In this document: in pieces, positions 1 through 64,000 of the stretch
Numbering within the stretch: position 1 is the stretch's first letter
How the letters are laid out: each line of letters begins with the position of its first letter
Assembly: GCF_000328765.2 (NCBI RefSeq)
Contig: NC_019954.2
Span: forward strand, 1,842,516-1,906,515
Length of the DNA: 64,000 nt
From: Tepidanaerobacter acetatoxydans Re1
Lineage (GTDB): Bacteria > Bacillota > Thermosediminibacteria > Thermosediminibacterales > Tepidanaerobacteraceae
Reading direction: 5' to 3'
The notes under the pieces: model-generated
Seen by the model: the letters and a program-made list of their open reading frames with translations, nothing else
What the model was told of the DNA's origin: nothing
Database searches by the model: none
Program-made: the position numbers and the translations under genes

Positions 1-1
1 C

Positions 2-364
2 GATGGTGAAGGCGGAAAGTGCAGTATCACTTTTCGATGTGATAAAAGCCTTCTTGTGCTTGTGAGCCAATCCACTATGAGGGAATATATGAAAAATGCA
101 CAGCTTGCGGAAAACATTTTCCTGAATCAGCATTTTCACGGATACGAGGAAACTGTAGGCAGGTCTTGGGAAAATCTGCAGGAGTCCGACAGTAAATATA
201 GTGCACGAGTGCTCCCTTTTAAAAAAGCTTCTACAAAGGGTCAAAAAGCCCAGCTCTTCCCTTGGGAAAACTCTCTTGAGCATAGCGAGGTATTGCTTAG
301 GGAGTATCTTCTGAAACTGCTGATGGAGATAATTGAACTGCAGAGGAATCAGGCCTTAAAATAG
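2..364 (+). CDS. C-terminal part of an unidentified protein, cut by the window edge
   Basis: The reading frame is open from base 2 with no stop until 364, so the true start probably lies left of the window. A GTG at 56 is only an internal possibility and has no ribosome site. The visible 120 residues are hydrophilic, with a charged leucine-rich C-terminal helix (LLREYLLKLLMEIIELQ) and no signal peptide or membrane segment. I do not recognise the family. The frame ends inside a terminator stem, so it is the last gene of its transcription unit, just before the separately controlled clpB. Coding status is supported by the continuous frame and the terminator position; the function is unknown. Confidence 0.55.
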   Translation, partial: DGEGGKCSITFRCDKSLLVLVSQSTMREYMKNAQLAENIFLNQHFHGYEETVGRSWENLQESDSKYSARVLPFKKASTKGQKAQLFPWENSLEHSEVLLREYLLKLLMEIIELQRNQALK

Positions 365-378
365 GGCCTGATTTTTAT
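347..378 (+). terminator. Rho-independent terminator after the first gene
   Basis: The stem AATCAGGCC (347-355) pairs exactly with GGCCTGATT (365-373) across a 9-base loop and runs into TTTATTTT. It overlaps the stop codon of the preceding gene and isolates it from clpB. Confidence 0.85.
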
Positions 379-433
379 TTTCAGGTTTTGTTAAAGCTGT
401 AGGTCTAATAGTCTGAAAATGGGTTTGAAAAAC

Positions 434-463
434 ATTGACTTTCTTTGACCTTTATAGTATTAT
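434..463 (+). promoter_or_regulatory. clpB promoter with CtsR-type operator
   Basis: Heptads ATTGACT (434-440) and TTTGACC (444-450) are separated by three bases. This is the direct heptad repeat layout of CtsR operators (TTTGACC-N3-TTTGACC in this orientation), with two mismatches in the first heptad. The same bases give a -35 TTGACT (435-440), and a -10 TATTAT (458-463) follows after 17 bases, so a bound repressor would cover the -35. CtsR control of clp genes is established in Firmicutes; its use here is inferred from the match and spacing. Confidence 0.75.
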
Positions 464-489
464 AAAATAAGAAAAAAGAGGAAGAAAGG

Positions 490-3081
490 ATGGTGACAGC
501 CTTGGATCTTAATAAATATACTCAAAAATCTCAAGAAGCCATTTTAAATGCTCAAAATCTTGCATTAGAGCATCATCATCAAGAAATGACTTCAAAGCAT
601 TTATTTTACGCTCTTGTATTTCAGAAGGACGGTATTGTACCGCTGATTATAGAAAGGGCGGGAGTCAATGTCAATCAAATTAAATCATTGGCCGAAGACC
701 TGTTAAAACGTATACCTTCTGTTCACGGTTATGATGGGCCATTGTCCATGAATGCAAATCTTGCCAGGGTTTTTATCAGAGCAGAGCGCGAAGCTCAGAA
801 CATGAAGGATGAATTTGTAAGTGTCGAACACCTGCTTCTGGCATTGTTGGAAGAGGGCGACACAGATGTAAGGGATGCCTTGAAAAAGGCAGGTCTGGAT
901 AGGGTAGCCATACTGACAGGCCTAAAACAAGTTCGCGGCAGTCAGCAGGTTAACAGTGAAAATCCCGAAGCTACTTATAATGCTCTTGAAAGATACGGCC
1001 GAGACCTTACCCGCTTGGCTCGCGACGGCAAACTTGACCCGGTTATCGGTAGAGATGATGAGATAAGGCGGGTCATCGAAATTCTGTCAAGGCGAACAAA
1101 AAACAACCCTGTTCTCATAGGTGAAGCCGGTGTGGGAAAAACTGCCATAGTAGAAGGTCTTGCCCGACGCATCGTGGCAGGGGATGTTCCGGAAGGTTTA
1201 AAGAATAAACAGATAATTGCTTTAGATATGGGTTCCCTTATAGCAGGTGCAAAATTTAGAGGAGAATTTGAAGAAAGGCTTAAGGCAGTTCTAAAGGAAG
1301 TGCAGGAGTCCGACGGTCAAATCATACTCTTTATCGATGAGCTTCATACCGTAGTAGGTGCAGGTGCTGCCGAAGGGGCCTTGGATGCAGGGAATATCTT
1401 AAAACCCTTGTTGGCACGTGGAGAGCTAAGAGTTATCGGTGCCACCACTATTGATGAGTACCGCAAATACATCGAAAAAGATGCTGCTCTTGAACGCCGT
1501 TTCCAACCGGTGATGGTCAATCCCCCATCGGTGGAAGATACTATTTCCATCTTAAGAGGTCTTAAAGAAAGATATGAGGTGTTCCACGGTGTCCGAATAA
1601 AGGATAATGCCATAGTAGCATCCGCAACACTTTCAGATAGATATATTACCGATCGTTTCCTGCCGGATAAGGCTATCGACTTAATGGATGAAGCTGCGGC
1701 TCGACTTCGCACTGAAATTGACAGTATGCCAGTTGAGCTTGATGAAATAAAACGTAAAATAATTCAGCTTCAGATTGAGGAAACTGCGTTGAAGAAGGAA
1801 AAGGACGAAGCATCACTTAAGAGGCTTGAAAAGATACAGGAGGAAATGAGTAAACTTCAAGATGAATTTGACAGGCTAAATGTCTTGTGGCAGCAAGAAA
1901 AAGAAGAAATAAGCAGGATTCATAAAATAAAATCCGAAATCGAAAAGGTAAAGCTTGAAATTGAAAAGGCAGAACGTGAATATGACCTTAATAAAGTTGC
2001 AGAACTTAAGTTCGGAAGGCTGAATGAACTTGAAAGACAGTTAAAAGCTGAAGAGGAGGCCATCCGGCAAAGACAGAAAGAAGGCGGACTTTTAAAGGAA
2101 GAGGTCGACGAAGAAGAAATTGCAAGGGTGGTCAGTCAGTGGACAGGTGTTCCCATTGATAAGCTCCTTGAAGGTGAAAAAGAAAAGCTGCTTAACCTAG
2201 AAGATATCCTGCACCGCCGGGTGGTCGGTCAGGATGAAGCGGTTAAGGCCGTTGCAGATGCCATACTGCGTGCAAGAGCCGGTATCAAAGACCCGTCAAG
2301 ACCTATAGGAAGCTTTATATTCCTCGGTCCCACCGGTGTTGGCAAGACTGAACTGGCTAAGGCTTTGGCTGAGGCATTGTTTGACGATGAGAGAAATATT
2401 ATCCGGATAGATATGTCCGAATACATGGAGAAACATGCGGTTTCAAGGCTTATAGGAGCGCCTCCGGGATATGTGGGCTATGAAGAAGGCGGGCAGCTCA
2501 CTGAAGCTGTGCGCACACACCCTTATTCCGTAATACTCTTTGATGAAATTGAAAAGGCTCATAATGACGTGTTTAATGTGCTTCTCCAGATATTAGATGA
2601 CGGTCGGCTTACCGACGGCAAGGGCCGCACCATAAACTTTAAAAACACCGTATTGATTATGACATCGAATATTGGAAGTCAGGAAATCCTTGAATACCAA
2701 TCTTCGAGAGATAAAAACTTTTCGCAAATTAAAGAGAAGGTTTTGAATTTATTAAAACACTACTTTAAACCGGAGTTTTTAAACCGTGTTGATGAGATAA
2801 TAGTATTCCATCCCTTAGAGCCTGAGCATGTGGCAAAAATTGCCGAGCTGCTTTTGAATAATTTTGCTCAAAGGGTAAAGAATACTGCAGGAATTAATTT
2901 GACATGGTCGGAAAAATCCGTAAGGTATTTAGCTGAAAAGGGCTATGATCCGCTGTTTGGAGCCCGGCCGTTGAAGAGATTGATACAGCAAGAAATAGAA
3001 ACACCTCTAAGCCGGAAAATTATTGAAGGAGTAAGGCCCGGAGAAGTGATCAACATCGATGAAATCTTAAAAGTTGATTGA
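490..3081 (+). CDS. clpB: ATP-dependent protein disaggregase ClpB
   Basis: This is an 863-residue Hsp100 chaperone, which with DnaK pulls polypeptides out of aggregates by threading them through a hexameric AAA+ ring. Visible in order are a Clp N-domain (about 1-145); AAA-1 with Walker A GEAGVGKT near 211 and Walker B LFIDELH near 281; a long charged coiled-coil middle domain (about 400-530), which distinguishes ClpB from ClpA and ClpC; and AAA-2 with GPTGVGKT near 612, [10 protein letters not shown] near 680 and sensor-2 GARPLKR near 823. The length is normal for the family. The ATG at 490 follows GAGGAAGAAAGG. The gene is monocistronic, between a CtsR-type promoter and a strong terminator, so heat-stress control is likely. 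Confidence 0.97.
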
Positions 3082-3099
3082 GGGTTTATTAAGACAGTA

Positions 3100-3137
3100 A
3101 AGGCAGTTCCTTAGTTTCGGAACTGCCTTTCTTTTTT
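3100..3137 (+). terminator. Terminator between convergent clpB and mgsA
   Basis: The 11-bp stem AAGGCAGTTCC (3100-3110) and GGAACTGCCTT (3119-3129) is followed by TCTTTTTT. It ends clpB on the plus strand. The mgsA stop lies at its right edge on the other strand, so the same hairpin may serve both genes, although the U-tract is clear only for clpB. Confidence 0.88.
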
Positions 3138-3543
3138 ACTGTAAAGTCGGATTTATAACCTTTCTCCAATCCAAGTCTCCCCGCATCAATCCCTTTATAA
3201 GTATCTCCGCTGTTGCGATGTTGGTCGCCAACGGCACATTGTGCACATCACATACTCGAAGGAGAGCATTTATATCAGGTTCATGAGGCTGAGAAGTCAA
3301 CGGGTCCCTCATAAATATTACCATATCTATACCTTCGTCAGCTACCATCCCGCCAATCTGCTGATCACCGCCCAATGGTCCGGATTGGACGCGTTCTATC
3401 TTCAAGTCTGTTGCCTCCATTATTCTTTTGCCTGTGGTGCCTGTTGCGTAAAGCTTGTGAGGTTTTAATATGTCTTCATAAGCAATAGCAAACTCTACCA
3501 TCTTCTCTTTTTTTGCATCATGTGCTATAAGTGCTATATTCAT
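3136..3543 (-). CDS. mgsA: Methylglyoxal synthase
   Basis: Converts dihydroxyacetone phosphate to methylglyoxal and phosphate, a bypass that relieves sugar-phosphate build-up. The 135-residue length and the motifs are typical: an N-terminal [10 protein letters not shown], the ATGTTGKR phosphate loop, and [12 protein letters not shown] containing the catalytic aspartate at about residue 60 (equivalent to Asp71 of the E. coli enzyme). The C-terminal [12 protein letters not shown] is also conserved. It lies 27 bases downstream of the membrane protease-like gene on the same strand and may be cotranscribed with it. Confidence 0.95.
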
Positions 3544-3570
3544 AGATACAACCCCCGTTTTTAATTTTTG

Positions 3571-4392
3571 CTAAAATCGCCTATGCGTTCTGCGATCTAT
3601 GACACCGTGTTCTACTGATGGTGTAGCTTGTACGGGCTGTGGAAACAGATTCATGAGCTGGTATATCTCGGGCAAAACGTCTGTGCTTACATTAAGGCCC
3701 AGTCCGCGAGCCACATCTACATTTATTGGGAAATCATGTGTCCAAATGCCCTGTGTCAATATCTCTGCTATGTTTTTCTTCTCATCAAAAGAATATCTGT
3801 CCGGAAGCAAATCCAGTATGCCGTTTTTCAGCTGACTTATAGCCTTTTGAGAAATATCCGCCAAAATCAGCGTTTCATCACTGATACTTGCCATCGGCTT
3901 TTGTTTTAGGACATTAACAATCGATGGAGCAGGATACTGGCCTAACTGCGGGTCTACCGGCCCCAGCATGGCATTATCTCCCATCACTATCTCGTCGGCA
4001 GCCAGTGCGATTAGAGTGCCGCCGGACATGGCATAGTGGGGGATAAAAACTCTAACTTTCCCTTTGTGCAGTTTTAGAGCTCTGGCTATTTGAAGTGCTG
4101 CCAATGCTACTCCACCCGGGGTATGCAAGATCATATCTATGGGCATATTAGGGTCAGTCATCTGTATTGCGCGTATAATTTTCTCCGAATCATTGATATC
4201 AATATAGCGCATTACCGGAAAACCCAGTATACTCATGGTCTCTTGCCGATGTATGAGGGTAATTACTCTGGATTTGTTTTTTTCTTCTATTTTGGATATC
4301 AATCTTTGGCGCGACATTTTTAGCATTCCCTGAGTAACTACAGGCTGCAATGCTGAAATCATAAAAAATAACATTAGCATATCAAGAAACAT
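3571..4392 (-). CDS. SDH_sah-family (ClpP-fold) membrane serine protease-like protein
   Basis: A 273-residue protein with one N-terminal membrane helix (MFLDMLMLFFMISALQP) and a cytoplasmic ClpP/crotonase-like domain of the serine dehydrogenase proteinase family (PF01972 type). Key motifs are HTPGG for the oxyanion-type loop and YAMSGGTLIALAADEI, with the probable nucleophile serine near residue 123. MLGPVDPQLG follows, as usual in this family. The start at 4392 is preceded by AAAGGGG; an ATG at 4416 with AGGA would add eight residues and cannot be excluded. The physiological substrate of these proteins is not established, so a role in membrane protein turnover is only inferred. Confidence 0.85.
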   Translation of the reverse strand: MFLDMLMLFFMISALQPVVTQGMLKMSRQRLISKIEEKNKSRVITLIHRQETMSILGFPVMRYIDINDSEKIIRAIQMTDPNMPIDMILHTPGGVALAALQIARALKLHKGKVRVFIPHYAMSGGTLIALAADEIVMGDNAMLGPVDPQLGQYPAPSIVNVLKQKPMASISDETLILADISQKAISQLKNGILDLLPDRYSFDEKKNIAEILTQGIWTHDFPINVDVARGLGLNVSTDVLPEIYQLMNLFPQPVQATPSVEHGVIDRRTHRRF

Positions 4393-4462
4393 TCTTACAC
4401 AGCCCCTTTCTTGCATATTCTTTCCTACATTATATCAGATAACCAGTTTTTGGGCAAAGCAA

Positions 4463-4482
4463 ATGACAGCATCTGCTGTCAT
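4463..4482. repeat. Short perfect inverted repeat beside a longer palindrome
   Basis: ATGACAGCA and TGCTGTCAT flank a TC loop. It sits nine bases before the 44-base palindrome, between two minus-strand genes. No T-run follows on either strand, so it is not an obvious terminator. Confidence 0.6.
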
Positions 4483-4490
4483 AAGGCCAA

Positions 4491-4534
4491 AGGGACGGTT
4501 CCAAAATATTCATGAATATTTTAGAACCGTCCCT
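4491..4534. repeat. 44-base palindrome with GGGACGGTTC arms, terminator or dispersed repeat
   Basis: The arms AGGGACGGTTC (4491-4501) and GAACCGTCCCT (4524-4534) enclose AAAATATTCA/TGAATATTTT; only one pair (4502/4523) does not match. It lies just past the end of the efflux operon on the minus strand and could terminate it, although only three Ts follow there. GGGACGGTTC-type palindromes recur between genes in many clostridial genomes as I recall, so a mobile repeat is equally possible. Only one copy is visible here. Confidence 0.75.
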
Positions 4535-4540
4535 AATTAT

Positions 4541-5722
4541 TCATTCGTATCGCAATGCTTCGATAGGTTTTAGGCTGCTGGCTTTGTTGGCGGGATATAT
4601 TCCGAAGAATACTCCGACCAGCATGGAAAAACCAAAGGCGATGGCTGTCACTGAGTAGGTGGTTTTCGCATTTATTCCAATTAACTGGGCTATGCCCCTG
4701 CTTAGCAAAAATCCCGTGATGATGCCTACGATTCCGCCGATGCCGCTGATTACCAGCGACTCTATTAGAAACTGGCTCATTATATCCCGCTTTCTTGCGC
4801 CAAGGGCTTTTCTGATACCTATTTCCCTTGTGCGCTCAGTTACAGACACCAGCATGATATTCATAATTCCGATTCCGCCGACCAGAAGTGAGATAGCCGC
4901 AATGCCGCCCAACATCATGGTAAGTGTTCCCGTGGTCTGGTTTATTGTATCAAGCATCTCCGTCTGGTCAAGAATTCTATAGCTTTGAAAATCGCTGTCG
5001 GAGCTTGTCTTAAACATGCGGGAAAGCTTGGAGGATATCTCTTCGGTTGCCTGGCTTACTGTATCCTTGGATGCGGCTTGGATATATAGTACTCTTACGC
5101 CTCTGCTCTGTAAAAGCCTTTCGGCTACGGTTATCGGAATGTATATCTCTTCATCGTTGGATCCCATCATGGAGCTGGAAGATTCAAGAATGCCGACTAC
5201 TTTAAAAATCTGGCCTCCTATTTTTACTTCCTGTCCGATAGGATTTACTAACCCGAAAAGGTCTTCCGCTATTTGTGAACCCAGAATCGCTACTTTTTGG
5301 CGCATGTTAACATCGGCCGGTGTTATAAATCTGCCCTGTGACAATTTGTAGTTTCTTACAGTCAGAAAGTCGGCATTTGTCCCTTGAATCTGAACACTGC
5401 TGTTTTTGTTGGCGTGTTTTACCGTAGCATTTCCGGTAACTACCGGAGCCACTCCGCTGATGTAAGGACTTTCTGCAAATTCCATGGCGTCTTTATAGCT
5501 TAGGGTGGTGTTTGCTCCTCTGCCCATTATATTTACGGTAAGCAGGTTTGAACCTAAGCTTTGGATTTGTTCGGTTACCTGCGAAGTGGCTCCCTGACCT
5601 ATGGAAACAAGGGCAATAACCGATGTTACTCCTATAATTATGCCGAGCATGGTTAAAAACGACCGCAGTTTATTATCTAAAATGCCTCTTAGGGCTATTT
5701 TTATGGTCTGGAGTGTATCCAT
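4541..5722 (-). CDS. MacB-type ABC transporter permease (FtsX family)
   Basis: This 393-residue permease has one N-terminal membrane helix (LGIIIGVTSVIALVSIG), an extracytoplasmic MacB-PCD domain of about 200 residues and three C-terminal helices with the FtsX motif (GIMNIMLVSVTERTREIGIRKALGA). It is the transmembrane half of an exporter for peptides or lipophilic compounds. The start codon abuts the stop of the ATPase gene (TAA-ATG), and the adaptor gene lies upstream, giving a three-gene MacA/ATPase/MacB operon. Unlike Proteobacterial MacB, the ATPase is a separate protein, as is usual in Firmicutes. The substrate is not predictable. Confidence 0.92.
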   Translation of the reverse strand: MDTLQTIKIALRGILDNKLRSFLTMLGIIIGVTSVIALVSIGQGATSQVTEQIQSLGSNLLTVNIMGRGANTTLSYKDAMEFAESPYISGVAPVVTGNATVKHANKNSSVQIQGTNADFLTVRNYKLSQGRFITPADVNMRQKVAILGSQIAEDLFGLVNPIGQEVKIGGQIFKVVGILESSSSMMGSNDEEIYIPITVAERLLQSRGVRVLYIQAASKDTVSQATEEISSKLSRMFKTSSDSDFQSYRILDQTEMLDTINQTTGTLTMMLGGIAAISLLVGGIGIMNIMLVSVTERTREIGIRKALGARKRDIMSQFLIESLVISGIGGIVGIITGFLLSRGIAQLIGINAKTTYSVTAIAFGFSMLVGVFFGIYPANKASSLKPIEALRYE

Positions 5723-6406
5723 TTATCCGACCACCTTTACATCATTTACTATTTTGCCGTCTTGAATGTGGACATTTCTTTCGGCTTGATTTGCTACACT
5801 TATATCATGTGTTATAAGGATGATAGTTTTTCCGCTTAAATGCAATTCTTTTAATATCTCCATGATTTCGCGGCCGGATTTTGTGTCAAGGTTTCCTGTA
5901 GGCTCATCCGCCAATATAATCGGCGGGTCCGTAGACAGTGCTCTAGCTATGGCAACTCTCTGCTGCTGACCTCCGGAAAGTTCGGATGGTTTATGGTGTA
6001 TCCTATTGCCCAATCCTACTGCATTTAGCATTTCAACGGCACGATCTCTTCTGGCCGGGCCTTTTTTCCCCGCATAGGTAAGCGGCAGTTCCACATTTTC
6101 CACTGCATCAAGCTTGGGAAGCAGGTTGAAACTCTGGAATACAAATCCTATATGCCGGTTGCGTATGACTGCAAGCTGATCATCGTTTAGCTTGGATATA
6201 TCTTTATCTTCAAATATATATGTACCATCGCTCGGCGTATCAAGGCATCCTAAAATATTCATCATTGTTGATTTTCCTGAGCCGGAGGGACCTACAATTG
6301 CCACGAATTCTCCGTTTTCGATTTGCAGTGTCACGCCGTCAAGTGCATGCACGGCTGTGTCGCCTCTTTTATATATTTTGTAGATGTTTTCTAAGCTTAT
6401 CAGCAT
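5723..6406 (-). CDS. MacB/LolD-type ABC transporter ATP-binding protein
   Basis: A 227-residue ATPase that energises the adjacent permease. Walker A GPSGSGKST is at 39-47, signature LSGGQQQRV begins near 143, Walker B IILADEP is near 163 and the switch histidine is at about 200. The ATG at 6406 follows GGAGGTAATCAT; the longer frame starting at 6490 has no ribosome site and would overlap the adaptor gene. Only four bases separate it from the upstream adaptor stop, so translational coupling is likely. Confidence 0.95.
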   Translation of the reverse strand: MLISLENIYKIYKRGDTAVHALDGVTLQIENGEFVAIVGPSGSGKSTMMNILGCLDTPSDGTYIFEDKDISKLNDDQLAVIRNRHIGFVFQSFNLLPKLDAVENVELPLTYAGKKGPARRDRAVEMLNAVGLGNRIHHKPSELSGGQQQRVAIARALSTDPPIILADEPTGNLDTKSGREIMEILKELHLSGKTIILITHDISVANQAERNVHIQDGKIVNDVKVVG

Positions 6407-6410
6407 ATGA

Positions 6411-8048
6411 TTACCTCCGATTATCCATTCCACTGCCACCTGACGGCATTGGTCCCATAGGTGCCATCTGGCCTGCAGGTTGATTGCCAAATCTGGTGCT
6501 GTTGCTGCTGCTGCTTGTAGAATTGGACAGCAAAACTCTGTCTCCCTGTTTTACGCCGCTTACAATCTCAACATATTCATCATTGCTGATGCCGGTTTCA
6601 ACTTCCACCATGTCGCTCGAAGACGTTTCACCTCCATTTGAGGCAAGCATAACATAGCTCTTGTTGTTTCGATATTGTATCGCAGTTATAGGCAGTATAA
6701 GGACATCTTGTTTGCTGGCTACAACCATCTCCACATCAACGGTCATACCCGCTTTAAGTTCGTCAACTTTATCTGTGGTTATTGTAACATCGAAGGTTGA
6801 AACATTGTTCTGACTTTGACCCTGCTCTGCAATTTTTTCTACCTGCCCCTCAAATACCTGATCCGGTACGGCCTCTGCCGTTATTTTAACAGGCATGCCA
6901 ATCTCAACATTGTTAATATCAAGTTCATCCACAGGCAATACTACCTGCATTTTTGCATAGTTTACAATAACCGCTGCAGGGTCGCTGCTGGAACTGCTGC
7001 TTGTGGACGGGCGTATCAGATCGCCTTCTCGAACGTTTTGTTCTATGATTGTTCCGTCTATGGGAGAATATACCAGAAGATTTTCTAATTGTGAAATCTT
7101 GGATTTAAGGTCAAGTTCAGCCTGCTGTAAAGTTAACTGCTGTTTTTCTATATCCCTATTTATATCTTCTAAGTCCAGCGAAAATAGCTTCTGACCTTTT
7201 TTGACTACTTCACCTTCTTCAGCATATATCTCTTTAACCTTCGAGGATATTTCCGACTTTACATCCACTGCTTCTTCCGGCTCAATCAGGGCCTGCTCAA
7301 TACCCAATTCTTTACCGCTGTCGGTAATAACATGCACTTGAACCGCCGTATCCTTTTCCTCAACATAATAGTTGCTGTTCATTGTAACGGTCACATAGTA
7401 GTAAATGCTGCCGGTAGATGTAAGTGTGCCTACTGTGTCGGTTTTTGTTACTTCGCCTTCTACGGTATATATGGGATCTAAAAACATAACTTCGGCTTTT
7501 TGCCCCTGCTTTATATTTTTTATCTGTGACGAAATAAAGGGCACTTTAACCTGACATTTGTTTTGATCTTGTATGGTCGCAAGCACGCTGTTGGCATTTA
7601 CCGAATCACCAACCTTTACATCAACAGATTTTACGACGCCGTCTTCAGGAGCATATATTACGGCTTTTTGTTTTTGTTCATTTATCTCTTGCAGGTTAAT
7701 CTGCTGTTGTATCAGGGAAAGTTGAGATTTTTCAAGACTTATTGAAAGGTCTTCATCCTCTAATTCAAAGAGCAGATCACCTTTTTTAACAACATCTCCT
7801 TCTTCAAAGTATACTTTTTTTACGGTGCCGTCTACTTTCAGATTAATGGTTTCCTGCTCCATGGGTAAAAGCGTGCCCGAGCCTTTTAAAACCACTTCTA
7901 AATCTCCTTTTGTAACTTGGGCTGATGATACTTGCTGTGCCGCTGTTTTTCGCATTGAACTGTTTTTTCGTTTCCAAAAATACCCGGTAAAAATCACTGC
8001 AATAATTAAAACACCTATTACTGCTATCTTTATAACTTTTTTTGACAA
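6411..8048 (-). CDS. HlyD/MacA-type efflux adaptor with two biotinyl-lipoyl units
   Basis: A membrane-anchored adaptor for the downstream ATPase and permease. An N-terminal signal anchor (IAVIGVLIIAVIFTGYFW) precedes a lipoyl/hairpin unit (GTVKKVYFEEGDVVKKGDLL ... YAPEDGVVKSVDVKVGDSV) and then a second, recognisably related one (SKVKEIYAEEGEVVKKGQKL ... YSPIDGTIIEQNVREGDLI), a beta-barrel region and a serine-rich, Met/Gly/Pro-rich tail. At 545 residues it is longer than single-unit MacA proteins (around 370-400), which fits an internal duplication. The TTG start at 8048 is eight bases after GGGAGG. It is the first gene of the efflux operon. Confidence 0.9.
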   Translation of the reverse strand: MSKKVIKIAVIGVLIIAVIFTGYFWKRKNSSMRKTAAQQVSSAQVTKGDLEVVLKGSGTLLPMEQETINLKVDGTVKKVYFEEGDVVKKGDLLFELEDEDLSISLEKSQLSLIQQQINLQEINEQKQKAVIYAPEDGVVKSVDVKVGDSVNANSVLATIQDQNKCQVKVPFISSQIKNIKQGQKAEVMFLDPIYTVEGEVTKTDTVGTLTSTGSIYYYVTVTMNSNYYVEEKDTAVQVHVITDSGKELGIEQALIEPEEAVDVKSEISSKVKEIYAEEGEVVKKGQKLFSLDLEDINRDIEKQQLTLQQAELDLKSKISQLENLLVYSPIDGTIIEQNVREGDLIRPSTSSSSSSDPAAVIVNYAKMQVVLPVDELDINNVEIGMPVKITAEAVPDQVFEGQVEKIAEQGQSQNNVSTFDVTITTDKVDELKAGMTVDVEMVVASKQDVLILPITAIQYRNNKSYVMLASNGGETSSSDMVEVETGISNDEYVEIVSGVKQGDRVLLSNSTSSSSNSTRFGNQPAGQMAPMGPMPSGGSGMDNRR

Positions 8049-8207
8049 ACGTTCTTCCTCCCTTAAGGTGACAAGTAGTAGCTCCTTTGTCCCCTTTCTT
8101 TAAAGTAACTCAAATTAATTTTAGTTTATCCTTTAAAAGCGGATAAATTGTGATGGAAATATGGGATTTTGTGGTGAACGAGAAAAACGTTCCCGCTACC
8201 CCTCTAA

Positions 8208-9395
8208 TTAACTCTCTAAGCTTTTTACCAGCATGGTAGCAAAGCTTCCGGGCGGGAGGATAAATCTTATCTTAAGTTTTAGATATCCGGGATATATATC
8301 ATCTTTTGCAAAAGATTGCAGGATATCTGATGAATCAAGTGGAACCGTCCTTAAAAATTTGGGGATGGTGATGGCGGGGCGGGGGAAGGTTTTGAAGAAG
8401 GATTTTCGGATTTTGGTAAGGTTGAAGTCGGATGGTTTTAGGTTCCGCTCGGAGAGGACTTCCAGGACAGCGTCGATAGCTTTGGGATCTCCGAAGATTT
8501 TGTAGGATACGGTTGGGATGTTGAGCTGCTTTAATGTATTTAAAGTATTTTCTTCAAGGGTTTCATAGAAATAGTAGTTCATAATCCTTCCTTTTATTTT
8601 GATGGGGTTTGTTATATATTGAAGGAGTATGCGCTCTAAGCTTTGATTCCACAAAAAGCTTTGATATGCAGAAAAATGCATTGAAAGTTCTTCTTTGGGG
8701 ATGGCATTGATGGCTTTTACTAATTGATATTTACTTTCTCCTTTGGCAAGAATCTTTACAATGTCTTTTTCTGCCGCTGTGCGGCATAGGGGGAGTATTG
8801 CCTGCCAGTCTCCCCACTGTTTTTCTATTGCCCTTTTTCTTTCCTTCTCTTTGCCTCTGTCTTCCGGGTATATGCTGGTTAAGTAAAGTTTTAAGGCTCC
8901 CTTGTAATGTTTCCTTATAATCCTTTCCGCTAAAAACTCTTCGGGATTTATTACACTGCCGAAGCGCTGATCATCAAAGTAGTTTGGAAAGCCGCAGCGG
9001 GCAACTTCATTTAAGCGCTTTGCTACTGATGTTTTTTGTGCTGTTGGTATTTTCCTAAGTGTCAATTCAAAGTAATTTCCTTTTAATATCGCGGGAGATA
9101 CATAATCATCCGCAAAACCTATAAAGGTAAGCTTGATTTTGGGCATATTGAAAGAAAGGTCATACTCCCTGGGCACGGAGATATATTGATATGTAAGGGC
9201 ATGCCGGTCTTTTCGGCCTCCATATCCTATCCGTGCCATGGGCATCTTATTTTGCCGGGCAATGGCCAAAAGTGCATCCATGGTATTCCAATGGCGTTTT
9301 TCCAGAAGGTATATGCGGTATGCACCATCATCCTTGATTTCTAAATCTATCAGTTCCTTTACGATAAAGTCCTCAGTTGTTGCTTTTATTTTCAA
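8208..9395 (-). CDS. truD: tRNA pseudouridine(13) synthase TruD family
   Basis: Converts uridine 13 of certain tRNAs to pseudouridine. The family signature GYGGRKDRHALTYQYIS (about 57-73) holds the catalytic aspartate at 63 in KDR. NYFDDQRFGS and the TRUD insertion domain follow; 395 residues is slightly longer than E. coli TruD. The start is TTG at 9395, after AGAGGATGATGTAA, inside the last 23 bases of the upstream ATPase gene, so the two genes are probably translationally coupled. TruD is less widespread in Firmicutes than the other pseudouridine synthases. Confidence 0.92.
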   Translation of the reverse strand: MKIKATTEDFIVKELIDLEIKDDGAYRIYLLEKRHWNTMDALLAIARQNKMPMARIGYGGRKDRHALTYQYISVPREYDLSFNMPKIKLTFIGFADDYVSPAILKGNYFELTLRKIPTAQKTSVAKRLNEVARCGFPNYFDDQRFGSVINPEEFLAERIIRKHYKGALKLYLTSIYPEDRGKEKERKRAIEKQWGDWQAILPLCRTAAEKDIVKILAKGESKYQLVKAINAIPKEELSMHFSAYQSFLWNQSLERILLQYITNPIKIKGRIMNYYFYETLEENTLNTLKQLNIPTVSYKIFGDPKAIDAVLEVLSERNLKPSDFNLTKIRKSFFKTFPRPAITIPKFLRTVPLDSSDILQSFAKDDIYPGYLKLKIRFILPPGSFATMLVKSLES

Positions 9396-10758
9396 TTACA
9401 TCATCCTCTTTATTACTTGCCATTTTGCCCAGCAGGTCTTCTACAAACTGTTTGGCGGTTCGGCCGGAGCGGCTGTTATGCCAAAGCTCCCATTTTAGTG
9501 CCATTTCACGAAGTTGTTTGGGCTCTATGTTTATCCCTTTGCTTTCGGCTATGCCCTCGACTATGTCAAGATATTTTTCCTGGTCGGGAGAAAGGTATAC
9601 TACCGTAATGCCGAAGCGATCCGATAGGGAAAGTTTTTCTTGAAGCGTATCCTGGGCTTTTGCCTCATCTTCGGCCCGGTCGCTGTGAAATTCCCGGATG
9701 AGATGGCGGCGGTTAGAGGTTGCGTATATCAGTACATTTTCCGGAGCCGGTTCCAGGCTTCCTTCCAGAATGGCTTTTAAATACTTGTATTCTGTCTCGT
9801 GTTCTTCAAAGGAAAGGTCGTCTACAAAAATAATAAAGCGGTAGGGACGGTCTCTCAGTTCTGCAACGATATTGGAAAGGTCTATTAACCGGTCTTTGGT
9901 TACTTCCACCATTCGCAAGCCATCTTCTCCGAATTCGTGGATTAATGCCTTAATCGTAGAAGACTTGCCGGTGCCTCTGTCCCCGTATAGCAGCATGTTA
10001 TTTGCTCCAAAGCCTTGGACAAACTGTCGGGTATTTCGCAATACTTCATTTTTCTGTTCTTCATAACCGATAAGGTTTTCCAACAGAATGGGGTCCGGTT
10101 CCGGTATACCCACAAGTTTGCCGCCATTTTCGGTATCTGCCCATTTGAAAGCCCAGTATCTGGCAAACTTTCCGCAGCCCGTATTCTTATAGAATTTTGC
10201 CAAGTCACTGATATTTTTATTCCAAGCCGGGGAATTATTCAACAGTATTTTTATTTTTTGTTTTTGTTCGTAATAGGTTTTGGGATAGGGAAAAGATTTA
10301 CTGCCTTTCATAGTAAGCATTGCGGTAAAATCTGTGCATTGAGCTGACTTTTCTTGTATGTAGGAAGTAAATGCTACAAAATTGAAATCGTGTAATATCT
10401 TCAATAGCGCTAAATCTCTTTCTGCAAGTTCTATAAGCGGCTGCTCTATTTCATGTAATCCGATTTTTTCACATCTGAGGCTAAAAGGGTTTTCATCTGC
10501 AAGAATAAGATTTAAGATATGGTCTTGCCAAAGGTTGCCCACTAAAGGTTCCCCACAAATTTTGTTTTCTTCTATAAGGCTGCTTAAAAAATCGTGGTAT
10601 GCTGAAACAACAGCCGGTATAGGTTTTTCTTCCGAGGTAATTTCAAGCATTTTTAAGTACTTCTTAACAATTCGGTCATTTAGAAGAAGGTTTCTATAAA
10701 TAACCAGGGAATTTGCAGCTAGCTGTGTGTCAAATATTTGTTGTTGAATTTTATTCAT
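9373..10758 (-). CDS. DUF815-family AAA ATPase
   Basis: A 461-residue cytoplasmic ATPase. The N-terminal half (about 1-220) is family-specific. The C-terminal half carries Walker A GDRGTGKSS (259-267), Walker B FIIFVDDLSF (DD at 313-314), a sensor YATSNRRHLIRE and C-terminal SGRTAKQFVEDLLG. This architecture matches the DUF815 group of AAA proteins, whose function is poorly defined. ATG follows GGAGATACAT. It overlaps truD by 23 bases and follows the nitrilase-like gene, so the three probably form one transcript. Confidence 0.9.
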   Translation of the reverse strand: MNKIQQQIFDTQLAANSLVIYRNLLLNDRIVKKYLKMLEITSEEKPIPAVVSAYHDFLSSLIEENKICGEPLVGNLWQDHILNLILADENPFSLRCEKIGLHEIEQPLIELAERDLALLKILHDFNFVAFTSYIQEKSAQCTDFTAMLTMKGSKSFPYPKTYYEQKQKIKILLNNSPAWNKNISDLAKFYKNTGCGKFARYWAFKWADTENGGKLVGIPEPDPILLENLIGYEEQKNEVLRNTRQFVQGFGANNMLLYGDRGTGKSSTIKALIHEFGEDGLRMVEVTKDRLIDLSNIVAELRDRPYRFIIFVDDLSFEEHETEYKYLKAILEGSLEPAPENVLIYATSNRRHLIREFHSDRAEDEAKAQDTLQEKLSLSDRFGITVVYLSPDQEKYLDIVEGIAESKGINIEPKQLREMALKWELWHNSRSGRTAKQFVEDLLGKMASNKEDDVIENKSNN

Positions 10759-10782
10759 ATGTATCTCCTTTCAATCACTTTG

Positions 10783-11490
10783 TTAATTAGCTGTTATGTC
10801 ATTTAGTACCGGATTTTGACCTCTGGCTCTTTCAACCAGGCCCACATCTATAACAGTCGTTAAAATTTCGGAGCTCTCATCACTTTCAACAAGTATTTTG
10901 CCCCAAGGGTCTACAACCATAGACATGCCTGAACATGCACCGATCCGGGGTTTGCCTGCAGAATTTACTGCTACAACAAAAAATTGATTTTCAATGGCTC
11001 TTACTATGTTTAAAAGCTTCCAGTGAATTTCTCGAAGCTTCGGCCATTTCCCTAAAACAAAGAGAACTTTTGCACCTCCAAGAGCCGACTGTCTTACAAC
11101 TTCTGGAAATCTTAAATCACAGCCCGGGATAATCCCACAGCTGATACCGTCCAAATCAAATATACAGCTTTCGGGCTGCATTTCATTAGCTTGATTATAG
11201 CTTGCAATAATATGACCTTGACGGTCTACTGCATATGCGGTATCCAATATGCCGCAAGTCACTATATTGACGGAGTTTTGCGCTGCCAGCTTTTGTAATT
11301 GTTCTATAGCAGCAGTTTCCTGCTCAGTTGAGTCGGCTGCCAAAATTGCAGGCAAAACCAGCACATTAGGCTTTTTTCGACGGTTTAAAGCCTTGCTTAT
11401 CATGATTTCGGCTTGACTCAAATTCGCCTGAAAATCACTGTAAATTGTATCAGTCTGAAGTAGTGATATCTTTAATTCAATATGTTCCAA
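10783..11490 (-). CDS. Carbon-nitrogen hydrolase (nitrilase) fold protein lacking the catalytic triad
   Basis: The 235-residue sequence matches the Nit/omega-amidase branch closely in CDLRFPEVVRQSALGGAKVL and in the region IVRAIENQFFVVAVNSAG. However, the triad is missing where the family expects it: LPE reads LPA (residue 48), the YRK lysine segment reads YNQANE (about 98-103), and the nucleophile of CYD is replaced in PGCD by glycine 123, with a cysteine one position later. The start appears to be TTG at 11490 after AAGGAAGCGG. It is therefore a probable pseudoenzyme or a protein with altered chemistry, upstream of the DUF815 ATPase and truD. Confidence 0.85.
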   Translation of the reverse strand: MEHIELKISLLQTDTIYSDFQANLSQAEIMISKALNRRKKPNVLVLPAILAADSTEQETAAIEQLQKLAAQNSVNIVTCGILDTAYAVDRQGHIIASYNQANEMQPESCIFDLDGISCGIIPGCDLRFPEVVRQSALGGAKVLFVLGKWPKLREIHWKLLNIVRAIENQFFVVAVNSAGKPRIGACSGMSMVVDPWGKILVESDESSEILTTVIDVGLVERARGQNPVLNDITAN

Positions 11491-11710
11491 CTTATATCCG
11501 CTTCCTTTAAAAGATTAATAAAAAAGCTTTATTCGATTATATCAAAAATCAAACACTTTTGTATAATATTTCTGCAAAATTTATGTTATTTACTCTGTGT
11601 TGGCAATGTGATAGGATACTGTTTGAGCATATAAATTTAGAAATTAAAAAAATCAGATATGCAGTCTATTTTTGCTTATGTCATTAATTTTGAAAGGAGT
11701 ATGTATAATA

Positions 11711-12898
11711 ATGCAGTTTTTGTGCCACTTTAAACTTCAGCAGTCGAAGAATATTGTTTTATTTTTATTATCGTTTTTTATACTAACTTTAAATTTTCCA
11801 GCACCTTCATTGGCTGCACAGAATTTACCGGCAGAGCAAAAGGACTCGCTGGCTGTTCTATGTTATCATCATATTGTTCCTGAGGAATCACCGACAAATA
11901 CGGATGCCACTATTTCTGTTTCAGAATTTGAGCAGCAGATGAAATATCTATATGAACATGGTTATTATACTGCAAAATTAACTGATGTTGAGGAGTTTTT
12001 GTATGCCAAAAAGAAACTTCCGGAAAATACGGTGCTTATTACTTTTGATGACGGTTATGAATCCAACTATACATATGCTTATCCCATATTAAAGAAATAC
12101 GGTTTAAATGCATTGATTTTTTTGATAGGCGGCAGCATAGAAAGTAAGCCGCAAGACCCAAATATCATCCCAAAGCTTTCTTTTGACCAAATACGCGAAA
12201 TGAGCGATAGCGGGCTTATAGAGTTCGGCAGTCACACTTTTAATGCTCATTATCTTATAAATGAAGAATCTGCTTTTGTTGCTATGAGCCAAGAGCTGTT
12301 GTATGAAGACTTTGACAATATGAATGAATTTTTCGACCAAATCGGCTCTCCGAAAATCAAAAGTATTGCATATCCTTATGGCAAGTTTAATGACATGTCA
12401 ATAGCCGCCTCAAGGTTAAACGGCTACAGCCTTGGGTTTACTGTTAATCAGGGTTTTGTATGTCAAGATGCTTGTCCCATGGCTTTAAATCGGATAATTG
12501 TGTTGCCCGGTACGACTTTGGAGAAATTTAAAGTTTTAATTCACGATAGTTCTTTTGTTCTTCCGGAATACTTTGATGGTTCAGTTGTGCTCCGCTTGGA
12601 TTCTGCAACTGCGTATCGGGATAAAAAGCCGATGCCGCTGGATGCTGCCGCAACTTTTGTAGGTGGAAAATTTACGGCACCGCTGAGTTTCTTTGTGGAA
12701 AATTTAGGGTGGAATCTGCTTTGGGACTCTAATTCGCATAAGGTTACAAGGCAGCTTACCAATCAAACGGAAAAATGGTTTACGGTTCCAACTTATTTGG
12801 CAGGCGAACAGGTAATGGTGCCCGTAAGGGAACTTGCAGAGGCTATGGGATATGAGGTAATATGGCATCAGGATGATAAGACAGTTGAAATAAAATGA
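11711..12898 (+). CDS. Secreted polysaccharide deacetylase with C-terminal copper-amine-oxidase-like domain
   Basis: A 395-residue exported protein. The signal peptide (NIVLFLLSFFILTLNFPAPSLAA) is followed by a NodB-type deacetylase with TFDDGYESNY (catalytic Asp-Asp near 113), the zinc motif SHTFNAH (His 175 and 180) and AYPYGKF. The last 80 residues contain the CuAO-N-like repeat (VMVPVRELAEAMGYEV), common on clostridial surface proteins. It would de-N-acetylate a cell-wall or extracellular glycan. The ATG at 11711 is 11 bases after GGAG; the frame from 11672 adds residues upstream of the ribosome site and is rejected. Confidence 0.9.
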   Translation: MQFLCHFKLQQSKNIVLFLLSFFILTLNFPAPSLAAQNLPAEQKDSLAVLCYHHIVPEESPTNTDATISVSEFEQQMKYLYEHGYYTAKLTDVEEFLYAKKKLPENTVLITFDDGYESNYTYAYPILKKYGLNALIFLIGGSIESKPQDPNIIPKLSFDQIREMSDSGLIEFGSHTFNAHYLINEESAFVAMSQELLYEDFDNMNEFFDQIGSPKIKSIAYPYGKFNDMSIAASRLNGYSLGFTVNQGFVCQDACPMALNRIIVLPGTTLEKFKVLIHDSSFVLPEYFDGSVVLRLDSATAYRDKKPMPLDAAATFVGGKFTAPLSFFVENLGWNLLWDSNSHKVTRQLTNQTEKWFTVPTYLAGEQVMVPVRELAEAMGYEVIWHQDDKTVEIK

Positions 12899-12908
12899 GG
12901 TGTAAGCA

Positions 12909-13637
12909 ATGAAAAGTCAAAAACCTGCACGCATCGACAAAATCCTTGCTTCATGCGGCTATGGCAGCCGAAAGGACGTTAAAAAACTGATTAAATCGGG
13001 CCAAGTGTCGATAAACGGTGTAATTATCAATGATGCCGGCACTTTGGTGAATCCATCTCTTGATGAGATAATCGTAGCAGGGGAATGTATTTTTTATGAA
13101 GATAATGTATATATTATGATGAACAAGCCCCAAGATGTTGTTTCTTCAACCTATGATGATTTTGAAACAACTGTCATTGATTTGCTGGAAGGGGAATACT
13201 TCCATCGAAAACTATTCCCGGTAGGCAGGCTTGATAAAGATGCCGAAGGGCTTATATTCTTAACCGATGACGGTAAGATGGCCCATCGGCTTCTGTCACC
13301 TAAAAATCGGGTACCTAAAACCTATTATGTGGAAGTTTATGGAAGGCTTAATGAAAGTGATGTTAAAGCCTTTGCCGCAGGTATGGAACTTGAAGATTTT
13401 ACGGCACTGCCTGCAGAGCTTGATATTTTGGAAAAAAATAATAATATTTCAAGCGCATATGTTACTATATATGAAGGCAAGTTTCATCAGATAAAGCGGA
13501 TGATGAAAGCCAGGGGTAAGGAGGTTACTTATCTAAAACGGCTGTTTCTTGGGCCGTTAAGGCTTGATGAAGAGCTTGAGCCGGGCATGTGGCGCAAGCT
13601 CACAAAGGAAGAAGTGGATTTGCTAAGGGCTATTTAA
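12909..13637 (+). CDS. RsuA/RluB-family rRNA pseudouridine synthase
   Basis: Modifies a uridine in rRNA. A 242-residue protein with an S4 RNA-binding domain (about 6-60: RIDKILASCGYGSRKDVKKL) and the catalytic motif GRLDKDAEGL with Asp109. FHQIKRMM near the C-terminus is also typical. Whether it targets 16S (RsuA-like) or 23S RNA (RluB-like) cannot be told from the sequence. It starts ten bases after the deacetylase stop, with GAGGTG as ribosome site, so the two are cotranscribed. Confidence 0.93.
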   Translation: MKSQKPARIDKILASCGYGSRKDVKKLIKSGQVSINGVIINDAGTLVNPSLDEIIVAGECIFYEDNVYIMMNKPQDVVSSTYDDFETTVIDLLEGEYFHRKLFPVGRLDKDAEGLIFLTDDGKMAHRLLSPKNRVPKTYYVEVYGRLNESDVKAFAAGMELEDFTALPAELDILEKNNNISSAYVTIYEGKFHQIKRMMKARGKEVTYLKRLFLGPLRLDEELEPGMWRKLTKEEVDLLRAI

Positions 13638-13713
13638 AGCTCACGGCACATCAATCTTACTCCCCGACAAAAATGTATAAACCAATCACAAACTTCTGCA
13701 AGAGGGTATAATT

Positions 13714-14727
13714 TTAATATATGACTGATGAATTTATGCTTTTAATATCCTTACAGCCTGTAAGAATCATGGCCTGTTTTAACTCATTTGCCATTGTTTC
13801 CAGTACCAGTCGCACACCTTCGCCGCCGCCGCCAAAAGCACCGATGATAACAGGTCTTCCTACAAGTACCGCATCTGCCCCCAAGGCTAAATATTTCAGC
13901 ACATCCACACCGGAACGCACTCCTCCGTCGGCGAGAATGGTTATTTTACCCTTCAGCTTAGCGGCTATGGCGGGGAGAACTTGTGCAACTCCAGGCGTGC
14001 TGTCCAGTATGCGTCCGCCGTGGTTTGATACGACTATTGCAGCAGCCCCCGCCTCCAAAGCCAGCTTTGCCTCATCTACGGTCATGATACCCTTTAATAT
14101 AAAAGGCAGGTCAACAGCCGATATTATTTCTTTTATTTCCTGAAGATTTTTAGGACCTACCGGCTGTCCCATTAATGCCATGGTCACAAGGCCCGCTCCG
14201 TCAATATCCATGCCAACAGCAGGGGCATTTATCTCCTCGGCCTGTTTCGCCATTTCAATCACTCTGTGATTTTCCCTGGGTTTTATGATAGGTATTCCAT
14301 GCCCGTTTTCTTTTTTAATTGCTTCAATACCCGAAGTATAAAATACGGGATTTCCCCCGTCGCCGCACATACCAATAGTTCCCGCATATTTACTGCCTGA
14401 CATGACCATGCTGATATACTCGGCCTCAGGTATTGCCCCGCCCATATTGTAATCTGAGCCGGTTATAGGAGCTGAAAGAATCGGCATGGAAAGGTCAATT
14501 CCTAAAATATTTGTGGAAACATCCGGAGTCTTTGCATCATGCAGTGTTCTCAGATTAAGCTTTACATTGGCCAGTGCCTCTATGTTTGCTGTAAAAGAAG
14601 AACCGGTGCCTATCCCTCCCATTCCGGGAACTTCACCGGCACAAGCTATTCCGTTACAGTTCTTGCATACTCGGCAATAACCTTTCATCTTATCGCGCGC
14701 TGTTTGTTTTATTTCCTCAAGATTCAA
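13714..14727 (-). CDS. FMN-dependent alpha-hydroxy-acid dehydrogenase/oxidase family protein
   Basis: A TIM-barrel flavoprotein of the lactate oxidase/glycolate oxidase superfamily. SNHGGRILDSTPG and LADGGVRSGVDVLKYLALGA are the FMN and substrate motifs. An N-terminal cysteine cluster (CRVCKNCNGIAC) is a variant seen in anaerobes and could bind a metal or Fe-S centre. The TTG start at 14727 lies nine bases after AAGGAG; the TTG at 14754 has no ribosome site. Likely 337 residues. In an anaerobe it would pass electrons to an acceptor other than oxygen. The substrate is unknown. Confidence 0.85.
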   Translation of the reverse strand: MNLEEIKQTARDKMKGYCRVCKNCNGIACAGEVPGMGGIGTGSSFTANIEALANVKLNLRTLHDAKTPDVSTNILGIDLSMPILSAPITGSDYNMGGAIPEAEYISMVMSGSKYAGTIGMCGDGGNPVFYTSGIEAIKKENGHGIPIIKPRENHRVIEMAKQAEEINAPAVGMDIDGAGLVTMALMGQPVGPKNLQEIKEIISAVDLPFILKGIMTVDEAKLALEAGAAAIVVSNHGGRILDSTPGVAQVLPAIAAKLKGKITILADGGVRSGVDVLKYLALGADAVLVGRPVIIGAFGGGGEGVRLVLETMANELKQAMILTGCKDIKSINSSVIY

Positions 14728-14977
14728 TTTGCTTTCACTCCTTGCTTGTCTCAATATATATACTTATTTATTATTTCGACAAGTCAAGGTTATTGTCCTG
14801 CTAGTCCTTTCTGAATAATATTCAAAAACCGTTTGTCAAATATCAAAAGGCGGCTCCATATTATACGGCTGCACCGATATCGGTATTAGGAGGTTTCTTG
14901 GTATTGCTTACCAACATTTTACTTTCTTGACTTTATTGTCAGATTTACGAATGACTTATAATCTATAATTCTAATAA

Positions 14978-16918
14978 TTATTCTACCGCCATTGCTGCAT
15001 AAAAGCCTGTACGAATAGCCTCTCCGACTTTTGCTACTTTTTCGGCATCGCCGATTACAGTAGTTTTTATATTGTACTTTGCTCTGATGGCATCCGGAAG
15101 ATTTGTATCCGATTTTTGACCAAATGCAGTTATAACAGTATCAGCCTTTATTGTTTTTCTTGTTCCGTCTTTCTTTTCGATCACCACGCCATTTGGCTCG
15201 ATAGCTGTAACTTTACTGTTTGTAAGTAAAGTTACAGCATTTTCGGCCAGCATCCTCATTAAACTTATTTTATTTATCGGCATTGCATCCTGAGCACACT
15301 CGCTCAGCATTTCGATAACGGTCACTTTTTTACCCTTCATTGCAAGTTCCAAGGCGGTATCGCAGCCGCTGAGGCCTCCGCCGCAAACAGCAATTTTTTC
15401 TCCGGACACACCTTTCTCATGGGCGTCAATCACACCTATCACATTTTTGCCATCAATACCGGGTATATTGGGGATAAACGGCAAAGAGCCTGTTGCAACA
15501 AAGATTTTATCGGCATAATCCAAAACAGTGTCGTCTGCTTTTATTTCTGTGTTCAGTTTTATTTTTACTCCGAGTTTCTTAAGCTGGACATCATACCACT
15601 CAATTAAATCCCGGATACGTTTTTTAAAAGGCGCTGTTGCGATTATCTTGAGAATACCGCCTATATCATCACTTTTTTCATAAACGGTTACATGATGGCC
15701 CTTTATGGCAGCCACGCGAGCCGCTTCCAATCCGCTAGGCCCTGCCCCAATCACGACAATATCTTTTGGAGAATCTGTTTTCGTAATTGGAAAATATTTT
15801 TCCATGCAGACCTGTATATTTACCGAGCAGCTTAGCTGTGTAAGCCTGCCGAAAATCCGTCCAATACATTCTTCATTACAAACAATGCAAGGCCTTACAT
15901 CTTCTCTGCGGTTTTCCATCAATTTCTTGGGAAATTCCGGATCTGCAATAGCTTGCCGGCCAAACATTACAAAATCACAGTCACCAGAGTTTACAAGTTC
16001 AAGGGCTGTTTCAGGGGAATGATTTCCTGCATTTATAAGCGGAACGTTTACATGTTTTCTTGCCTCTTTGCATACATATGCCATGCACGCATCTCCCACA
16101 TATGCCGTAGGGAATATATAATCCATGGTTTCATATGCGCCTGCATCTACATCGAATGCATCAACCCCTGCTTTTTCTAATATTTCAAGCAAAGGCATGC
16201 TGTCTTCGAGGGTGCGTCCTCCGGGGAAACGATGGTCCAAGGCGATTCTAAATAATATAGGCATGTCCGAACCTACTGTATTTCTAACAGCTTGAACGAT
16301 TTCGACTGCAAAACGTGCGCGGTTTTCAGCACTGCCGCCGTATTCGTCGGTTCTCTTATTCCAAATGGGCGATAGAAATTGGTCTATGAGATAACCTGCA
16401 TGTCCATGAATTTCAATTGCATCAAAACCTGCTTTTTGAGCAAATGATGCCGCTTGAGCAAAGTCTTTAATTATATCTTTGATTTCGTCAACTGTCAGAG
16501 CACGGCAGATTACATTCGGGTCATAAAAAGACGGGTTTTCAGAGGAAGAAATCGGCACTCGCTCTCCAATATCAGGCATGCCGTTGCGTCCTGTGCCCGG
16601 GCTTAACTGCGCACAAATCTTCGCCCCCCATCTGTGCACTCTCTCACACAAAACAGTAGTCTTGGGAATGGCGCGATTATTGTCAAAAGCTATTGTCGGC
16701 CCTCCCTGTGCTGTTTTTTCATTTATGAACTGAGCACCGATTATAATCATAGCAAACCCGCCTCGGGCGCGCTCTTCATAATACATAATGCCTTCTTCGC
16801 TTTCTGTCCCGTCTTGCATGGGAGTAAACGTGCCCATGGGCGACATTATAAAGCGGTTTCTTAAATTCATGTTGCCTATTTTCATAGGCTCCAACAATTT
16901 TGCATATTTGCTGTCCAT
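14978..16918 (-). CDS. Old-yellow-enzyme/2,4-dienoyl-CoA reductase-type flavoprotein (FMN, 4Fe-4S, FAD)
   Basis: A 646-residue three-domain oxidoreductase: an OYE TIM barrel (1 to about 340, with EIHGHAGYLIDQFLSP and NKRTDEYGGS), a cysteine cluster CIVCNEECIGR plus a later SCSVN for one 4Fe-4S centre, and an FAD/NAD(P) domain (VIGAGPSGLEAARVAA; a second dinucleotide fold around VCGGGLSGCD). This is the architecture of FadH and of the clostridial BaiCD/BaiH and enoate reductases, which reduce activated C=C bonds. It follows the SDR gene by 48 bases in a probable operon. The substrate could be an unsaturated acid, acyl-CoA, terpenoid or steroid. Confidence 0.92.
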   Translation of the reverse strand: MDSKYAKLLEPMKIGNMNLRNRFIMSPMGTFTPMQDGTESEEGIMYYEERARGGFAMIIIGAQFINEKTAQGGPTIAFDNNRAIPKTTVLCERVHRWGAKICAQLSPGTGRNGMPDIGERVPISSSENPSFYDPNVICRALTVDEIKDIIKDFAQAASFAQKAGFDAIEIHGHAGYLIDQFLSPIWNKRTDEYGGSAENRARFAVEIVQAVRNTVGSDMPILFRIALDHRFPGGRTLEDSMPLLEILEKAGVDAFDVDAGAYETMDYIFPTAYVGDACMAYVCKEARKHVNVPLINAGNHSPETALELVNSGDCDFVMFGRQAIADPEFPKKLMENRREDVRPCIVCNEECIGRIFGRLTQLSCSVNIQVCMEKYFPITKTDSPKDIVVIGAGPSGLEAARVAAIKGHHVTVYEKSDDIGGILKIIATAPFKKRIRDLIEWYDVQLKKLGVKIKLNTEIKADDTVLDYADKIFVATGSLPFIPNIPGIDGKNVIGVIDAHEKGVSGEKIAVCGGGLSGCDTALELAMKGKKVTVIEMLSECAQDAMPINKISLMRMLAENAVTLLTNSKVTAIEPNGVVIEKKDGTRKTIKADTVITAFGQKSDTNLPDAIRAKYNIKTTVIGDAEKVAKVGEAIRTGFYAAMAVE

Positions 16919-16966
16919 CTTATCCGTCCTTTCTAAAATATTTTTTAAATTTTAAAGTGTTCGGCT

Positions 16967-17722
16967 TTAAACACATGTCCATCCGCCGTCACAAGTCACA
17001 ATGGAGCCGGTAACATATGTGGATTCATCTGCCGCAAGAAATATAATCGCGGAATCCAGCTCGCCTTCTTTGCCGGGACGCTTCATCGGGGTACATCTTC
17101 TTATAAATGAATCCATAGCTGCCATTGCTTCAGGATTGTTTGCTTCAGATGGGAAGAATCCTGGGCAAAGGGCATTTACTGTAACACCTCTTGTTGCCCA
17201 TTCTGCAGCCGCTGCTCTTGTAAAATTCACAACTCCGCCTTTTGAAGCATGATACCCTACTACAGGAACATCTGCATTTCCCACTAGGCCGAAAATTGAA
17301 GCTATGTTGATGATCCTGCCATAACCTCTTTTCAGCATCTCTTTTCCAAATTCACGAGTACACTGAAATGTACCGGTGAGCTCTAAATCTATATTATGCT
17401 GCCAGATTTCATTGGTCATTTCCTCCAAAGGTGCAGAACCTCCGCTCCCTGCATTATTAACCAAGATGTCGACTTTGCCAAATTCCTTTATAATGGCTGC
17501 TACAGAATCTCTTACTTGATCAAGCTTTGTAACATCGCAGGGAACAACCAGGCACTTTACTCCTGTTTCCCGTATCTCTTGCGCCACTTCTTCAAGTTTA
17601 TTCTTTCTTCTTGCCATAATAGCCACATCGGCTCCCTGTCTTGCTAAAGCTAAAGCAAATTGTCTTCCCAGGCCCGCAGAGGCTCCTGTTACTGCGGCTA
17701 CTCTCTCTGTTAAATCGAACAT
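16967..17722 (-). CDS. Short-chain dehydrogenase/reductase
   Basis: A 251-residue NAD(P)-dependent classical SDR with the glycine motif TGASAGLGRQ, NNAG, and the catalytic Ser-Tyr-Lys in IASIFG...YHASKGG. The C-terminus reads STYVTGSIVTCDGGW, as in 3-ketoacyl-ACP reductase-like members. The ATG at 17722 is eight bases after GGAG; another ATG at 17728 is too close to it. Operon partner of the OYE-type reductase downstream, suggesting a joint ketone/enone redox pathway. Confidence 0.9.
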   Translation of the reverse strand: MFDLTERVAAVTGASAGLGRQFALALARQGADVAIMARRKNKLEEVAQEIRETGVKCLVVPCDVTKLDQVRDSVAAIIKEFGKVDILVNNAGSGGSAPLEEMTNEIWQHNIDLELTGTFQCTREFGKEMLKRGYGRIINIASIFGLVGNADVPVVGYHASKGGVVNFTRAAAAEWATRGVTVNALCPGFFPSEANNPEAMAAMDSFIRRCTPMKRPGKEGELDSAIIFLAADESTYVTGSIVTCDGGWTCV

Positions 17723-18320
17723 ATTCATCTCTCCTTTTTGCTTTTACTGTCCACAGCTCTTATAAGAATTTCGCAAAAAATACTATCTTATTATTAGATT
17801 TTATCCAAGCTTTGGCCAGCTTTTTTTGCAATTATTATAATTATAATAACTTTTATTACATATTTTATGTAAACTACATATAAAAAATCGTTTTTTGTGC
17901 ATTATACACATAACACATAAGCGGGGGGAAATACTAACAGAGCTTCGGGCTTCTGAGAATTTATGGGATTTGCAGATAATCAAGAAGTATCCGCTATATG
18001 CATGAGGGTAATAGGTGCGGTCATGTAGTAGATTACTTTAGGAACAGTAACATCCTGAAGGGTTGAATTTATTTTTCTGAATCCTTTTGTATATATTCAG
18101 CAAGCTCAGAGGAAATAACAGACTCAAATTCAGTCTCTCGTGTAACAATAGATTATCACTCTCTTTTTATTTTATCAAGTTCTTGGCAAGTTTTAAATCG
18201 TTTTTTATTTACCGGATTTCTAAGAAACATAATCGGTTCACTTGTGGCAGCTTATTACATACCGGCTCTTGTATCTTTTTGGGTAGTTCCACTACATTAT
18301 CGATTTTTTAATCTACGCTA
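17723..18320. other. Gene-free, A/T-rich stretch of about 600 bases
   Basis: No frame here has both a ribosome site and a recognisable product. The part near 17880-17900 holds a poly-A/TCG/poly-T palindrome (17882-17896) that could lie in the SDR promoter. A start-less open frame on the plus strand ends at a TAA near 18320 after about 80 codons and reads like a degraded membrane segment; I cannot name it. The rest looks like ordinary noncoding or decayed sequence. Confidence 0.5.
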
Positions 18321-18323
18321 AAA

Positions 18324-18366
18324 CATAAGAAGCAAAGGACTGATATAATCACCTTTGCTTCTTATG
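18324..18366 (-). terminator. Terminator at the end of catabolic island A
   Basis: CATAAGAAGCAAAGG (18324-18338) pairs perfectly with CCTTTGCTTCTTATG (18352-18366). On the minus strand the 15-bp stem is followed by TTTTAG, downstream of the RbsD/FucU-like gene. The U-tract is short but the position fits. Confidence 0.7.
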
Positions 18367-18420
18367 CTAGAGAAGATAGTAAATATAACTTTAAGATTTA
18401 TAGTTAAACAGCTTTCGAGT

Positions 18421-18837
18421 TTAATTAACCACTCCTACAGTAAGTAGTATATTTGCATATACTCGCTGTTCACCGGTAGCTATTGCAAGCTTTACATTTT
18501 CTTTCTTACATTCTTCGTAAAACTTAAACCTATTTAGGTCATAAAGTGTAGCTTCGGTTCCAAGTATTTTCTTGAATTCCTGAAATATGAGCGGTTCCTG
18601 TCCGTCGTCCGTGGCCATTACTTCTGCCTTTTCTATAGTAATAGTATTTGATAGTACGTTTAATACCTGAGTTACAGTAGGAATGCCGTGAGATAGATTT
18701 ATATACGCCTTTTTTGTATTAGTATTGGTATTGCTTTCAATAGGATAATTTCCATCTGCAATAAGTATTTTATCACCATGCCCGCAGCACGCTAAAGTTG
18801 ACATGATTTCCGGATTTATACATGAGGTTTTGAGCAA
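18421..18837 (-). CDS. RbsD/FucU-family sugar mutarotase
   Basis: A 138-residue protein of the RbsD/FucU fold, which interconverts pyranose/furanose forms or anomers of sugars before phosphorylation. GHGDKILIADGNYP near the N-terminus includes the conserved His and Asp residues, and YANILLTVGVV closes the family. The TTG at 18837 is nine bases from GGAG and gives an N-terminus reading MLKTS once TTG is decoded as Met, like FucU proteins; the ATG at 18843 is only three bases from the GGAG. It is the last gene of the dapA1-SIS-kinase-mutarotase operon, directly after the sugar kinase. Confidence 0.87.
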   Translation of the reverse strand: MLKTSCINPEIMSTLACCGHGDKILIADGNYPIESNTNTNTKKAYINLSHGIPTVTQVLNVLSNTITIEKAEVMATDDGQEPLIFQEFKKILGTEATLYDLNRFKFYEECKKENVKLAIATGEQRVYANILLTVGVVN

Positions 18838-18869
18838 ATACATTCACTCCTGTCTTAAACTATTTACTC

Positions 18870-19811
18870 CTAATATTTTTCTATCTTGATTTTTCTGTCA
18901 TTCATAAACTTTCTCACTTCATTTAAATAAGGTAATGACGGTTGGGCACCCATTCTTGTTACTGATAGAGCAGCTGATGCATTAGCTAGTCTTAGGCAGT
19001 CATAATGATCCAGATCCTGCCCAAGGCCAAATGCAAAAGCTCCGACAAACGCATCTCCTGCAGCCGTTGTATCTATAACATTAACATTTATGCCTTCTAC
19101 AAAGTACTCCTCATCTTTTATATTTAAAAAGTACACTCCTTTGTCTCCCATGGTAATTACTGTATTCTGACATCCCATTTTCAACAATTTTGCAGCGGCT
19201 ATTTTTGCGCTTTCTTTATTTACAATATCAATACCGGTAAAATCTTTGGCTTCTATCTCATTGGGTATAAAATATGATACCTTCTTTAAATATTCATTGT
19301 TTATTTTAGCAGCCGGAGCCGGATTAAAGATAATTGTCTTACTGTATTTGTAGGCAATATCTATAGCTGTATATACTGTTTCCAAAGGAATCTCCAGTTG
19401 AAGAATAATTATATCTGATAATTTAATAAGCTTTTCATTCCTTATTATGTCCGATGGTTTTAACAGCATATTTACGCCTGGTATTATAATAATTCTGTTT
19501 TTCCCATTGTCTTCAAGAGTAACAAATCCCACTCCTGTAGAATCAGAATTATCTTTAATCACATATTCTGTATTAACACCGGCTGATTTTAGGCTATTTA
19601 TCTGGGAATCCCCAAAACTATCTTCCCCTACTTTACCTAACATTGTAACATTAGATCCCAGTTTTGCAGCTGCTACTGCTTGATTTGCACCTTTTCCGCC
19701 AGTAAATTGAGAAAAGGAATGACCAATTATAGTTTCACCCTCTCGTGGAGCTCTTGGAGTTTTAGCCACAAGATCCATCATAAAGCTTCCTATTACAAGA
19801 ATTTTAATCAT
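18870..19811 (-). CDS. PfkB-family sugar kinase, ribokinase-like
   Basis: A 313-residue cytoplasmic kinase. GGKGANQAVAAAKLG near residue 40 binds the sugar, and DTTAAGDAFVGAFAFGL near 250 carries the catalytic aspartate and anion hole. Overall similarity is to ribokinase. The neighbours (mutarotase downstream, SIS isomerase 13 bases upstream) show a sugar or deoxysugar being taken up, phosphorylated and isomerised. True ribose specificity is not proven, so no symbol is given. Confidence 0.93.
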   Translation of the reverse strand: MIKILVIGSFMMDLVAKTPRAPREGETIIGHSFSQFTGGKGANQAVAAAKLGSNVTMLGKVGEDSFGDSQINSLKSAGVNTEYVIKDNSDSTGVGFVTLEDNGKNRIIIIPGVNMLLKPSDIIRNEKLIKLSDIIILQLEIPLETVYTAIDIAYKYSKTIIFNPAPAAKINNEYLKKVSYFIPNEIEAKDFTGIDIVNKESAKIAAAKLLKMGCQNTVITMGDKGVYFLNIKDEEYFVEGINVNVIDTTAAGDAFVGAFAFGLGQDLDHYDCLRLANASAALSVTRMGAQPSLPYLNEVRKFMNDRKIKIEKY

Positions 19812-19824
19812 TTATTGTCACCCT

Positions 19825-20436
19825 TTATATTATGTCTTCAAGTTTATGCTTTTCTAGTAATTTTTTGCCAAGACTTCCACCAGGATGAAATACAGCAAAG
19901 TTTTCTTCCTTGAAACCTTTCATAACAGAAAGAGTAATAGCTATGGAATCTCCTACTGCCAAAGTTGCTGTTGAACTAGAAGTAGGAGCAAGATTCAACG
20001 GATCTGCTTCATTTTCCACTTTAACTTCTATGTTTATATCACTGCATTTTGCTAACGTGGATTCCTTACTGCCTGTGATAGAAATTATTTTTGCACCAAT
20101 TATTCTTACAGATGGTATCATATTTAATAACTCTTTTGTTTCCCCACTATTTGAAATAGCAAGGACGATATCATCTTTAGTGATCATACCTAAATCTCCA
20201 TGTAATGCTTCAGTAGCATGCACAAAAAAAGATGGCGTGCCTGTGCTTGATAAGGTAGCAGCAAGCTTTTTTCCTATGTGCCCGGACTTACCCAAACCAG
20301 AAACTACAACTCTTCCTTTACACTCATACATGGCCTTAACAGCTGCTTCAAAGTCCTCACCAATTGTAGTTGAAACACTTTTTATAGCTTTTAGTTCTGT
20401 TTCCATTACTTGTCTAGCGGTTTCTATTATTTCCAT
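19825..20436 (-). CDS. SIS-domain sugar phosphate isomerase (KpsF/GutQ type without CBS)
   Basis: A 203-residue single SIS domain. SGLGKSGHIGKKLAATLSS and HGDLGMITKDDIVLAISNSG are signatures of arabinose-5-phosphate isomerase (KdsD/KpsF/GutQ), but the paired CBS domains of those enzymes are absent. LAPTSSSTATLAVGD and the FHPGGSLGKKLL end are also conserved. It should interconvert a ketose- and an aldose-phosphate in the pathway served by the adjacent kinase and aldolase. No lipopolysaccharide genes are nearby, so a catabolic role is more likely than Kdo synthesis. Confidence 0.88.
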   Translation of the reverse strand: MEIIETARQVMETELKAIKSVSTTIGEDFEAAVKAMYECKGRVVVSGLGKSGHIGKKLAATLSSTGTPSFFVHATEALHGDLGMITKDDIVLAISNSGETKELLNMIPSVRIIGAKIISITGSKESTLAKCSDINIEVKVENEADPLNLAPTSSSTATLAVGDSIAITLSVMKGFKEENFAVFHPGGSLGKKLLEKHKLEDII

Positions 20437-20476
20437 TTATCTCACATCCGCTCAAATTATTTATAGAGTTGAAACT

Positions 20477-20508
20477 GTGAGATTTCATTTTAAAAAATGA
20501 AATCTCAC
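20477..20508 (-). other. Perfect intercistronic hairpin between dapA1 and the SIS gene
   Basis: GTGAGATTTCATTTT (20477-20491) and AAAATGAAATCTCAC (20494-20508) form a 15-bp stem with a 2-base loop. No T-run follows on the minus strand, so it more likely stabilises the dapA1 message or attenuates read-through than terminates fully. Confidence 0.7.
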
Positions 20509-20520
20509 TACTAAATTTAG

Positions 20521-21432
20521 TTAAATAAGTTTAATCTCTTCAAGAACTTCCTTTAAATATTTCCTCTCTTCTTCAGTCAAGTTGTTTAATGGCATTCTTA
20601 CACCACCAACTTCAATTCCAGTAACCATTTCAACAGCAGCTTTTAGAGCAGGTATCGGATTGGTTCTACTATTTATGCCTAGCGCTCTAGTAAACCTAAA
20701 TATTTGTCTATAAATTTCAAGACTTTCTTTAACTTTACCTTCATAGTATTTTGTAAATACCTCTCTAACCTTATCTCCAAGTATTAACGAACCTCCACTT
20801 ACAATCCCTACAGCACCCTGTGCCAGCGTAGGCATAAGCATTATATCGTCACCGTTGAAAATTAAAAATTCGGGATTAATATCTTTGACAGCAAAATAAT
20901 AGTCTGTAATCTGCACGGGATTAATCCCCGACTCATCTTTTATTGCAAAAAACTTTTTGCTTTGTTTTATTAACTCTCTTACTGTATTTGGTTCTATGTT
21001 CACTCCAGTGAATATTGGTATATTATAAATCATAATATTGGTATCGGTTTCTTTAGCAATCCTTAAGTAATTTTCATATATAGCTTCCTGAGTAGGTTTA
21101 CAATAATATGGTGCAACTATCATACATGTATCTATTCCTAGTTTAGTAGCTGCATTCGTCAATTCGATGGTTTCTCTGGTAGATGCACACCCAGTTCCAG
21201 CTATTATTGGCTTTCTGCCATTCACTACTTTTACGGCCGTCTCATAGAGTTTTACTTTTTCCTCAAAAGTCAGGACATTAAATTCTCCTGTCGTTCCAGT
21301 AACTATTACAGTATCCAAATAATCTCTTTCAATTGCATAGTTTAATAGCTCCTCAAAAGCTTGATAATTTACTTCCTCATTTTTTCCGAAAGGTGTAATA
21401 AAAGGTAATAGTATTCTTCCATATTTATTCAT
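20521..21432 (-). CDS. DapA-family (class I aldolase/lyase) protein 1
   Basis: A 303-residue Schiff-base TIM barrel of the dihydrodipicolinate synthase/N-acetylneuraminate lyase/KDG aldolase family. TGTTGEFNVLT binds the pyruvate carboxylate, MIYNIPIFTG holds the catalytic Tyr, and FFAIKDESG the Schiff-base Lys. There are no lysine-biosynthesis neighbours. A sugar kinase, SIS isomerase and mutarotase follow, so it probably cleaves or forms a 2-keto-3-deoxy acid in catabolism. It is the first gene after an operator-bearing leader (21433-21874). Confidence 0.9.
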   Translation of the reverse strand: MNKYGRILLPFITPFGKNEEVNYQAFEELLNYAIERDYLDTVIVTGTTGEFNVLTFEEKVKLYETAVKVVNGRKPIIAGTGCASTRETIELTNAATKLGIDTCMIVAPYYCKPTQEAIYENYLRIAKETDTNIMIYNIPIFTGVNIEPNTVRELIKQSKKFFAIKDESGINPVQITDYYFAVKDINPEFLIFNGDDIMLMPTLAQGAVGIVSGGSLILGDKVREVFTKYYEGKVKESLEIYRQIFRFTRALGINSRTNPIPALKAAVEMVTGIEVGGVRMPLNNLTEEERKYLKEVLEEIKLI

Positions 21433-21874
21433 TAGAGCATCTCCTTTAATTTTTAAGTTTTTTGTGAATATAATTCTGTGCCCTTAAATTTTACTTATTC
21501 ACATAAATAGGGCGAATTCGCTATTTTGATATTTTTTAGCCAAAATACTTATGTTCTTTAAAATTTTATTTTTTGTTTAGAACTCAATAAAACTGTTTCA
21601 CCTCCCCTAAACAATTTAAAAATATCAAATAGCTTTACTTGAATTTTTTACTTGGTCTATTAAAATAAAACTTCGTAAGTGCCACTATATAATTCACATA
21701 TGTTTTGTTTTCTTTCGAGTTTACATTGGGATTCTTATTAATAAATCAATATCTAGCTTCATGCTTTAAATATTTTGATAGATAAACTTTTTAAATTGAG
21801 TATGCAAATTATAGAAAACCTTTTCTTTTAAGTATAGACTATACTATATTTATTCTTTTTCAATGATTTTTTAC
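21433..21874 (-). other. 442-base leader and promoter region of the dapA1 operon
   Basis: Very A/T-rich and gene-free. It holds the LacI-type operator described next, a small palindrome AGTATAGACTATACT (21831-21845) just upstream of it, and, on the minus strand, an orphan ribosome-site-like GGGGAGGTG (complement of 21600-21608) followed only by tiny frames. A long untranslated leader of about 370 bases is implied if transcription begins at the operator-overlapping promoter. Confidence 0.6.
21808..21826 (-). promoter_or_regulatory. LacI-type operator overlapping the -10 of the dapA1 promoter
   Basis: AGAAAACCTTTTCT (21813-21826) is a near-perfect palindrome. Read on the minus strand it runs directly into TATAAT (21813-21808). 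The same arrangement is found at the livK promoter and at the LacI gene itself (32219-32237 and 33300-33322), which identifies it as the operator of that regulator. Confidence 0.75.
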
Positions 21875-23053
21875 TTATTCAATTCTAGATACTCCAGAAT
21901 TTTTGGCCGCTTTTGAAACTGCTTGGGCTACAGTTTTGCCTACCTTAAGATCCACAGCAGAAGGAATAATATATTCCGCTGATAGTTCTTCTACTGACAC
22001 GAGATCAGCAATTGCGTAAGCTGCTGCTAACTTCATATCATCATTTATATCATATGCTCGAACATCGAGTGACCCACGAAATATACCGGGAAAAGCCAAC
22101 ACATTGTTAATCTGATTCGGAAAATCCGAGCGACCAGTAGCCACAACTTTAGCACCTGCTTTTAGGGCTTCCCTAGGCATAATCTCTGGTATTGGATTAG
22201 CGCATGCGAAGACTATAGGATCTGGAGCCATAAGTCTTACCATTTCAGGTGTTAAAGCACTCGGTGCCGACACTCCGATGAATACATCAGCACCTACAAT
22301 TGCATCCATAAGTGTACCTTTGAGCATATTCCGGTTAGTAATATCGGCAATCTCTAATTTGGCCACATTAAGATTTTCTCTTCCCTTATAGATTGTTCCA
22401 GTTCTGTCACATAATACAACATCAGATAAACCACAAGAAACTAAAAGCTTCGCAATGGCTATTCCAGCAGCACCAGCCCCACTTACAACAGCCCTTATAT
22501 CTTTCATCTTCTTTCCAACTACACGCAGAGCATTTATTAAACCTGCAAGTATAACAACGGCAGTACCATGTTGGTCATCATGAAAGATCGGTATATCACA
22601 TAATTGTTTAAGCCTTTTTTCAATTTCAAAACATCTAGGAGCAGAAATATCTTCCAAATTTATCCCACCAAAACTGCCTGACAATAATGAAACCGTATTC
22701 ACAATATCATCAACATCTTTTGAACGTATACATAAAGGAAAAGCGTCAACATCTCCATAAGCTTTGAATAATGCACACTTTCCCTCCATAACGGGCATGG
22801 CTGCTTCTGGTCCGATATCACCTAAGCCTAGAACGGCAGTACCATCTGTTACAACTGCTACTAAATTCCACCTTCGGGTATATTCATACGAAAGATCAGG
22901 ATTCTTAGAAATCTCTATACATGGCTCTGCAACACCTGGAGTATAAGCAATAGATAATTCTTCATTGGTTCTCACTTGCACTCTTGCTGTTACCTCAATT
23001 TTGCCTTTCCATTCTTTGTGTTTTTGCAATGCTTCTCGTTTTATATCATGCAT
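21875..23053 (-). CDS. NAD(P)-dependent malic enzyme (malolactic-type oxidoreductase)
   Basis: Oxidative decarboxylation of malate to pyruvate and CO2. The 392-residue length matches the short bacterial malic enzymes. Motifs are [35 protein letters not shown] for metal and malate binding, and the nucleotide fold [13 protein letters not shown]. The ATG follows GGAGGAAACGGA. It lies 72 bases after the LarA-like gene in island A, which suggests that a product of the pathway is converted to pyruvate here; alternatively it supplies NAD(P)H. Confidence 0.95.
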
Positions 23054-23125
23054 TCCGTTTCCTCCTGTATCAAATATAATTGTTTTCCTGCTGAATTTAA
23101 ATTAGCCAATTCGGTGTTATTATTG

Positions 23126-24406
23126 CTATTCAGCCCAACCGTTGACGTTACCTAAATTATCAAAAGTAACTCTCATAAGATCACCGACAATTGTTAAGTT
23201 AGGCATCTTCTTGGCAATTGAAATCAGGGCCTCAGAAATATAAAACGAATCCATACTCAATGTGTTTTTAATCCATACTATTCGTGGTCCAACTCCATGA
23301 TCCATTTTTGTTGATGTTTGTATACACATCTTAAATGCCAGATAGTCGTTAGGCATAATCATTGGTATTTTTACTCCAATAGGATCTCGACTAGTAATTG
23401 CATTGGGATAAGAGATTTCAAGATTCATCTTTTTGAAAAACCTTTCAGTAGTTACATCCGCATTTCCTATCCCACATCCATTACCATGAGATTTATTAGA
23501 TAAATCTAGGACAGCAATGCGTTCAATAAACGGTTCGGAAATACCGAGAATTGCTGAACGACCAGTAACGTTGGGATCCATCCCCGCACCGCTAATATCT
23601 TTACCTATTTCATCTACATATAATATATCTACCTTGCTGAAAGGAATTTTGGGTACAAGAGATTTAGCTTCAACTAATAAAACCGGTTCCTCTTTTTCTA
23701 TTTTCTCTCCAGGTATAGCTGCCAACTTATAAGTTTCATGAAAAGCATCTTCTATGATACCTATTCCAAAAGCTACATTCTTTTTATCTATTACTACTTT
23801 AGCTATTTCCATTATGTTCTTCGACATAACATCAAAACCATATTTATGGCAAGTGGCGGCTCCATGCTGTTTACCAAGCCCTATAGCTAACATCTTCATC
23901 AAACCGCTTTCTACCGCACCTCTAAAATCCGTATGAGGTTTAATTCTACCAACAGGAATTATGCAATCAGCATCATTTGCAAATTTATCAATATGTACCG
24001 GAATACCTGAGGAAGTTATTCCGATTTCAATAGTATCCATACAGGATTTTATAGGAGCCCCTACTGCTTCACTAGTAATTCCATATCCAGCTAATATCTC
24101 TTCCTGACCCATAGCTGTTGCACCACCATGACTACCCATAGCAGGTATTATAAATGGCTTGCCACCGCAGTCTTTTATTGTTTGAACTAAGCAATGAATA
24201 ATTTTATCTATATCTTTTATTTCCCTGCTGCCTGTAGCAATAGCTACCTTATCCCCGGGGCGTATACGTTCTAATACGTGACGCTCTTTAATAGTCTCTT
24301 CTAGCTCGTCATTAATGTTTTTTATGTTACCTCTTCTTATGTTATAGTTAACTTTCGCAAACCGTGGTATTTTAACATCTTGTAATAACACCTCATATAT
24401 ATTCAC
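23126..24406 (-). CDS. LarA-like (DUF2088) protein, lactate racemase homologue
   Basis: A 426-residue protein of the LarA superfamily. The N-terminal nucleotide-like segment RPGDKVAIATGSREI and the PAMGSHGGAT motif are family features, as is the histidine-containing IKPHTDFRG. LarA proper uses a nickel-pincer cofactor to racemise lactate; homologues epimerise or otherwise act on other 2-hydroxy acids. No larB, larC or larE maturation genes lie in the window, so cofactor use is uncertain. The start is GTG at 24406, ten bases after GGAG. The position among Ldh2- and FAH-type genes points to a 2-hydroxy acid substrate. Confidence 0.85.
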   Translation of the reverse strand: MNIYEVLLQDVKIPRFAKVNYNIRRGNIKNINDELEETIKERHVLERIRPGDKVAIATGSREIKDIDKIIHCLVQTIKDCGGKPFIIPAMGSHGGATAMGQEEILAGYGITSEAVGAPIKSCMDTIEIGITSSGIPVHIDKFANDADCIIPVGRIKPHTDFRGAVESGLMKMLAIGLGKQHGAATCHKYGFDVMSKNIMEIAKVVIDKKNVAFGIGIIEDAFHETYKLAAIPGEKIEKEEPVLLVEAKSLVPKIPFSKVDILYVDEIGKDISGAGMDPNVTGRSAILGISEPFIERIAVLDLSNKSHGNGCGIGNADVTTERFFKKMNLEISYPNAITSRDPIGVKIPMIMPNDYLAFKMCIQTSTKMDHGVGPRIVWIKNTLSMDSFYISEALISIAKKMPNLTIVGDLMRVTFDNLGNVNGWAE

Positions 24407-24555
24407 AACCCTATCGCTCCTTTTTTATCAACCTGTTGCTTATTGGTATTATGGTATATGCTTTGTGTAAATTACTTAATACTAATTGGCATAAAGACCT
24501 TATCGGTATAAAAGAAGCTAAAGTAAATTCATATTTCCTTGTCCATGTATAGAAG

Positions 24556-25308
24556 TTATTTTACATAATTTATCAGTCTGCCAATATTCTCTATTTCAAC
24601 TATAACCCTATCACCTTTTTTCATTGGACCAATCCCTGACGGCGTACCGGTTAAAATAACATCTCCAGGAAGGAGGGTCATTATTTCAGAAATATAGCTT
24701 ATCAGAGTATATGGGTCAAAAATTAAATGGCATGTATTTGATGACTGTTTAAGCTCATGATTTAAATAAGTACGAATATCTAGATTCATCGGATCTAATT
24801 CTGTTTCAATGCATGGACCGAGAGGCAAAAATGTATCGAAGGATTTTGAAATAGTCCATTGACCATTAGAAGGTTGAAGATCCCTTGCAGTAACATCATT
24901 GCTACAAGTGTATCCAAAAATGTGTTCTTTCGCTGTTTTAACGCTTATATTTTTTGTTTTCTTGCCGATTACGATGGCAAGTTCTCCTTCGTAATCCACT
25001 CTGTTGGATAATTTAGGGTATTCTATATCATCCATATTGCCTATAACCGAAGTTGAAGGCTTTATAAATATAACTGGATTCCGAGGAACTTGTGCATGGG
25101 ACTCTTCTATATGGTCACGATAGTTCAAGCCTACGCATACTGCTTTGCTTGGCATGACAGGTGGTAATATTTTTATGCCATCTAAAGGAATTCGTATATC
25201 TGATACAACAAAATCACCAAAAATATTTCCTTTTATTAGCATGACCTCTTTATTCTTTATAACACCATATGATATATTATCATTCAGCTGAAATGACACT
25301 ATTTTCAT
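24556..25308 (-). CDS. Fumarylacetoacetate hydrolase family protein
   Basis: A 250-residue FAH-fold enzyme of the hydratase/isomerase/acylpyruvase type. CVGLNYRDHIEES and VDYEGELAIVIGKK give the metal ligands, followed by GYTCSNDVTARDLQ and ILTGTPSGIGP. Relatives cleave acylpyruvates, decarboxylate oxaloacetate or hydrolyse 2,4-diketo-3-deoxy sugar acids. The last activity would yield pyruvate and a hydroxy acid and fits the dehydrogenase and aldolase genes on either side. ATG follows GGAGGTATGAAAT. Confidence 0.9.
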   Translation of the reverse strand: MKIVSFQLNDNISYGVIKNKEVMLIKGNIFGDFVVSDIRIPLDGIKILPPVMPSKAVCVGLNYRDHIEESHAQVPRNPVIFIKPSTSVIGNMDDIEYPKLSNRVDYEGELAIVIGKKTKNISVKTAKEHIFGYTCSNDVTARDLQPSNGQWTISKSFDTFLPLGPCIETELDPMNLDIRTYLNHELKQSSNTCHLIFDPYTLISYISEIMTLLPGDVILTGTPSGIGPMKKGDRVIVEIENIGRLINYVK

Positions 25309-25347
25309 ATTTCATACCTCCATGGTAAAATACCCAATTAATAACAA

Positions 25348-26226
25348 TTAAAGTTCCTTCATTAGTACCTCTAGTTTCTCTTTTTCGACGGTAGATGCGC
25401 TCAATATTGGACTTCTGCAATAGCCTGAATATCTACCAACAAACTGAAGTGCTTGTTTAATTCGTCTAGGAAATTGTGGTCCTGATATGATCTGCCAAAT
25501 AGGATACATCTTATCTTGCAATGCTCTAGCACCATCATAATCACCACTTTCAACGAAATCCCATATCTTGAGGCACTGCTCAGGAAAAAGAGTCAAGATA
25601 GCAGCAATAGCTCCGTCTGCACCTAGGGCAAATGTTGAATAAAGCATATCATCAGTTGCACTATAAATAAGCCCTTTATTCCCACACATAAGTTTCATTT
25701 TATAGAAAGCTTGTATCCCGCCAACACTTTGTTTGATGCCGATAATATTTTCTACGTCAAGCATGCGATAAAAAAGTTCAGGAGTAATTTCATTCTGCGG
25801 CACTACATTATAAATAATCACTGGTAAACCAACATCTTCTGCAATACTTTTAAAAAATTCGTAGTTGCCTGCATTATCAGGCACAAGGACATTATAATAG
25901 GTCGGAGTTACCATTAAAGCATCTGCTCCAGCTTTTTTTACTGCTAACCCTGCACGAATTGCATCTTGCGTTGAGTTTCTTATAATTCCTGCTACTACTG
26001 GAATTTGGTTTGCATTTTCCTCTTGAATTATCTCTACTAATCTGGTTAGCTCATCGTCATGCAAAGCTGCACCCTCACCAGTACTGCCACCGGGGCTTAT
26101 GCCATGTATTCCTGTGTTTAACAAGTATTTAACTTCTCTTCGAAAGATAGTTTCATCAATCTTTCCATTTACATCAAAAGGAGTTACTACTGGGCAAATA
26201 ATTCCTCTAAATTTAGTATCTTTCAT
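25348..26226 (-). CDS. DapA-family (class I aldolase/lyase) protein 2
   Basis: A second, clearly divergent paralogue of 292 residues. GGSTGEGAAL replaces the GTTGE loop, with the catalytic Tyr in IIYNVVPQNE and the Lys in IIGIKQSVGGI. The PRRIKQALQFVGRYSGYCRSP tail differs from DapA1. Having two such enzymes in one island implies two different keto-acid substrates or two cleavage steps. Flanked by the FAH-fold and Ldh2-type genes with gaps of 39 and 61 bases, so cotranscribed. Confidence 0.9.
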   Translation of the reverse strand: MKDTKFRGIICPVVTPFDVNGKIDETIFRREVKYLLNTGIHGISPGGSTGEGAALHDDELTRLVEIIQEENANQIPVVAGIIRNSTQDAIRAGLAVKKAGADALMVTPTYYNVLVPDNAGNYEFFKSIAEDVGLPVIIYNVVPQNEITPELFYRMLDVENIIGIKQSVGGIQAFYKMKLMCGNKGLIYSATDDMLYSTFALGADGAIAAILTLFPEQCLKIWDFVESGDYDGARALQDKMYPIWQIISGPQFPRRIKQALQFVGRYSGYCRSPILSASTVEKEKLEVLMKEL

Positions 26227-26287
26227 AATTATATATCCTTTCTGCTATATAACTAATTTTCCAGCTTATGCAAAACTAAATCAGACA

Positions 26288-27406
26288 TTATCGATTGTCA
26301 ACATATAGATCATTTTGTACTGGTATCAAATACTTGCGTAAAGGAACGTTGTACCTTTTACAAATATCTTTAATTTCTTTGAGGGTCTTCTCGTTAATAA
26401 TAATTCCGTTCTTCATACGATCTACACTATTGAGAATCTCTTTTTCGCCATGAGTATATACTCTACTAGCCCCTTTAGCCTTTTCTGAATCGCGTAGCTT
26501 TTGAAGAAACTCAGATAAATACTTCTCTATATATTTTTTGTCACCGAAAATGCCATAATCAATGGCGATAAATGCATGGCAGCACTTTTCCACATTTTGT
26601 CTTTTTCGAACAAGATCACTTGTGTATCCTCCTGAAAGAATGGCAGTAAATATTTCAACAGCTAAAGCAAGACCATAACCTTTATGACCTCCGAATGTCT
26701 CTCCTGCACCACCTAATGGAAGAATTCCTCCACATATCTTTTTGCTAATACATTCATTTACCTCATTTGGATTGTCGCTAACTTCACCTTCTTCGTTCAC
26801 ACCCCATCCTAAAGGTATAGGTTGTTCTCTTTTTATATGCACCTCCAGCTTTCCTCTAGGAACAACTGAGGTTGACATATCTAAGAGAAAAGGATATGGT
26901 TTAGCAGGCATACTAATTGCAATAGGATTCGTCCCAAGCATCGCCCGTTTCCCGTAAGTTGGGACAACCAAAGCCTCAGTGTTGGTCATTGTAATACCGA
27001 GCAATCCTTCTTTAGCAGCCATTTGTGAATAATATCCAGCAATGCCAAAATGAGTGGAATTTTTTACAACTACTATTCCAACCCCAAATGTTTTTGCCTT
27101 ATCCATTGACATACTCATTGCTTTGACGCTGGTAGGGTGTCCTATTGCGTCGTCGGCATCGATTACCGCTGATAATTTCGTTTCTTTAATAACACGAGGT
27201 TTAGCATTTAAATTAATTCTTCCAGTATCAAGACCATATTGATATAACCACAACCTCTGCAGGCCATGTGACTCAATGCCAAATAAATCTGCAGTCAAAA
27301 GCACATCTGTAATACAGCTACTATCTTCATTGGAATAACCTAGTTTTTGAAAAATCATTAATGAAAGTTCTTTTAGACTTTCGTAATTATATCTTTTTTC
27401 TACCAT
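26288..27406 (-). CDS. Ldh2-family malate/L-lactate/ureidoglycolate-type dehydrogenase
   Basis: A 372-residue NAD(P)-dependent 2-hydroxy-acid dehydrogenase of the type-2 malate/lactate dehydrogenase family, unrelated to classical LDH. NSTHFGIAGYY, TNTEALVVPTYG and GAGETFGGHKGYGLAL are characteristic. Family members oxidise malate, sulfolactate, ureidoglycolate and 2,3-diketogulonate-type substrates. The ATG at 27406 is eight bases after GGAGG; the in-frame TTG at 27421 precedes the ribosome site. It is the first enzyme gene after livF and has its own promoter-like sequence. Confidence 0.9.
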   Translation of the reverse strand: MVEKRYNYESLKELSLMIFQKLGYSNEDSSCITDVLLTADLFGIESHGLQRLWLYQYGLDTGRINLNAKPRVIKETKLSAVIDADDAIGHPTSVKAMSMSMDKAKTFGVGIVVVKNSTHFGIAGYYSQMAAKEGLLGITMTNTEALVVPTYGKRAMLGTNPIAISMPAKPYPFLLDMSTSVVPRGKLEVHIKREQPIPLGWGVNEEGEVSDNPNEVNECISKKICGGILPLGGAGETFGGHKGYGLALAVEIFTAILSGGYTSDLVRKRQNVEKCCHAFIAIDYGIFGDKKYIEKYLSEFLQKLRDSEKAKGASRVYTHGEKEILNSVDRMKNGIIINEKTLKEIKDICKRYNVPLRKYLIPVQNDLYVDNR

Positions 27407-27439
27407 ATTTACATCCTCCAATTAGCCATTTTACCCAAC

Positions 27440-27467
27440 ATAATATAATTTAAAGTTTTCTTGTCAA
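27440..27467 (-). promoter_or_regulatory. Internal promoter ahead of the Ldh2-type gene
   Basis: On the minus strand TTGACA (27467-27462) is followed after 16 bases by TATTAT (27445-27440), about 34 bases from the start codon. The spacer begins AGAAAAC, one half of the island operator, but the other half is missing. The enzyme genes may therefore also be expressed independently of the transporter. Confidence 0.6.
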
Positions 27468-27534
27468 ACCCTTTCATAAGTTCTTTAATGATAAGCCAAA
27501 AGGTTCAGGCCCAGTGTTATAATATGACGTTTAA

Positions 27535-28245
27535 TCATCCACCCAAATATGCCTTTTTAATCTCGGAGCTGTTCATAAGTATATTACTATCTCCGCTTTC
27601 TTTTATATATCCGACTTCAAGTACATAAGTTCTTTTAGAAATTGACATAGCCATATATGCATTTTGTTCAACTAAAACTACAGGTATTTTTCTATCCCTA
27701 TTAATTTTTACTATAGCTTCAAACATTTCATCTACAAGAACAGGTGCCAAACCAAGAGATGGTTCGTCAAGCATGATTATCTTGGGATTACTCATTAGGC
27801 CTCTAGATATTGCTAACATCTGCTGCTCGCCACCACTAAGTGTTCCGGCGGTTTGTCGAGAACGCTCCTTTAGCCGAGGAAACATGTCATATGCCGATGT
27901 AATGTATTCTTCCAACAGACTTTTTGAATATTTTTTGCTATAAGCACCCATTTCAAGATTTTCCCTAACAGTCATATTTGCAAATATTTCGCGACCTTCC
28001 GGTACATAGACAATTCCTTCAGTCACAATCCTATGAACATTTAAGTTGCTTATTGTCTTCCCTAGAAACTCGATCGAACCACTAACAGGTCTATTAATTC
28101 CCATTATAGTTTTCAATAAAGTAGACTTACCAGCACCATTAGACCCAATAACTGATACTATTTCGCCTGGATGAACCTCCATTGATACATTGAAAAGTGC
28201 TTGAACTTTTCCATAAAACACATCTATGTTTTTTACTTTTAACAC
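27535..28245 (-). CDS. livF: Branched-chain-amino-acid-type ABC transporter ATPase LivF
   Basis: A 236-residue ATPase with GSNGAGKST, LSGGEQQMLAISRGL and IIMLDEPSLGLAP, the LivF consensus. The GTG at 28245 gives the usual LivF N-terminus MLKVKNIDVFYG and lies eight bases after AGGGG; a GTG at 28254 is also in frame. The livG stop ends one base upstream. Although this class is named for leucine, isoleucine and valine, relatives carry aromatic and short-chain carboxylates, urea and others; the neighbours here argue for an organic acid. Confidence 0.93.
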   Translation of the reverse strand: MLKVKNIDVFYGKVQALFNVSMEVHPGEIVSVIGSNGAGKSTLLKTIMGINRPVSGSIEFLGKTISNLNVHRIVTEGIVYVPEGREIFANMTVRENLEMGAYSKKYSKSLLEEYITSAYDMFPRLKERSRQTAGTLSGGEQQMLAISRGLMSNPKIIMLDEPSLGLAPVLVDEMFEAIVKINRDRKIPVVLVEQNAYMAMSISKRTYVLEVGYIKESGDSNILMNSSEIKKAYLGG

Positions 28246-28246
28246 A

Positions 28247-29041
28247 TCAATCACCCCTACTTACCCTTACTGCTGATGCATATTTTTCTCCGAGGTAAGC
28301 TTTAATAACCTCATTGTCTTTCTGGATTTCTTCCGGCGATCCCTCCGCAATTTTTTTCCCAAAGTTAAGTACAGTAATCTTGTTACTAACATTCATTACA
28401 ACATCCATGTTATGCTCTATTAATAATAAATCTATCCCCAAATCATAGGTCTTTAACAAAATATTTACAAATTCTACACGTTCAGAAGGATTTAATCCAC
28501 CAGCTGGTTCATCTAGTAATAAAAGTTTAGGCTTCATCATAAGTGCACGCCCTAACTCTGTCATTTTTTGCCTTCCGTAAGGTAAATTACTTACCTTTTC
28601 ATTGCGCCATTTATCAATCCCTATAAATGTTAAAACTTCCCTAGCACGTTCTTTTAGTATTTTTTCTTCTCTTTTTGCTGTATGACAATCAAATAAAAAT
28701 TTATACATTCCCATCTTTGTCATCTGATGTCCGCCAACCATAAGATTTTCAATCACAGTCATAGAATTAAAAAGTTTTAAATTCTGAAATGTTCGGCCAA
28801 TACCCTTTTGAGCGATTTTATATGTCGGCATTCCACTGATAACAGTATCATTGAATCTTATTACACCACTTGTAAGCGGCAATACACCAGTAATCAAATT
28901 AATTGTTGTAGTCTTTCCCGAACCATTTGGACCTATAAGTGCATGTATGCTTCTTTCTGCCATTTCAATGGTAAGATCTTCTACAGCAACAAGGCCGGAA
29001 AATTTCTTGACCACATTTTCTAGCTTTAATATCGTTTTCAC
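28247..29041 (-). CDS. livG: Branched-chain-amino-acid-type ABC transporter ATPase LivG
   Basis: A 264-residue ATPase with Walker A GPNGSGKTT, the LivG-type signature LPYGRQKMTELGRAL and LLLDEPAGGLNPSE. It pairs with LivF beneath the LivHM channel. The GTG start follows GGGAGGAAGGTGAA and lies one base from the livM stop. The C-terminal KAYLGEKYA is typical. Confidence 0.95.
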   Translation of the reverse strand: MKTILKLENVVKKFSGLVAVEDLTIEMAERSIHALIGPNGSGKTTTINLITGVLPLTSGVIRFNDTVISGMPTYKIAQKGIGRTFQNLKLFNSMTVIENLMVGGHQMTKMGMYKFLFDCHTAKREEKILKERAREVLTFIGIDKWRNEKVSNLPYGRQKMTELGRALMMKPKLLLLDEPAGGLNPSERVEFVNILLKTYDLGIDLLLIEHNMDVVMNVSNKITVLNFGKKIAEGSPEEIQKDNEVIKAYLGEKYASAVRVSRGD

Positions 29042-29042
29042 T

Positions 29043-30017
29043 TCACCTTCCTCCCTTTTTAGGCTTAAGATTGTATGTGATGGGCAATTTCACTCTCTCT
29101 AATGGTTTAATGAGTGTTATAATACCATTTGGTAGTAGAATGGCAAATATTAGCGTTATCACGCTAAATATCAACCAATAATAATCTTTCAAAAACCTCA
29201 ACAGCTCAGGGAGAATTGTAACTGTTATTGCTCCAATTATGTTTCCTTCAACGGATCCTATTCCCCCAATCATCAGCATCACCAGATAATTAATTGAAAT
29301 ATCTTGAGTAAAGCCCATTGGATTAATATATCCGATTAGATGTGCATACATTGCTCCTCCAAGGCAACCATAGAGTGTAGCCAAAGTAAATGCTTTAATT
29401 TTAATGTCAGCAATATTTATTCCACAGGCTTCTGCTGCCTCTGCACTGTCTTTAATTGATTTAAAAGCCCTGCCCCACTTGGAGGCCACTAACCGTTTTG
29501 CAGTTATGCACAGCAGAACAGTAATAAATAAATATAAGTAGTAGATTTTAAACGCATTATCAAACTTAAAACCAAACAAAGAAATACATGGTATGTTTTG
29601 AAGTCCTTGCGCACCACCCGTAAAGTTAGCCCAATTCGTGAGAATTAATCTGACAATTTCACTGAAACCTATTGTTGTCAGTGATAAATATACACCTTTG
29701 ACGCGTAAACTTGGATAACCTAATGCATGCCCAATAATATAACCAATTAACAATGCAAACGCTATACCAAGCCATGCTGAAACTCCCAGCTTAATGGACA
29801 GTAATGCCGATGAATATGCCCCCATCGCATATATACCAGCAGTCCCAAGATTCATTTGACCAGTTAGACCCGTGATGAAATTTAAACCCATCACAACAAT
29901 TATATTAATAAGCGTCTGGTTTAAAAGCATATGATGATACGCATTTTTATCTATGACTGGTAACGCGACCAATATGACGGCTAATATTATCAGCAATATT
30001 ATCTTTGGTTTTTTCAT
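29043..30017 (-). CDS. livM: Branched-chain-amino-acid-type ABC transporter permease LivM
   Basis: A 324-residue membrane protein with about ten hydrophobic segments. The permease motif GLTGQMNLGTAGIYAMGAY and the cytoplasmic loop GRAFKSIKDSAEAAEACGI mark the LivM family. It forms the channel with LivH. The ATG follows AGGAGGGCTTGAAGG, 18 bases after livH. Confidence 0.95.
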   Translation of the reverse strand: MKKPKIILLIILAVILVALPVIDKNAYHHMLLNQTLINIIVVMGLNFITGLTGQMNLGTAGIYAMGAYSSALLSIKLGVSAWLGIAFALLIGYIIGHALGYPSLRVKGVYLSLTTIGFSEIVRLILTNWANFTGGAQGLQNIPCISLFGFKFDNAFKIYYLYLFITVLLCITAKRLVASKWGRAFKSIKDSAEAAEACGINIADIKIKAFTLATLYGCLGGAMYAHLIGYINPMGFTQDISINYLVMLMIGGIGSVEGNIIGAITVTILPELLRFLKDYYWLIFSVITLIFAILLPNGIITLIKPLERVKLPITYNLKPKKGGR

Positions 30018-30035
30018 CCTTCAAGCCCTCCTATA

Positions 30036-30905
30036 TCACTTTCTGTTTCCTAAAACCCCTGTTGGTTTAAAAAGCAAGAATGCTATCAGCAAAACAAAGG
30101 CTACACAGTCTTTGTATACTGCAGGAAACACCGTAACGCTTATATTTTCAAGTATTCCTATAATCAAGCCACCAACAATTGCTCCAGGCAAATATCCAAA
30201 ACCACCTACTACACCCGCTGCAAAACCCTTTAACCCAATCATATTAGCCATGGTATTGTCTATATTAAAAAGCGGAATTACCAAAATACCTATGGCTGTG
30301 CATATCATAGCACTCAACGCAATAGTTAATACTATATTCTTTGTAACATCAATACCCATAAGGCTCGCGGCCATTTTATTCTGGGATACACAGCGCATAG
30401 CCTTGCCCGCTTTTGTTGCCTTGAAAAAAAATTGCATTACTGCGACAATGATAAGGGATACAACAATTATCCAAACATTAGCCCGTGCAATAATTACATT
30501 TCCGATTTTATATTTACCCGATAAAAACTTAGGAAGAGAAAAAGGAGCAGGCCCCCAGATTATTCTTGCTAATTCTGTAAGTATTCGACCTAAAACGATT
30601 GTTCCCATAACAGCAAATATTGGAGATGACATGTTTCTCAACGGGTTAAATATCGTCATAGCCACTACTGCACCAAATATAAACATTACTAATAAACTCA
30701 TTATAACGCCCATCATAGGAGTCATATTCATTCTTAATATAAATGTTCCAGCAAAAAGATACGCACTTATCATAATGAACTTGTCGTGACTGAAGTTTAA
30801 TAAACCTGTAGAGTTCCAAACTAATGTATATTCAATAGCAACCAATGCGTATATGAAGCCCATGGCTATGCCGCTGACTGTTAATTGTAATGCGTTTTGT
30901 ATCAT
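30036..30905 (-). CDS. livH: Branched-chain-amino-acid-type ABC transporter permease LivH
   Basis: A 289-residue membrane protein with about eight hydrophobic segments. MGFIYALVAIEYTLVWNSTG and the loop KAGKAMRCVSQNKMAASLMGI are LivH features. The ATG at 30905 lies after AGAGGTGGTAATAAT; the frame starting at 30959 runs through the intercistronic hairpin and is rejected. The start is well separated from livK by that hairpin, so the channel is probably made in smaller amounts than the binding protein. Confidence 0.94.
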   Translation of the reverse strand: MIQNALQLTVSGIAMGFIYALVAIEYTLVWNSTGLLNFSHDKFIMISAYLFAGTFILRMNMTPMMGVIMSLLVMFIFGAVVAMTIFNPLRNMSSPIFAVMGTIVLGRILTELARIIWGPAPFSLPKFLSGKYKIGNVIIARANVWIIVVSLIIVAVMQFFFKATKAGKAMRCVSQNKMAASLMGIDVTKNIVLTIALSAMICTAIGILVIPLFNIDNTMANMIGLKGFAAGVVGGFGYLPGAIVGGLIIGILENISVTVFPAVYKDCVAFVLLIAFLLFKPTGVLGNRK

Positions 30906-30924
30906 ATTATTACCACCTCTTAAC

Positions 30925-30962
30925 GGCTTGCTATTCCATGGTAAGTAGAGGAATAGCAAGCC
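30925..30962 (-). other. Hairpin between livK and livH
   Basis: GGCTTGCTATTCC (30925-30937) pairs perfectly with GGAATAGCAAGCC (30950-30962) around a 12-base loop. On the minus strand no T-run follows, so it would protect the 3' end of the livK message or attenuate read-through into livHMGF. Confidence 0.75.
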
Positions 30963-30973
30963 ATTTTATTTAC

Positions 30974-32134
30974 TTACCTAAACACAGTATCAATTACATT
31001 AGGTACTTTGTTTTTGATTTGCACAATCTTTGCTTCATTTATCATATCGCCTAATTCATTACAGTTAAATGTCCCGATAATGCCCTGCACATTTTGTGTT
31101 TCCGCAAGAGCCTTACGGATAGCATCAGGATCGGTAGAACCAGCCCTTTCAATAGCATCGGCAAGTACGGTCATCGCACCATAATATGATGCGGCATAAA
31201 GTTCTGGTTTAACATTATATTTTGCTTCGAAACGTTTTACAAAGTCCTGAACAACGCTCGATTCATCGGAAATAGCAAAATCGGTAACAGAATACCATCC
31301 TTCTACCTCTTCAGAATCCACCATGTCTAGCACCTGTTGCATAGTTATACCAGCAGAGGCAATGATTGGTTTCCCCAAGTTAAGCTCATATGTCTGACGA
31401 GCGAACAATGCAACCTCTGAGTCATGCGTCCAAGAAATTATTGCATCAACATTCGCATTCTTGAATTTCATGATTTGACCAGTTAAATCCTTGTCTCCCG
31501 AATTGTGCCCCTCGGCAACATACTCAATACCTACATATTTTAGATAGCTTTCAATAACGTTTTTACCACCGATACCAAAGTCATCATTATTGTAAGATAT
31601 GCCGACTTTTTCAGCGCCAAGTTTTTCAACAGCGTATTTTGCTGCTGCCTCAGCAACCATAGTATCTGACGGTCTTATTCTAAATAAATAAGGATTTCCT
31701 AATTCTGATAATTTTGGGCTTGTACCCCCTGTTAGAAATGGCATACCAGCATTTTTTAAAATTTGATCCACTGCCATAACATTACCACTAAGATGAGGCC
31801 CAATTAGAGCTACAATATTATCATTAATAATCTTGTTAACCGCATTCACTGCACCTGTCTGCGTCGATTGATCATCTTCTACTACAATAACAACTTTTTT
31901 GCCAAGTAAACCGCCGTTTTCATTGATCTCATCGCAACGCATTTGCACACTTTGCTTTGTTCTCTCGCCTGCTAAGGGAAAGCTACCTGTAATGGCTGTA
32001 ACAACACCTATTCTAATCTCACCATCAAACTCCGAAGATATCTGAGTTTCGGATTTTTTAGCAGTTGACCCACAACCCACTATAGTAATTACCATAACCA
32101 GTGCAATTATTGTAAAAATAATTTTTTTAACCAC
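30974..32134 (-). CDS. livK: ABC transporter substrate-binding lipoprotein (LivK/Peripla_BP_6 type)
   Basis: A 386-residue lipoprotein: signal peptide IIFTIIALVMVITIVGC with lipobox cysteine, then a two-lobed type I binding fold beginning IRIGVVTAITGSFPLAGERT. This captures the substrate for LivHMGF outside the membrane. The start is GTG after AAGGAGGAGAAAA. The ligand is not readable from sequence; the metabolic genes suggest a hydroxy- or sugar-acid. First gene of island A and preceded by the island operator. Confidence 0.93.
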   Translation of the reverse strand: MVKKIIFTIIALVMVITIVGCGSTAKKSETQISSEFDGEIRIGVVTAITGSFPLAGERTKQSVQMRCDEINENGGLLGKKVVIVVEDDQSTQTGAVNAVNKIINDNIVALIGPHLSGNVMAVDQILKNAGMPFLTGGTSPKLSELGNPYLFRIRPSDTMVAEAAAKYAVEKLGAEKVGISYNNDDFGIGGKNVIESYLKYVGIEYVAEGHNSGDKDLTGQIMKFKNANVDAIISWTHDSEVALFARQTYELNLGKPIIASAGITMQQVLDMVDSEEVEGWYSVTDFAISDESSVVQDFVKRFEAKYNVKPELYAASYYGAMTVLADAIERAGSTDPDAIRKALAETQNVQGIIGTFNCNELGDMINEAKIVQIKNKVPNVIDTVFR

Positions 32135-32218
32135 TTTTCTCCTCCTTTTTACTATTATGTTAATTTCAATTTCACAAAACTATTTATCAAGCATCAATAT
32201 AGCACCTCCCAATGGTAA

Positions 32219-32237
32219 AATATAGAAAACGTTTTCT
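32219..32237 (-). promoter_or_regulatory. LacI-type operator overlapping the livK -10 element
   Basis: The perfect palindrome AGAAAACGTTTTCT (32224-32237) has the central CG typical of LacI-family sites and runs on the minus strand straight into TATATT (32224-32219). The likely transcript starts only a few bases before an orphan GGGAGGTG and the four-codon frame ATG-CTT-GAT-AAA-TAG. Confidence 0.8.
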
Positions 32238-32253
32238 TTTTTTGGTAAAAAAT

Positions 32254-33273
32254 TTAGTTTATTTTCTTTACTGAATTTCCTATACTCATTTCTGGAACCA
32301 TTATAAATTCTTTAAAATCTGCACTTTCTACACCGTTTTGGATTCTATATAATACTGTCTCTCCTGCTTTTTGCCCTATCGCAAAGGTATTTTGAGAAAT
32401 CACAGTTAATCTTGGATCAATTAAGTCCGGTGTACTTATATCGCCAAAAGAAACAAGTGAAATATCTTCCGGAATTTTTAGACCAAACTCACGCAATGCA
32501 ACCATTATGCCTTCGGCCATAAGGTTGTTTGCTGCAAATATCGCCGTAGGCAGGTCATTTTTATTATTTAAAATCAGTTGCCTGGCAGCATTATAGGCAT
32601 CCAGCCTTTTGAAATTTCCTTGTAATACATAATCATCTCTTAGTTTTATATCATCATCTTCCAGAGCCTTTTTATATCCTGCAAACCTTTCTGCCCCTGA
32701 ACTTACTTTTAGAAGACCGTTTACTATTCCGATTTTTTTGTGGCCCATTTGTATAAGATATTTCGTAAGCTTATATGCTGAGCTGAAATTATCTTCGACT
32801 ATAACATCCGCACTGCAATTAGGAACCTTTCTGTCAATTAATATTATAGGAAAATTTTTTTCCGCCAATTGATTAATATAAGAACTATCAGTATTGCATG
32901 AAGCTAGAATAATGCCATCAACTCGTTTTTCGCTCAGAAGTCTAAGCAAGGCATGTTCTTTCGACGGATTCTCATCAGTGCTGCAAAAAATAAGATTATA
33001 TTTTTCCGGGCCCACAACGCTTTCAATACCCTTTGCTATTTGCATAAAGAACGGGTTTGAAATATCAGCTACTACAACACCAATCATATTTGTTTTTTGT
33101 TTTTTCAAACTTCTAGCTACAGCATTGGGCTGATAATTCAATTCACTTATAGCTTGTAATACTCTCTCTTTTACTTCATCACTTACCGGGTAGTTTTTAT
33201 TTAATACTCTGGAGACTGTTGAAATTGAAACATTAGCTCTTTTTGCAACTTCAGTTATTGTGACTCTCCTCAA
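32254..33273 (-). CDS. LacI-family transcriptional regulator of island A
   Basis: A 339-residue repressor. The N-terminal helix-turn-helix TITEVAKRANVSISTVSRVL and hinge YQPNAVARSLK are followed by a sugar-binding-protein-like effector domain. The TTG start at 33273 is eight bases after AAGGAG; the in-frame GTG at 33282 overlaps that ribosome site. It is divergent from nothing but sits at the head of the liv operon, and a palindrome matching those at livK and dapA1 overlaps its own -10, so autorepression and control of both operons are likely. The effector is presumably a pathway sugar or acid. Confidence 0.92.
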   Translation of the reverse strand: MRRVTITEVAKRANVSISTVSRVLNKNYPVSDEVKERVLQAISELNYQPNAVARSLKKQKTNMIGVVVADISNPFFMQIAKGIESVVGPEKYNLIFCSTDENPSKEHALLRLLSEKRVDGIILASCNTDSSYINQLAEKNFPIILIDRKVPNCSADVIVEDNFSSAYKLTKYLIQMGHKKIGIVNGLLKVSSGAERFAGYKKALEDDDIKLRDDYVLQGNFKRLDAYNAARQLILNNKNDLPTAIFAANNLMAEGIMVALREFGLKIPEDISLVSFGDISTPDLIDPRLTVISQNTFAIGQKAGETVLYRIQNGVESADFKEFIMVPEMSIGNSVKKIN

Positions 33274-33299
33274 AGTATGCACTCCTTGTTTTTATTAAC

Positions 33300-33322
33300 A
33301 TTATAGAAAACCTTTTCTATAA
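33300..33322 (-). promoter_or_regulatory. Autoregulatory LacI-type operator
   Basis: The 10-base arms TTATAGAAAA and TTTTCTATAA flank CC (33301-33322); this is the longest of the three sites. On the minus strand TATAAT (33305-33300) follows at its end, 27 bases before the regulator start codon. Confidence 0.78.
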
Positions 33323-33429
33323 TGAGTATTCTACATTAAATCTAAAAGTCCTTCTTTGAGAATTAATTTTTTAAAGAAGTGGATACCCGTAAACTGATAA
33401 GAATAAATCATATTTATCCTGTCAGTATG

Positions 33430-33458
33430 TTGCTATTATTCTGCTGTCCGAATATAAT
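33430..33458 (+). promoter_or_regulatory. Promoter of the resistance cassette
   Basis: TTGCTA (33430-33435), a 17-base spacer and TATAAT (33453-33458) lie about 30 bases before the first gene of the plus-strand cassette. Confidence 0.75.
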
Positions 33459-33488
33459 ATTGCTACGAACCAGAAAGGACGGGTGATT

Positions 33489-33668
33489 ATGGATTATATT
33501 TCTGCCCCGGAGGCGGCTAAGAAATGGAGCATTTCAGAGCGACGAGTACAAAAACTTTGTGAGGAAAACCGTATACCCGGTGTGGTAAGGTTCAGCCGAA
33601 TGTGGCTTATTCCAAAAGACGCAACGAAACCCGTTGATGGACGGAGAAAGGAAAAAACCAATGAATAG
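33489..33668 (+). CDS. Small helix-turn-helix (excisionase-like) DNA-binding protein
   Basis: A 59-residue protein with a MerR/excisionase-type winged HTH: MDYISAPEAAKKWSISERR followed by a GVVRFSRMWLIPKDA wing. The ATG at 33489 lies nine bases after AAAGGA. Its last eight bases overlap the response-regulator start, showing coupling. Such proteins are common in clostridial mobile elements and in front of two-component genes; here it probably assists control of the cassette. No integrase is present. Confidence 0.82.
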   Translation: MDYISAPEAAKKWSISERRVQKLCEENRIPGVVRFSRMWLIPKDATKPVDGRRKEKTNE

Positions 33669-34347
33669 AATATTACTTCTTGAAGATGATTTAAGCCTAA
33701 TAGATGGACTTTCCCGTTTACTAAAAAGGCAGGGTTTTGAATTAGATATTGCCCGAACCGTAAGAGAAGCCAATACCATTTGGGCAGACGGTAAATACGA
33801 TTTATTGATACTGGACGTGTCCTTGCCGGACGGTTCCGGCTTTGAGGTATGTCAAAAAGTACGTCAGGTATCCAAAGTGCCGATTATCTTTTTAACTGCG
33901 TCAGATGAAGAAATGAATATTGTTACAGGGCTTGATATTGGCGGTGACGATTATATCACCAAACCCTTTAAACTAGGGGTTCTCATATCGAGAATTAACG
34001 CTTTGCTTCGGAGGGTAAAGAACTTTGGAACGGCGGATACGGAGATAATATCCAATGGAATAAAAGTTTTGTTGCTGCAAGGACAAGTATATAAAGATGG
34101 GCAGCTTTTGGATTTGACAACAGCCGAGTACCGATTACTTTGTCTGCTCATGCAAAATCCCAACATCATACTATCCAAAGAAAAAATTCTGGATAAGCTA
34201 TGGGACGGCGAGGGCAGCTATGTGGACGATAATACATTGGCGGTATATATTCGCAGGCTAAGAATGAAGATAGAAAACAATCCGGGTGACCCGCAAATGC
34301 TGCTGACAGTCAGGGGCATGGGTTACAAATGGAATGTATTGAATTGA
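33661..34347 (+). CDS. OmpR-family response regulator
   Basis: A 228-residue regulator: receiver domain with phospho-accepting Asp52 (LLILDVSLPDGSG), Thr/Lys switch residues (FLTAS; ITKPFK at 101), and a C-terminal winged helix (NPNIILSKEKILDKLW; DDNTLAVYIRRLRMKI). The ATG at 33661 follows AAAGGAAAAAACCA; the longer frame from 33634 has no ribosome site. It pairs with the kinase nine bases downstream and most resembles BceR/VanR-type regulators of antimicrobial-peptide responses. Confidence 0.95.
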   Translation: MNRILLLEDDLSLIDGLSRLLKRQGFELDIARTVREANTIWADGKYDLLILDVSLPDGSGFEVCQKVRQVSKVPIIFLTASDEEMNIVTGLDIGGDDYITKPFKLGVLISRINALLRRVKNFGTADTEIISNGIKVLLLQGQVYKDGQLLDLTTAEYRLLCLLMQNPNIILSKEKILDKLWDGEGSYVDDNTLAVYIRRLRMKIENNPGDPQMLLTVRGMGYKWNVLN

Positions 34348-34356
34348 GGTGGACAG

Positions 34357-35394
34357 GTGAAAATTTTTACCAATAAGGATATTAAAAATTTCTTTGTTGC
34401 AATATCGTGCATATTAGGCGGTTTTATCCTTTTATTTCAGTTATTTGTAAGGCTGTTTTACGGCACATTGAACCTTGCCATGCTATTACTGTCTTTGCTC
34501 GCTGCATTATGCATTTTAGGAGTTTGCTTTCTCTATTTTCGTAAGCAAAATCAGATTATGGAAGAAGCCGCATCTCAAATCAATTTATACCTTTCAGGAA
34601 ATACAGATATCCGAATTGATTGTGACAAGGAAGGCAGCTTGTATAAGCTTTTCCATGCAGTCAACACATTGGCTACGGCGCTCAATGCTCATGCAGTAAA
34701 AGAACAGAAAGTAAAAGAGTTTTTGAAAGGTACTATTTCCGATATTTCTCATCAGTTAAAAACTCCCCTTGCCGCTCTCGCTATCTACAACGGACTTTTA
34801 CAGGACGAAACGGAAGATATTACCGCTGTAAAAGAATTTGCAGTAAAGTCAGAGAAAGAGATTGAACGGATTGAAATGCTCGTTCAAAACCTCTTGAAAA
34901 TTACGAAATTAGACGCAGGTGCTATTGTTATAAAAAAGGCACCTGAAAATATAGCAAATATGATGAATGATATCTATCAGCATTTTGAATTTCGTGCCAA
35001 TGAGGAAAAGAAAATCATTACCTTGTCAGGGCCAGATGATACCATGCTTTTTTGTGACAGAGATTGGATAACAGAAGCCATTAGTAACATTGTAAAAAAT
35101 GCACTTGACCATACGAACGCAGGAAGTCAGATTACAGTTGAGTGGAAAAAGCTCCCGGCTGTCATACAGATAACCATAAAGGACAATGGCAGCGGCATAC
35201 ACCCGGAAGATATACACCATATTTTTAAGCGATTTTACCGCAGCCGCTTTTCAAAAGATACGCAAGGTATCGGCCTTGGATTGCCGCTTGCAAAAACAAT
35301 CGTAGAAGCACACGACGGTAATATCACAGTGGACAGTGCTTTGGGTAAAGGTAGCACATTTGTTATAAATTTTTTAAACCTTACTAAAATGTAA
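34357..35394 (+). CDS. Membrane sensor histidine kinase
   Basis: A 345-residue kinase with two closely spaced N-terminal membrane helices (about 11-33 and 40-61) and virtually no outside loop, the layout of intramembrane-sensing kinases that read the state of an ABC transporter rather than the drug. The H-box SDISHQLKTPLAAL has the phospho-His at 132; N-box IVKNALDH and G-boxes DNGSGI and GIGLGLPLAK follow. The start is GTG seven bases after GAGG. Confidence 0.94.
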   Translation: MKIFTNKDIKNFFVAISCILGGFILLFQLFVRLFYGTLNLAMLLLSLLAALCILGVCFLYFRKQNQIMEEAASQINLYLSGNTDIRIDCDKEGSLYKLFHAVNTLATALNAHAVKEQKVKEFLKGTISDISHQLKTPLAALAIYNGLLQDETEDITAVKEFAVKSEKEIERIEMLVQNLLKITKLDAGAIVIKKAPENIANMMNDIYQHFEFRANEEKKIITLSGPDDTMLFCDRDWITEAISNIVKNALDHTNAGSQITVEWKKLPAVIQITIKDNGSGIHPEDIHHIFKRFYRSRFSKDTQGIGLGLPLAKTIVEAHDGNITVDSALGKGSTFVINFLNLTKM

Positions 35395-35460
35395 GCGGAA
35401 ATTCATGTGGGAGTAAGATAAGAGTATTACCCTACCTTATATAGAAAGGTGGGATTTATT

Positions 35461-36063
35461 TTGAGTGCATTATTATTTAAAAATTTTACAAAGTATGCAC
35501 TGCTTCGGGCGGCATTTTGGGGAATCATGGGGATTATTCTGTTCGCCCTGCCGGACTTTTTCCTTGACGGGATGTTCTATGCGATTGTCGGATATATGCT
35601 TGTGGATGGTATCTTGCGTATTGTGGATTTTGTCCGGGAGAGTGCCGCGAATCACATTCACGAAAAGAAAGCGGGTTCGCCTCTTCGCTATTTTAGTCTC
35701 GTGGTTGCTGTTTTGCTGCTTGTGGTAGTAATCCATTCCATTATCTTTAGAGATTTGCTGATTCAAGTAACCCCTGTCTATCTTGGTGGATTACTGCTGC
35801 TCAGGGGTATCCTTTATTTTGTAATCGCCCTGTGCGCAAATACATTCATGCAAAGGGGGCTTCTGGTTGCTCTTTCTGGAATTGTCTTTTTGGGCGGTGC
35901 AGCTGTCCTCGTCTTTACATTTGGATTTGGCATTGGTGGTATTCCCGGACTTATAAAGGTTTCCGGTGCCGCTTTGCTGCTCGCCTGCTTATATGAATTG
36001 GCAGCATACCTCGTCTACCGAAAGAATCTAGGCAACCGATCAAATGAGGAGGATATACAATGA
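35461..36063 (+). CDS. DUF308 (HdeD-like) membrane protein
   Basis: A 200-residue protein with six hydrophobic segments arranged in pairs, as in HdeD/DUF308 proteins; LFALPDFFLDGMFYAIVGYM and LGGLLLLRGILYFVIALC are repeat-like. The TTG at 35461 is eight bases after AAAGGTGG. The stop overlaps the next ATG by four bases (ATGA). The function of the family in Firmicutes is not established; its place in the cassette suggests a membrane-stress or immunity role. Confidence 0.83.
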   Translation: MSALLFKNFTKYALLRAAFWGIMGIILFALPDFFLDGMFYAIVGYMLVDGILRIVDFVRESAANHIHEKKAGSPLRYFSLVVAVLLLVVVIHSIIFRDLLIQVTPVYLGGLLLLRGILYFVIALCANTFMQRGLLVALSGIVFLGGAAVLVFTFGFGIGGIPGLIKVSGAALLLACLYELAAYLVYRKNLGNRSNEEDIQ

Positions 36064-36743
36064 ATTTATTGGAAGTAAATGCTGTTAGCAAAACCTATGG
36101 TACAGGGGAAGCCGCAGTCAACGCATTAAAGAATGTCAGTTTTTCCGTTCCCAAAGGGGAATTTGTCGCCATTGTTGGTGAATCGGGTTCCGGGAAAAGC
36201 ACACTCTTGAATATGATAGGGGCGCTCGATACGCCTACGTCCGGGAATGTTCTGATAGACGGCAAGGATATATTCCGCATGAGCGACGAAAAACTTACTA
36301 TTTTTCGTCGTCGTAACATAGGCTTTATCTTTCAGGCATATAACCTTATTCCCGAACTCAACGTTGAGCAGAATATCACTTTTCCCGTATTGCTCGATTA
36401 TAAAAAGCCGGATAAGGCGTATGTAGAGGAAATTCTTACAGTCCTTTCTCTGCAGGACAGACGAAACCACCTACCCCGGCAGTTATCTGGCGGGCAGCAA
36501 CAGCGTGTGGCGATTGGCCGCGCTTTGATTACCCGCCCCATGTTGATACTTGCAGACGAGCCGACCGGCAATTTGGACAGCCAAAACTCGAGCGAGGTAA
36601 TTTCTCTTCTGAAAACAGCATCCAAACGCTACCAACAGACAATTATCATGATTACGCATAATCGTAGTATTGCTTCCACGGCTGACCGTGTACTGCAAAT
36701 GTCGGACGGCGTATTAACCGATTTGGGGGGATACGCCGAATGA
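36060..36743 (+). CDS. ABC transporter ATP-binding protein, antimicrobial-peptide type
   Basis: A 227-residue MacB/BceA-class ATPase: Walker [10 protein letters not shown] (40-48), LSGGQQQRV (142-150), Walker [15 protein letters not shown] and the switch histidine in MITHN. It overlaps both neighbours by four bases, showing tight coupling with the permease. Energises the FtsX-type permease that follows. Confidence 0.95.
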
Positions 36744-39058
36744 AGAGTTATCTCGGTCTTGTTTCAGAATATGCGAAAGCACACAAAAACAAAAACAGGC
36801 TGACGGTGATTTGTATTGCGATATCCGTCATGCTGGTAACTGCGATTTTCGGCATGGCTGACATGAGCCTGAAATCGCAAAAAGAGGAAACTATCCGCCG
36901 ATATGGAAACTGGCACGCTATATTTACGGATATATCAGACAGCACAGCGGAAGAAATAAGCAGCCGTGATGATGTGAACGTATCAAGCTGGCTGGGCTTG
37001 ATCGATGAAACAACCTATCATGGGAAAGAATTGGTTGTGCAGAGCAGCAGTAAAGAACTTGCCGAGCAAATGAACATGGTTGTTACCGAGGGCCATTATC
37101 CTGTTGCCGCGCAGGAAGCCTTGCTTGACAAGCAGGGTCTTGAACAATTTGGCCTTTCCATTGGAGATACGATAGAAATTACCTTTCCTGACGGTCCAGT
37201 GCGGCAGTATACGATTACCGGGACTTTTGGGGACTATTCCATCCTGAAAGGGTCAGACGCTCACGGCTTACAGTTATCAACAGAGGGTATGCGTGCGCTT
37301 CCTGCCGATTTGTACAAAGAATATTATTATGTTCAATTCGACGATAGAGTGAACATCAATGGAGCGATTGCAGATATTAAGGCAAAGTATAGCATAAGTG
37401 ACGAACAGGTTTCCACAAACACCATGCTTCTTGGGTTGATGGGGCAATCAAACGACACGACCATGCAGGAAATATATCTTACGGCCGGAATACTGTTTAT
37501 TCTTGTCGCTATGGCCGGGACTTTTATGATTGCAAGCAGCTTCAACATGAGTATATTGGAGAGAACACAATTTTTTGGACTTTTGCGTTGTCTTGGCGCT
37601 ACGAAAAAACAGGTAAAACGGTATATCCAGCTGGAGGGCTTGCAATATTGTGCAAAAGCAATCCCCGTTGGATTGTTGTCCGGGTGCGTGATATTATGGG
37701 CGGCAATGTTCGTCTTAAACAAACTCAACTCGCAGTATCTTCCTGCAATGCCGACATTTCAAATAAGCTGGCTTGGGATTGCAGCCGGAACGATATTAGG
37801 GGTCTTGGTAGTAATGATAGCTTCCAATTCCCCCGCAAAACGCGCCGCAAGGGTATCCCCGCAGGCCGCTATAACTGGAAATATCAATCAGACGAATAAC
37901 CAAGCGGTGAATAAAGCGTCCAATACAAAACTGTTCCATGTAGATACGGCAATGGGTATTCGTCACGCTTTTTCCAATAAAAAAAGCATGGTATTAATTG
38001 CTGGTTCTTTTGCACTCAGCATAGTCCTGTTCTTGTGCTTTACAATCTTAATTACCTTTATGAATCATGCGTTAAATCCCTTAAAGCCTTATGCGCCGGA
38101 TTTATCTATTGAGGGAACGCAGGATACCGTTCTGCTCGACCGTTCGCTCAAGCAAGAAATAAATGCGCTTCCGCATATTGAGAATATATATGGCCGTATG
38201 TTTTGTACGGACATTCCTGCAAATGACAAGCAGGATACCAATATGGCTACACTGGTTTCCTATGACGAACCTCAATTTGCGTGGGCGAAAGATTCGCTTA
38301 TTTTCGGCAGCATTGACAATGTGCAAAATGGCAGCGGTGTATTGGTTGATTACGGATATTCACAGGAATTTAACTGGCAGATTGGAGATATGATTACACT
38401 GAACATTGACGGGAAACCGCATGAAGTACAGGTTGCGGGTATTCTTTCTGATGTACCGTTTGATTCGTCTAATGGGGAATGGATTATAATTTGCTCTGAA
38501 AACACTTTCACAGCTTTAACCGGAATAGATAGCTACAAGGTTATTGATATACAGGTTAGGCAGGACATTTCCGAGCAAGTTAGAAGCCTGATTACACCGG
38601 AAATGAAACTTCTGGATTTACAGCAGCAAAACAACGAAGTACGCACAGGTTATTTTGCAATGGCGGTATTTGTCTACGGATTTTTGATGGTCATTGCACT
38701 TGTTGCTCTGATTAACATTATCAATACGGTAAATGCAAGTGTTTCAAGTAGAATAAACAATTATGGAATGATGCGTGCGGTAGGCATGTCAGGTAAACAG
38801 CTTAAAAAAATGGTAGCAGCCGAGGCTGCCGCTTACGCAATATCCGGCAGCCTTGCGGGTGGCATTTTAGGGCTAATCTTACACCGTTTCTTTTTTGGAA
38901 TGTTAATTACATCAAATTGGGGAGAGCTTTGGCAGCCGCCCCTTGCGGTTCTGGTCGTTACCGTTTCAGTCGCAGTCCTGACGACCTTTATTGCAGTGAT
39001 TTCACCAACAAGGAAAATTGAAAAAATGAGTATTTTTAATGTTGTGAACGCAGGATAG
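36740..39058 (+). CDS. Large FtsX-type ABC permease, antimicrobial-peptide resistance type
   Basis: A 772-residue permease with two FtsX modules: an N-terminal helix (LTVICIAISVMLVTAIFGMA), an extracytoplasmic domain, three helices (about 250-370), a second anchor (SMVLIAGSFALSIVLFLCF), a second extracytoplasmic domain and a final three-helix bundle (about 640-760). The conserved RTQFFGLLRCLGATKKQVKR and NNYGMMRAVGMSGKQLKKM appear in the two halves. Together with the kinase and regulator this forms a detoxification module against cell-envelope-active peptides; the actual inducer is unknown. No terminator is evident after it. Confidence 0.93.
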   Translation: MKSYLGLVSEYAKAHKNKNRLTVICIAISVMLVTAIFGMADMSLKSQKEETIRRYGNWHAIFTDISDSTAEEISSRDDVNVSSWLGLIDETTYHGKELVVQSSSKELAEQMNMVVTEGHYPVAAQEALLDKQGLEQFGLSIGDTIEITFPDGPVRQYTITGTFGDYSILKGSDAHGLQLSTEGMRALPADLYKEYYYVQFDDRVNINGAIADIKAKYSISDEQVSTNTMLLGLMGQSNDTTMQEIYLTAGILFILVAMAGTFMIASSFNMSILERTQFFGLLRCLGATKKQVKRYIQLEGLQYCAKAIPVGLLSGCVILWAAMFVLNKLNSQYLPAMPTFQISWLGIAAGTILGVLVVMIASNSPAKRAARVSPQAAITGNINQTNNQAVNKASNTKLFHVDTAMGIRHAFSNKKSMVLIAGSFALSIVLFLCFTILITFMNHALNPLKPYAPDLSIEGTQDTVLLDRSLKQEINALPHIENIYGRMFCTDIPANDKQDTNMATLVSYDEPQFAWAKDSLIFGSIDNVQNGSGVLVDYGYSQEFNWQIGDMITLNIDGKPHEVQVAGILSDVPFDSSNGEWIIICSENTFTALTGIDSYKVIDIQVRQDISEQVRSLITPEMKLLDLQQQNNEVRTGYFAMAVFVYGFLMVIALVALINIINTVNASVSSRINNYGMMRAVGMSGKQLKKMVAAEAAAYAISGSLAGGILGLILHRFFFGMLITSNWGELWQPPLAVLVVTVSVAVLTTFIAVISPTRKIEKMSIFNVVNAG

Positions 39059-39135
39059 AACAAATCGGATACGTTCTTTTTGCACCGAGTCATACGGCAG
39101 GTGCACCACAACGTGAATCTCTACAGGATAATAGG

Positions 39136-41097
39136 TCAATATATATTGCCGTTTTTCCGGTAAGTTCGCCATACATTTTCAAAGAAGTCATCATCTTTAG
39201 GAATCTGGCGAACTTTACGCCAGATAAATTCACATTTGCCGTTTTGGTAAATAACTTCCTGCACCATATCTCCTCTTGTACCGTCATCAAGGGTGAATGT
39301 GAAAAGATCCGGCAGGGCATCATGAGGTTTTATACCGTTTTTGTCTGTGTATAGTGCGGAACCACGGCTTTTGCCACCGCATCTTACATAATCTAACATC
39401 GCTTCAAGGTAAACATACTGGCTTAAAAGCATGTCATGTAAGCGGTATACCCGGCAAAGGCCGGATGCGGAAGAAACTTTTACAGTCTTATTAAAATTCA
39501 TAAGTTCATTCCTTACTTCTTCGGCTGCTTTTGCAATATTTTCTATACTGCGAATTGCACCACCGAAACGGCTCATGCGTTTTGCCGCATTATCCCAGAT
39601 TTCTCTTACATTGTCACAATCTGAAAATACTGCTTCACCCATAGTAATGGCATCGGCAATTGCATATGCGGCTTGCCCGGCAAATACTGCAGAATCTGCC
39701 GGAGCACCCTTGCGATTTGCGGCAATGTACTGAGCTGCCCTTGTAGAACCTACCTGACCGGCATTTAGTGCCGTCCCGCCCGGACGATATACGCCGTGGC
39801 TTGCGCTTACTTCACCTGCGGCAAAAAATCCTTCAATATTCGTCTGCCACCATTTATTAATCGAAAGACCTCCATTATTGTGCTGGGCACAGACTGCAAT
39901 TTCCAAAGGCTCACTTGTAAGATCAACGCCCTTTTCTTTGTAGAACTTTACTGCAGGAGCATTCATATGCATAAGCCTTTCAATCGGCGTGCCAAAGGTT
40001 GCCCCAGATTTTTCCAAATAGTCCTTTGCCTCAGATGAAAGCTTGGAGAAATCTATCATACTATCGCCGGGATTACGGCTAAAATCAAGGAAAACCCGCC
40101 GTCCTTTTATGCAGGTTTCAATATATACGAGAATATCTATAATTGACGAACCATTACTGACCTTGCGGACATCAAAAGGCCACTGATAACCCTTCAGAAA
40201 TATCTTTGAAAGCATATCACCCTTATATTTGAAAAAATCCGCAAGGAACTCTCTCTCATCATTGCCGTTTTTATCAGTAGATATAAATCTCGGAAGTACC
40301 TGCATGTATGTGCCTGATACGTTCCAGCGGGGTTTCACCGAGGCTAATCCATACTGCCATTCGGTAAGGTTTTTGCCCATAATACCTGCCTCAAAGGCAA
40401 TCCCTGAAGCTCCTCTCTGGCTGAAGGGATAAACCGAGTCGGCATACATGCCAGCAGGACCGCCTGCGGCGTATATTACATTTTTGCAGTTAAATGCCAC
40501 ATATCTTCGATTTGGGTTCTGTGAATTTTGAACATCCAGGCATAGAAGGCCTAATAGTTTATTGCCGTCGGTTAAGATTTTAATTACCTGCATTTTATCA
40601 AAAATCTTGATGTTTTTTTGTTTTACCGAATTTTCAAGACATTTTGTCATATACTTCGAAGTGTACGGGCCTGCAGATGTGGCGCGCCGCTTCGGGTCAT
40701 GGTCGGTTTTATAGCCCACATACTCTCCGTATCTGTTTCGAGGAAATGGCACGCCGAGCTCTGCCAGTTTTAGAAAACACTGAGTGGACAGTGCCGCCTC
40801 ACACAGTGCTATATCTCCGTCAACACACAGACCCTCGAATAGTGTTTCGGCAAAGTCATATACGGAATCAGGCTCACTGCCGGCCAGTGTCAGCTTATAG
40901 TAGGTTTGTTTGTCAGAGCCTGTATTGCGCGATGTACCTGCTTTTAAATTCTCTGTCACTATTGCAATATCCTTTTGACCGAAAGCCGATAATCTATCCG
41001 CTGCATTAAGGCCTGCTGCGCCTGTGCCGACAACTACTGTATTAAGAGAATACACTTTAATGTCATATCCCATTATTTTAATTGACGATTCGATCAC
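39136..41097 (-). CDS. Fumarate-reductase/succinate-dehydrogenase-type FAD flavoprotein
   Basis: A 653-residue soluble flavoprotein. The FAD Rossmann motif TVVVGTGAAGLNAADRLSA is near the N-terminus, YKTDHDPKRRATSAGP and the capping region sit in the middle, and GVYRPGGTALNAGQVGSTRAA is the second FAD-contact motif. The family includes fumarate, urocanate and methacrylate reductases, aspartate oxidase and APS reductase alpha; no iron-sulfur or membrane subunit gene is adjacent. In island B it is a candidate enoate reductase or dehydrogenase. The GTG start follows AGGTGATAGC. Last gene of the island. Confidence 0.87.
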   Translation of the reverse strand: MIESSIKIMGYDIKVYSLNTVVVGTGAAGLNAADRLSAFGQKDIAIVTENLKAGTSRNTGSDKQTYYKLTLAGSEPDSVYDFAETLFEGLCVDGDIALCEAALSTQCFLKLAELGVPFPRNRYGEYVGYKTDHDPKRRATSAGPYTSKYMTKCLENSVKQKNIKIFDKMQVIKILTDGNKLLGLLCLDVQNSQNPNRRYVAFNCKNVIYAAGGPAGMYADSVYPFSQRGASGIAFEAGIMGKNLTEWQYGLASVKPRWNVSGTYMQVLPRFISTDKNGNDEREFLADFFKYKGDMLSKIFLKGYQWPFDVRKVSNGSSIIDILVYIETCIKGRRVFLDFSRNPGDSMIDFSKLSSEAKDYLEKSGATFGTPIERLMHMNAPAVKFYKEKGVDLTSEPLEIAVCAQHNNGGLSINKWWQTNIEGFFAAGEVSASHGVYRPGGTALNAGQVGSTRAAQYIAANRKGAPADSAVFAGQAAYAIADAITMGEAVFSDCDNVREIWDNAAKRMSRFGGAIRSIENIAKAAEEVRNELMNFNKTVKVSSASGLCRVYRLHDMLLSQYVYLEAMLDYVRCGGKSRGSALYTDKNGIKPHDALPDLFTFTLDDGTRGDMVQEVIYQNGKCEFIWRKVRQIPKDDDFFENVWRTYRKNGNIY

Positions 41098-41134
41098 GCT
41101 ATCACCTCATTTCTAAGCACACAACATATGTCAC

Positions 41135-41182
41135 CTACAGCCTCTGTATGTGGAATCCGCCATCCACATCAATATAGCTGCC
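41135..41182 (-). pseudogene. C-terminal remnant of an SDR dehydrogenase
   Basis: On the minus strand the only translatable piece, GSYIDVDGGFHIQRL followed by TAG, matches the C-terminal strand of short-chain dehydrogenases (TG-x-D-G-G-F type). The frame upstream is closed by a TAG next to it, and the rest of the gene is gone. It lies in the 150-base gap between the alcohol dehydrogenase and the flavoprotein. Confidence 0.45.
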
Positions 41183-41250
41183 CTACGAGCAGCACCGCCG
41201 CTGACTATAAAAATTATAATTCATTGGTTTCGGCAGAGACTTCCAGCAGA

Positions 41251-42345
41251 TTATGGTATTAGTACTGCTTTAACTGCCTCCTTATTTTCCATAACGCGTA
41301 AAGCCTCATTTACTTCATTCAATTTGAAGCGATGCGTTATCATTTTTTCAAAAGTGTTTAAGTTGCCTAGAATTAAATTCAGTGCTTGATGGGTATGTCT
41401 TGTAGCACTTACCCAAACACCTTGGATTTTAATATTTTTATGGACAAGATCAGTGTACCCATCAAATTCTATGGTTCCCATGGGCTGTCCAAATCCAATG
41501 GATACATATGTTCCTGCGGGTCTTATCAAATCTAAGCCTTCACGAAGTGCTTCAGGATATCCTACCGCCTCGATTGCAAAATCTACACCTCGATTGCCGG
41601 TTAACTTCATGATAATATTCTTTCGCTCCTCTATACTTAGTTTACTTCTATTTAAAATTACGGTTGCTCCAAATTCTTTGCACATATTAAGCCTAGTTTC
41701 AGAGCCGCCGATAACAATTATTTCTTTTGCACCGGAAGCTTTAGCAAAAGCTACACTAAACAAACCAATTGGCCCAGGTCCTTGAACTAATACAATATCA
41801 GATGTATCAGGTCTTATCATATCAAATCCATGGGCAGTAGTTGCTCCTGAACATGAAGCTGCCACTAATACAGCCGGATCAGCTTCTTTTGATATTTTAA
41901 AAATATCGGTACCTTCACGCAAAATAATGTATTCGGCATAGCAACCATTTAGGTAAGGAAATTCGTTTCTAGATATATTGATTCCGTAAACTTTTCTATC
42001 AGTACATAAGGAGGGCTCGTTTAATACAGCACAATAATAGCAATGACCACAACTTATTCCTCTATTCCATAATATAGCATCTCCAATGCTCAAGCTTTCG
42101 CCTTCTACGGTTTTTAAGTCACCATTGATTTCGACTATTTCTCCTACACCTTCATGACCTAAAATCATTGGAAGTTTTAATCTCGGATCCTGGCCCTTCC
42201 ACATATGAACATCGGATCCACATACTCCGGCTGCTTTTATCTTAACAAGCATTTCATTTTGCCTTAGTTCCGGAATCTCAATTTTTTCCGGAACTAAGGG
42301 TTTATTAAAATCTTTAAGAATATAAGCTAAGCATTTCATCCCCAT
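41251..42345 (-). CDS. Zinc-dependent alcohol/polyol dehydrogenase (MDR family)
   Basis: A 364-residue medium-chain dehydrogenase. VCGSDVHMWKG and GHEGVGEIVEI provide catalytic-zinc ligands, the four-cysteine lobe CGHCYYCAVLNEPSLC the structural zinc, and VLVQGPGPIGLFSVAFAKASG the NAD(P) fold. It oxidises a secondary alcohol on a polyol, threonine-like or cyclitol substrate; specificity is not readable. The ATG follows GAGAGGAGAAAAATAA. Part of the island B operon, 49 bases after the cupin. Confidence 0.92.
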   Translation of the reverse strand: MGMKCLAYILKDFNKPLVPEKIEIPELRQNEMLVKIKAAGVCGSDVHMWKGQDPRLKLPMILGHEGVGEIVEINGDLKTVEGESLSIGDAILWNRGISCGHCYYCAVLNEPSLCTDRKVYGINISRNEFPYLNGCYAEYIILREGTDIFKISKEADPAVLVAASCSGATTAHGFDMIRPDTSDIVLVQGPGPIGLFSVAFAKASGAKEIIVIGGSETRLNMCKEFGATVILNRSKLSIEERKNIIMKLTGNRGVDFAIEAVGYPEALREGLDLIRPAGTYVSIGFGQPMGTIEFDGYTDLVHKNIKIQGVWVSATRHTHQALNLILGNLNTFEKMITHRFKLNEVNEALRVMENKEAVKAVLIP

Positions 42346-42394
42346 TTATTTTTCTCCTCTCTATGTTTATAACGTTTATAACAAGGTTTGTTCC

Positions 42395-42772
42395 TTACTT
42401 TATTTCTCCATTTAGCTCTTGTTTCCAATGTTCCACTATACTTTTCGGTGAATAACAAAAAACCATTATCATGTTATCGTCCGAAGTGTTTTCTAAAATA
42501 TGCGTTGAGTTTGGTGGTATATATACGTAGCTTCCTTCCGTCACGCGCTCACTCTCATTATCAATGGAAATCATACCGCTTCCGGACACTATAAGATATA
42601 CTTCTTCTTGTTCATGGGAATGAAGAGGCACTGAACCTCCAGCGTATATTGTTACATGTCCCATAACAAAATTTTGTGCTTCCATCGGAGCATCAGGTCC
42701 TACTATAACTCTTGTTAATCTGCCTGCCGGGAATTTCGTTCCTTTTACATTGTAAACATTATTGATTTTCAT
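42395..42772 (-). CDS. Small cupin-domain protein
   Basis: A 125-residue single cupin. The metal motif VPLHSHEQEEVYLIVSGSG and the second motif PPNSTHILENT give a His/Glu/His set for a divalent metal. The ATG at 42772 lies after GGGGAGGTAAATAAT, one base past the IolB-like stop; the frame from 42838 would overlap that gene. Perhaps an isomerase or epimerase for a pathway intermediate; related single cupins also act as sugar-lyxose isomerases or dioxygenases. Confidence 0.85.
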   Translation of the reverse strand: MKINNVYNVKGTKFPAGRLTRVIVGPDAPMEAQNFVMGHVTIYAGGSVPLHSHEQEEVYLIVSGSGMISIDNESERVTEGSYVYIPPNSTHILENTSDDNMIMVFCYSPKSIVEHWKQELNGEIK

Positions 42773-42773
42773 A

Positions 42774-43556
42774 TTATTTACCTCCCCTGAAACGCTTATC
42801 AAAATTAACTTTAGAAAAATTTCTATCTTCGCTTTCATTTAATGAAGCCATAATAAAGATGTAGCTTAGTTTGGTATTAGGCCCCGCAACATTCGGATGA
42901 AAGCCACTAGGAATCGCTACAGCTGAACCGTTCAGCACAGTTTTGCATACTTCCGGATTGGTTATATCCTTGGAGTATACCATTTGAATCCCAAATTGAG
43001 GATATGGCATGTCAAAAAATATATATAGTTCTTCTCTCTTGTCTCCATGCTCGTGAGGAGGCCAACTCGTCCAATTGCCACTATCTCCTATGGTTATACC
43101 TGCCAGCAATCTAGATGCATTAACCTTTTTTGATATTATTTGATGGACTTCTCTTTTGGTAGAATTCTCCCTTTCACCGGCAATCATATAGGTATCTTGA
43201 TCCCTCTTGATATCGTCAAAATATAGGACTTTTGGAATTGAAACGATATTCGACGGCGTTGAAAACCATACTAGCTGAACTTCATTATTTGAAGTAACCT
43301 TAACTTTACTATTTGGTGATATAAATAGCCCATCATATTTTGCTATGGCCTTACATTTAGTTTCTATTTCAACTGTTGCATTACCCTTTATGCAGAATAG
43401 ACCCATTTCCTCCTGTTTTGTATTAACAACATTACTGTCATTAATCAATGTTAATGTCCCACTGGATATATATTTTAACGGTGAGTTTTCAGGATTAACA
43501 ATGGTGTTGAAACCGGTTCTTTCAAATTCATATTCAAAAAATATATTCTTATCCAT
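42774..43556 (-). CDS. IolB-like 5-deoxyglucuronate isomerase family protein
   Basis: A 260-residue bicupin. WTSWPPHEHGDKREELYIFF and MPYPQFGIQMVY are close to the IolB signature, with HEH and the later PSGFHPN histidine as likely metal ligands. IolB converts 5-deoxyglucuronate to a 2-keto-5-deoxygluconate form in inositol breakdown. No iolC, iolD or iolG accompanies it here, so a related acid may be the substrate. It overlaps no neighbour and is followed one base later by the cupin gene. Confidence 0.87.
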   Translation of the reverse strand: MDKNIFFEYEFERTGFNTIVNPENSPLKYISSGTLTLINDSNVVNTKQEEMGLFCIKGNATVEIETKCKAIAKYDGLFISPNSKVKVTSNNEVQLVWFSTPSNIVSIPKVLYFDDIKRDQDTYMIAGERENSTKREVHQIISKKVNASRLLAGITIGDSGNWTSWPPHEHGDKREELYIFFDMPYPQFGIQMVYSKDITNPEVCKTVLNGSAVAIPSGFHPNVAGPNTKLSYIFIMASLNESEDRNFSKVNFDKRFRGGK

Positions 43557-43567
43557 CGGATTAGGCC

Positions 43568-44350
43568 TTACTTTCCTTCAAATTTAGGCTTACGCTTTTC
43601 CACAAATGCTTTTACGCCCTCTTTTGTATCTTCGGTTGTGAAGCAATAAGCCAAAGCCAGTGCATCTCTAGAGGGGTTAATGCAATTGTTGTTAATAGCC
43701 ACATCATTGATAATATGTTTATCTATCTCCATGGTTATAGGCGCTTTTTGCGCTATTTCTTCAGCAATTTTTAACGCTCCGTCTCTCAGCTCTTCTATAC
43801 TATTAAAAACCTCAGTCACTAAACCATATTCCAATGCCTGTTGTGCATTAATAAATATACCCCTGTAAACCATATTTTTAGCTCGACCTGCTCCGATCGT
43901 TCTAGTTAGCCTGCCCGGACCTCCCCAACCAGGTATTACGCCCAGTTTTATTTCCGGTAGACCAAATTTGGCATTTTGCGAACATATTCTGATATCATTA
44001 CACAAGGCTAGCTCTAAACCTCCACCTAGGGTATATCCGTTAATAGCCGCAATAGTAGGAATCCTTAATTGTTCTAACTTAGAAAATACTTTATGCCCTA
44101 CATCGATTAAATATTTTGCATCCTTCGGACTCATGGTAGACAATTGATCTATATCTGCACCAGCTATAAAGGATTTTTCTCCAGCTCCTGTAATTACAAG
44201 AACCCGAATCTCCTTGTCTTCTTCAACCTTTGTCAATATGTCGTCTAATTCTTCTACCATCGTAGTGTTTAAAGCATTCATAAATTTAGGCCTGTTAATA
44301 CTCAGAATTGCCACATGACCTACCTTTTCCAAATTCCAACCTTCATTCAC
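43568..44350 (-). CDS. Enoyl-CoA hydratase/isomerase (crotonase family)
   Basis: A 260-residue crotonase. The oxyanion-hole residues lie in FIAGADIDQL and YTLGGGLELALCNDI. Both catalytic glutamates of true hydratases are present: one in GGGLELAL and the other in FGLPEIKLGV. The start is GTG nine bases after GGAGG, directly behind the CoA-transferase gene. It would hydrate an enoyl-CoA or open a ring CoA ester in the island B pathway. Confidence 0.93.
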   Translation of the reverse strand: MNEGWNLEKVGHVAILSINRPKFMNALNTTMVEELDDILTKVEEDKEIRVLVITGAGEKSFIAGADIDQLSTMSPKDAKYLIDVGHKVFSKLEQLRIPTIAAINGYTLGGGLELALCNDIRICSQNAKFGLPEIKLGVIPGWGGPGRLTRTIGAGRAKNMVYRGIFINAQQALEYGLVTEVFNSIEELRDGALKIAEEIAQKAPITMEIDKHIINDVAINNNCINPSRDALALAYCFTTEDTKEGVKAFVEKRKPKFEGK

Positions 44351-44363
44351 TTGAAATTCCTCC

Positions 44364-45923
44364 TTAATAATTTTTAATTATGTTTTTTAAATTTATATTG
44401 TCTTCATGGAATATGCTAACATCCATGATTTTTAAATTATCATCTATTATCGGTTTAAAATCCATCTTTTGAATGATATCTTTTTCCAAGTCTATACCTG
44501 GTGCGATTTCTATCAATGTTAAACCTTCTTCGGTTAATTCAAATATCGCCCTTTCAGTAACATATATTACCTTTTGGTTAATCTCTTTTGCATATTCTCC
44601 ACTAAAGGTAATCTGCTCCACGTTTTTTATAAATTTCTTATGTTTTCCTTCATTTAAAATTGATAGTTTTCCGTCTTTAACCTCTACTTTTAACCCACCA
44701 GCAGTAAAAGTCCCGCAAAAAACAACCTTCTTTGCCGATTGAGATATGTCTATGAAGCCGCCGCATCCGGCAATATTTGGTCCAAATTTACTTACATTAA
44801 CATTTCCATCCATATCAGCTTGTGCAAGTCCCAAAAAGGTTATATCTAGACCGCCACCGCTATAAAAGTCAAACTGTGAGGGTTCATCAATCATAGATGC
44901 AGGATTTGTAGCTACTCCGAATATATCCCCTTGAGCAGGCACTCCGCCGACTATACCCTGTTCAATTGTTAGCGTTAAGTACTCACTTACACCTTCTTCC
45001 GCAGCTACTGCTGCTACACCATCCGGCATACCAAAACCGAGATTTACCACGGCTCCGGGAAATAATTCCATGGCAGCCCGTCGAGCTATAACTTTTCGTT
45101 GATTTAATGGCATGGGATTAAGTTGACCTAAAGGTATTTTTACTTGTCCGCTAAAACCGGGATTAAATTCCCCCTCACTCGTTTGCCACTGTCCCTTGTC
45201 TTGCACAACCGCATCTACTAAAATGCCGGGGATTTTAACATCTTTTGGATTTAATGTGCCGGCTTTGGCGATATGCTTTACTTGGCATATAACCTTTCCG
45301 CCTGAATTTCTAGCAGCTTGGGCTAATGCTAACACCTCTAAAAACACTGCTTCTTCTTCCATCGATATATTTCCATCCTCATCAGCTGTAGTACCTCTGA
45401 TTATTGCAACATCTATGGGAAAAGCTTTATATAGTAGATATTCTTTACCGTCTTTTACAATTAGTTCGACCAAATCTTCTGTAGTTACCTTATTTAGTTT
45501 TCCGCCTTCAACTCGCGGGTCTACAAAGGTCTTTAATCCTATGTGAGTTAGTAATCCCGGCCTTTTTGCAGCAATTTCCCGATAAAGTTGTGTCATTACA
45601 CCTTGTGGTAAATTATAAGCTTCTATTTTGTTGTTATTTGCAAGTTCTGCCATTCTTGGAGACCATCCCCAATGGCCACCAATAACCCTTTTTACCATTT
45701 TTTCATGAGCAAAACGGTTTGTCCCGGTGGATTTTTTGTCACCAAGTCCCGTTGCATGAACAAAAGTCATATCACATGGATGACCTGTTTCTAAGAAGCT
45801 TTTTTCTACCATTTCCAATAAAAGACCCGGTTCTAAGACAGCACCTCCAGAGCCCGTAGTGGCAACTGTATCTCCGTCGTTAATCAGTTTTACCGCTTCT
45901 TCAGGAGTAAAAAGTTTTTTCAT
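44364..45923 (-). CDS. Family I acetate/propionate-type CoA-transferase
   Basis: A 519-residue fused alpha-beta CoA-transferase (YdiF/propionate CoA-transferase type). The N-terminal half has TTGSGGAVLEPGLLLEMVE. The C-terminal half contains NLGFGMPDGVAAVAAEEG and the catalytic glutamate in LTIEQGIVGGVP, with GGGLDITFLGLAQAD following. It activates a carboxylic acid with CoA from acetyl- or propionyl-CoA, giving the entry point for the hydratases encoded next to it. ATG follows GGAGGATCCAA. Confidence 0.94.
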   Translation of the reverse strand: MKKLFTPEEAVKLINDGDTVATTGSGGAVLEPGLLLEMVEKSFLETGHPCDMTFVHATGLGDKKSTGTNRFAHEKMVKRVIGGHWGWSPRMAELANNNKIEAYNLPQGVMTQLYREIAAKRPGLLTHIGLKTFVDPRVEGGKLNKVTTEDLVELIVKDGKEYLLYKAFPIDVAIIRGTTADEDGNISMEEEAVFLEVLALAQAARNSGGKVICQVKHIAKAGTLNPKDVKIPGILVDAVVQDKGQWQTSEGEFNPGFSGQVKIPLGQLNPMPLNQRKVIARRAAMELFPGAVVNLGFGMPDGVAAVAAEEGVSEYLTLTIEQGIVGGVPAQGDIFGVATNPASMIDEPSQFDFYSGGGLDITFLGLAQADMDGNVNVSKFGPNIAGCGGFIDISQSAKKVVFCGTFTAGGLKVEVKDGKLSILNEGKHKKFIKNVEQITFSGEYAKEINQKVIYVTERAIFELTEEGLTLIEIAPGIDLEKDIIQKMDFKPIIDDNLKIMDVSIFHEDNINLKNIIKNY

Positions 45924-45934
45924 TTGGATCCTCC

Positions 45935-46348
45935 TTATAAAAATTTAAGAATATGCGTTCCTACTGTACAGAGTTCTCCATTTTGATTCGTAATTTCTAT
46001 CTCTGAAAATGTTTTATTGTTTTCGTAATCTACTTCAAAGCAAGTATATGTTACTGTTATTGTATCTCCAATAAATATAGGTTTTAAAAACCTTATTTTG
46101 TCGTATCCATATGATACACATGGTGACGTAGACATTTCTGCAAATTTTGTTGAAGCTGTTGACGAAATCCCTATAGATAAAACTCCATGTGCTATCCTTT
46201 TTTTGTAATGTGTTCGTTTCATATATTCGGCATCTATATGATTTGGCGAAAAATCACCTGTAATCCCCGCAAATAAGTATATATCAGATTCACTGATAGT
46301 TTTTGAGAAAACAGCGCTCTGGCCTGGATGAAAAGATATCTTACTCAT
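45935..46348 (-). CDS. MaoC-like (R)-hydratase
   Basis: A 137-residue hot-dog-fold hydratase. GDFSPNHIDAEYMKRTHYKKR and IAHGVLS carry the catalytic Asp and His of the MaoC/PhaJ family. It provides an opposite-stereochemistry hydratase beside the crotonase, so the pathway may have two hydration or dehydration steps on different hydroxyl configurations. ATG follows AAGGAGGGTGCATA, 12 bases past the epimerase gene. Confidence 0.9.
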   Translation of the reverse strand: MSKISFHPGQSAVFSKTISESDIYLFAGITGDFSPNHIDAEYMKRTHYKKRIAHGVLSIGISSTASTKFAEMSTSPCVSYGYDKIRFLKPIFIGDTITVTYTCFEVDYENNKTFSEIEITNQNGELCTVGTHILKFL

Positions 46349-46360
46349 TATGCACCCTCC

Positions 46361-47173
46361 TTACGGTAATTTCCTTTTTAAATAACTTATAGTTTCAAAG
46401 GCCGCCGGATCAGGATCTTTACAGTATTGAAATCCTAATTCGGCAGTGATAAAGCCTGTATAAGCCGATTCTTTCAAACGTTCAAAGAAAATATCATGAT
46501 TTATTTTGCCCGTTCCCGGAACCATATGGTCATCGGTAATTCCCATATTGTCATCAATATGAAAATGAAGCATGCTCTTATCAAACTGGTATAATACATC
46601 GGAAATTGATTCACGATTTAGATACATATGACCGGTATCAAATACAAATCCTATTTTATTGTCCACATCTTTTAAGACCTTCTTGGCATCATCCGCCGTA
46701 ACTACTAAATCTGTTTCATATCTATTACCGGGCTCCATCATTATCTTAATATCTTCACCTGCATAATCTAACAGCTCATTTATGCTTTTAATCATATTTT
46801 CCCAAGCATTCTCATAACCCTGACCAAATCTACTGTGGCCAGGGCATACACTAACCAAAGGTGATCCTAATTCAACGGCTACATCTATGCTTTTTTTAAG
46901 ATAATCAATGCTGCGTATACGTATAATCTCGTTATCTATAGCAATGTTTGTGGGATATCTGAACTGGGCCGGTATAAAGCCAGAAATAACTAAACCCACA
47001 TCTTCAATCAATGCTCTTAAAATTTTTATTTGTTTTTCTATTAAATCATACGGATATGCATGAGGAGTTCCACCCCAAATTTCTACGCCATCATATCCAA
47101 ACGCAGCTATCCTTTTAATCGCATCTTCCAATGAATAATAATAGTATAGAAATGTTGAAATGCTGTGATTCAT
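46361..47173 (-). CDS. Sugar phosphate isomerase/epimerase-like TIM barrel (AP endonuclease 2 family)
   Basis: A 270-residue xylose-isomerase-like barrel. VEIWGGTPHAYPYD, MMEPGNRYETD, FDTGHMYLNRE, HFHIDDN and TAELGF supply the Glu/Asp/His metal ligands typical of IolE, IolI, tagatose epimerase and dehydroshikimate dehydratase-type enzymes. In this setting 2-keto-inositol-like isomerisation or dehydroshikimate dehydration are both possible. ATG after GGTGAGATGAA, 26 bases past dctM. Confidence 0.88.
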   Translation of the reverse strand: MNHSISTFLYYYYSLEDAIKRIAAFGYDGVEIWGGTPHAYPYDLIEKQIKILRALIEDVGLVISGFIPAQFRYPTNIAIDNEIIRIRSIDYLKKSIDVAVELGSPLVSVCPGHSRFGQGYENAWENMIKSINELLDYAGEDIKIMMEPGNRYETDLVVTADDAKKVLKDVDNKIGFVFDTGHMYLNRESISDVLYQFDKSMLHFHIDDNMGITDDHMVPGTGKINHDIFFERLKESAYTGFITAELGFQYCKDPDPAAFETISYLKRKLP

Positions 47174-47199
47174 TTCATCTCACCTACCTTTGCAGTATT

Positions 47200-48489
47200 T
47201 TACATTAAATTAGGAGCAAATTTGGTCGGAATGAATAAAATTAGCTTTGGAAATAATACTAATAACATTATTACTAGCAATAGAGCGATTATAAATACAA
47301 AAGTAGCTTTGAAGGCCTTTTCAATTGATATTTCTCCGATTTGTGCTGCCAACATCAAACATAAACCATATGGAGGAGTAATTAAACCTAATGCTAGTGT
47401 TACGATAACTATTACTCCTAACTGTATGGGGTTTAGGCCCAAAGATTCACCTATAGGAGCTATTATAGGTGCAAAAACAATTATAGCTGGAGTTGCATCC
47501 ATAAAGGTACCTATAACAATAAAAAAACCCACTATAAACATTAAAAATAATACGGGACTTGTGGAAATGCTTGTTATAAAGCTTCCCAGCATATCAGTAA
47601 CATTATAATATGCCATAATATAAGAAAATATTGTGGACGTGCCCACACAAAACAACGCTACTGAACTCATTTTTCCGGTTCTAATCAAAATCTGCCATAA
47701 TTGTTTTAATGTTATGTTTCTGTATACAATAAATGCCAACAGCAGTGAGTAAACTACGGCTATTGCAGCCGCTTCAGTAGCAGTAAAAACGCCTCCAATA
47801 ATACCTCCTATGATTATCAGCGGAGTCAATAATGGCAAAGCCGCTTTGCTTATTATTGCTATCCTTTCTTTTATAGGATAACTTTCTTCACGTGGGTAAT
47901 CATATTTTACGGCATAATAGTAGCATATTGCCATTTGAGATGCTGCTATTAATATACCCGGAATAATTCCTCCTAAAAATAATGTTCCAACAGAGATATT
48001 TACACTTGCCGCATAAACTACGGCTGTAATGCTTGGTGGTATCACAACTCCCATGGTAGATGAAGCACAAGTCACGGCTACTGTAAAATCCCTACTATAT
48101 CCTTTTTTTATCATTGCCGGAATGAGTACAGAACCGATTCCTGCTGTATCTGCTTGAGAAGAACCCGATATACCGGCAAAGATCATGCTGACCAAAACAT
48201 TTACTTGGGCAAGACTACCTCTAACATGTCCGACGAGTGCGTAGCAGGCATCAATCAGCTTATCAGTAATCTTACATTCATTCATTAATTCTCCTGTCAA
48301 TATAAAAAGCGGAACCGCAAGAATAACAAAACTATCTAAACCAGCAAAAATCCTTTGTGTTAGCACCCATAGCGGCAAACTCTTTTCACTGACAAACAAA
48401 AGAAATGAAGATAACCCTATGGAAAAAGAAACAGGTACGGAAAATAGTATTAATATAAAGAGAGAAACTAGTAAAAAAAGTATAATCAT
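47200..48489 (-). CDS. dctM: TRAP transporter large permease DctM
   Basis: A 429-residue membrane protein with about 12 hydrophobic segments and the DctM motifs VPLFILTGELMNECKI, GISGSSQADTAGIGSVLIPAM and LGLITPPYGLCLMLAAQ. It forms the Na+-coupled channel of a tripartite ATP-independent periplasmic transporter for organic acids. It follows dctQ by 14 bases; ATG after GAGGAGGGTATAT. Confidence 0.96.
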   Translation of the reverse strand: MIILFLLVSLFILILFSVPVSFSIGLSSFLLFVSEKSLPLWVLTQRIFAGLDSFVILAVPLFILTGELMNECKITDKLIDACYALVGHVRGSLAQVNVLVSMIFAGISGSSQADTAGIGSVLIPAMIKKGYSRDFTVAVTCASSTMGVVIPPSITAVVYAASVNISVGTLFLGGIIPGILIAASQMAICYYYAVKYDYPREESYPIKERIAIISKAALPLLTPLIIIGGIIGGVFTATEAAAIAVVYSLLLAFIVYRNITLKQLWQILIRTGKMSSVALFCVGTSTIFSYIMAYYNVTDMLGSFITSISTSPVLFLMFIVGFFIVIGTFMDATPAIIVFAPIIAPIGESLGLNPIQLGVIVIVTLALGLITPPYGLCLMLAAQIGEISIEKAFKATFVFIIALLLVIMLLVLFPKLILFIPTKFAPNLM

Positions 48490-48503
48490 ATATACCCTCC
48501 TCG

Positions 48504-48962
48504 TCAGATTATGCTATGCAATAGCTTTTCTACAATATATATAATCATAAGTAATCCTCCCACAGGTATTGCGGCATAAATCCAGATCATTCTTATATGC
48601 ATTACAGGAGATACCCTTCCTAACCCCATGAGCATATACTCTTTACCATAAATCAATAGAACAAAGCTTAATGCGAGCATTGCAATATAAACAAATATGT
48701 CAAGGTACTTATGATTTTTTATTCTATCTTTTACTATAGTCACAGAAAAATGGGCATTGTTTTTAACTTGGACACTTGCTCCTATAAATACAAGCCAAAT
48801 AAAGGAAAACCGAGCAACCTCGTCGGTCCATGGAATTGAAAGTCCTAAAATTCTATAAACAACCTGAATAAATACAGTTGTTGTTATAATCGCAACTAAT
48901 GTACCTATTATAATATTTGAAATCTTCTCTAAAAAGTTAGTAAGTGTTGCCAAAGTTGACAT
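48504..48962 (-). CDS. dctQ: TRAP transporter small permease DctQ
   Basis: A 152-residue protein with four membrane helices and the DctQ signature WTDEVARFSFIWLVFIGASV. It couples the binding protein to DctM. ATG after GGAGGAGGTAATAATC, separated from dctP by an intercistronic hairpin. Confidence 0.95.
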   Translation of the reverse strand: MSTLATLTNFLEKISNIIIGTLVAIITTTVFIQVVYRILGLSIPWTDEVARFSFIWLVFIGASVQVKNNAHFSVTIVKDRIKNHKYLDIFVYIAMLALSFVLLIYGKEYMLMGLGRVSPVMHIRMIWIYAAIPVGGLLMIIYIVEKLLHSII

Positions 48963-48983
48963 GATTATTACCTCCTCCTTTTT

Positions 48984-49012
48984 AACGAGCTCCTAAAATT
49001 TAGGAGCTCGTT
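48984..49012 (-). other. Perfect hairpin between dctP and dctQM
   Basis: AACGAGCTCCTAAA (48984-48997) pairs with TTTAGGAGCTCGTT (48999-49012) around one base. The T-run TATTTTTTT lies on the plus-strand side only; on the minus strand, the coding direction, an A-rich ribosome site follows. So it probably stabilises the dctP message or weakly attenuates, and would terminate any antisense transcript. Confidence 0.75.
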
Positions 49013-49055
49013 TATTTTTTTGTAGTCCATAGTTTTACATATTTTATTAAGTAAG

Positions 49056-50081
49056 TTATTTTAATTCTTGTATCTTTTCAATTAAGCCATTGAATTGTGG
49101 TTTTAACTCATTAATTAGGGGTTCAACTACTTTTGCAAAGGCAGCTTGATCAACTGTGTTAATTTTTACCCCTTTCGCTTTCAACTCTTCAATTGTCTCT
49201 TCTTCAAACTCTGCCCAAGCTTTTATTTGGTATTCTTGAGACGCCTTAGCCGCATCCATTATTGCCTGTTGAATTTCCTCTGGCATTTCATTCCACTTTT
49301 TTAGGCTCATAATCAGCATGTCCGGGATTCTCATGTGTTCGTCCAAAGAAAAATACTTTGCAACTTCATAATGCTTCATAGTCAATAAACTTATGGGACT
49401 ATTTTCTGCTCCGTCTATTACCTTCGTCTGTAAAGCTGAATAAACCTCGGCAAAAGTTGTTGTTGTAGGTATAGCCTCAAATGCTTCTATGGTTTTTATC
49501 ATAACTTGACTAGGCATAACCCTTATTTTTAAACCTTTCAAATCCTCCGGTTTATTAATGGGGCGAACGCTGTTGTAAATAGAGCGAGCACCTGCCTCGT
49601 AATAGACAATGCCTTTAAGTTGTTTATTTTCAAGATCTTTAAAAATTTCTTCTCCTACGCTTCCATTTAATACCTTCCAATAATGATCAGCATCTCTGAA
49701 TAAAAAAGGAACGCTGAAAATGTCCATCATGGGAGCAAAACCGCTCATATTACCTGCAGATACCCTAACAAATTCTAAAATACCTTGTTGGGCTTGTTCA
49801 ATTACTTCAGTTTCTTCACCTAATTGGGCCGCAGGATAGACTTTTACCTCTACCTGACCGCCGGTGCGCTCATTTACTTCTTTGGCAAAGACATATAATG
49901 CTTCAGTCATTGGGTGTTCTGCAGGGTGATTTGTTGAAACTCTGAATGTATATTTTTGAGCCGAACCACCCTTGTCTTCTTTATTATCCGATTCTCCCGC
50001 ATTGTTAATCCCGCATCCTGCTAATACACCTATAGTTAATGCAATTACAAGAAGAATTACTAGTATTTTTTTAATTGACAA
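49056..50081 (-). CDS. dctP: TRAP transporter substrate-binding lipoprotein DctP
   Basis: A 341-residue lipoprotein: signal peptide ILVILLVIALTIGVLAGC with lipobox cysteine, then the DctP fold (RVSTNHPAEHPMTEALYVFA; GLKIRVMPSQVMIKTIEAF with the conserved carboxylate-binding Arg). It delivers an organic acid to DctQM. The start is TTG eight bases after GGGGAGG, 124 bases past aroE. Confidence 0.94.
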   Translation of the reverse strand: MSIKKILVILLVIALTIGVLAGCGINNAGESDNKEDKGGSAQKYTFRVSTNHPAEHPMTEALYVFAKEVNERTGGQVEVKVYPAAQLGEETEVIEQAQQGILEFVRVSAGNMSGFAPMMDIFSVPFLFRDADHYWKVLNGSVGEEIFKDLENKQLKGIVYYEAGARSIYNSVRPINKPEDLKGLKIRVMPSQVMIKTIEAFEAIPTTTTFAEVYSALQTKVIDGAENSPISLLTMKHYEVAKYFSLDEHMRIPDMLIMSLKKWNEMPEEIQQAIMDAAKASQEYQIKAWAEFEEETIEELKAKGVKINTVDQAAFAKVVEPLINELKPQFNGLIEKIQELK

Positions 50082-50205
50082 ATTGACAACCTCCCCTTAT
50101 TAATCTTTTAAATTTTCGGCTGACACTTGTTACCTGTTACTTTATTTATTAATTAATTATTACACCCCCTCACATAATACATAGTAGGGTAATATGTTAA
50201 AACAA

Positions 50206-51078
50206 TTAATTGTCATAGACTGAAGCTTTTGCCACCTTGAAAATGATATTTATATCCGGTTCAAGTCCAGTCCATATTTTATAAGCAGCAGCAGCTTGGT
50301 ATACCAGAAGGTTTATTCCTTCAATTACTTCTAAATTCAAACTTCGAGCTTTACTTATTAAAGTAGTCTCACGGGGTTCATATATGGTTTCGTAAATTAA
50401 TGTATTACTTCTCACTAATTCCCACGGCACTATATCAGCAAGGTTTCCATTGTTATACATTCCTAGAGATGTACAGTTTATAATGAGATCAGATTCTTTT
50501 ATGCCTTCGTTCCATGACTTTTTATCCCAAGGTATTATTTCTACTTCTGTTTTACTTAAATGTTCTAGCCTCTTTCTAAGATTTTCAGCCTTATCAATAC
50601 TTCTATTAGTCAAAAACAACTTCTTTACCCCTTTTAGTATCAACTCAGCGGCAATAGCTTTTCCCACGCCTCCCGCTCCAAAGATAAACACCCTATCCGG
50701 CAGGACTCCAACTTTATTTATTATAGACATTGAAAAGCCCGTGCAATCTGTATTATAACCCACCAAAGTACCGTTTTTATTTAAAATACAATTTACCGCA
50801 CCTATAATTTCAGCTTCAGGCAACAATTTATCGCAATATTTTACAACCTCTTCTTTAAGCGGCATAGTTATACTAAGCCCCTTAATATCAAAGCTCCTTA
50901 CCGCATCAATTGCGAGTTTAAGATTATTTGTATCTGTATTCAATGCGAGAAAAATTTTATCAAGATTGTTATAGCAAAATAAAGTATTATGAATAATGGG
51001 AGAGAGTGAATGACTTATAGGTGTGCCAAGAATAGCATAAATTTGTGTTTTCCCAGATACAATATGGTTTTTGTTCAT
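50206..51078 (-). CDS. aroE: Shikimate/quinate dehydrogenase-like protein
   Basis: A 290-residue AroE-family enzyme. SHSLSPIIHN and SITMPLKEEV hold substrate residues, with catalytic Lys75; NTDCTGFS holds Asp111; FIFGAGGVGKAIAAEL the nucleotide motif; NCTSLGM also matches. The ATG at 51078 is eight bases after AGGTGG. No other aromatic-biosynthesis gene is near. It is the first gene of a LacI-controlled operon with a TRAP transporter, so a catabolic shikimate/quinate or related role is at least as likely as biosynthesis. The symbol reflects family only. Confidence 0.85.
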   Translation of the reverse strand: MNKNHIVSGKTQIYAILGTPISHSLSPIIHNTLFCYNNLDKIFLALNTDTNNLKLAIDAVRSFDIKGLSITMPLKEEVVKYCDKLLPEAEIIGAVNCILNKNGTLVGYNTDCTGFSMSIINKVGVLPDRVFIFGAGGVGKAIAAELILKGVKKLFLTNRSIDKAENLRKRLEHLSKTEVEIIPWDKKSWNEGIKESDLIINCTSLGMYNNGNLADIVPWELVRSNTLIYETIYEPRETTLISKARSLNLEVIEGINLLVYQAAAAYKIWTGLEPDINIIFKVAKASVYDN

Positions 51079-51112
51079 TTTTTCAACCACCTAAAAATAG
51101 TTATTTTTATCC

Positions 51113-51131
51113 AATCGTTTGCGCAATCGTT
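51113..51131 (-). promoter_or_regulatory. Operator of the second LacI regulator at the island B operon head
   Basis: AATCGTTTGCGCAATCGTT lies 35 bases before the aroE start. It shares 16 of 19 bases with the site in front of the regulator gene (52194-52212), including both AATCGTT boxes at the same spacing. Confidence 0.75.
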
Positions 51132-51168
51132 ATCATTTTACGGTATAATATATTAATAAAATAATAAA

Positions 51169-52161
51169 TTACCTTACCGAACTCCTTATTTTTAATTTAC
51201 ATGGTAAAGTTTTTATTATTGGGTTAGGTTTGTTTTTAGCCTCTATAAGTTTGATTAGCCTTTTACAGGCTGCTACTCCCATTTCATAAAAGGGCTGTGA
51301 TACGGTAGTTAAAGGTGGATCAAGTAAGGCAACCATGTCTAAATCATCGAATCCTATTACAGAGATATCTTCAGGAACTGAAAGACCGTAATCCTTAATG
51401 GCTCGAATCACACCTATGGCTTTGGGGTCACTAGTAGCAAACACAGCATCAGGTTTGAGGCCTTTTCCTAATAGTGTCATCATCGATTTATAGCCATCTT
51501 CCCAACCATAAACATCATGGAGTATTATGTCATGGTTAAGAGGAATATTAGCTTCCTTAAGTGCTTTTTTATATCCTTCAAAGCGCTCTTGATACAGTAA
51601 TATATCGGAGGATCCGGTAATCAGTGCTATATTTTTTAACCCTCGAGATAAAAGATACTTAGTTGCTTCATAGGCTCCATTTATGTTGTCGGCTGTAACT
51701 GCATCAACATTACCACTGATTCGTCGGATGAGAAAAACCATTGGAAAACCTTCATTTTTTAATTTTAAAAGATGTTCGTGACCTGGTCTAGCTGTAGAAA
51801 ATATAAATCCATCAATCAATCGTCGACGTAGACTATCAATGTAAAACTGTTCTCTTTCCACATCTTCATCGGTATTGCATAATACTACCGTATATCCGTA
51901 CTTATTTGCAGTATCTTCAATACCACGTATTGCAGCAGGGAAAACCAAATCTCTGATATTGGGAATTATAAGACCGAGAGTTTTACTTTTCCCATCTTTT
52001 AGGCCTTGTGCCAAGATATTAGGTTGATAATTTAGTTCTTCTACAGCTTCCATTACCTTTTTCTTAGTCTCTTCATTAACAGGTATTTTGCCGCTAAGTG
52101 CTCGAGATACAGTGCTGGCCGAAACCCCTGCTCTCTTGGCAACTTCTTTTATTGTAACCAA
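51169..52161 (-). CDS. LacI-family transcriptional regulator of island B
   Basis: A 330-residue repressor: HTH TIKEVAKRAGVSASTVSRAL, hinge YQPNILAQGLK, then the effector-binding domain (LGLIIPNIRDLVFPAAIRGI; VIGFDDLDMVALLDPPLTTV). The TTG at 52161 lies seven bases after AAAGGTGG; the longer frame from 52233 translates its own operator and is rejected. A shared 19-base site occurs before it and before aroE, so it most likely represses both. The effector should be the imported acid or a derivative. Confidence 0.92.
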   Translation of the reverse strand: MVTIKEVAKRAGVSASTVSRALSGKIPVNEETKKKVMEAVEELNYQPNILAQGLKDGKSKTLGLIIPNIRDLVFPAAIRGIEDTANKYGYTVVLCNTDEDVEREQFYIDSLRRRLIDGFIFSTARPGHEHLLKLKNEGFPMVFLIRRISGNVDAVTADNINGAYEATKYLLSRGLKNIALITGSSDILLYQERFEGYKKALKEANIPLNHDIILHDVYGWEDGYKSMMTLLGKGLKPDAVFATSDPKAIGVIRAIKDYGLSVPEDISVIGFDDLDMVALLDPPLTTVSQPFYEMGVAACKRLIKLIEAKNKPNPIIKTLPCKLKIRSSVR

Positions 52162-52186
52162 TGTTTTTCCACCTTTTGTAATATAA

Positions 52187-52212
52187 TTTGTGAAATCGTT
52201 TGTGAAATCGTT
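52187..52212 (-). promoter_or_regulatory. Tandem operator at the second LacI regulator promoter
   Basis: The 12-base unit TTTGTGAAATCG is repeated exactly (52187-52198 and 52199-52210), followed by TTTGT. Within it, AATCGTTTGTGAAATCGTT (52194-52212) matches the aroE-proximal site. The repeat ends about 25 bases before the TTG start, suited to autorepression. Confidence 0.75.
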
Positions 52213-52376
52213 TGTAATTATATTCTTCGACATAAATTTAAAAAATCCTTCTTTTTTATGAAAAAGTTTTAAATAAAATATTTACTTTCATTAAAAAATT
52301 TTTTATAAAATATTTATTCGTCAGCAAATCTTTCTCTAAAATTTTTATGTTTGTGCTAACTGTTACTTTTAAATTA

Positions 52377-52422
52377 AAAAAATCAAAGCTGCTCATGTTT
52401 ATTGCAGCAGCTTTGATTTTTT
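52377..52422 (-). terminator. Terminator of the KDG kinase transcript
   Basis: AAAAAATCAAAGCTGCT (52377-52393) and AGCAGCTTTGATTTTTT (52406-52422) form a 17-bp stem ending in A- and T-runs, so it works in both directions. It lies directly after the KDG kinase stop. Confidence 0.88.
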
Positions 52423-52433
52423 ACAGTTCTTAT

Positions 52434-53459
52434 CTATCTCTGGACTCTTCCGGAGGCATCGCCTTTTGCTAAGTTTTCAACTTCCTTTACTGTCATGTGG
52501 TTAAAGTCGCCTACGATGGTATGTTTCAGACAGGAAGCCGCTACGGCAAATTCCACCGCATCCTGTGGAGCGTATCCGTTGAGGAGAGCGTAGATTAGAC
52601 CGCCGCCAAAGGAGTCTCCTCCACCGACTCTGTCTACTATATGCACTTTATATTTTCTCGAGGTATATATTTCTTTTCCGTCATAATACATTGCAGACCA
52701 ACCGTTGTCAGATGCCGAGTAGCTTTCTCTAAGTGTGATGGCCACACCTTTTAACGAAAACTTATCCATAAGTTTTTTTGCTACTTCCTTATAACCTTCT
52801 TTACTCAACTCGCCTTTTGTTACATCAGATTCAGCGGCTTGGATTCCAAAAACATCATGAGCATCCTCTTCGTTTCCGATAGAAATATCCACATACTGCA
52901 TAAGTTCAGACATGACTATGCGAGCTTTTTCTTTGGACCATAGTTTCTTGCGGTAGTTCAAATCACAGCTTACGGTTATACCCATCTTGTTTGCAGTTTT
53001 AACTGCTTCCAGGCATGCAGCAGCTACATCATCGCCCAAAGCCGGTGTAATGCCTGTAAAATGGAACCATTTAGCACCTTCTAAAATCTTTTCCCAGTCA
53101 AAATCTCCGGCTTCTGCCTCTGAAATAGATGAATGGCTGCGGTCATATACAACAAGCGAAGGCCGCTGAGACGCTCCGATCTCATTAAAGTAGATTCCTA
53201 GGCGCTCTCCGCCCTTTACTATATAGTCGGTATGCACGCCATATCTTCTAAGATGATTTATAGCGGCTTGACCGATAGGATTATCAGGAACTTTTGTTAC
53301 GAAATAGGCCTCCTCGCCATAATTTGCCAAAGATGCAGCTATATTAGCTTCACCGCCACCATATGTTACATCAAAGGAATCGGCTTGAACAAACCTGAGG
53401 TAATTAGGCGGGGTAAGTCTCAGCATTATTTCACCAAAAGTAACAACTTTATTAGCCAA
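52434..53459 (-). CDS. kdgK: 2-keto-3-deoxygluconate kinase (PfkB family)
   Basis: A 341-residue kinase converting 2-keto-3-deoxygluconate to KDPG. FGEIMLRLTPPNYLRFVQA is the KdgK-type N-terminus, YGGGEANIAASLANYG the sugar site and DRVGGGDSFGGGL the catalytic-base/anion-hole motif. The TTG at 53459 is eight bases after GGAAGG; the frame from 53495 has no ribosome site. It follows the aldolase gene by 55 bases, giving a two-step KDG to pyruvate plus glyceraldehyde-3-phosphate module that could serve uronate or gluconate breakdown. Confidence 0.93.
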   Translation of the reverse strand: MANKVVTFGEIMLRLTPPNYLRFVQADSFDVTYGGGEANIAASLANYGEEAYFVTKVPDNPIGQAAINHLRRYGVHTDYIVKGGERLGIYFNEIGASQRPSLVVYDRSHSSISEAEAGDFDWEKILEGAKWFHFTGITPALGDDVAAACLEAVKTANKMGITVSCDLNYRKKLWSKEKARIVMSELMQYVDISIGNEEDAHDVFGIQAAESDVTKGELSKEGYKEVAKKLMDKFSLKGVAITLRESYSASDNGWSAMYYDGKEIYTSRKYKVHIVDRVGGGDSFGGGLIYALLNGYAPQDAVEFAVAASCLKHTIVGDFNHMTVKEVENLAKGDASGRVQR

Positions 53460-53514
53460 TAAAAACACCTTCCTTTTGCAATTAAATTGACGCAATCAGT
53501 AAGTAAAAGATCGC

Positions 53515-54156
53515 TTATTTTCTTGCTGCTTTAATAGCTTCTACGAACTTGCGTGCCGTTTCTTCAACTTCAGCATAGTCTCCTTTTTTAGCTCCCTTAG
53601 TCAGTTCACCGCCTACGCCTACGGCTTGGCATCCTGCCTTAATCCACTCGCCGACATTTTCCAGGCTTACGCCGCCTGTTGGAACAATGGGTGCATAAGG
53701 TAGAGGCCCTAATATTGCTTTAATCATCGCCGGGCCAAATGCGCTTCCCGGGAAGAATTTGACAAAGTCTGCACCGGATTCCATTACTTCTACAACTTCT
53801 CTGATGGACATAGCACCCGGCATACATACCTTTTGGTACCTGTTGCACATTTTTACTACATCAGGATTAAAGTAAGGGCTGACTATGAATTCCGCTCCTG
53901 CAAGCATTGCTGCTCTTGCTGTTTCCGGATCCATTACTGTGCCGGCTCCGATTAAAATTTCCCCGTTAGGATAAGCTTTGGCAAGTTCAGTTATAACATC
54001 AATAGCTCCGGGTACTGTCATAGTAATTTCAATAGCCTCGACACCTCCGGCCTTAACAGCCTCGGCAATCTTTAGTGCCTGATCAGCCGATTGGGCTCTC
54101 ACCACGGCAACAATGCCACAATCTGTAATGCGTTTTATAACTTCTAATTTTTTCAT
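53515..54156 (-). CDS. eda: KDPG/4-hydroxy-2-oxoglutarate aldolase
   Basis: A 213-residue class I aldolase cleaving 2-keto-3-deoxy-6-phosphogluconate to pyruvate and glyceraldehyde-3-phosphate. Motifs are GIVAVVRAQSADQA, the Glu in GVEAIEITMTVPGAI, GAGTVMDPETARAAMLAGA and the Schiff-base Lys in DFVKFFPGSAFGP. The ATG at 54156 lies seven bases after AAGGAGG. Precedes kdgK and has its own promoter. Confidence 0.95.
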   Translation of the reverse strand: MKKLEVIKRITDCGIVAVVRAQSADQALKIAEAVKAGGVEAIEITMTVPGAIDVITELAKAYPNGEILIGAGTVMDPETARAAMLAGAEFIVSPYFNPDVVKMCNRYQKVCMPGAMSIREVVEVMESGADFVKFFPGSAFGPAMIKAILGPLPYAPIVPTGGVSLENVGEWIKAGCQAVGVGGELTKGAKKGDYAEVEETARKFVEAIKAARK

Positions 54157-54195
54157 AAAACATCCTCCTTGTTTCATATTACGATATTGTGTTTC

Positions 54196-54225
54196 ATTAT
54201 ATTACTTATTCTACACAAAATGCAA
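54196..54225 (-). promoter_or_regulatory. Promoter of the eda-kdgK operon
   Basis: On the minus strand TTGCAT (54225-54220) is followed after 18 bases by TATAAT (54201-54196). Downstream, ATGAAACA occurs twice within about 30 bases before the ribosome site and could be a regulator site, but I cannot assign one. Confidence 0.65.
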
Positions 54226-54253
54226 AAATCCTTCTTTTGAATAGAAGAATAAA

Positions 54254-54280
54254 AGATCCTTCGCTTTGCTCAGGATGACA
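54254..54280. repeat. Copy of the dispersed GTCATCCTGAGC...GAAGGATCT repeat
   Basis: The minus strand reads TGTCATCCTGAGCAAAGCG then AAGGATCT. As I recall it, this closely matches an imperfect palindromic repeat found between genes in many bacterial genomes. Only this copy is in the window. The internal inverted elements GATCCT and AGGATG are present. Confidence 0.6.
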
Positions 54281-54324
54281 AAATAAAAAAAGATCCCATC
54301 TATATATAATTAAGATGAGATCTT
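54281..54324 (-). terminator. Terminator after the ferredoxin gene
   Basis: On the minus strand AAGATCTCATCT (54324-54313) pairs with AGATGGGATCTT (54301-54290), one G-U pair, followed by TTTTTATTT. It separates the ferredoxin from eda. Confidence 0.82.
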
Positions 54325-54345
54325 CTTTGTTTTTTGTGTATGAGT

Positions 54346-54534
54346 TTAATCTTCTTTTATTGCTTCTGACGGACAGCTTTCCATTGCCTCTCTTGCATCA
54401 TCCTCAGCATCATCAGGCACTTCATCGACTACCACATCAGCTTTCCCATCGTCATTCCAATCAAAAACCGATGGGCAGGTATCAATGCAAAGACCACAAC
54501 TAATACAAAGATCTTGATCAACACTTAGTTTCAA
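54346..54534 (-). CDS. Small single-cluster ferredoxin
   Basis: A 62-residue acidic ferredoxin with CISCGLCIDTCP (Cys10, 13, 16, 20) and a distal CP (Cys54), the pattern of monocluster 4Fe-4S ferredoxins of thermophilic clostridia; the fourth ligand is probably Cys54, with Cys20 free or in a disulfide. The TTG at 54534 follows GAGGAGG; the frame from 54636 overlaps the permease gene and lacks a ribosome site. It carries electrons between oxidoreductases; the partner is unknown, but several flavoproteins lie in this window. Confidence 0.9.
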   Translation of the reverse strand: MKLSVDQDLCISCGLCIDTCPSVFDWNDDGKADVVVDEVPDDAEDDAREAMESCPSEAIKED

Positions 54535-54604
54535 GGGAAAGACCTCCTCAAAATGTTTTTCTTTGTATATTCTATCACAAATCTCAAGTAATGCAAATAT
54601 AGTT

Positions 54605-55618
54605 TTATCTTTTTGCAAAATATTTGCGAATGTCAAAAGCTACGGCAGTAATAATTATGATGCCTTTGATAACTTGCTGCCAGTAAGCGGAAACTCCTAG
54701 GATAACTAATCCGTTGCTTAGTACTTCGAATATTAATACGCCGGTGATGATTCCAGATACTCGACCTATGCCGCCGGAAGTGGATACGCCTCCTATGGTG
54801 CAGGCTGCTATGGCGTCAAGTTCATACATTAGGCCGTAGTTGTTTGTAGCTCCTCCGGTTCTTGCGGCAAGTAGTGCCCCGGCCAAACCGTAAAGACCGC
54901 CGGCTAGTGCATAGACTTTAACTAGTGTGGGCTCAACTTTTACTCCGGATACTTCTGCTGCACTGGGATTGCCGCCTATGGCGTATATGTATTTGCCAAA
55001 TTGTGTGTGGTTATACATAAACCAAATTGCGGCTATTATTATTGCTGCTATGAGGACTAGGTTGGGTATTAGAAGCATTGAGCCGGATGCAAGGTTTGTA
55101 AAGTCGTCTCTTAGGCCTCCTATGGGCTGTGCATTGGTGTATATGCATGCAAAGCCATATACTATTACTTGCATGCCCAGTGTGGCTATGAATGCGGGTA
55201 CTTTTAGGTATGCTATTACTGAGCCGTTGATTATGCCTATGATGGCACCTATGAGTACGGCTAGCAGTATGGGTAGTATTATGGGCAGGTCGGGCAGGTT
55301 TTCATATATTTTGTATGCGTAGTCAGGTCGTTGCAGCAGGCTTGCGGATATGCATGCCGTAAGGGCTACAACACGGCCTGCGGAAAGGTCTGTGCCGCGG
55401 GTGATTAGTGCACCGCTTACTCCTAATGCTATTATCATGCGCACTGAGGATATGCGCAGTATGTTGCCTATGTTTGAAGGTGATAGGAAGTTTTTGTTGA
55501 GTATGCCTATTGTTAGGGATAATACTAGAAGTACTATGTATATGGCGTTGTTGCTTAATATGGTTTTTAGTTCGCTGGTTTGCAGGCCTGGTTTTGTTTT
55601 TGGTTTTGTAATAGCCAA
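54605..55618 (-). CDS. mglC: Galactose/ribose-type ABC transporter permease (MglC/RbsC family)
   Basis: A 337-residue membrane protein with about ten hydrophobic segments and the family motif GTDLSAGRVVALTACI and the C-terminal loop GGVSTSGGIGRVSGIITGVL. ACIYTNAQPIGGL in the middle is typical of MglC proteins. TTG start after GGAGGTAACAAA, 33 bases past the ATPase. Forms the channel for the sugar captured by the upstream binding protein. Confidence 0.92.
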   Translation of the reverse strand: MAITKPKTKPGLQTSELKTILSNNAIYIVLLVLSLTIGILNKNFLSPSNIGNILRISSVRMIIALGVSGALITRGTDLSAGRVVALTACISASLLQRPDYAYKIYENLPDLPIILPILLAVLIGAIIGIINGSVIAYLKVPAFIATLGMQVIVYGFACIYTNAQPIGGLRDDFTNLASGSMLLIPNLVLIAAIIIAAIWFMYNHTQFGKYIYAIGGNPSAAEVSGVKVEPTLVKVYALAGGLYGLAGALLAARTGGATNNYGLMYELDAIAACTIGGVSTSGGIGRVSGIITGVLIFEVLSNGLVILGVSAYWQQVIKGIIIITAVAFDIRKYFAKR

Positions 55619-55651
55619 TTTGTTACCTCCTCTGTGTCTTCTATCTTTTCT

Positions 55652-57163
55652 TTATGCAAACTGCGTCGCATATTTCATTATTGTTTCTTGGTTTGCTCTT
55701 TTGCCGTCTATGAAGCCGCTGACTTTTCCTTCGCACATTACCATTATTCTGTCTGACATGCCTATGAGTTCTGGCATTTCTGAGGATATCATGATTATGC
55801 TTTTGCCTTGTCTGGTAAGGTCGGTTATTATGGTGTATATTTCGTATTTTGCTCCTACGTCTATGCCTCGGGTCGGTTCGTCTAGAATTAGAATTTCTGG
55901 TTCGGTTAGCAGCCATCTTGAGAATATTGCTTTTTGTTGGTTGCCTCCGGATAGGTATTGTATTTGGGTTTTTATTGATGGGGTTTTTATTTGTAGTTTT
56001 TCTACTGCAGCTTTTACTGCTGTGCTGCTGGTTTTTTTGTCTACTATGAAGTTGAGTTTTAGGTATTTGTGCAGTGCTGCGATTAGGACGTTTTCTTCTA
56101 CGGAAAGCATGGGGAATATGCCTGTTGAGCGCCTGTCTTCGGTTAGTAGTGCTAGGCCTTTTTGTTTGGCGTCAAATGGGTGGTTTATTGTGACTTCTTT
56201 GTCTTTTATGTAGATTTTGCCTTTTGATATGTTTCTTATGCCGAAGATGGCTTCTACTAGTTCTGTCCTCTGTGCTCCTACTAGGCCGCCTATGCCTAAT
56301 ACTTCACCGCGTTTTAGGTCGAATGTTACGTTTTTGAATGATCTGGGGTTGATGGAGGTAAGGTTTTCTACTTTCATTATTGTTTCACCCGGTATGTTTT
56401 TGCGCGGTGGAAATCTGTGGGTGAGTTCTCTGCCTACCATTTTTGTGATTATTGTGTCGATTGTTAGTTCTTGGACAGGCCATGTGCCTATTTTTTTGCC
56501 ATCTCTCATTATGGTAATTTCGTCGGATATTTCTAGGATTTCTTCGATTTTGTGGGATATGTATATTATTGCTACACCATGGGCTTTTAGGTCTTTGATT
56601 ATTCTAAATAGGTTTTCTACTTCGTTTTCGGTTAGGGATGATGTGGGTTCGTCCATGATGATTATTTTCGATTTGTATGAAACGGCTTTGGCTATTTCTA
56701 CTGCTTGTATTTGTGAAACTGATAGTTTTGATACTAGTGTGGTTGGGTTTATGTCTATTTTTAGTTCTTCTATTAGTGTTTTTGTGTCTTTGTACATTTT
56801 TTTGTGGTCTACGGCCGGTATGCCTATGATTTTTTTGGTGGGGAATCTGCCAAGCCAGATGTTTTCCATTACGCTTCTGTGGGGTATCGGCTGGAGTTCT
56901 TGGTGTATCATTGAGATGCCGTTTTCTATGGCGTCTTTGGCGGTTTTGAATTCGACTGTTTTTCCGTCTAGGATTATGCGGCCTTTGTCCGGGGTGTATA
57001 GGCCAAATAGGCATTTCATTAGTGTGGATTTGCCGGCTCCGTTTTCGCCTACCAAGGCGTGGACTGTGCCCGGTTTTAGTTTTAGTGTTATGTTGTCTAG
57101 TGCTTGGACTCCGGGAAAGCTTTTTGATATGTTTTGCATTTCTAGTATGTGTTCTTGTGTCAT
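55652..57163 (-). CDS. mglA: Galactose/ribose-type ABC transporter double ATPase (MglA/RbsA family)
   Basis: A 503-residue ATPase with two nucleotide domains. The first has GENGAGKSTLMKCLFG, LSVSQIQAVEIAKAV and IIIMDEPTSSLTENE. The second is degenerate at Walker A (GGLVGAQRTE) but keeps LSGGNQQKAIFSRW and ILILDEPTRGIDVGA, as usual in this family. The ATG at 57163 lies after AAAGGTGAGAACA; the frame from 57217 includes the intercistronic palindrome and is rejected. Operon order is mglB-mglA-mglC. Confidence 0.95.
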   Translation of the reverse strand: MTQEHILEMQNISKSFPGVQALDNITLKLKPGTVHALVGENGAGKSTLMKCLFGLYTPDKGRIILDGKTVEFKTAKDAIENGISMIHQELQPIPHRSVMENIWLGRFPTKKIIGIPAVDHKKMYKDTKTLIEELKIDINPTTLVSKLSVSQIQAVEIAKAVSYKSKIIIMDEPTSSLTENEVENLFRIIKDLKAHGVAIIYISHKIEEILEISDEITIMRDGKKIGTWPVQELTIDTIITKMVGRELTHRFPPRKNIPGETIMKVENLTSINPRSFKNVTFDLKRGEVLGIGGLVGAQRTELVEAIFGIRNISKGKIYIKDKEVTINHPFDAKQKGLALLTEDRRSTGIFPMLSVEENVLIAALHKYLKLNFIVDKKTSSTAVKAAVEKLQIKTPSIKTQIQYLSGGNQQKAIFSRWLLTEPEILILDEPTRGIDVGAKYEIYTIITDLTRQGKSIIMISSEMPELIGMSDRIMVMCEGKVSGFIDGKRANQETIMKYATQFA

Positions 57164-57204
57164 TGTTCTCACCTTTTTTAAGTTAGATGTGGGTTTGGGG
57201 AATT

Positions 57205-57228
57205 TTAGGGAGTGCATGCACTCCCTAA
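57205..57228 (-). other. Perfect 24-base palindrome between mglB and mglA
   Basis: TTAGGGAGTGCA is followed immediately by its inverse TGCACTCCCTAA. As RNA it folds with a tiny loop; only AAAATT follows, so it is not a classical terminator. It lies just after the binding-protein stop, as in the other two importers of the window. Confidence 0.75.
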
Positions 57229-57241
57229 GTTGTTTGTTGTG

Positions 57242-58309
57242 TTATCTGAATTGGTCCATGTTTTCTTTGGTTACGGGCTGGTATGGTACCCAGCAGTATT
57301 TGCCATCGGTTAGGCCTTCAAGTTCGGGGTCTTTGCCTTTGGCTAGTGCGTAGGATATTTCTAGGATTGCGTTGCCTTGACCTTTGGCATCGTTTAGGAC
57401 TGTTCCTAGTAGTTTGCCGTCTGCTAGTGCGTCAAGGGCCGGTGCTGTGGCGTCTACGCCTATTACGGGCATGTATTTGTCGCCTTGGAAGTAGCCGGCG
57501 GCTTTTAGTGCTTCGATTGCTCCTAGGGCCATGTCGTCGTTGTTGGCAAATACTACTTCGATGTTGTCTCCAAAGGCGGAAAGCCATGCTGCCATTTTTT
57601 CTTGGCCTTGAGCTCTTTGCCAGTTGCCGGTGTCGTTTGCTAGTTTTTCGGTTTTTATTCCGGCTTCTTCTACGGCTTTGATGGAGTACTCTGTTCTAAG
57701 TATTGCGTCTTGGTGGCCGGGTTCTCCTTCCAGCATTACATACTGCATTATGCCGTCTCCGTTTTTGTCTGCTTCTGGATGGTTTTTCCAGTACTCTACG
57801 GCTATGCTGCCTTGCATGGTCCCTGATTCTTCGGCTTTTGCTCCTACGTAGTATAGTTTATCCCATTTGTCCATGTCTTCGGATACGGGTTCACGGTTGA
57901 AGAATACTATGGGTATGTCGGCTTTTTTGGCTTTGTCTATTATGACTGAGGCTGCGGTTCGGTCTACCATGTTTACGTCTATTATGTCGTAGCCTTGGGT
58001 TATGAATGTGTCTACTTGGTCATTTTGGGTCGCTTGTTGGCCTTGGCCGTCTACGGCGTTGATGGTGATTTTGTCGCCTGTGGCTTTGCTCTTTTCTGCT
58101 GCGTCTTTTTCTATCGCTTGGCGTACGGTGGAGATGAAGGTGTCGTCGAATTTGTAAAGGCATAGGCCTATCTTGATTTCGCTGCCGGCTTTCTCGCCGC
58201 CTTCTGCTTGTTCGTTATCTCCTCCCGCAGGTTGACCGCCTCCTCCACAGCCAGCTAGAATACCTATCAGAAGAACTGACATGAGAATGATTGATATGGT
58301 TTTCTTCAT
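57242..58309 (-). CDS. mglB: Galactose/glucose-binding lipoprotein (MglB type)
   Basis: A 355-residue lipoprotein: signal IILMSVLLIGILAGC, a Gly/Glu-rich linker, then a type I sugar-binding fold. The calcium loop of MglB is recognisable in DKNGDGIMQYVML with the distal glutamine and acidic residues, and QLKxRxA-like ligand residues include NREPV, AEEWK-type and NNDDMALGAIEA segments (the last is the conserved hexose contact). It binds D-galactose/D-glucose or a similar hexose. ATG after AAGGAGGTATTATTTCAA. Separated from the sensor cluster by 163 bases containing a 28-base palindrome. Confidence 0.9.
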   Translation of the reverse strand: MKKTISIILMSVLLIGILAGCGGGGQPAGGDNEQAEGGEKAGSEIKIGLCLYKFDDTFISTVRQAIEKDAAEKSKATGDKITINAVDGQGQQATQNDQVDTFITQGYDIIDVNMVDRTAASVIIDKAKKADIPIVFFNREPVSEDMDKWDKLYYVGAKAEESGTMQGSIAVEYWKNHPEADKNGDGIMQYVMLEGEPGHQDAILRTEYSIKAVEEAGIKTEKLANDTGNWQRAQGQEKMAAWLSAFGDNIEVVFANNDDMALGAIEALKAAGYFQGDKYMPVIGVDATAPALDALADGKLLGTVLNDAKGQGNAILEISYALAKGKDPELEGLTDGKYCWVPYQPVTKENMDQFR

Positions 58310-58406
58310 TTGAAATAATACCTCCTTAGGATTTTTTACTTTATACTGATATTTTCTTCAAAAATAGCAGTATACCTCTGGGGATATTTTTGTTAAAATG
58401 AGAGTA

Positions 58407-58434
58407 ATTTAATCAATTTTAAAATTGATTAAAT
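58407..58434. promoter_or_regulatory. 28-base A/T palindrome between the sensor cluster and mglB
   Basis: ATTTAATCAATTTT is followed immediately by its inverse AAAATTGATTAAAT. It lies 98 bases upstream of mglB and 38 bases downstream of the sensor binding-protein gene. It could be an activator site for the YesN-type regulator or a weak terminator; no T-run follows on the minus strand. The mglB promoter downstream has TATACT near 58370 but no good -35, as expected for an activated promoter. Confidence 0.5.
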
Positions 58435-58472
58435 ATAGCTGGTAATATTTTTGTACTAAAAAAATAAAGACA

Positions 58473-59549
58473 TTACTGATTTTTAGGTAAATATCGATAT
58501 ACGTCCTGAGTTAGGTGAAAGCCGTCTTTTAGCACTGTGCAATCTAGATTGTATTTATCTACAGGAATAGGTTTTAGTAAATAATAGGGTACATCGTATT
58601 TGCCGTCAAATATAGTCCTGTCAATCAAAAGCTCTTCTCCTTTAGCTAATTTAATTGCCATTTGAGCCGTCTTTTCAGCCAAAAAGTCTATGGGCTTGTA
58701 CACGGTTCCCAATTGGGTTCCCTCTACAATTCTCTGGCAACCTGCTAAATCGGCGTCTTGACCAACTACAAGAGTTTTACCGGCTAACCTATACTCGGCT
58801 AAAGCTTCAATTGCTCCACCGGCTAGACTATCATTGCCGCAAATAATCGCATCAATTTTTTCTCCTCGCTGCAGCAGCTCATCTGTAATTTCAAAAGCAT
58901 ATTCTGACATCCAATCAGGCGCCCACTCTTCTGCTATAATATTGATATCATTATTTATAATTTTTTCTTCCAATACTTGATCATACCCGTCTTTAATCAG
59001 TTTTGAATTGTGATCAGTTTTAGCGCCATTGATTATTAAGTAATTCCCTTGAGGTATTTTTTCAATTAAAAGCTTCGCCATAAGCCGCCCCACTTCTTTA
59101 CTGTCGAAAGAAATATATAAATCAGCATTCGAACGGGTAACCAGCCTATCATATGATATTACTTTTACTCCGCTTTTCTGGGCCATTTGTACCACAGCTG
59201 CGGCCTTTTCCAAATCATTAGGGACTAATATGAGTACATCGATATTCTGATCAAGTAAGTATTTTACTTGTTTCAATTGATCATTGTCGTCATTATTTGC
59301 ATTTTGCACAAAAACATCAGCACCCAGTTCCTTTAGCTTGGCCATTAGTATATCACGATCTTTAAGCCACCTCTCTTCTTTCAATGTACCAAGGGAGATG
59401 CCAACTCTAATCTTCATATTTGTTTCTTCAGCCAAGCTTTTATTTAATCTTGGACGGGCTTTAGAAATAAGGGAGACTGTAAATACAGTTAGCAAAATAA
59501 AAATACAAAACAGCACGATAAGTAATACTTTCTTAAAATTTTCCCCCAT
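58473..59549 (-). CDS. Membrane-anchored sugar-binding sensor protein (XylF-like)
   Basis: A 358-residue protein with an uncleaved N-terminal helix (VLLIVLFCIFILLTVFTVSLI) and no lipobox, followed by a XylF/rhamnose-binding-type fold: GISLGTLKEERWLKDRD, NANNDDNDQL, LVPNDLEKAA, AIICGNDSLAGGAIEAL. In clostridia a similar membrane-bound XylF paralogue feeds the LytS/YesN pair to control a sugar ABC operon. Its gene overlaps the response-regulator gene by 17 bases, in keeping with a joint sensory role rather than transport. Confidence 0.88.
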   Translation of the reverse strand: MGENFKKVLLIVLFCIFILLTVFTVSLISKARPRLNKSLAEETNMKIRVGISLGTLKEERWLKDRDILMAKLKELGADVFVQNANNDDNDQLKQVKYLLDQNIDVLILVPNDLEKAAAVVQMAQKSGVKVISYDRLVTRSNADLYISFDSKEVGRLMAKLLIEKIPQGNYLIINGAKTDHNSKLIKDGYDQVLEEKIINNDINIIAEEWAPDWMSEYAFEITDELLQRGEKIDAIICGNDSLAGGAIEALAEYRLAGKTLVVGQDADLAGCQRIVEGTQLGTVYKPIDFLAEKTAQMAIKLAKGEELLIDRTIFDGKYDVPYYLLKPIPVDKYNLDCTVLKDGFHLTQDVYRYLPKNQ

Positions 59550-61146
59550 ACCCTTGCTTCACCTCTTTTATTTCCAAACTCTCTTTATATTCGGTAGGCG
59601 TCATACCGGTAGCTTTTCGAAAGATTTTACTGAAGTAGTTAGGATCTTGATATCCCACATGCAAGGCCACATCCTTTATACTAAGGTCTTTGGCATCAAG
59701 AAGTTGTTTTGCCTGCCGGATTCTAATTTCTAAGAGATACTCGGAAAATGTTCGATGAGTTTCATCCTTAAACAATTTAGAAAAATAATGGTAACTCATG
59801 TTAACATGCTTGGCCACATGATCAAGAGTAATATCCTGATTATATCTTTCATCTATATATTCCATAGCTTTTGCAACGGCACTGCTAATCTCCTCATGTT
59901 TTATTTCCTGTATATATTTTGTCACTTTTAAAAGATTGTTGTAAATCACAGATTTTAATTCTTTTAAATCAGTCAAATTAATTAAATCCGTAAAGCTATT
60001 CTGGCCCAGTTTAGCATCGTCTTTATAGTAAGATACCGACCTGGAAATAACAATGTACATCTCTATTAACTTTATTCTAATTTTTTCAATATCACCTGCA
60101 TAATTTAATGCAAGCCACTGAAAAATATCTTCAAATAATTTTCGAACACCCTCAATATCACCTACCATAATTTGGTTTATAAGCTGTTTTTCTTTACTAA
60201 TTGGATATAAGTCGGTGGAAGAGTCAGGCAAAACTAGGTCTTTGTAGCAAACTATAACCTCATCTTTAGAAAGTTTTATGGCTAAGTCTGCTTCTTCATA
60301 TGACCTTAAAAAATTCTTTATATCATAAGGACTCCCAATACCGATAAAAAACGGCAAAGGTGCATTGTCTTGAAGGCTTTGATAAATTTTTTCAGCTCTT
60401 TTTATGGCTCTATTCCTTATTACATATTCCTCTTGGTCTTTATCGGCAGGTACAAAAGCAATAACTCTGTCAAGCATAAAGGTTGCGGCAAGACACTTTA
60501 TTTCGCGTTTAACCGTTTCTCGGAGCATAGATGTCATTTTATACCTATCAAGACTTGCCTTTACATTTTCTTTTTGGGCAGGATTATTAATGGTCAGCAG
60601 CATAATATATCCATAATCCAACGGCATACTAAATATTTCTTCATAAAAAGAGTAGTCTTTAATGGACTGACTGTCAAAAAACAGGGTATATATAAATTCT
60701 CTTTCTATATGTGGCATAACTCTTGACAATTTTTCCCTAAGCTCTATCTCCTGCATTACTGCTTGGCGATCCTCAAAAAGTGCTCCTTTAGCTTTTTCTA
60801 TAACTTCAATTACTTTATTTTTACCTACCGGTTTTAGCAAATATTCAATAACGCCAAGATTTACAGCTTCCTTTGCATAATTGAAGTTTTCGTATGCAGT
60901 TATTATCACAAAGGAAATATCTTTGCGCCTTTTCTTTATCTGCCGAATAGCATCAAGCCCATCAATTCCAGGCATCCGTATATCCATAAACACTAAATCT
61001 GGCTTTGTCAGTTCTATCTTTTCTATAGCTTCACGACCTGACTTAGCATGACCTACTATAACTGCATCTTTAATAAAATTTGCCACAATATATTTTAACG
61101 AATCAATGACAATTTGTTCATCATCAGCTATAAAAATCTTAATCAA
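59533..61146 (-). CDS. YesN-type response regulator with AraC DNA-binding domain
   Basis: A 537-residue regulator: receiver domain (FIADDEQIVID; phospho-Asp55 in LVFMDIRMPG; switch Lys in YLLKPVGK), a long linker domain of about 300 residues, and a C-terminal double HTH of the AraC family (YISDERYNQD-type helix; YHYFSKLFKDETHRTFSEYL; VGYQDPNYFSKIFRKATGMT). The TTG start overlaps the kinase stop (TTGA). It most probably activates the neighbouring mgl operon in response to the sugar sensed by its partners. Confidence 0.93.
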   Translation of the reverse strand: MIKIFIADDEQIVIDSLKYIVANFIKDAVIVGHAKSGREAIEKIELTKPDLVFMDIRMPGIDGLDAIRQIKKRRKDISFVIITAYENFNYAKEAVNLGVIEYLLKPVGKNKVIEVIEKAKGALFEDRQAVMQEIELREKLSRVMPHIEREFIYTLFFDSQSIKDYSFYEEIFSMPLDYGYIMLLTINNPAQKENVKASLDRYKMTSMLRETVKREIKCLAATFMLDRVIAFVPADKDQEEYVIRNRAIKRAEKIYQSLQDNAPLPFFIGIGSPYDIKNFLRSYEEADLAIKLSKDEVIVCYKDLVLPDSSTDLYPISKEKQLINQIMVGDIEGVRKLFEDIFQWLALNYAGDIEKIRIKLIEMYIVISRSVSYYKDDAKLGQNSFTDLINLTDLKELKSVIYNNLLKVTKYIQEIKHEEISSAVAKAMEYIDERYNQDITLDHVAKHVNMSYHYFSKLFKDETHRTFSEYLLEIRIRQAKQLLDAKDLSIKDVALHVGYQDPNYFSKIFRKATGMTPTEYKESLEIKEVKQGYGGKF

Positions 61147-62648
61147 GTATAAACCCCCTTCGCTATTGGCACTTTTAACATCACTTTTGTGCCATAATCC
61201 TTTTTGCTAATAACTTCAATTACATCTTCTGCATTATATTTATTATAGAAAAGCATCATCCTGCGAATGACATTCTGCAAACCTATACCGCCTAAGCGAT
61301 CGTCAAACGTGCTGTTATGTTCAGACACTGATAATATGGTTTTGATAGTTTGTTCATCCATGCCCAAACCGTCATCCCTTACTTCAACAGCTATAAATTC
61401 CGTATTCATCATTACTTTAAGCTCAATAGTGCCAATTCGTTCCAAATTCTCTATTCCGTGAATAAAAGCGTTTTCCAGCAGCGGTTGTATAATAGTGCAG
61501 GGCATTTCTATATCTAAAGCCTTCTCATCTACATCAACAAGAAATTCCACCTTGTCTCCGAAGCGAGTTTTTAATATGTACATATAGGTCTTCGCATTTT
61601 CTATTTCTTCTTTTAAGGTAACCGGTTTATCAAGCCCTCTAAGATTATAGCGGAAAAGATTGGCTACTTTCTCTATAAAAGTCGAAGATCTGTCGGCTCC
61701 TTCCATAATAGCAAGTTGAGAGGCAGCATTTAATGTATTGAATAGAAAATGTGGATTAATCTGGGACTGAAGGGATTTTAGCTCGGCATCCTTTAAAATA
61801 CTTTTCATGCGAAGATTTTGCATTTCTTGCTCTTTCAGCCGCGCTTCTACCTCTGCCTGATGCTTTAATGTGTCAATATAGCATTTTATGCTTACGGTCA
61901 TTTCATTAAAGGCCTTGGCAAGTATACTCAATTCGTCATTAGTTTCGATTTTAATGGGTTCCACATCAAAATTTCCTTGAGATATTTTGCCTGCGGAAAC
62001 GGAGAGTTCAACGATAGGCCGTGTTATTTTATATGTAAAATACATAGCAAGAACTATGCTGAATATTATGGAGCTTATTATAATAATAAGGTTTACATAG
62101 CTTACAACAGCCATTTTCCCCTTAATCGAATAATATTCTTTTGAACCTTCTTGCAATTTATTATACAAGAGTTCATTAATATAAAGTTTAATAAATCCGG
62201 CTATCTTATGAGATTCTGTAAATCTTGCAAGGTATTCACTGCTCATACGACCTCTTTTTGCATTTATTGCCGCATCTGTTTCTTTCAGTAAAGCTTTTAT
62301 CATATTCCCAATATCTTTAATCATCAGACTATTACTGTCATAGCTTAGATTTCCGATAAGCTCATCAGCTTGGGTTTGAAGTTTATTGTTTAACATGTAA
62401 TAGTCTAAAAGAGCCTCGGAAGATTTATTTGACAAGTATTTTTCTACGTTTATTTCAAGGGAACTTACATCGGCATATAAATTATTTAAATAAACATAAC
62501 CGACAAATATATCATTAAACTTAGCAGTCACGGACCTTGCGGTATAATAGGAATAAATACTTGTCATGCCCATAAGCAATGTAACTACTAAATAATAAAC
62601 AATAAGCTTTTTTCTGATTCCCGTAAAATTCAGTAATTCTTTCATCAT
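61143..62648 (-). CDS. LytS/YesM-type sensor histidine kinase
   Basis: A 501-residue kinase. Two membrane helices (about 14-34 and 180-204) enclose a roughly 140-residue outside domain without catalytic signature; a HAMP linker (about 208-255, YKITRPIVELS) follows, then the His_kinase box SQINPHFLFNTLNAA with His300 and an ATPase domain (PLLENAFIHG; DDGLGMD; GGIGLQNVIRRM). The outside domain presumably docks the membrane-anchored binding proteins encoded on either side. Overlaps the regulator gene by four bases. Confidence 0.94.
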   Translation of the reverse strand: MMKELLNFTGIRKKLIVYYLVVTLLMGMTSIYSYYTARSVTAKFNDIFVGYVYLNNLYADVSSLEINVEKYLSNKSSEALLDYYMLNNKLQTQADELIGNLSYDSNSLMIKDIGNMIKALLKETDAAINAKRGRMSSEYLARFTESHKIAGFIKLYINELLYNKLQEGSKEYYSIKGKMAVVSYVNLIIIISSIIFSIVLAMYFTYKITRPIVELSVSAGKISQGNFDVEPIKIETNDELSILAKAFNEMTVSIKCYIDTLKHQAEVEARLKEQEMQNLRMKSILKDAELKSLQSQINPHFLFNTLNAASQLAIMEGADRSSTFIEKVANLFRYNLRGLDKPVTLKEEIENAKTYMYILKTRFGDKVEFLVDVDEKALDIEMPCTIIQPLLENAFIHGIENLERIGTIELKVMMNTEFIAVEVRDDGLGMDEQTIKTILSVSEHNSTFDDRLGGIGLQNVIRRMMLFYNKYNAEDVIEVISKKDYGTKVMLKVPIAKGVYT

Positions 62649-62659
62649 AATAATTTCAC

Positions 62660-63682
62660 CTATTGTTCTAATTTTTCCAAGGCTTCTTTATACCTTTTGA
62701 TGCTTTCCTTAGTTATGGTTTTTACGCCGGTATCGATAAATGTAGATGAATTTCCGTTTCTTTTAATTTCCAGTAAAGCTTCAATGCTTTCATAGCCCAT
62801 TTTATATGGGTCACTTATAACAGTTCCATATATTATACTTTTTTCGATGTACCTTATTATCTCAGGTGCATCTCCATACCCTACAATCTTTATATTGCCC
62901 ACCTTGTTTAAGTCTACTACTACCTGTGCAGCTCCCACGGTATCCACGGAATCCATGCAGTAAATGGCATCTATTGTTTTATCGCTGTTTAGAATAGATT
63001 GTGTAATATCTTCAGCGCTCATAATGCCCATCTTCGAAATAGATATATCTGTAATCTGCATCTCGGGATAGTTCTTAATTGCATTTAAAAATCCATTCAG
63101 CTTTAGGTTATGATAAGCAGTATCTTTTTGTACATCGTTACTCATGATAACAGCTATATTTGCCTTCCCTCCGGTAGCATCAACCATGATTTTACCTGCT
63201 TCCTCACCTAAAACAAAACTGTTGGTCCCTATAAAAGACTTGCGATTACTCTTATAGGCATCATTGTCAACGGTAACTACAGGAATTCCCTTGGAGTCGG
63301 CTTTATCGATTAGGTCAACAAATCTTTCGTCATATGGAACATATGTTGCTATACCATCTACATCAGAAATAATAGCAATCTCCATGTAATTTATCTGTTC
63401 ATTACTGTCATTAAAACGCGGAGCCTTAAATTCTAAGGCAACATTATTCTCCTTTGCCGAATCTGATGCTCCAAGATAAACCTCCTTCCAAAAAGGATCT
63501 ACAGAGTTTTGAGCTACCAGATAGAAGTGATAATCCGGAGGTTTTACCGGCTCCGGAGGATGGATAGTATATAGGAGAGTATACAGTTTAATAGATATAA
63601 TGCTAAAGGTTGCAATCAACACAATCAGCACCACAATAATAATATTTTTGTTGATTTTGCTAAATAGATTTGTAAGATTCAT
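62660..63682 (-). CDS. Second membrane-anchored sugar-binding sensor protein
   Basis: A 340-residue protein with an uncleaved N-terminal helix (IIIVVLIVLIATFSIISIKL), a proline-rich linker (HPPEPVKPPDY) and a type I periplasmic-binding fold (LVAQNSVDPFWKEVYLGASD; VTVDNDAYKSNRKSFIGTNS; AIYCMDSVDTVGAAQVV). It belongs to the RbsB/LacI-effector group and is clearly different from the XylF-like protein at the other end of the cluster. ATG at 63682 lies five bases after GGAGG. It heads the four-gene sensor operon and no permease accompanies it. Confidence 0.87.
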   Translation of the reverse strand: MNLTNLFSKINKNIIIVVLIVLIATFSIISIKLYTLLYTIHPPEPVKPPDYHFYLVAQNSVDPFWKEVYLGASDSAKENNVALEFKAPRFNDSNEQINYMEIAIISDVDGIATYVPYDERFVDLIDKADSKGIPVVTVDNDAYKSNRKSFIGTNSFVLGEEAGKIMVDATGGKANIAVIMSNDVQKDTAYHNLKLNGFLNAIKNYPEMQITDISISKMGIMSAEDITQSILNSDKTIDAIYCMDSVDTVGAAQVVVDLNKVGNIKIVGYGDAPEIIRYIEKSIIYGTVISDPYKMGYESIEALLEIKRNGNSSTFIDTGVKTITKESIKRYKEALEKLEQ

Positions 63683-63803
63683 GTAAACCTCCATCTGAAT
63701 TACTTTTCAAGCCGGGTCAGAGCCCTTATTGCTTAAAAATGATTGCTTATGTTTTTTTACTATTTCGACATAACATAATGAAACCCTTCTGCAAAATCAA
63801 ATT

Positions 63804-64000
63804 CTATTTTGGGCATCCTCCCACTTTTATTTTATCTGATACCTTCTCAAGGCTTTCGTTAATATCTGCCTTGTGTATTTCCCCAGCAAAACCGTCTTCC
63901 ACTATATGCTAAGTGCCTCTTTAATTAAAGACGCTTGCTGTAAATCATGTTTATGATATTTCTTAAGTCCTGCCACTGTGCCCGTCCATGGGTATCTCTA
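63804..64000 (-). pseudogene. Frame-disrupted remnant at the right window edge
   Basis: On the minus strand a frame entering from the right edge (RYPWTGTVAGLKKYHKHDLQ...) stops at 63902-63904. A shift of one base there continues as a plausible protein end, EDGFAGEIHKADINESLEKV, terminating in GGCPK at 63804. Neither part has a start in the window. It looks like the tail of a decayed gene, but I do not recognise it and the first part may belong to an intact gene beyond the edge. Confidence 0.3.

Follow-up and report, generated by a model that had tools for sequence, protein, structure and literature searches.

A LacI-linked operon of Tepidanaerobacter acetatoxydans Re1 combining a hexuronate-type TRAP importer, CoA-ester enzymes and an atypical FAD_binding_2 flavoprotein

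Gene content of the operon

The window, by which we mean the whole 64,000-nucleotide stretch of Tepidanaerobacter acetatoxydans Re1 DNA that was analyzed, carries twelve same-strand genes at 39136-51090 (minus strand, as for all features below). The ORFs are all present and each of the twelve families scores above its Pfam cut-off, in the gene set and transcription order that a sequence-only reading had described. The first gene encodes an AroE/shikimate-dehydrogenase-family oxidoreductase (50206..51090) and is followed by a TRAP importer, comprising the solute-binding protein DctP (49056..50081), the small permease DctQ (48504..48962) and the large permease DctM (47200..48489). Next come a TIM-barrel sugar epimerase of the AP_endonuc_2 family (46361..47173), with FrlC and IolO as nearest named families and TM_0416 as nearest structure, and three CoA enzymes: a MaoC-type (R)-enoyl-CoA hydratase/dehydratase (45935..46348), a family I CoA-transferase whose nearest structure is E. 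coli YdiF (44364..45923) and a crotonase-family hydratase with both catalytic Glu residues (43568..44350). The operon continues with a KduI/IolB-family ketol-isomerase retaining the metal-binding His/Glu motif (42774..43556), a small cupin kept next to most FRD flavoprotein operons (42395..42772, from the second ATG) and a zinc-dependent MDR dehydrogenase (41251..42345), and ends with the FAD_binding_2 flavoprotein FRD1 (39136..41097).

Intergenic gaps from the KduI/IolB-family gene to dctQ are 11-26 bp, and the view of the locus as a single catabolic unit with its own importer is supported. Inspection by eye indicates that the CoA enzymes retain their usual catalytic residues. No family III CoA-transferase was found in the host genome, and a scan of genome contigs with the operon crotonase returned a sole match, distant and archaeal.

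DctP groups by sequence with hexuronate-binding TRAP proteins, the type to which its nearest solved relatives belong, and thus supplies the uronate-group binding protein of a hexuronate/hexonate TRAP operon. The ligands of most of its top PDB matches we take to be hexuronate-type. Among its nearest solved relatives are 4n91 and 4mhf; binding of glucuronate or of glucuronate/galacturonate is stated for them, and R166, R187, N227, D254 and N51 of DctP have the spacing of the ligand residues named in that work (PMC7660916). A uronate binder could still take in a look-alike ring acid.

Upstream genes and a shared operator

Directly upstream lie three genes that the sequence-only reading had left unmentioned and that we regard as the most informative neighbors: a LacI-family repressor (51169..52161, start near 52161), a PfkB-family 2-keto-3-deoxygluconate (KDG) kinase (52434..53495) and a KDPG/KHG aldolase (53515..54177), the sole copy in the genome. 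A terminator-like hairpin with a T run, recognized by eye at 52380..52419, follows the KDG kinase gene and parts it from lacI.

A predicted LacI operator, AACGnTTGnnCAAnCGTT, precedes both the AroE-to-FRD1 operon (51114..51131) and lacI (52195..52212); with up to one mismatch allowed, its null rate is 0 per Mb. The same sequence precedes the FRD operons or lacI of five related loci (L023, L027, L033, L034 and L035), whose LacI proteins are 72-83% identical to that of the window, and is absent at loci whose LacI identity is 57% or lower. Genome-wide, one-mismatch matches to the 15-base operator core occur at control level, hence only the exact site and its conserved placement count. The operator was sought and not found before the KDG kinase gene and before a second uronate locus of the host (L062). 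The KDG kinase and KDPG aldolase genes (52434-54177) are therefore linked to the operon by neighborhood only, outside the shared operator.

The flavoprotein

FRD1 shares the FAD_binding_2 fold family with FrdA and the L-aspartate oxidase NadB, and retains the substrate residue Arg391. This is the only FrdA catalytic residue kept by FRD1 and by the distant type FRD2; in contrast, His45 falls in a gap, His233 is replaced by Gly, Arg288 by Ser/Thr and His356 by Gln. The combination of covalent-FAD His, proton-donor Arg and substrate His/Arg that marks a fumarate/succinate dehydrogenase or enoate reductase is thus lacking in both. Since the proton-donor Arg of FrdA and two of its active-site His residues have been lost, the enoate reduction proposed from sequence is disfavored, and oxidation or isomerization of a sugar acid is more likely. 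Single-sequence structure prediction of the flavoprotein gave no usable model (pLDDT 33.7). A fumarate reductase or TCA role was rejected on catalytic residues.

Related loci

In a second genus (L023) the whole set recurs in nearly the same order, with the MaoC gene moved, most enzymes 65-78% identical and FRD2 in place of FRD1; the set thus stays together and is not accidental. Among the five same-operator relatives the operon enzymes differ, with a TRAP importer and an FRD-type flavoprotein always present. Of 18 loci, 11 carry a homologue of KDG kinase or of KDPG aldolase close to FRD; one such homologue is a KdgK-like kinase in Rhizobium. IlvD and the CoA-transferase/crotonase pair never occur together around FRD (7 versus 4 loci, from a small and partly related set). 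The pair adjoins FRD also in E. coli and Rhizobium, and its exchange with an IlvD-type dehydratase beside the flavoprotein suggests CoA-dependent dehydration. From the L035 operon, which stands behind the same operator, IlvD and the CoA enzymes are both missing; this idea is therefore not forced. Conservation of the CoA-transferase is in itself no evidence, because 57% identical copies occur in Listeria.

A related, uncharacterized operon occupies the ytfB-rplI site in 3,095 of 5,426 complete E. coli genomes; it is present in a BL21(DE3) derivative and absent from K-12 MG1655. Its genes encode a TetR regulator, an SDR, an epimerase, a crotonase, a CoA-transferase, FRD1 and, as alternative importers, a hexuronate-type TRAP system or a D-galactonate-family MFS protein. 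The CoA-transferase (49% identical), DctP (39%), FRD1 (35%) and crotonase (33%) match those of the window, and the importer and epimerase are of the same kinds. Conversely, TetR stands in place of LacI and the SDR in place of the AroE-like and zinc dehydrogenases; KduI, cupin and MaoC are lacking, and no KDG genes adjoin. Literature searches on this operon found nothing relevant.

Comparison with known pathways

For sugar acids derived from plant and host polymers, the usual ways of degradation are few and rely on isomerases and dehydratases. One of the closest known systems is the Haemophilus influenzae L-gulonate pathway (GulPQM TRAP, GulD, UxuB, UxuA, KdgK and KdgA; PMC5788505), whose genes for a TRAP importer, a first-acting dehydrogenase, KDG kinase and KDPG aldolase likewise lie close together. 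The window operon differs in lacking UxuA and UxuB and in adding the AroE-like protein, the KduI/IolB-like isomerase, the TIM-barrel epimerase, the cupin, the flavoprotein, the CoA-transferase and two hydratases. Indeed, the operon holds no aldonate dehydratase of UxuA, UxaA or IlvD type; UxuA is absent from the host genome and UxaA was seen by eye only at L062.

In E. coli, galacturonate and glucuronate are both substrates of KduI (PMC3578941), and the second uronate locus of the host has the arrangement TRAP-KduI-UxaB-UxaA. With this route the window operon shares a TRAP importer, a KduI/IolB-family isomerase and the downstream KDG branch; unlike it, the operon has CoA enzymes and a flavoprotein and lacks UxaA/UxaB. 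The zinc dehydrogenase and TIM barrel recall IolM and IolO of the Thermotoga inositol route, yet their scores (137 of 450 and 109 of 300 bits) are far under the cut-offs. Nor were the IolB, IolE, IolC and IolD equivalogs of a myo-inositol operon found: the IolB-like protein scores 87.7 of 205 bits and IolE 45.5 of 290, and the kinase at 52434-53495 is nearest to KDG kinases.

Discussion

On the evidence of sequence we consider it fairly probable that this LacI-controlled operon lets the cell import and degrade a sugar acid resembling a hexuronate or hexonate, with products that would enter the KDG-KDPG (Entner-Doudoroff) branch. A sugar acid is favored because DctP is of hexuronate type, because the genes next upstream encode LacI, KDG kinase and the sole KDPG aldolase of the genome, and because this type of flavoprotein is repeatedly found with KDG kinase and sugar-acid importers. 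The TRAP system would bring the acid into the cell, the KduI/IolB-like and TIM-barrel enzymes may shift its carbonyl and epimerize it, and the AroE-like and zinc dehydrogenases may change the oxidation state of its hydroxyls. The CoA module could take the place of the IlvD-type dehydratase found in sister operons.

The sequence-only reading had instead suggested a cyclic acid such as quinate or shikimate. On such a hydroaromatic route the acid would be imported, oxidized by the AroE-like enzyme, CoA-activated, hydrated and ring-opened by a crotonase-type hydrolase, in the manner of cyclohexanecarboxylate degradation. The operon AroE, a second copy in the genome in addition to the biosynthetic one, which sits in an aro cluster, scores above the TIGR00507 cut-off and keeps the full shikimate site (Ser-x-Ser, Lys, Asn, Asp and Gln) expected in a quinate/shikimate operon, so that a ring acid could still be accommodated. 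AroE also recurs in L023, L027, L033 and L034, the CoA-transferase, crotonase and MDR dehydrogenase recall components of anaerobic alicyclic pathways, and a quinate-like ring acid is similar to a pyranuronate. Nevertheless, we judge this substrate unlikely. No 3-dehydroquinate dehydratase (AroD/AroQ) was found in the operon, the TIM barrel reaches only 20.8 of 1200 bits against QuiC, the dehydroshikimate dehydratase, and the epimerase, KduI/IolB and KDG genes would be left unexplained. The hexuronate grouping of DctP and the adjoining KDG kinase and KDPG aldolase also speak against it, as do the E. coli module, in which a galactonate-family MFS protein can replace TRAP and an SDR replaces AroE, and L033, where AroE directly follows KDG kinase. 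Keto-sugars are among the known substrates of AroE-family enzymes, as 5-ketofructose reductase shows (PMC7954740). Literature searches on anaerobic quinate pathways found nothing relevant.

Two stacked modules, in which the CoA-transferase, crotonase and MaoC would handle a short-chain acid (a side chain or C3-C4 cleavage product) and the remaining genes a sugar acid, seem to us improbable. The CoA-transferase is indeed a near relative of YdiF and of acyl CoA:acetate/3-ketoacid CoA-transferases, which are widespread, the crotonase is nearest to short-chain enoyl-CoA hydratases, and same-operator operons elsewhere manage without these enzymes; however, E. coli and Rhizobium too have the CoA-transferase and crotonase next to FRD, and the two enzymes substitute for IlvD instead of accompanying it. 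A published account interprets the cluster TepiRe1_1962-1971, which appears to fit the window operon, by its annotated acetate CoA-transferase and fumarate reductase functions, as acetate activation (PMC4374699). This reading appears doubtful, and we consider it very improbable: FRD1 lacks the covalent-FAD His, the proton-donor Arg and two substrate His residues of FrdA, no iron-sulphur or membrane subunit adjoins it in the operon, and the repressor is of sugar type and accompanied by a TRAP importer. A conclusion in the literature on how a syntrophic acetate oxidizer activates its acetate is thus called into question.

If the substrate is a sugar acid, a route mixing sugar enzymes with CoA-ester enzymes is probably undescribed; literature searches on this enzyme combination found nothing relevant, and we know of no sugar-acid dehydration that proceeds via a CoA thioester. 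It is tempting to speculate, although we hold this to be well short of an even prospect, that the CoA-transferase charges the sugar acid, crotonase and MaoC dehydrate the thioester, a 2-keto-3-deoxy acid is released, and a new FAD family distinct from fumarate reductase acts on the sugar acid. If true, CoA-dependent sugar-acid dehydration would occur in Firmicutes, rhizobia and the majority of complete E. coli genomes. The gene set, the conserved repressor site and the relatives suggest a further sugar-acid route, with CoA esters and a flavoenzyme family misannotated as fumarate reductase. The ytfB-rplI operon would then mark a long-overlooked part of E. coli metabolism, and its presence in over half of the complete genomes of that species makes the question directly testable.

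Gene content and conservation

The operon at 39136-51090 (minus strand) is a real, conserved and regulated variant of a sugar-acid catabolic operon that had not been described before, with sugar acids as its probable substrate class. All twelve genes of the sequence-only reading were found on the minus strand in the order claimed, and each family named is backed by Pfam and NCBIfam. Only AroE (TIGR00507) and DctP among the operon products reached the cut-off of a curated NCBIfam model; since every enzyme except AroE fell below it, specific functions are not readable from the models. Directly upstream on the same strand lie genes for a LacI repressor, 2-keto-3-deoxygluconate (KDG) kinase and a KDPG aldolase that has no second copy in the host genome. 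Upstream of the KDG genes, 54605-63694 (minus strand) is a block for sugar sensing and uptake that encodes an ABC importer of the ribose type, additional periplasmic proteins that bind sugars, a histidine kinase and a response regulator of the AraC type. A small, unlisted ferredoxin ORF of 62 aa (54346-54534, minus strand; motif CISCGLCIDTCP), a possible electron carrier, is situated between the KDPG aldolase and sugar ABC permease genes, and a strong hairpin of 13 pairs (48984-49012) between dctP and dctQ perhaps sets a higher DctP level.

The gene set stays together rather than representing unrelated neighbours: at L023, a locus from another genus of the host's family, LacI, AroE, TRAP, TIM epimerase, CoA-transferase, crotonase, KduI/IolB, cupin, MaoC, Zn dehydrogenase and flavoprotein all recur, adjoining KDG kinase and KDPG aldolase. 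Most enzymes share 65-78% identity with those of the window, AroE 59%, MaoC (whose gene has changed place) 44% and the flavoprotein, which is of the second type (FRD2), 31%. The complete set is nonetheless uncommon: in a phylum-wide sample of 398 genomes, a close KduI/IolB relative was present only in that of L023.

A shared LacI operator

The palindrome AACGnTTGnnCAAnCGTT is found ahead of both AroE (51114-51131) and lacI (52195-52212), the latter starting near 52161. The same site precedes lacI or flavoprotein operons at L023, L027, L033, L034 and L035, where LacI is 72-83% identical, and was not found at the loci examined with LacI of ≤57% identity. Under a first-order Markov null the site is expected at 0 per Mb with up to one mismatch and 4.7 per Mb with two. 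The exact core has a single occurrence in the host genome, at this operon, one-mismatch matches elsewhere being at control level. Operons carrying the operator differ in their enzymes but always hold a TRAP importer and an FRD flavoprotein; thus, one conserved repressor seems to control them, and the simplest reading is a common inducer.

Evidence for the substrate class

The TRAP binding proteins closest to DctP form a group that includes 4n91 and 4mhf; most of the other top matches are presumably uronate complexes. The DctP proteins of L033 and of an E. coli relative of the operon fall in the same group. 4n91 and 4mhf have been described as glucuronate and glucuronate/galacturonate binders, and the spacing of R166, R187, N227, D254 and N51 in the window DctP agrees with the ligand residues named there (PMC7660916).

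Neither UxaC nor UxuA was found in the host genome, yet a second host locus, L062 (G000:C1:1614500-1634000), contains TRAP, KduI/IolB-like isomerase, UxaB-like and UxaA-like genes, as judged by eye (5689-13869). By this gene content L062 is a second hexuronate-type locus, which suggests that its KduI/IolB-like protein replaces UxaC; KduI/IolB-like enzymes therefore probably serve as uronate isomerases in the host. E. coli KduI helps to convert galacturonate and glucuronate (PMC3578941).

FRD1, the flavoprotein type of the window, led to an uncharacterised E. coli operon between ytfB and rplI, ordered TetR, SDR, TIM epimerase, crotonase, CoA-transferase and FRD1, followed by TRAP genes or an MFS transporter. 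Its enzyme part is present in 3,095 of 5,426 complete E. coli genomes and its TRAP version in 1,440; the MFS version was seen in a BL21(DE3) derivative. At this site in K-12 MG1655 the operon is missing, with only the pseudogene ytfA and yjfZ present; ytfA (NC_000913.3 4427694-4428095) occupies the position of the TetR gene in other E. coli and is probably its remnant.

Flavoprotein, pathway and alternatives

In FrdA, His45 carries covalent FAD and Arg288 is the proton donor. Aligned to E. coli FrdA (numbering counts Met1), FRD1 and FRD2 lack His45, His233, Arg288 and His356, with Arg391 kept, so the enoate-reductase role envisaged for the flavoprotein is unsupported. KDG kinase or KDPG aldolase homologues lie near FRD1 or FRD2 in 11 of 18 loci, among them one on a rhizobial plasmid where the kinase beside FRD is KdgK-like. 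A cluster with CoA-transferase and fumarate reductase homologues, TepiRe1_1962-1971, which would fit the window operon, was considered for a TCA route and acetate activation (PMC4374699); the flavoprotein residues and gene context make this unlikely.

The window operon contains no aldonate dehydratase. Around FRD, in loci that are few and partly related, an IlvD-type dehydratase occurs in seven and CoA-transferase with crotonase in four, never both; L035 has neither. For the window operon, the most economical idea is that the CoA enzymes perform the dehydration: CoA would be transferred onto the acid, MaoC/crotonase would remove water, CoA would be returned, and the resulting 2-keto-3-deoxy acid would pass to KDG kinase. 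The window MaoC and crotonase retain the usual catalytic residues, by eye. Alternatively, CoA-transferase, crotonase and MaoC may form a separate short-chain acid module. A hydroaromatic substrate, in line with the quinate or shikimate first proposed, is another alternative, but the E. coli MFS transporter matches the D-galactonate transporter family (315 bits) better than the aromatic acid symporters (80 bits), a profile that is independent evidence favouring a sugar acid.

Several related loci show further arrangements. At L033 (3408-4328) the sole AroE found in genome G005 (99% complete) lies directly 3' of KDG kinase, outside any aro cluster. A family of ~440-aa proteins without a Pfam match is encoded between the FRD1 flavoprotein and cupin at L024 (7342-8667) and L025 (8243-9574), and at L028 (4103-9473) an FRD1 and TRAP pair adjoins an apparent ornithine fermentation cluster.
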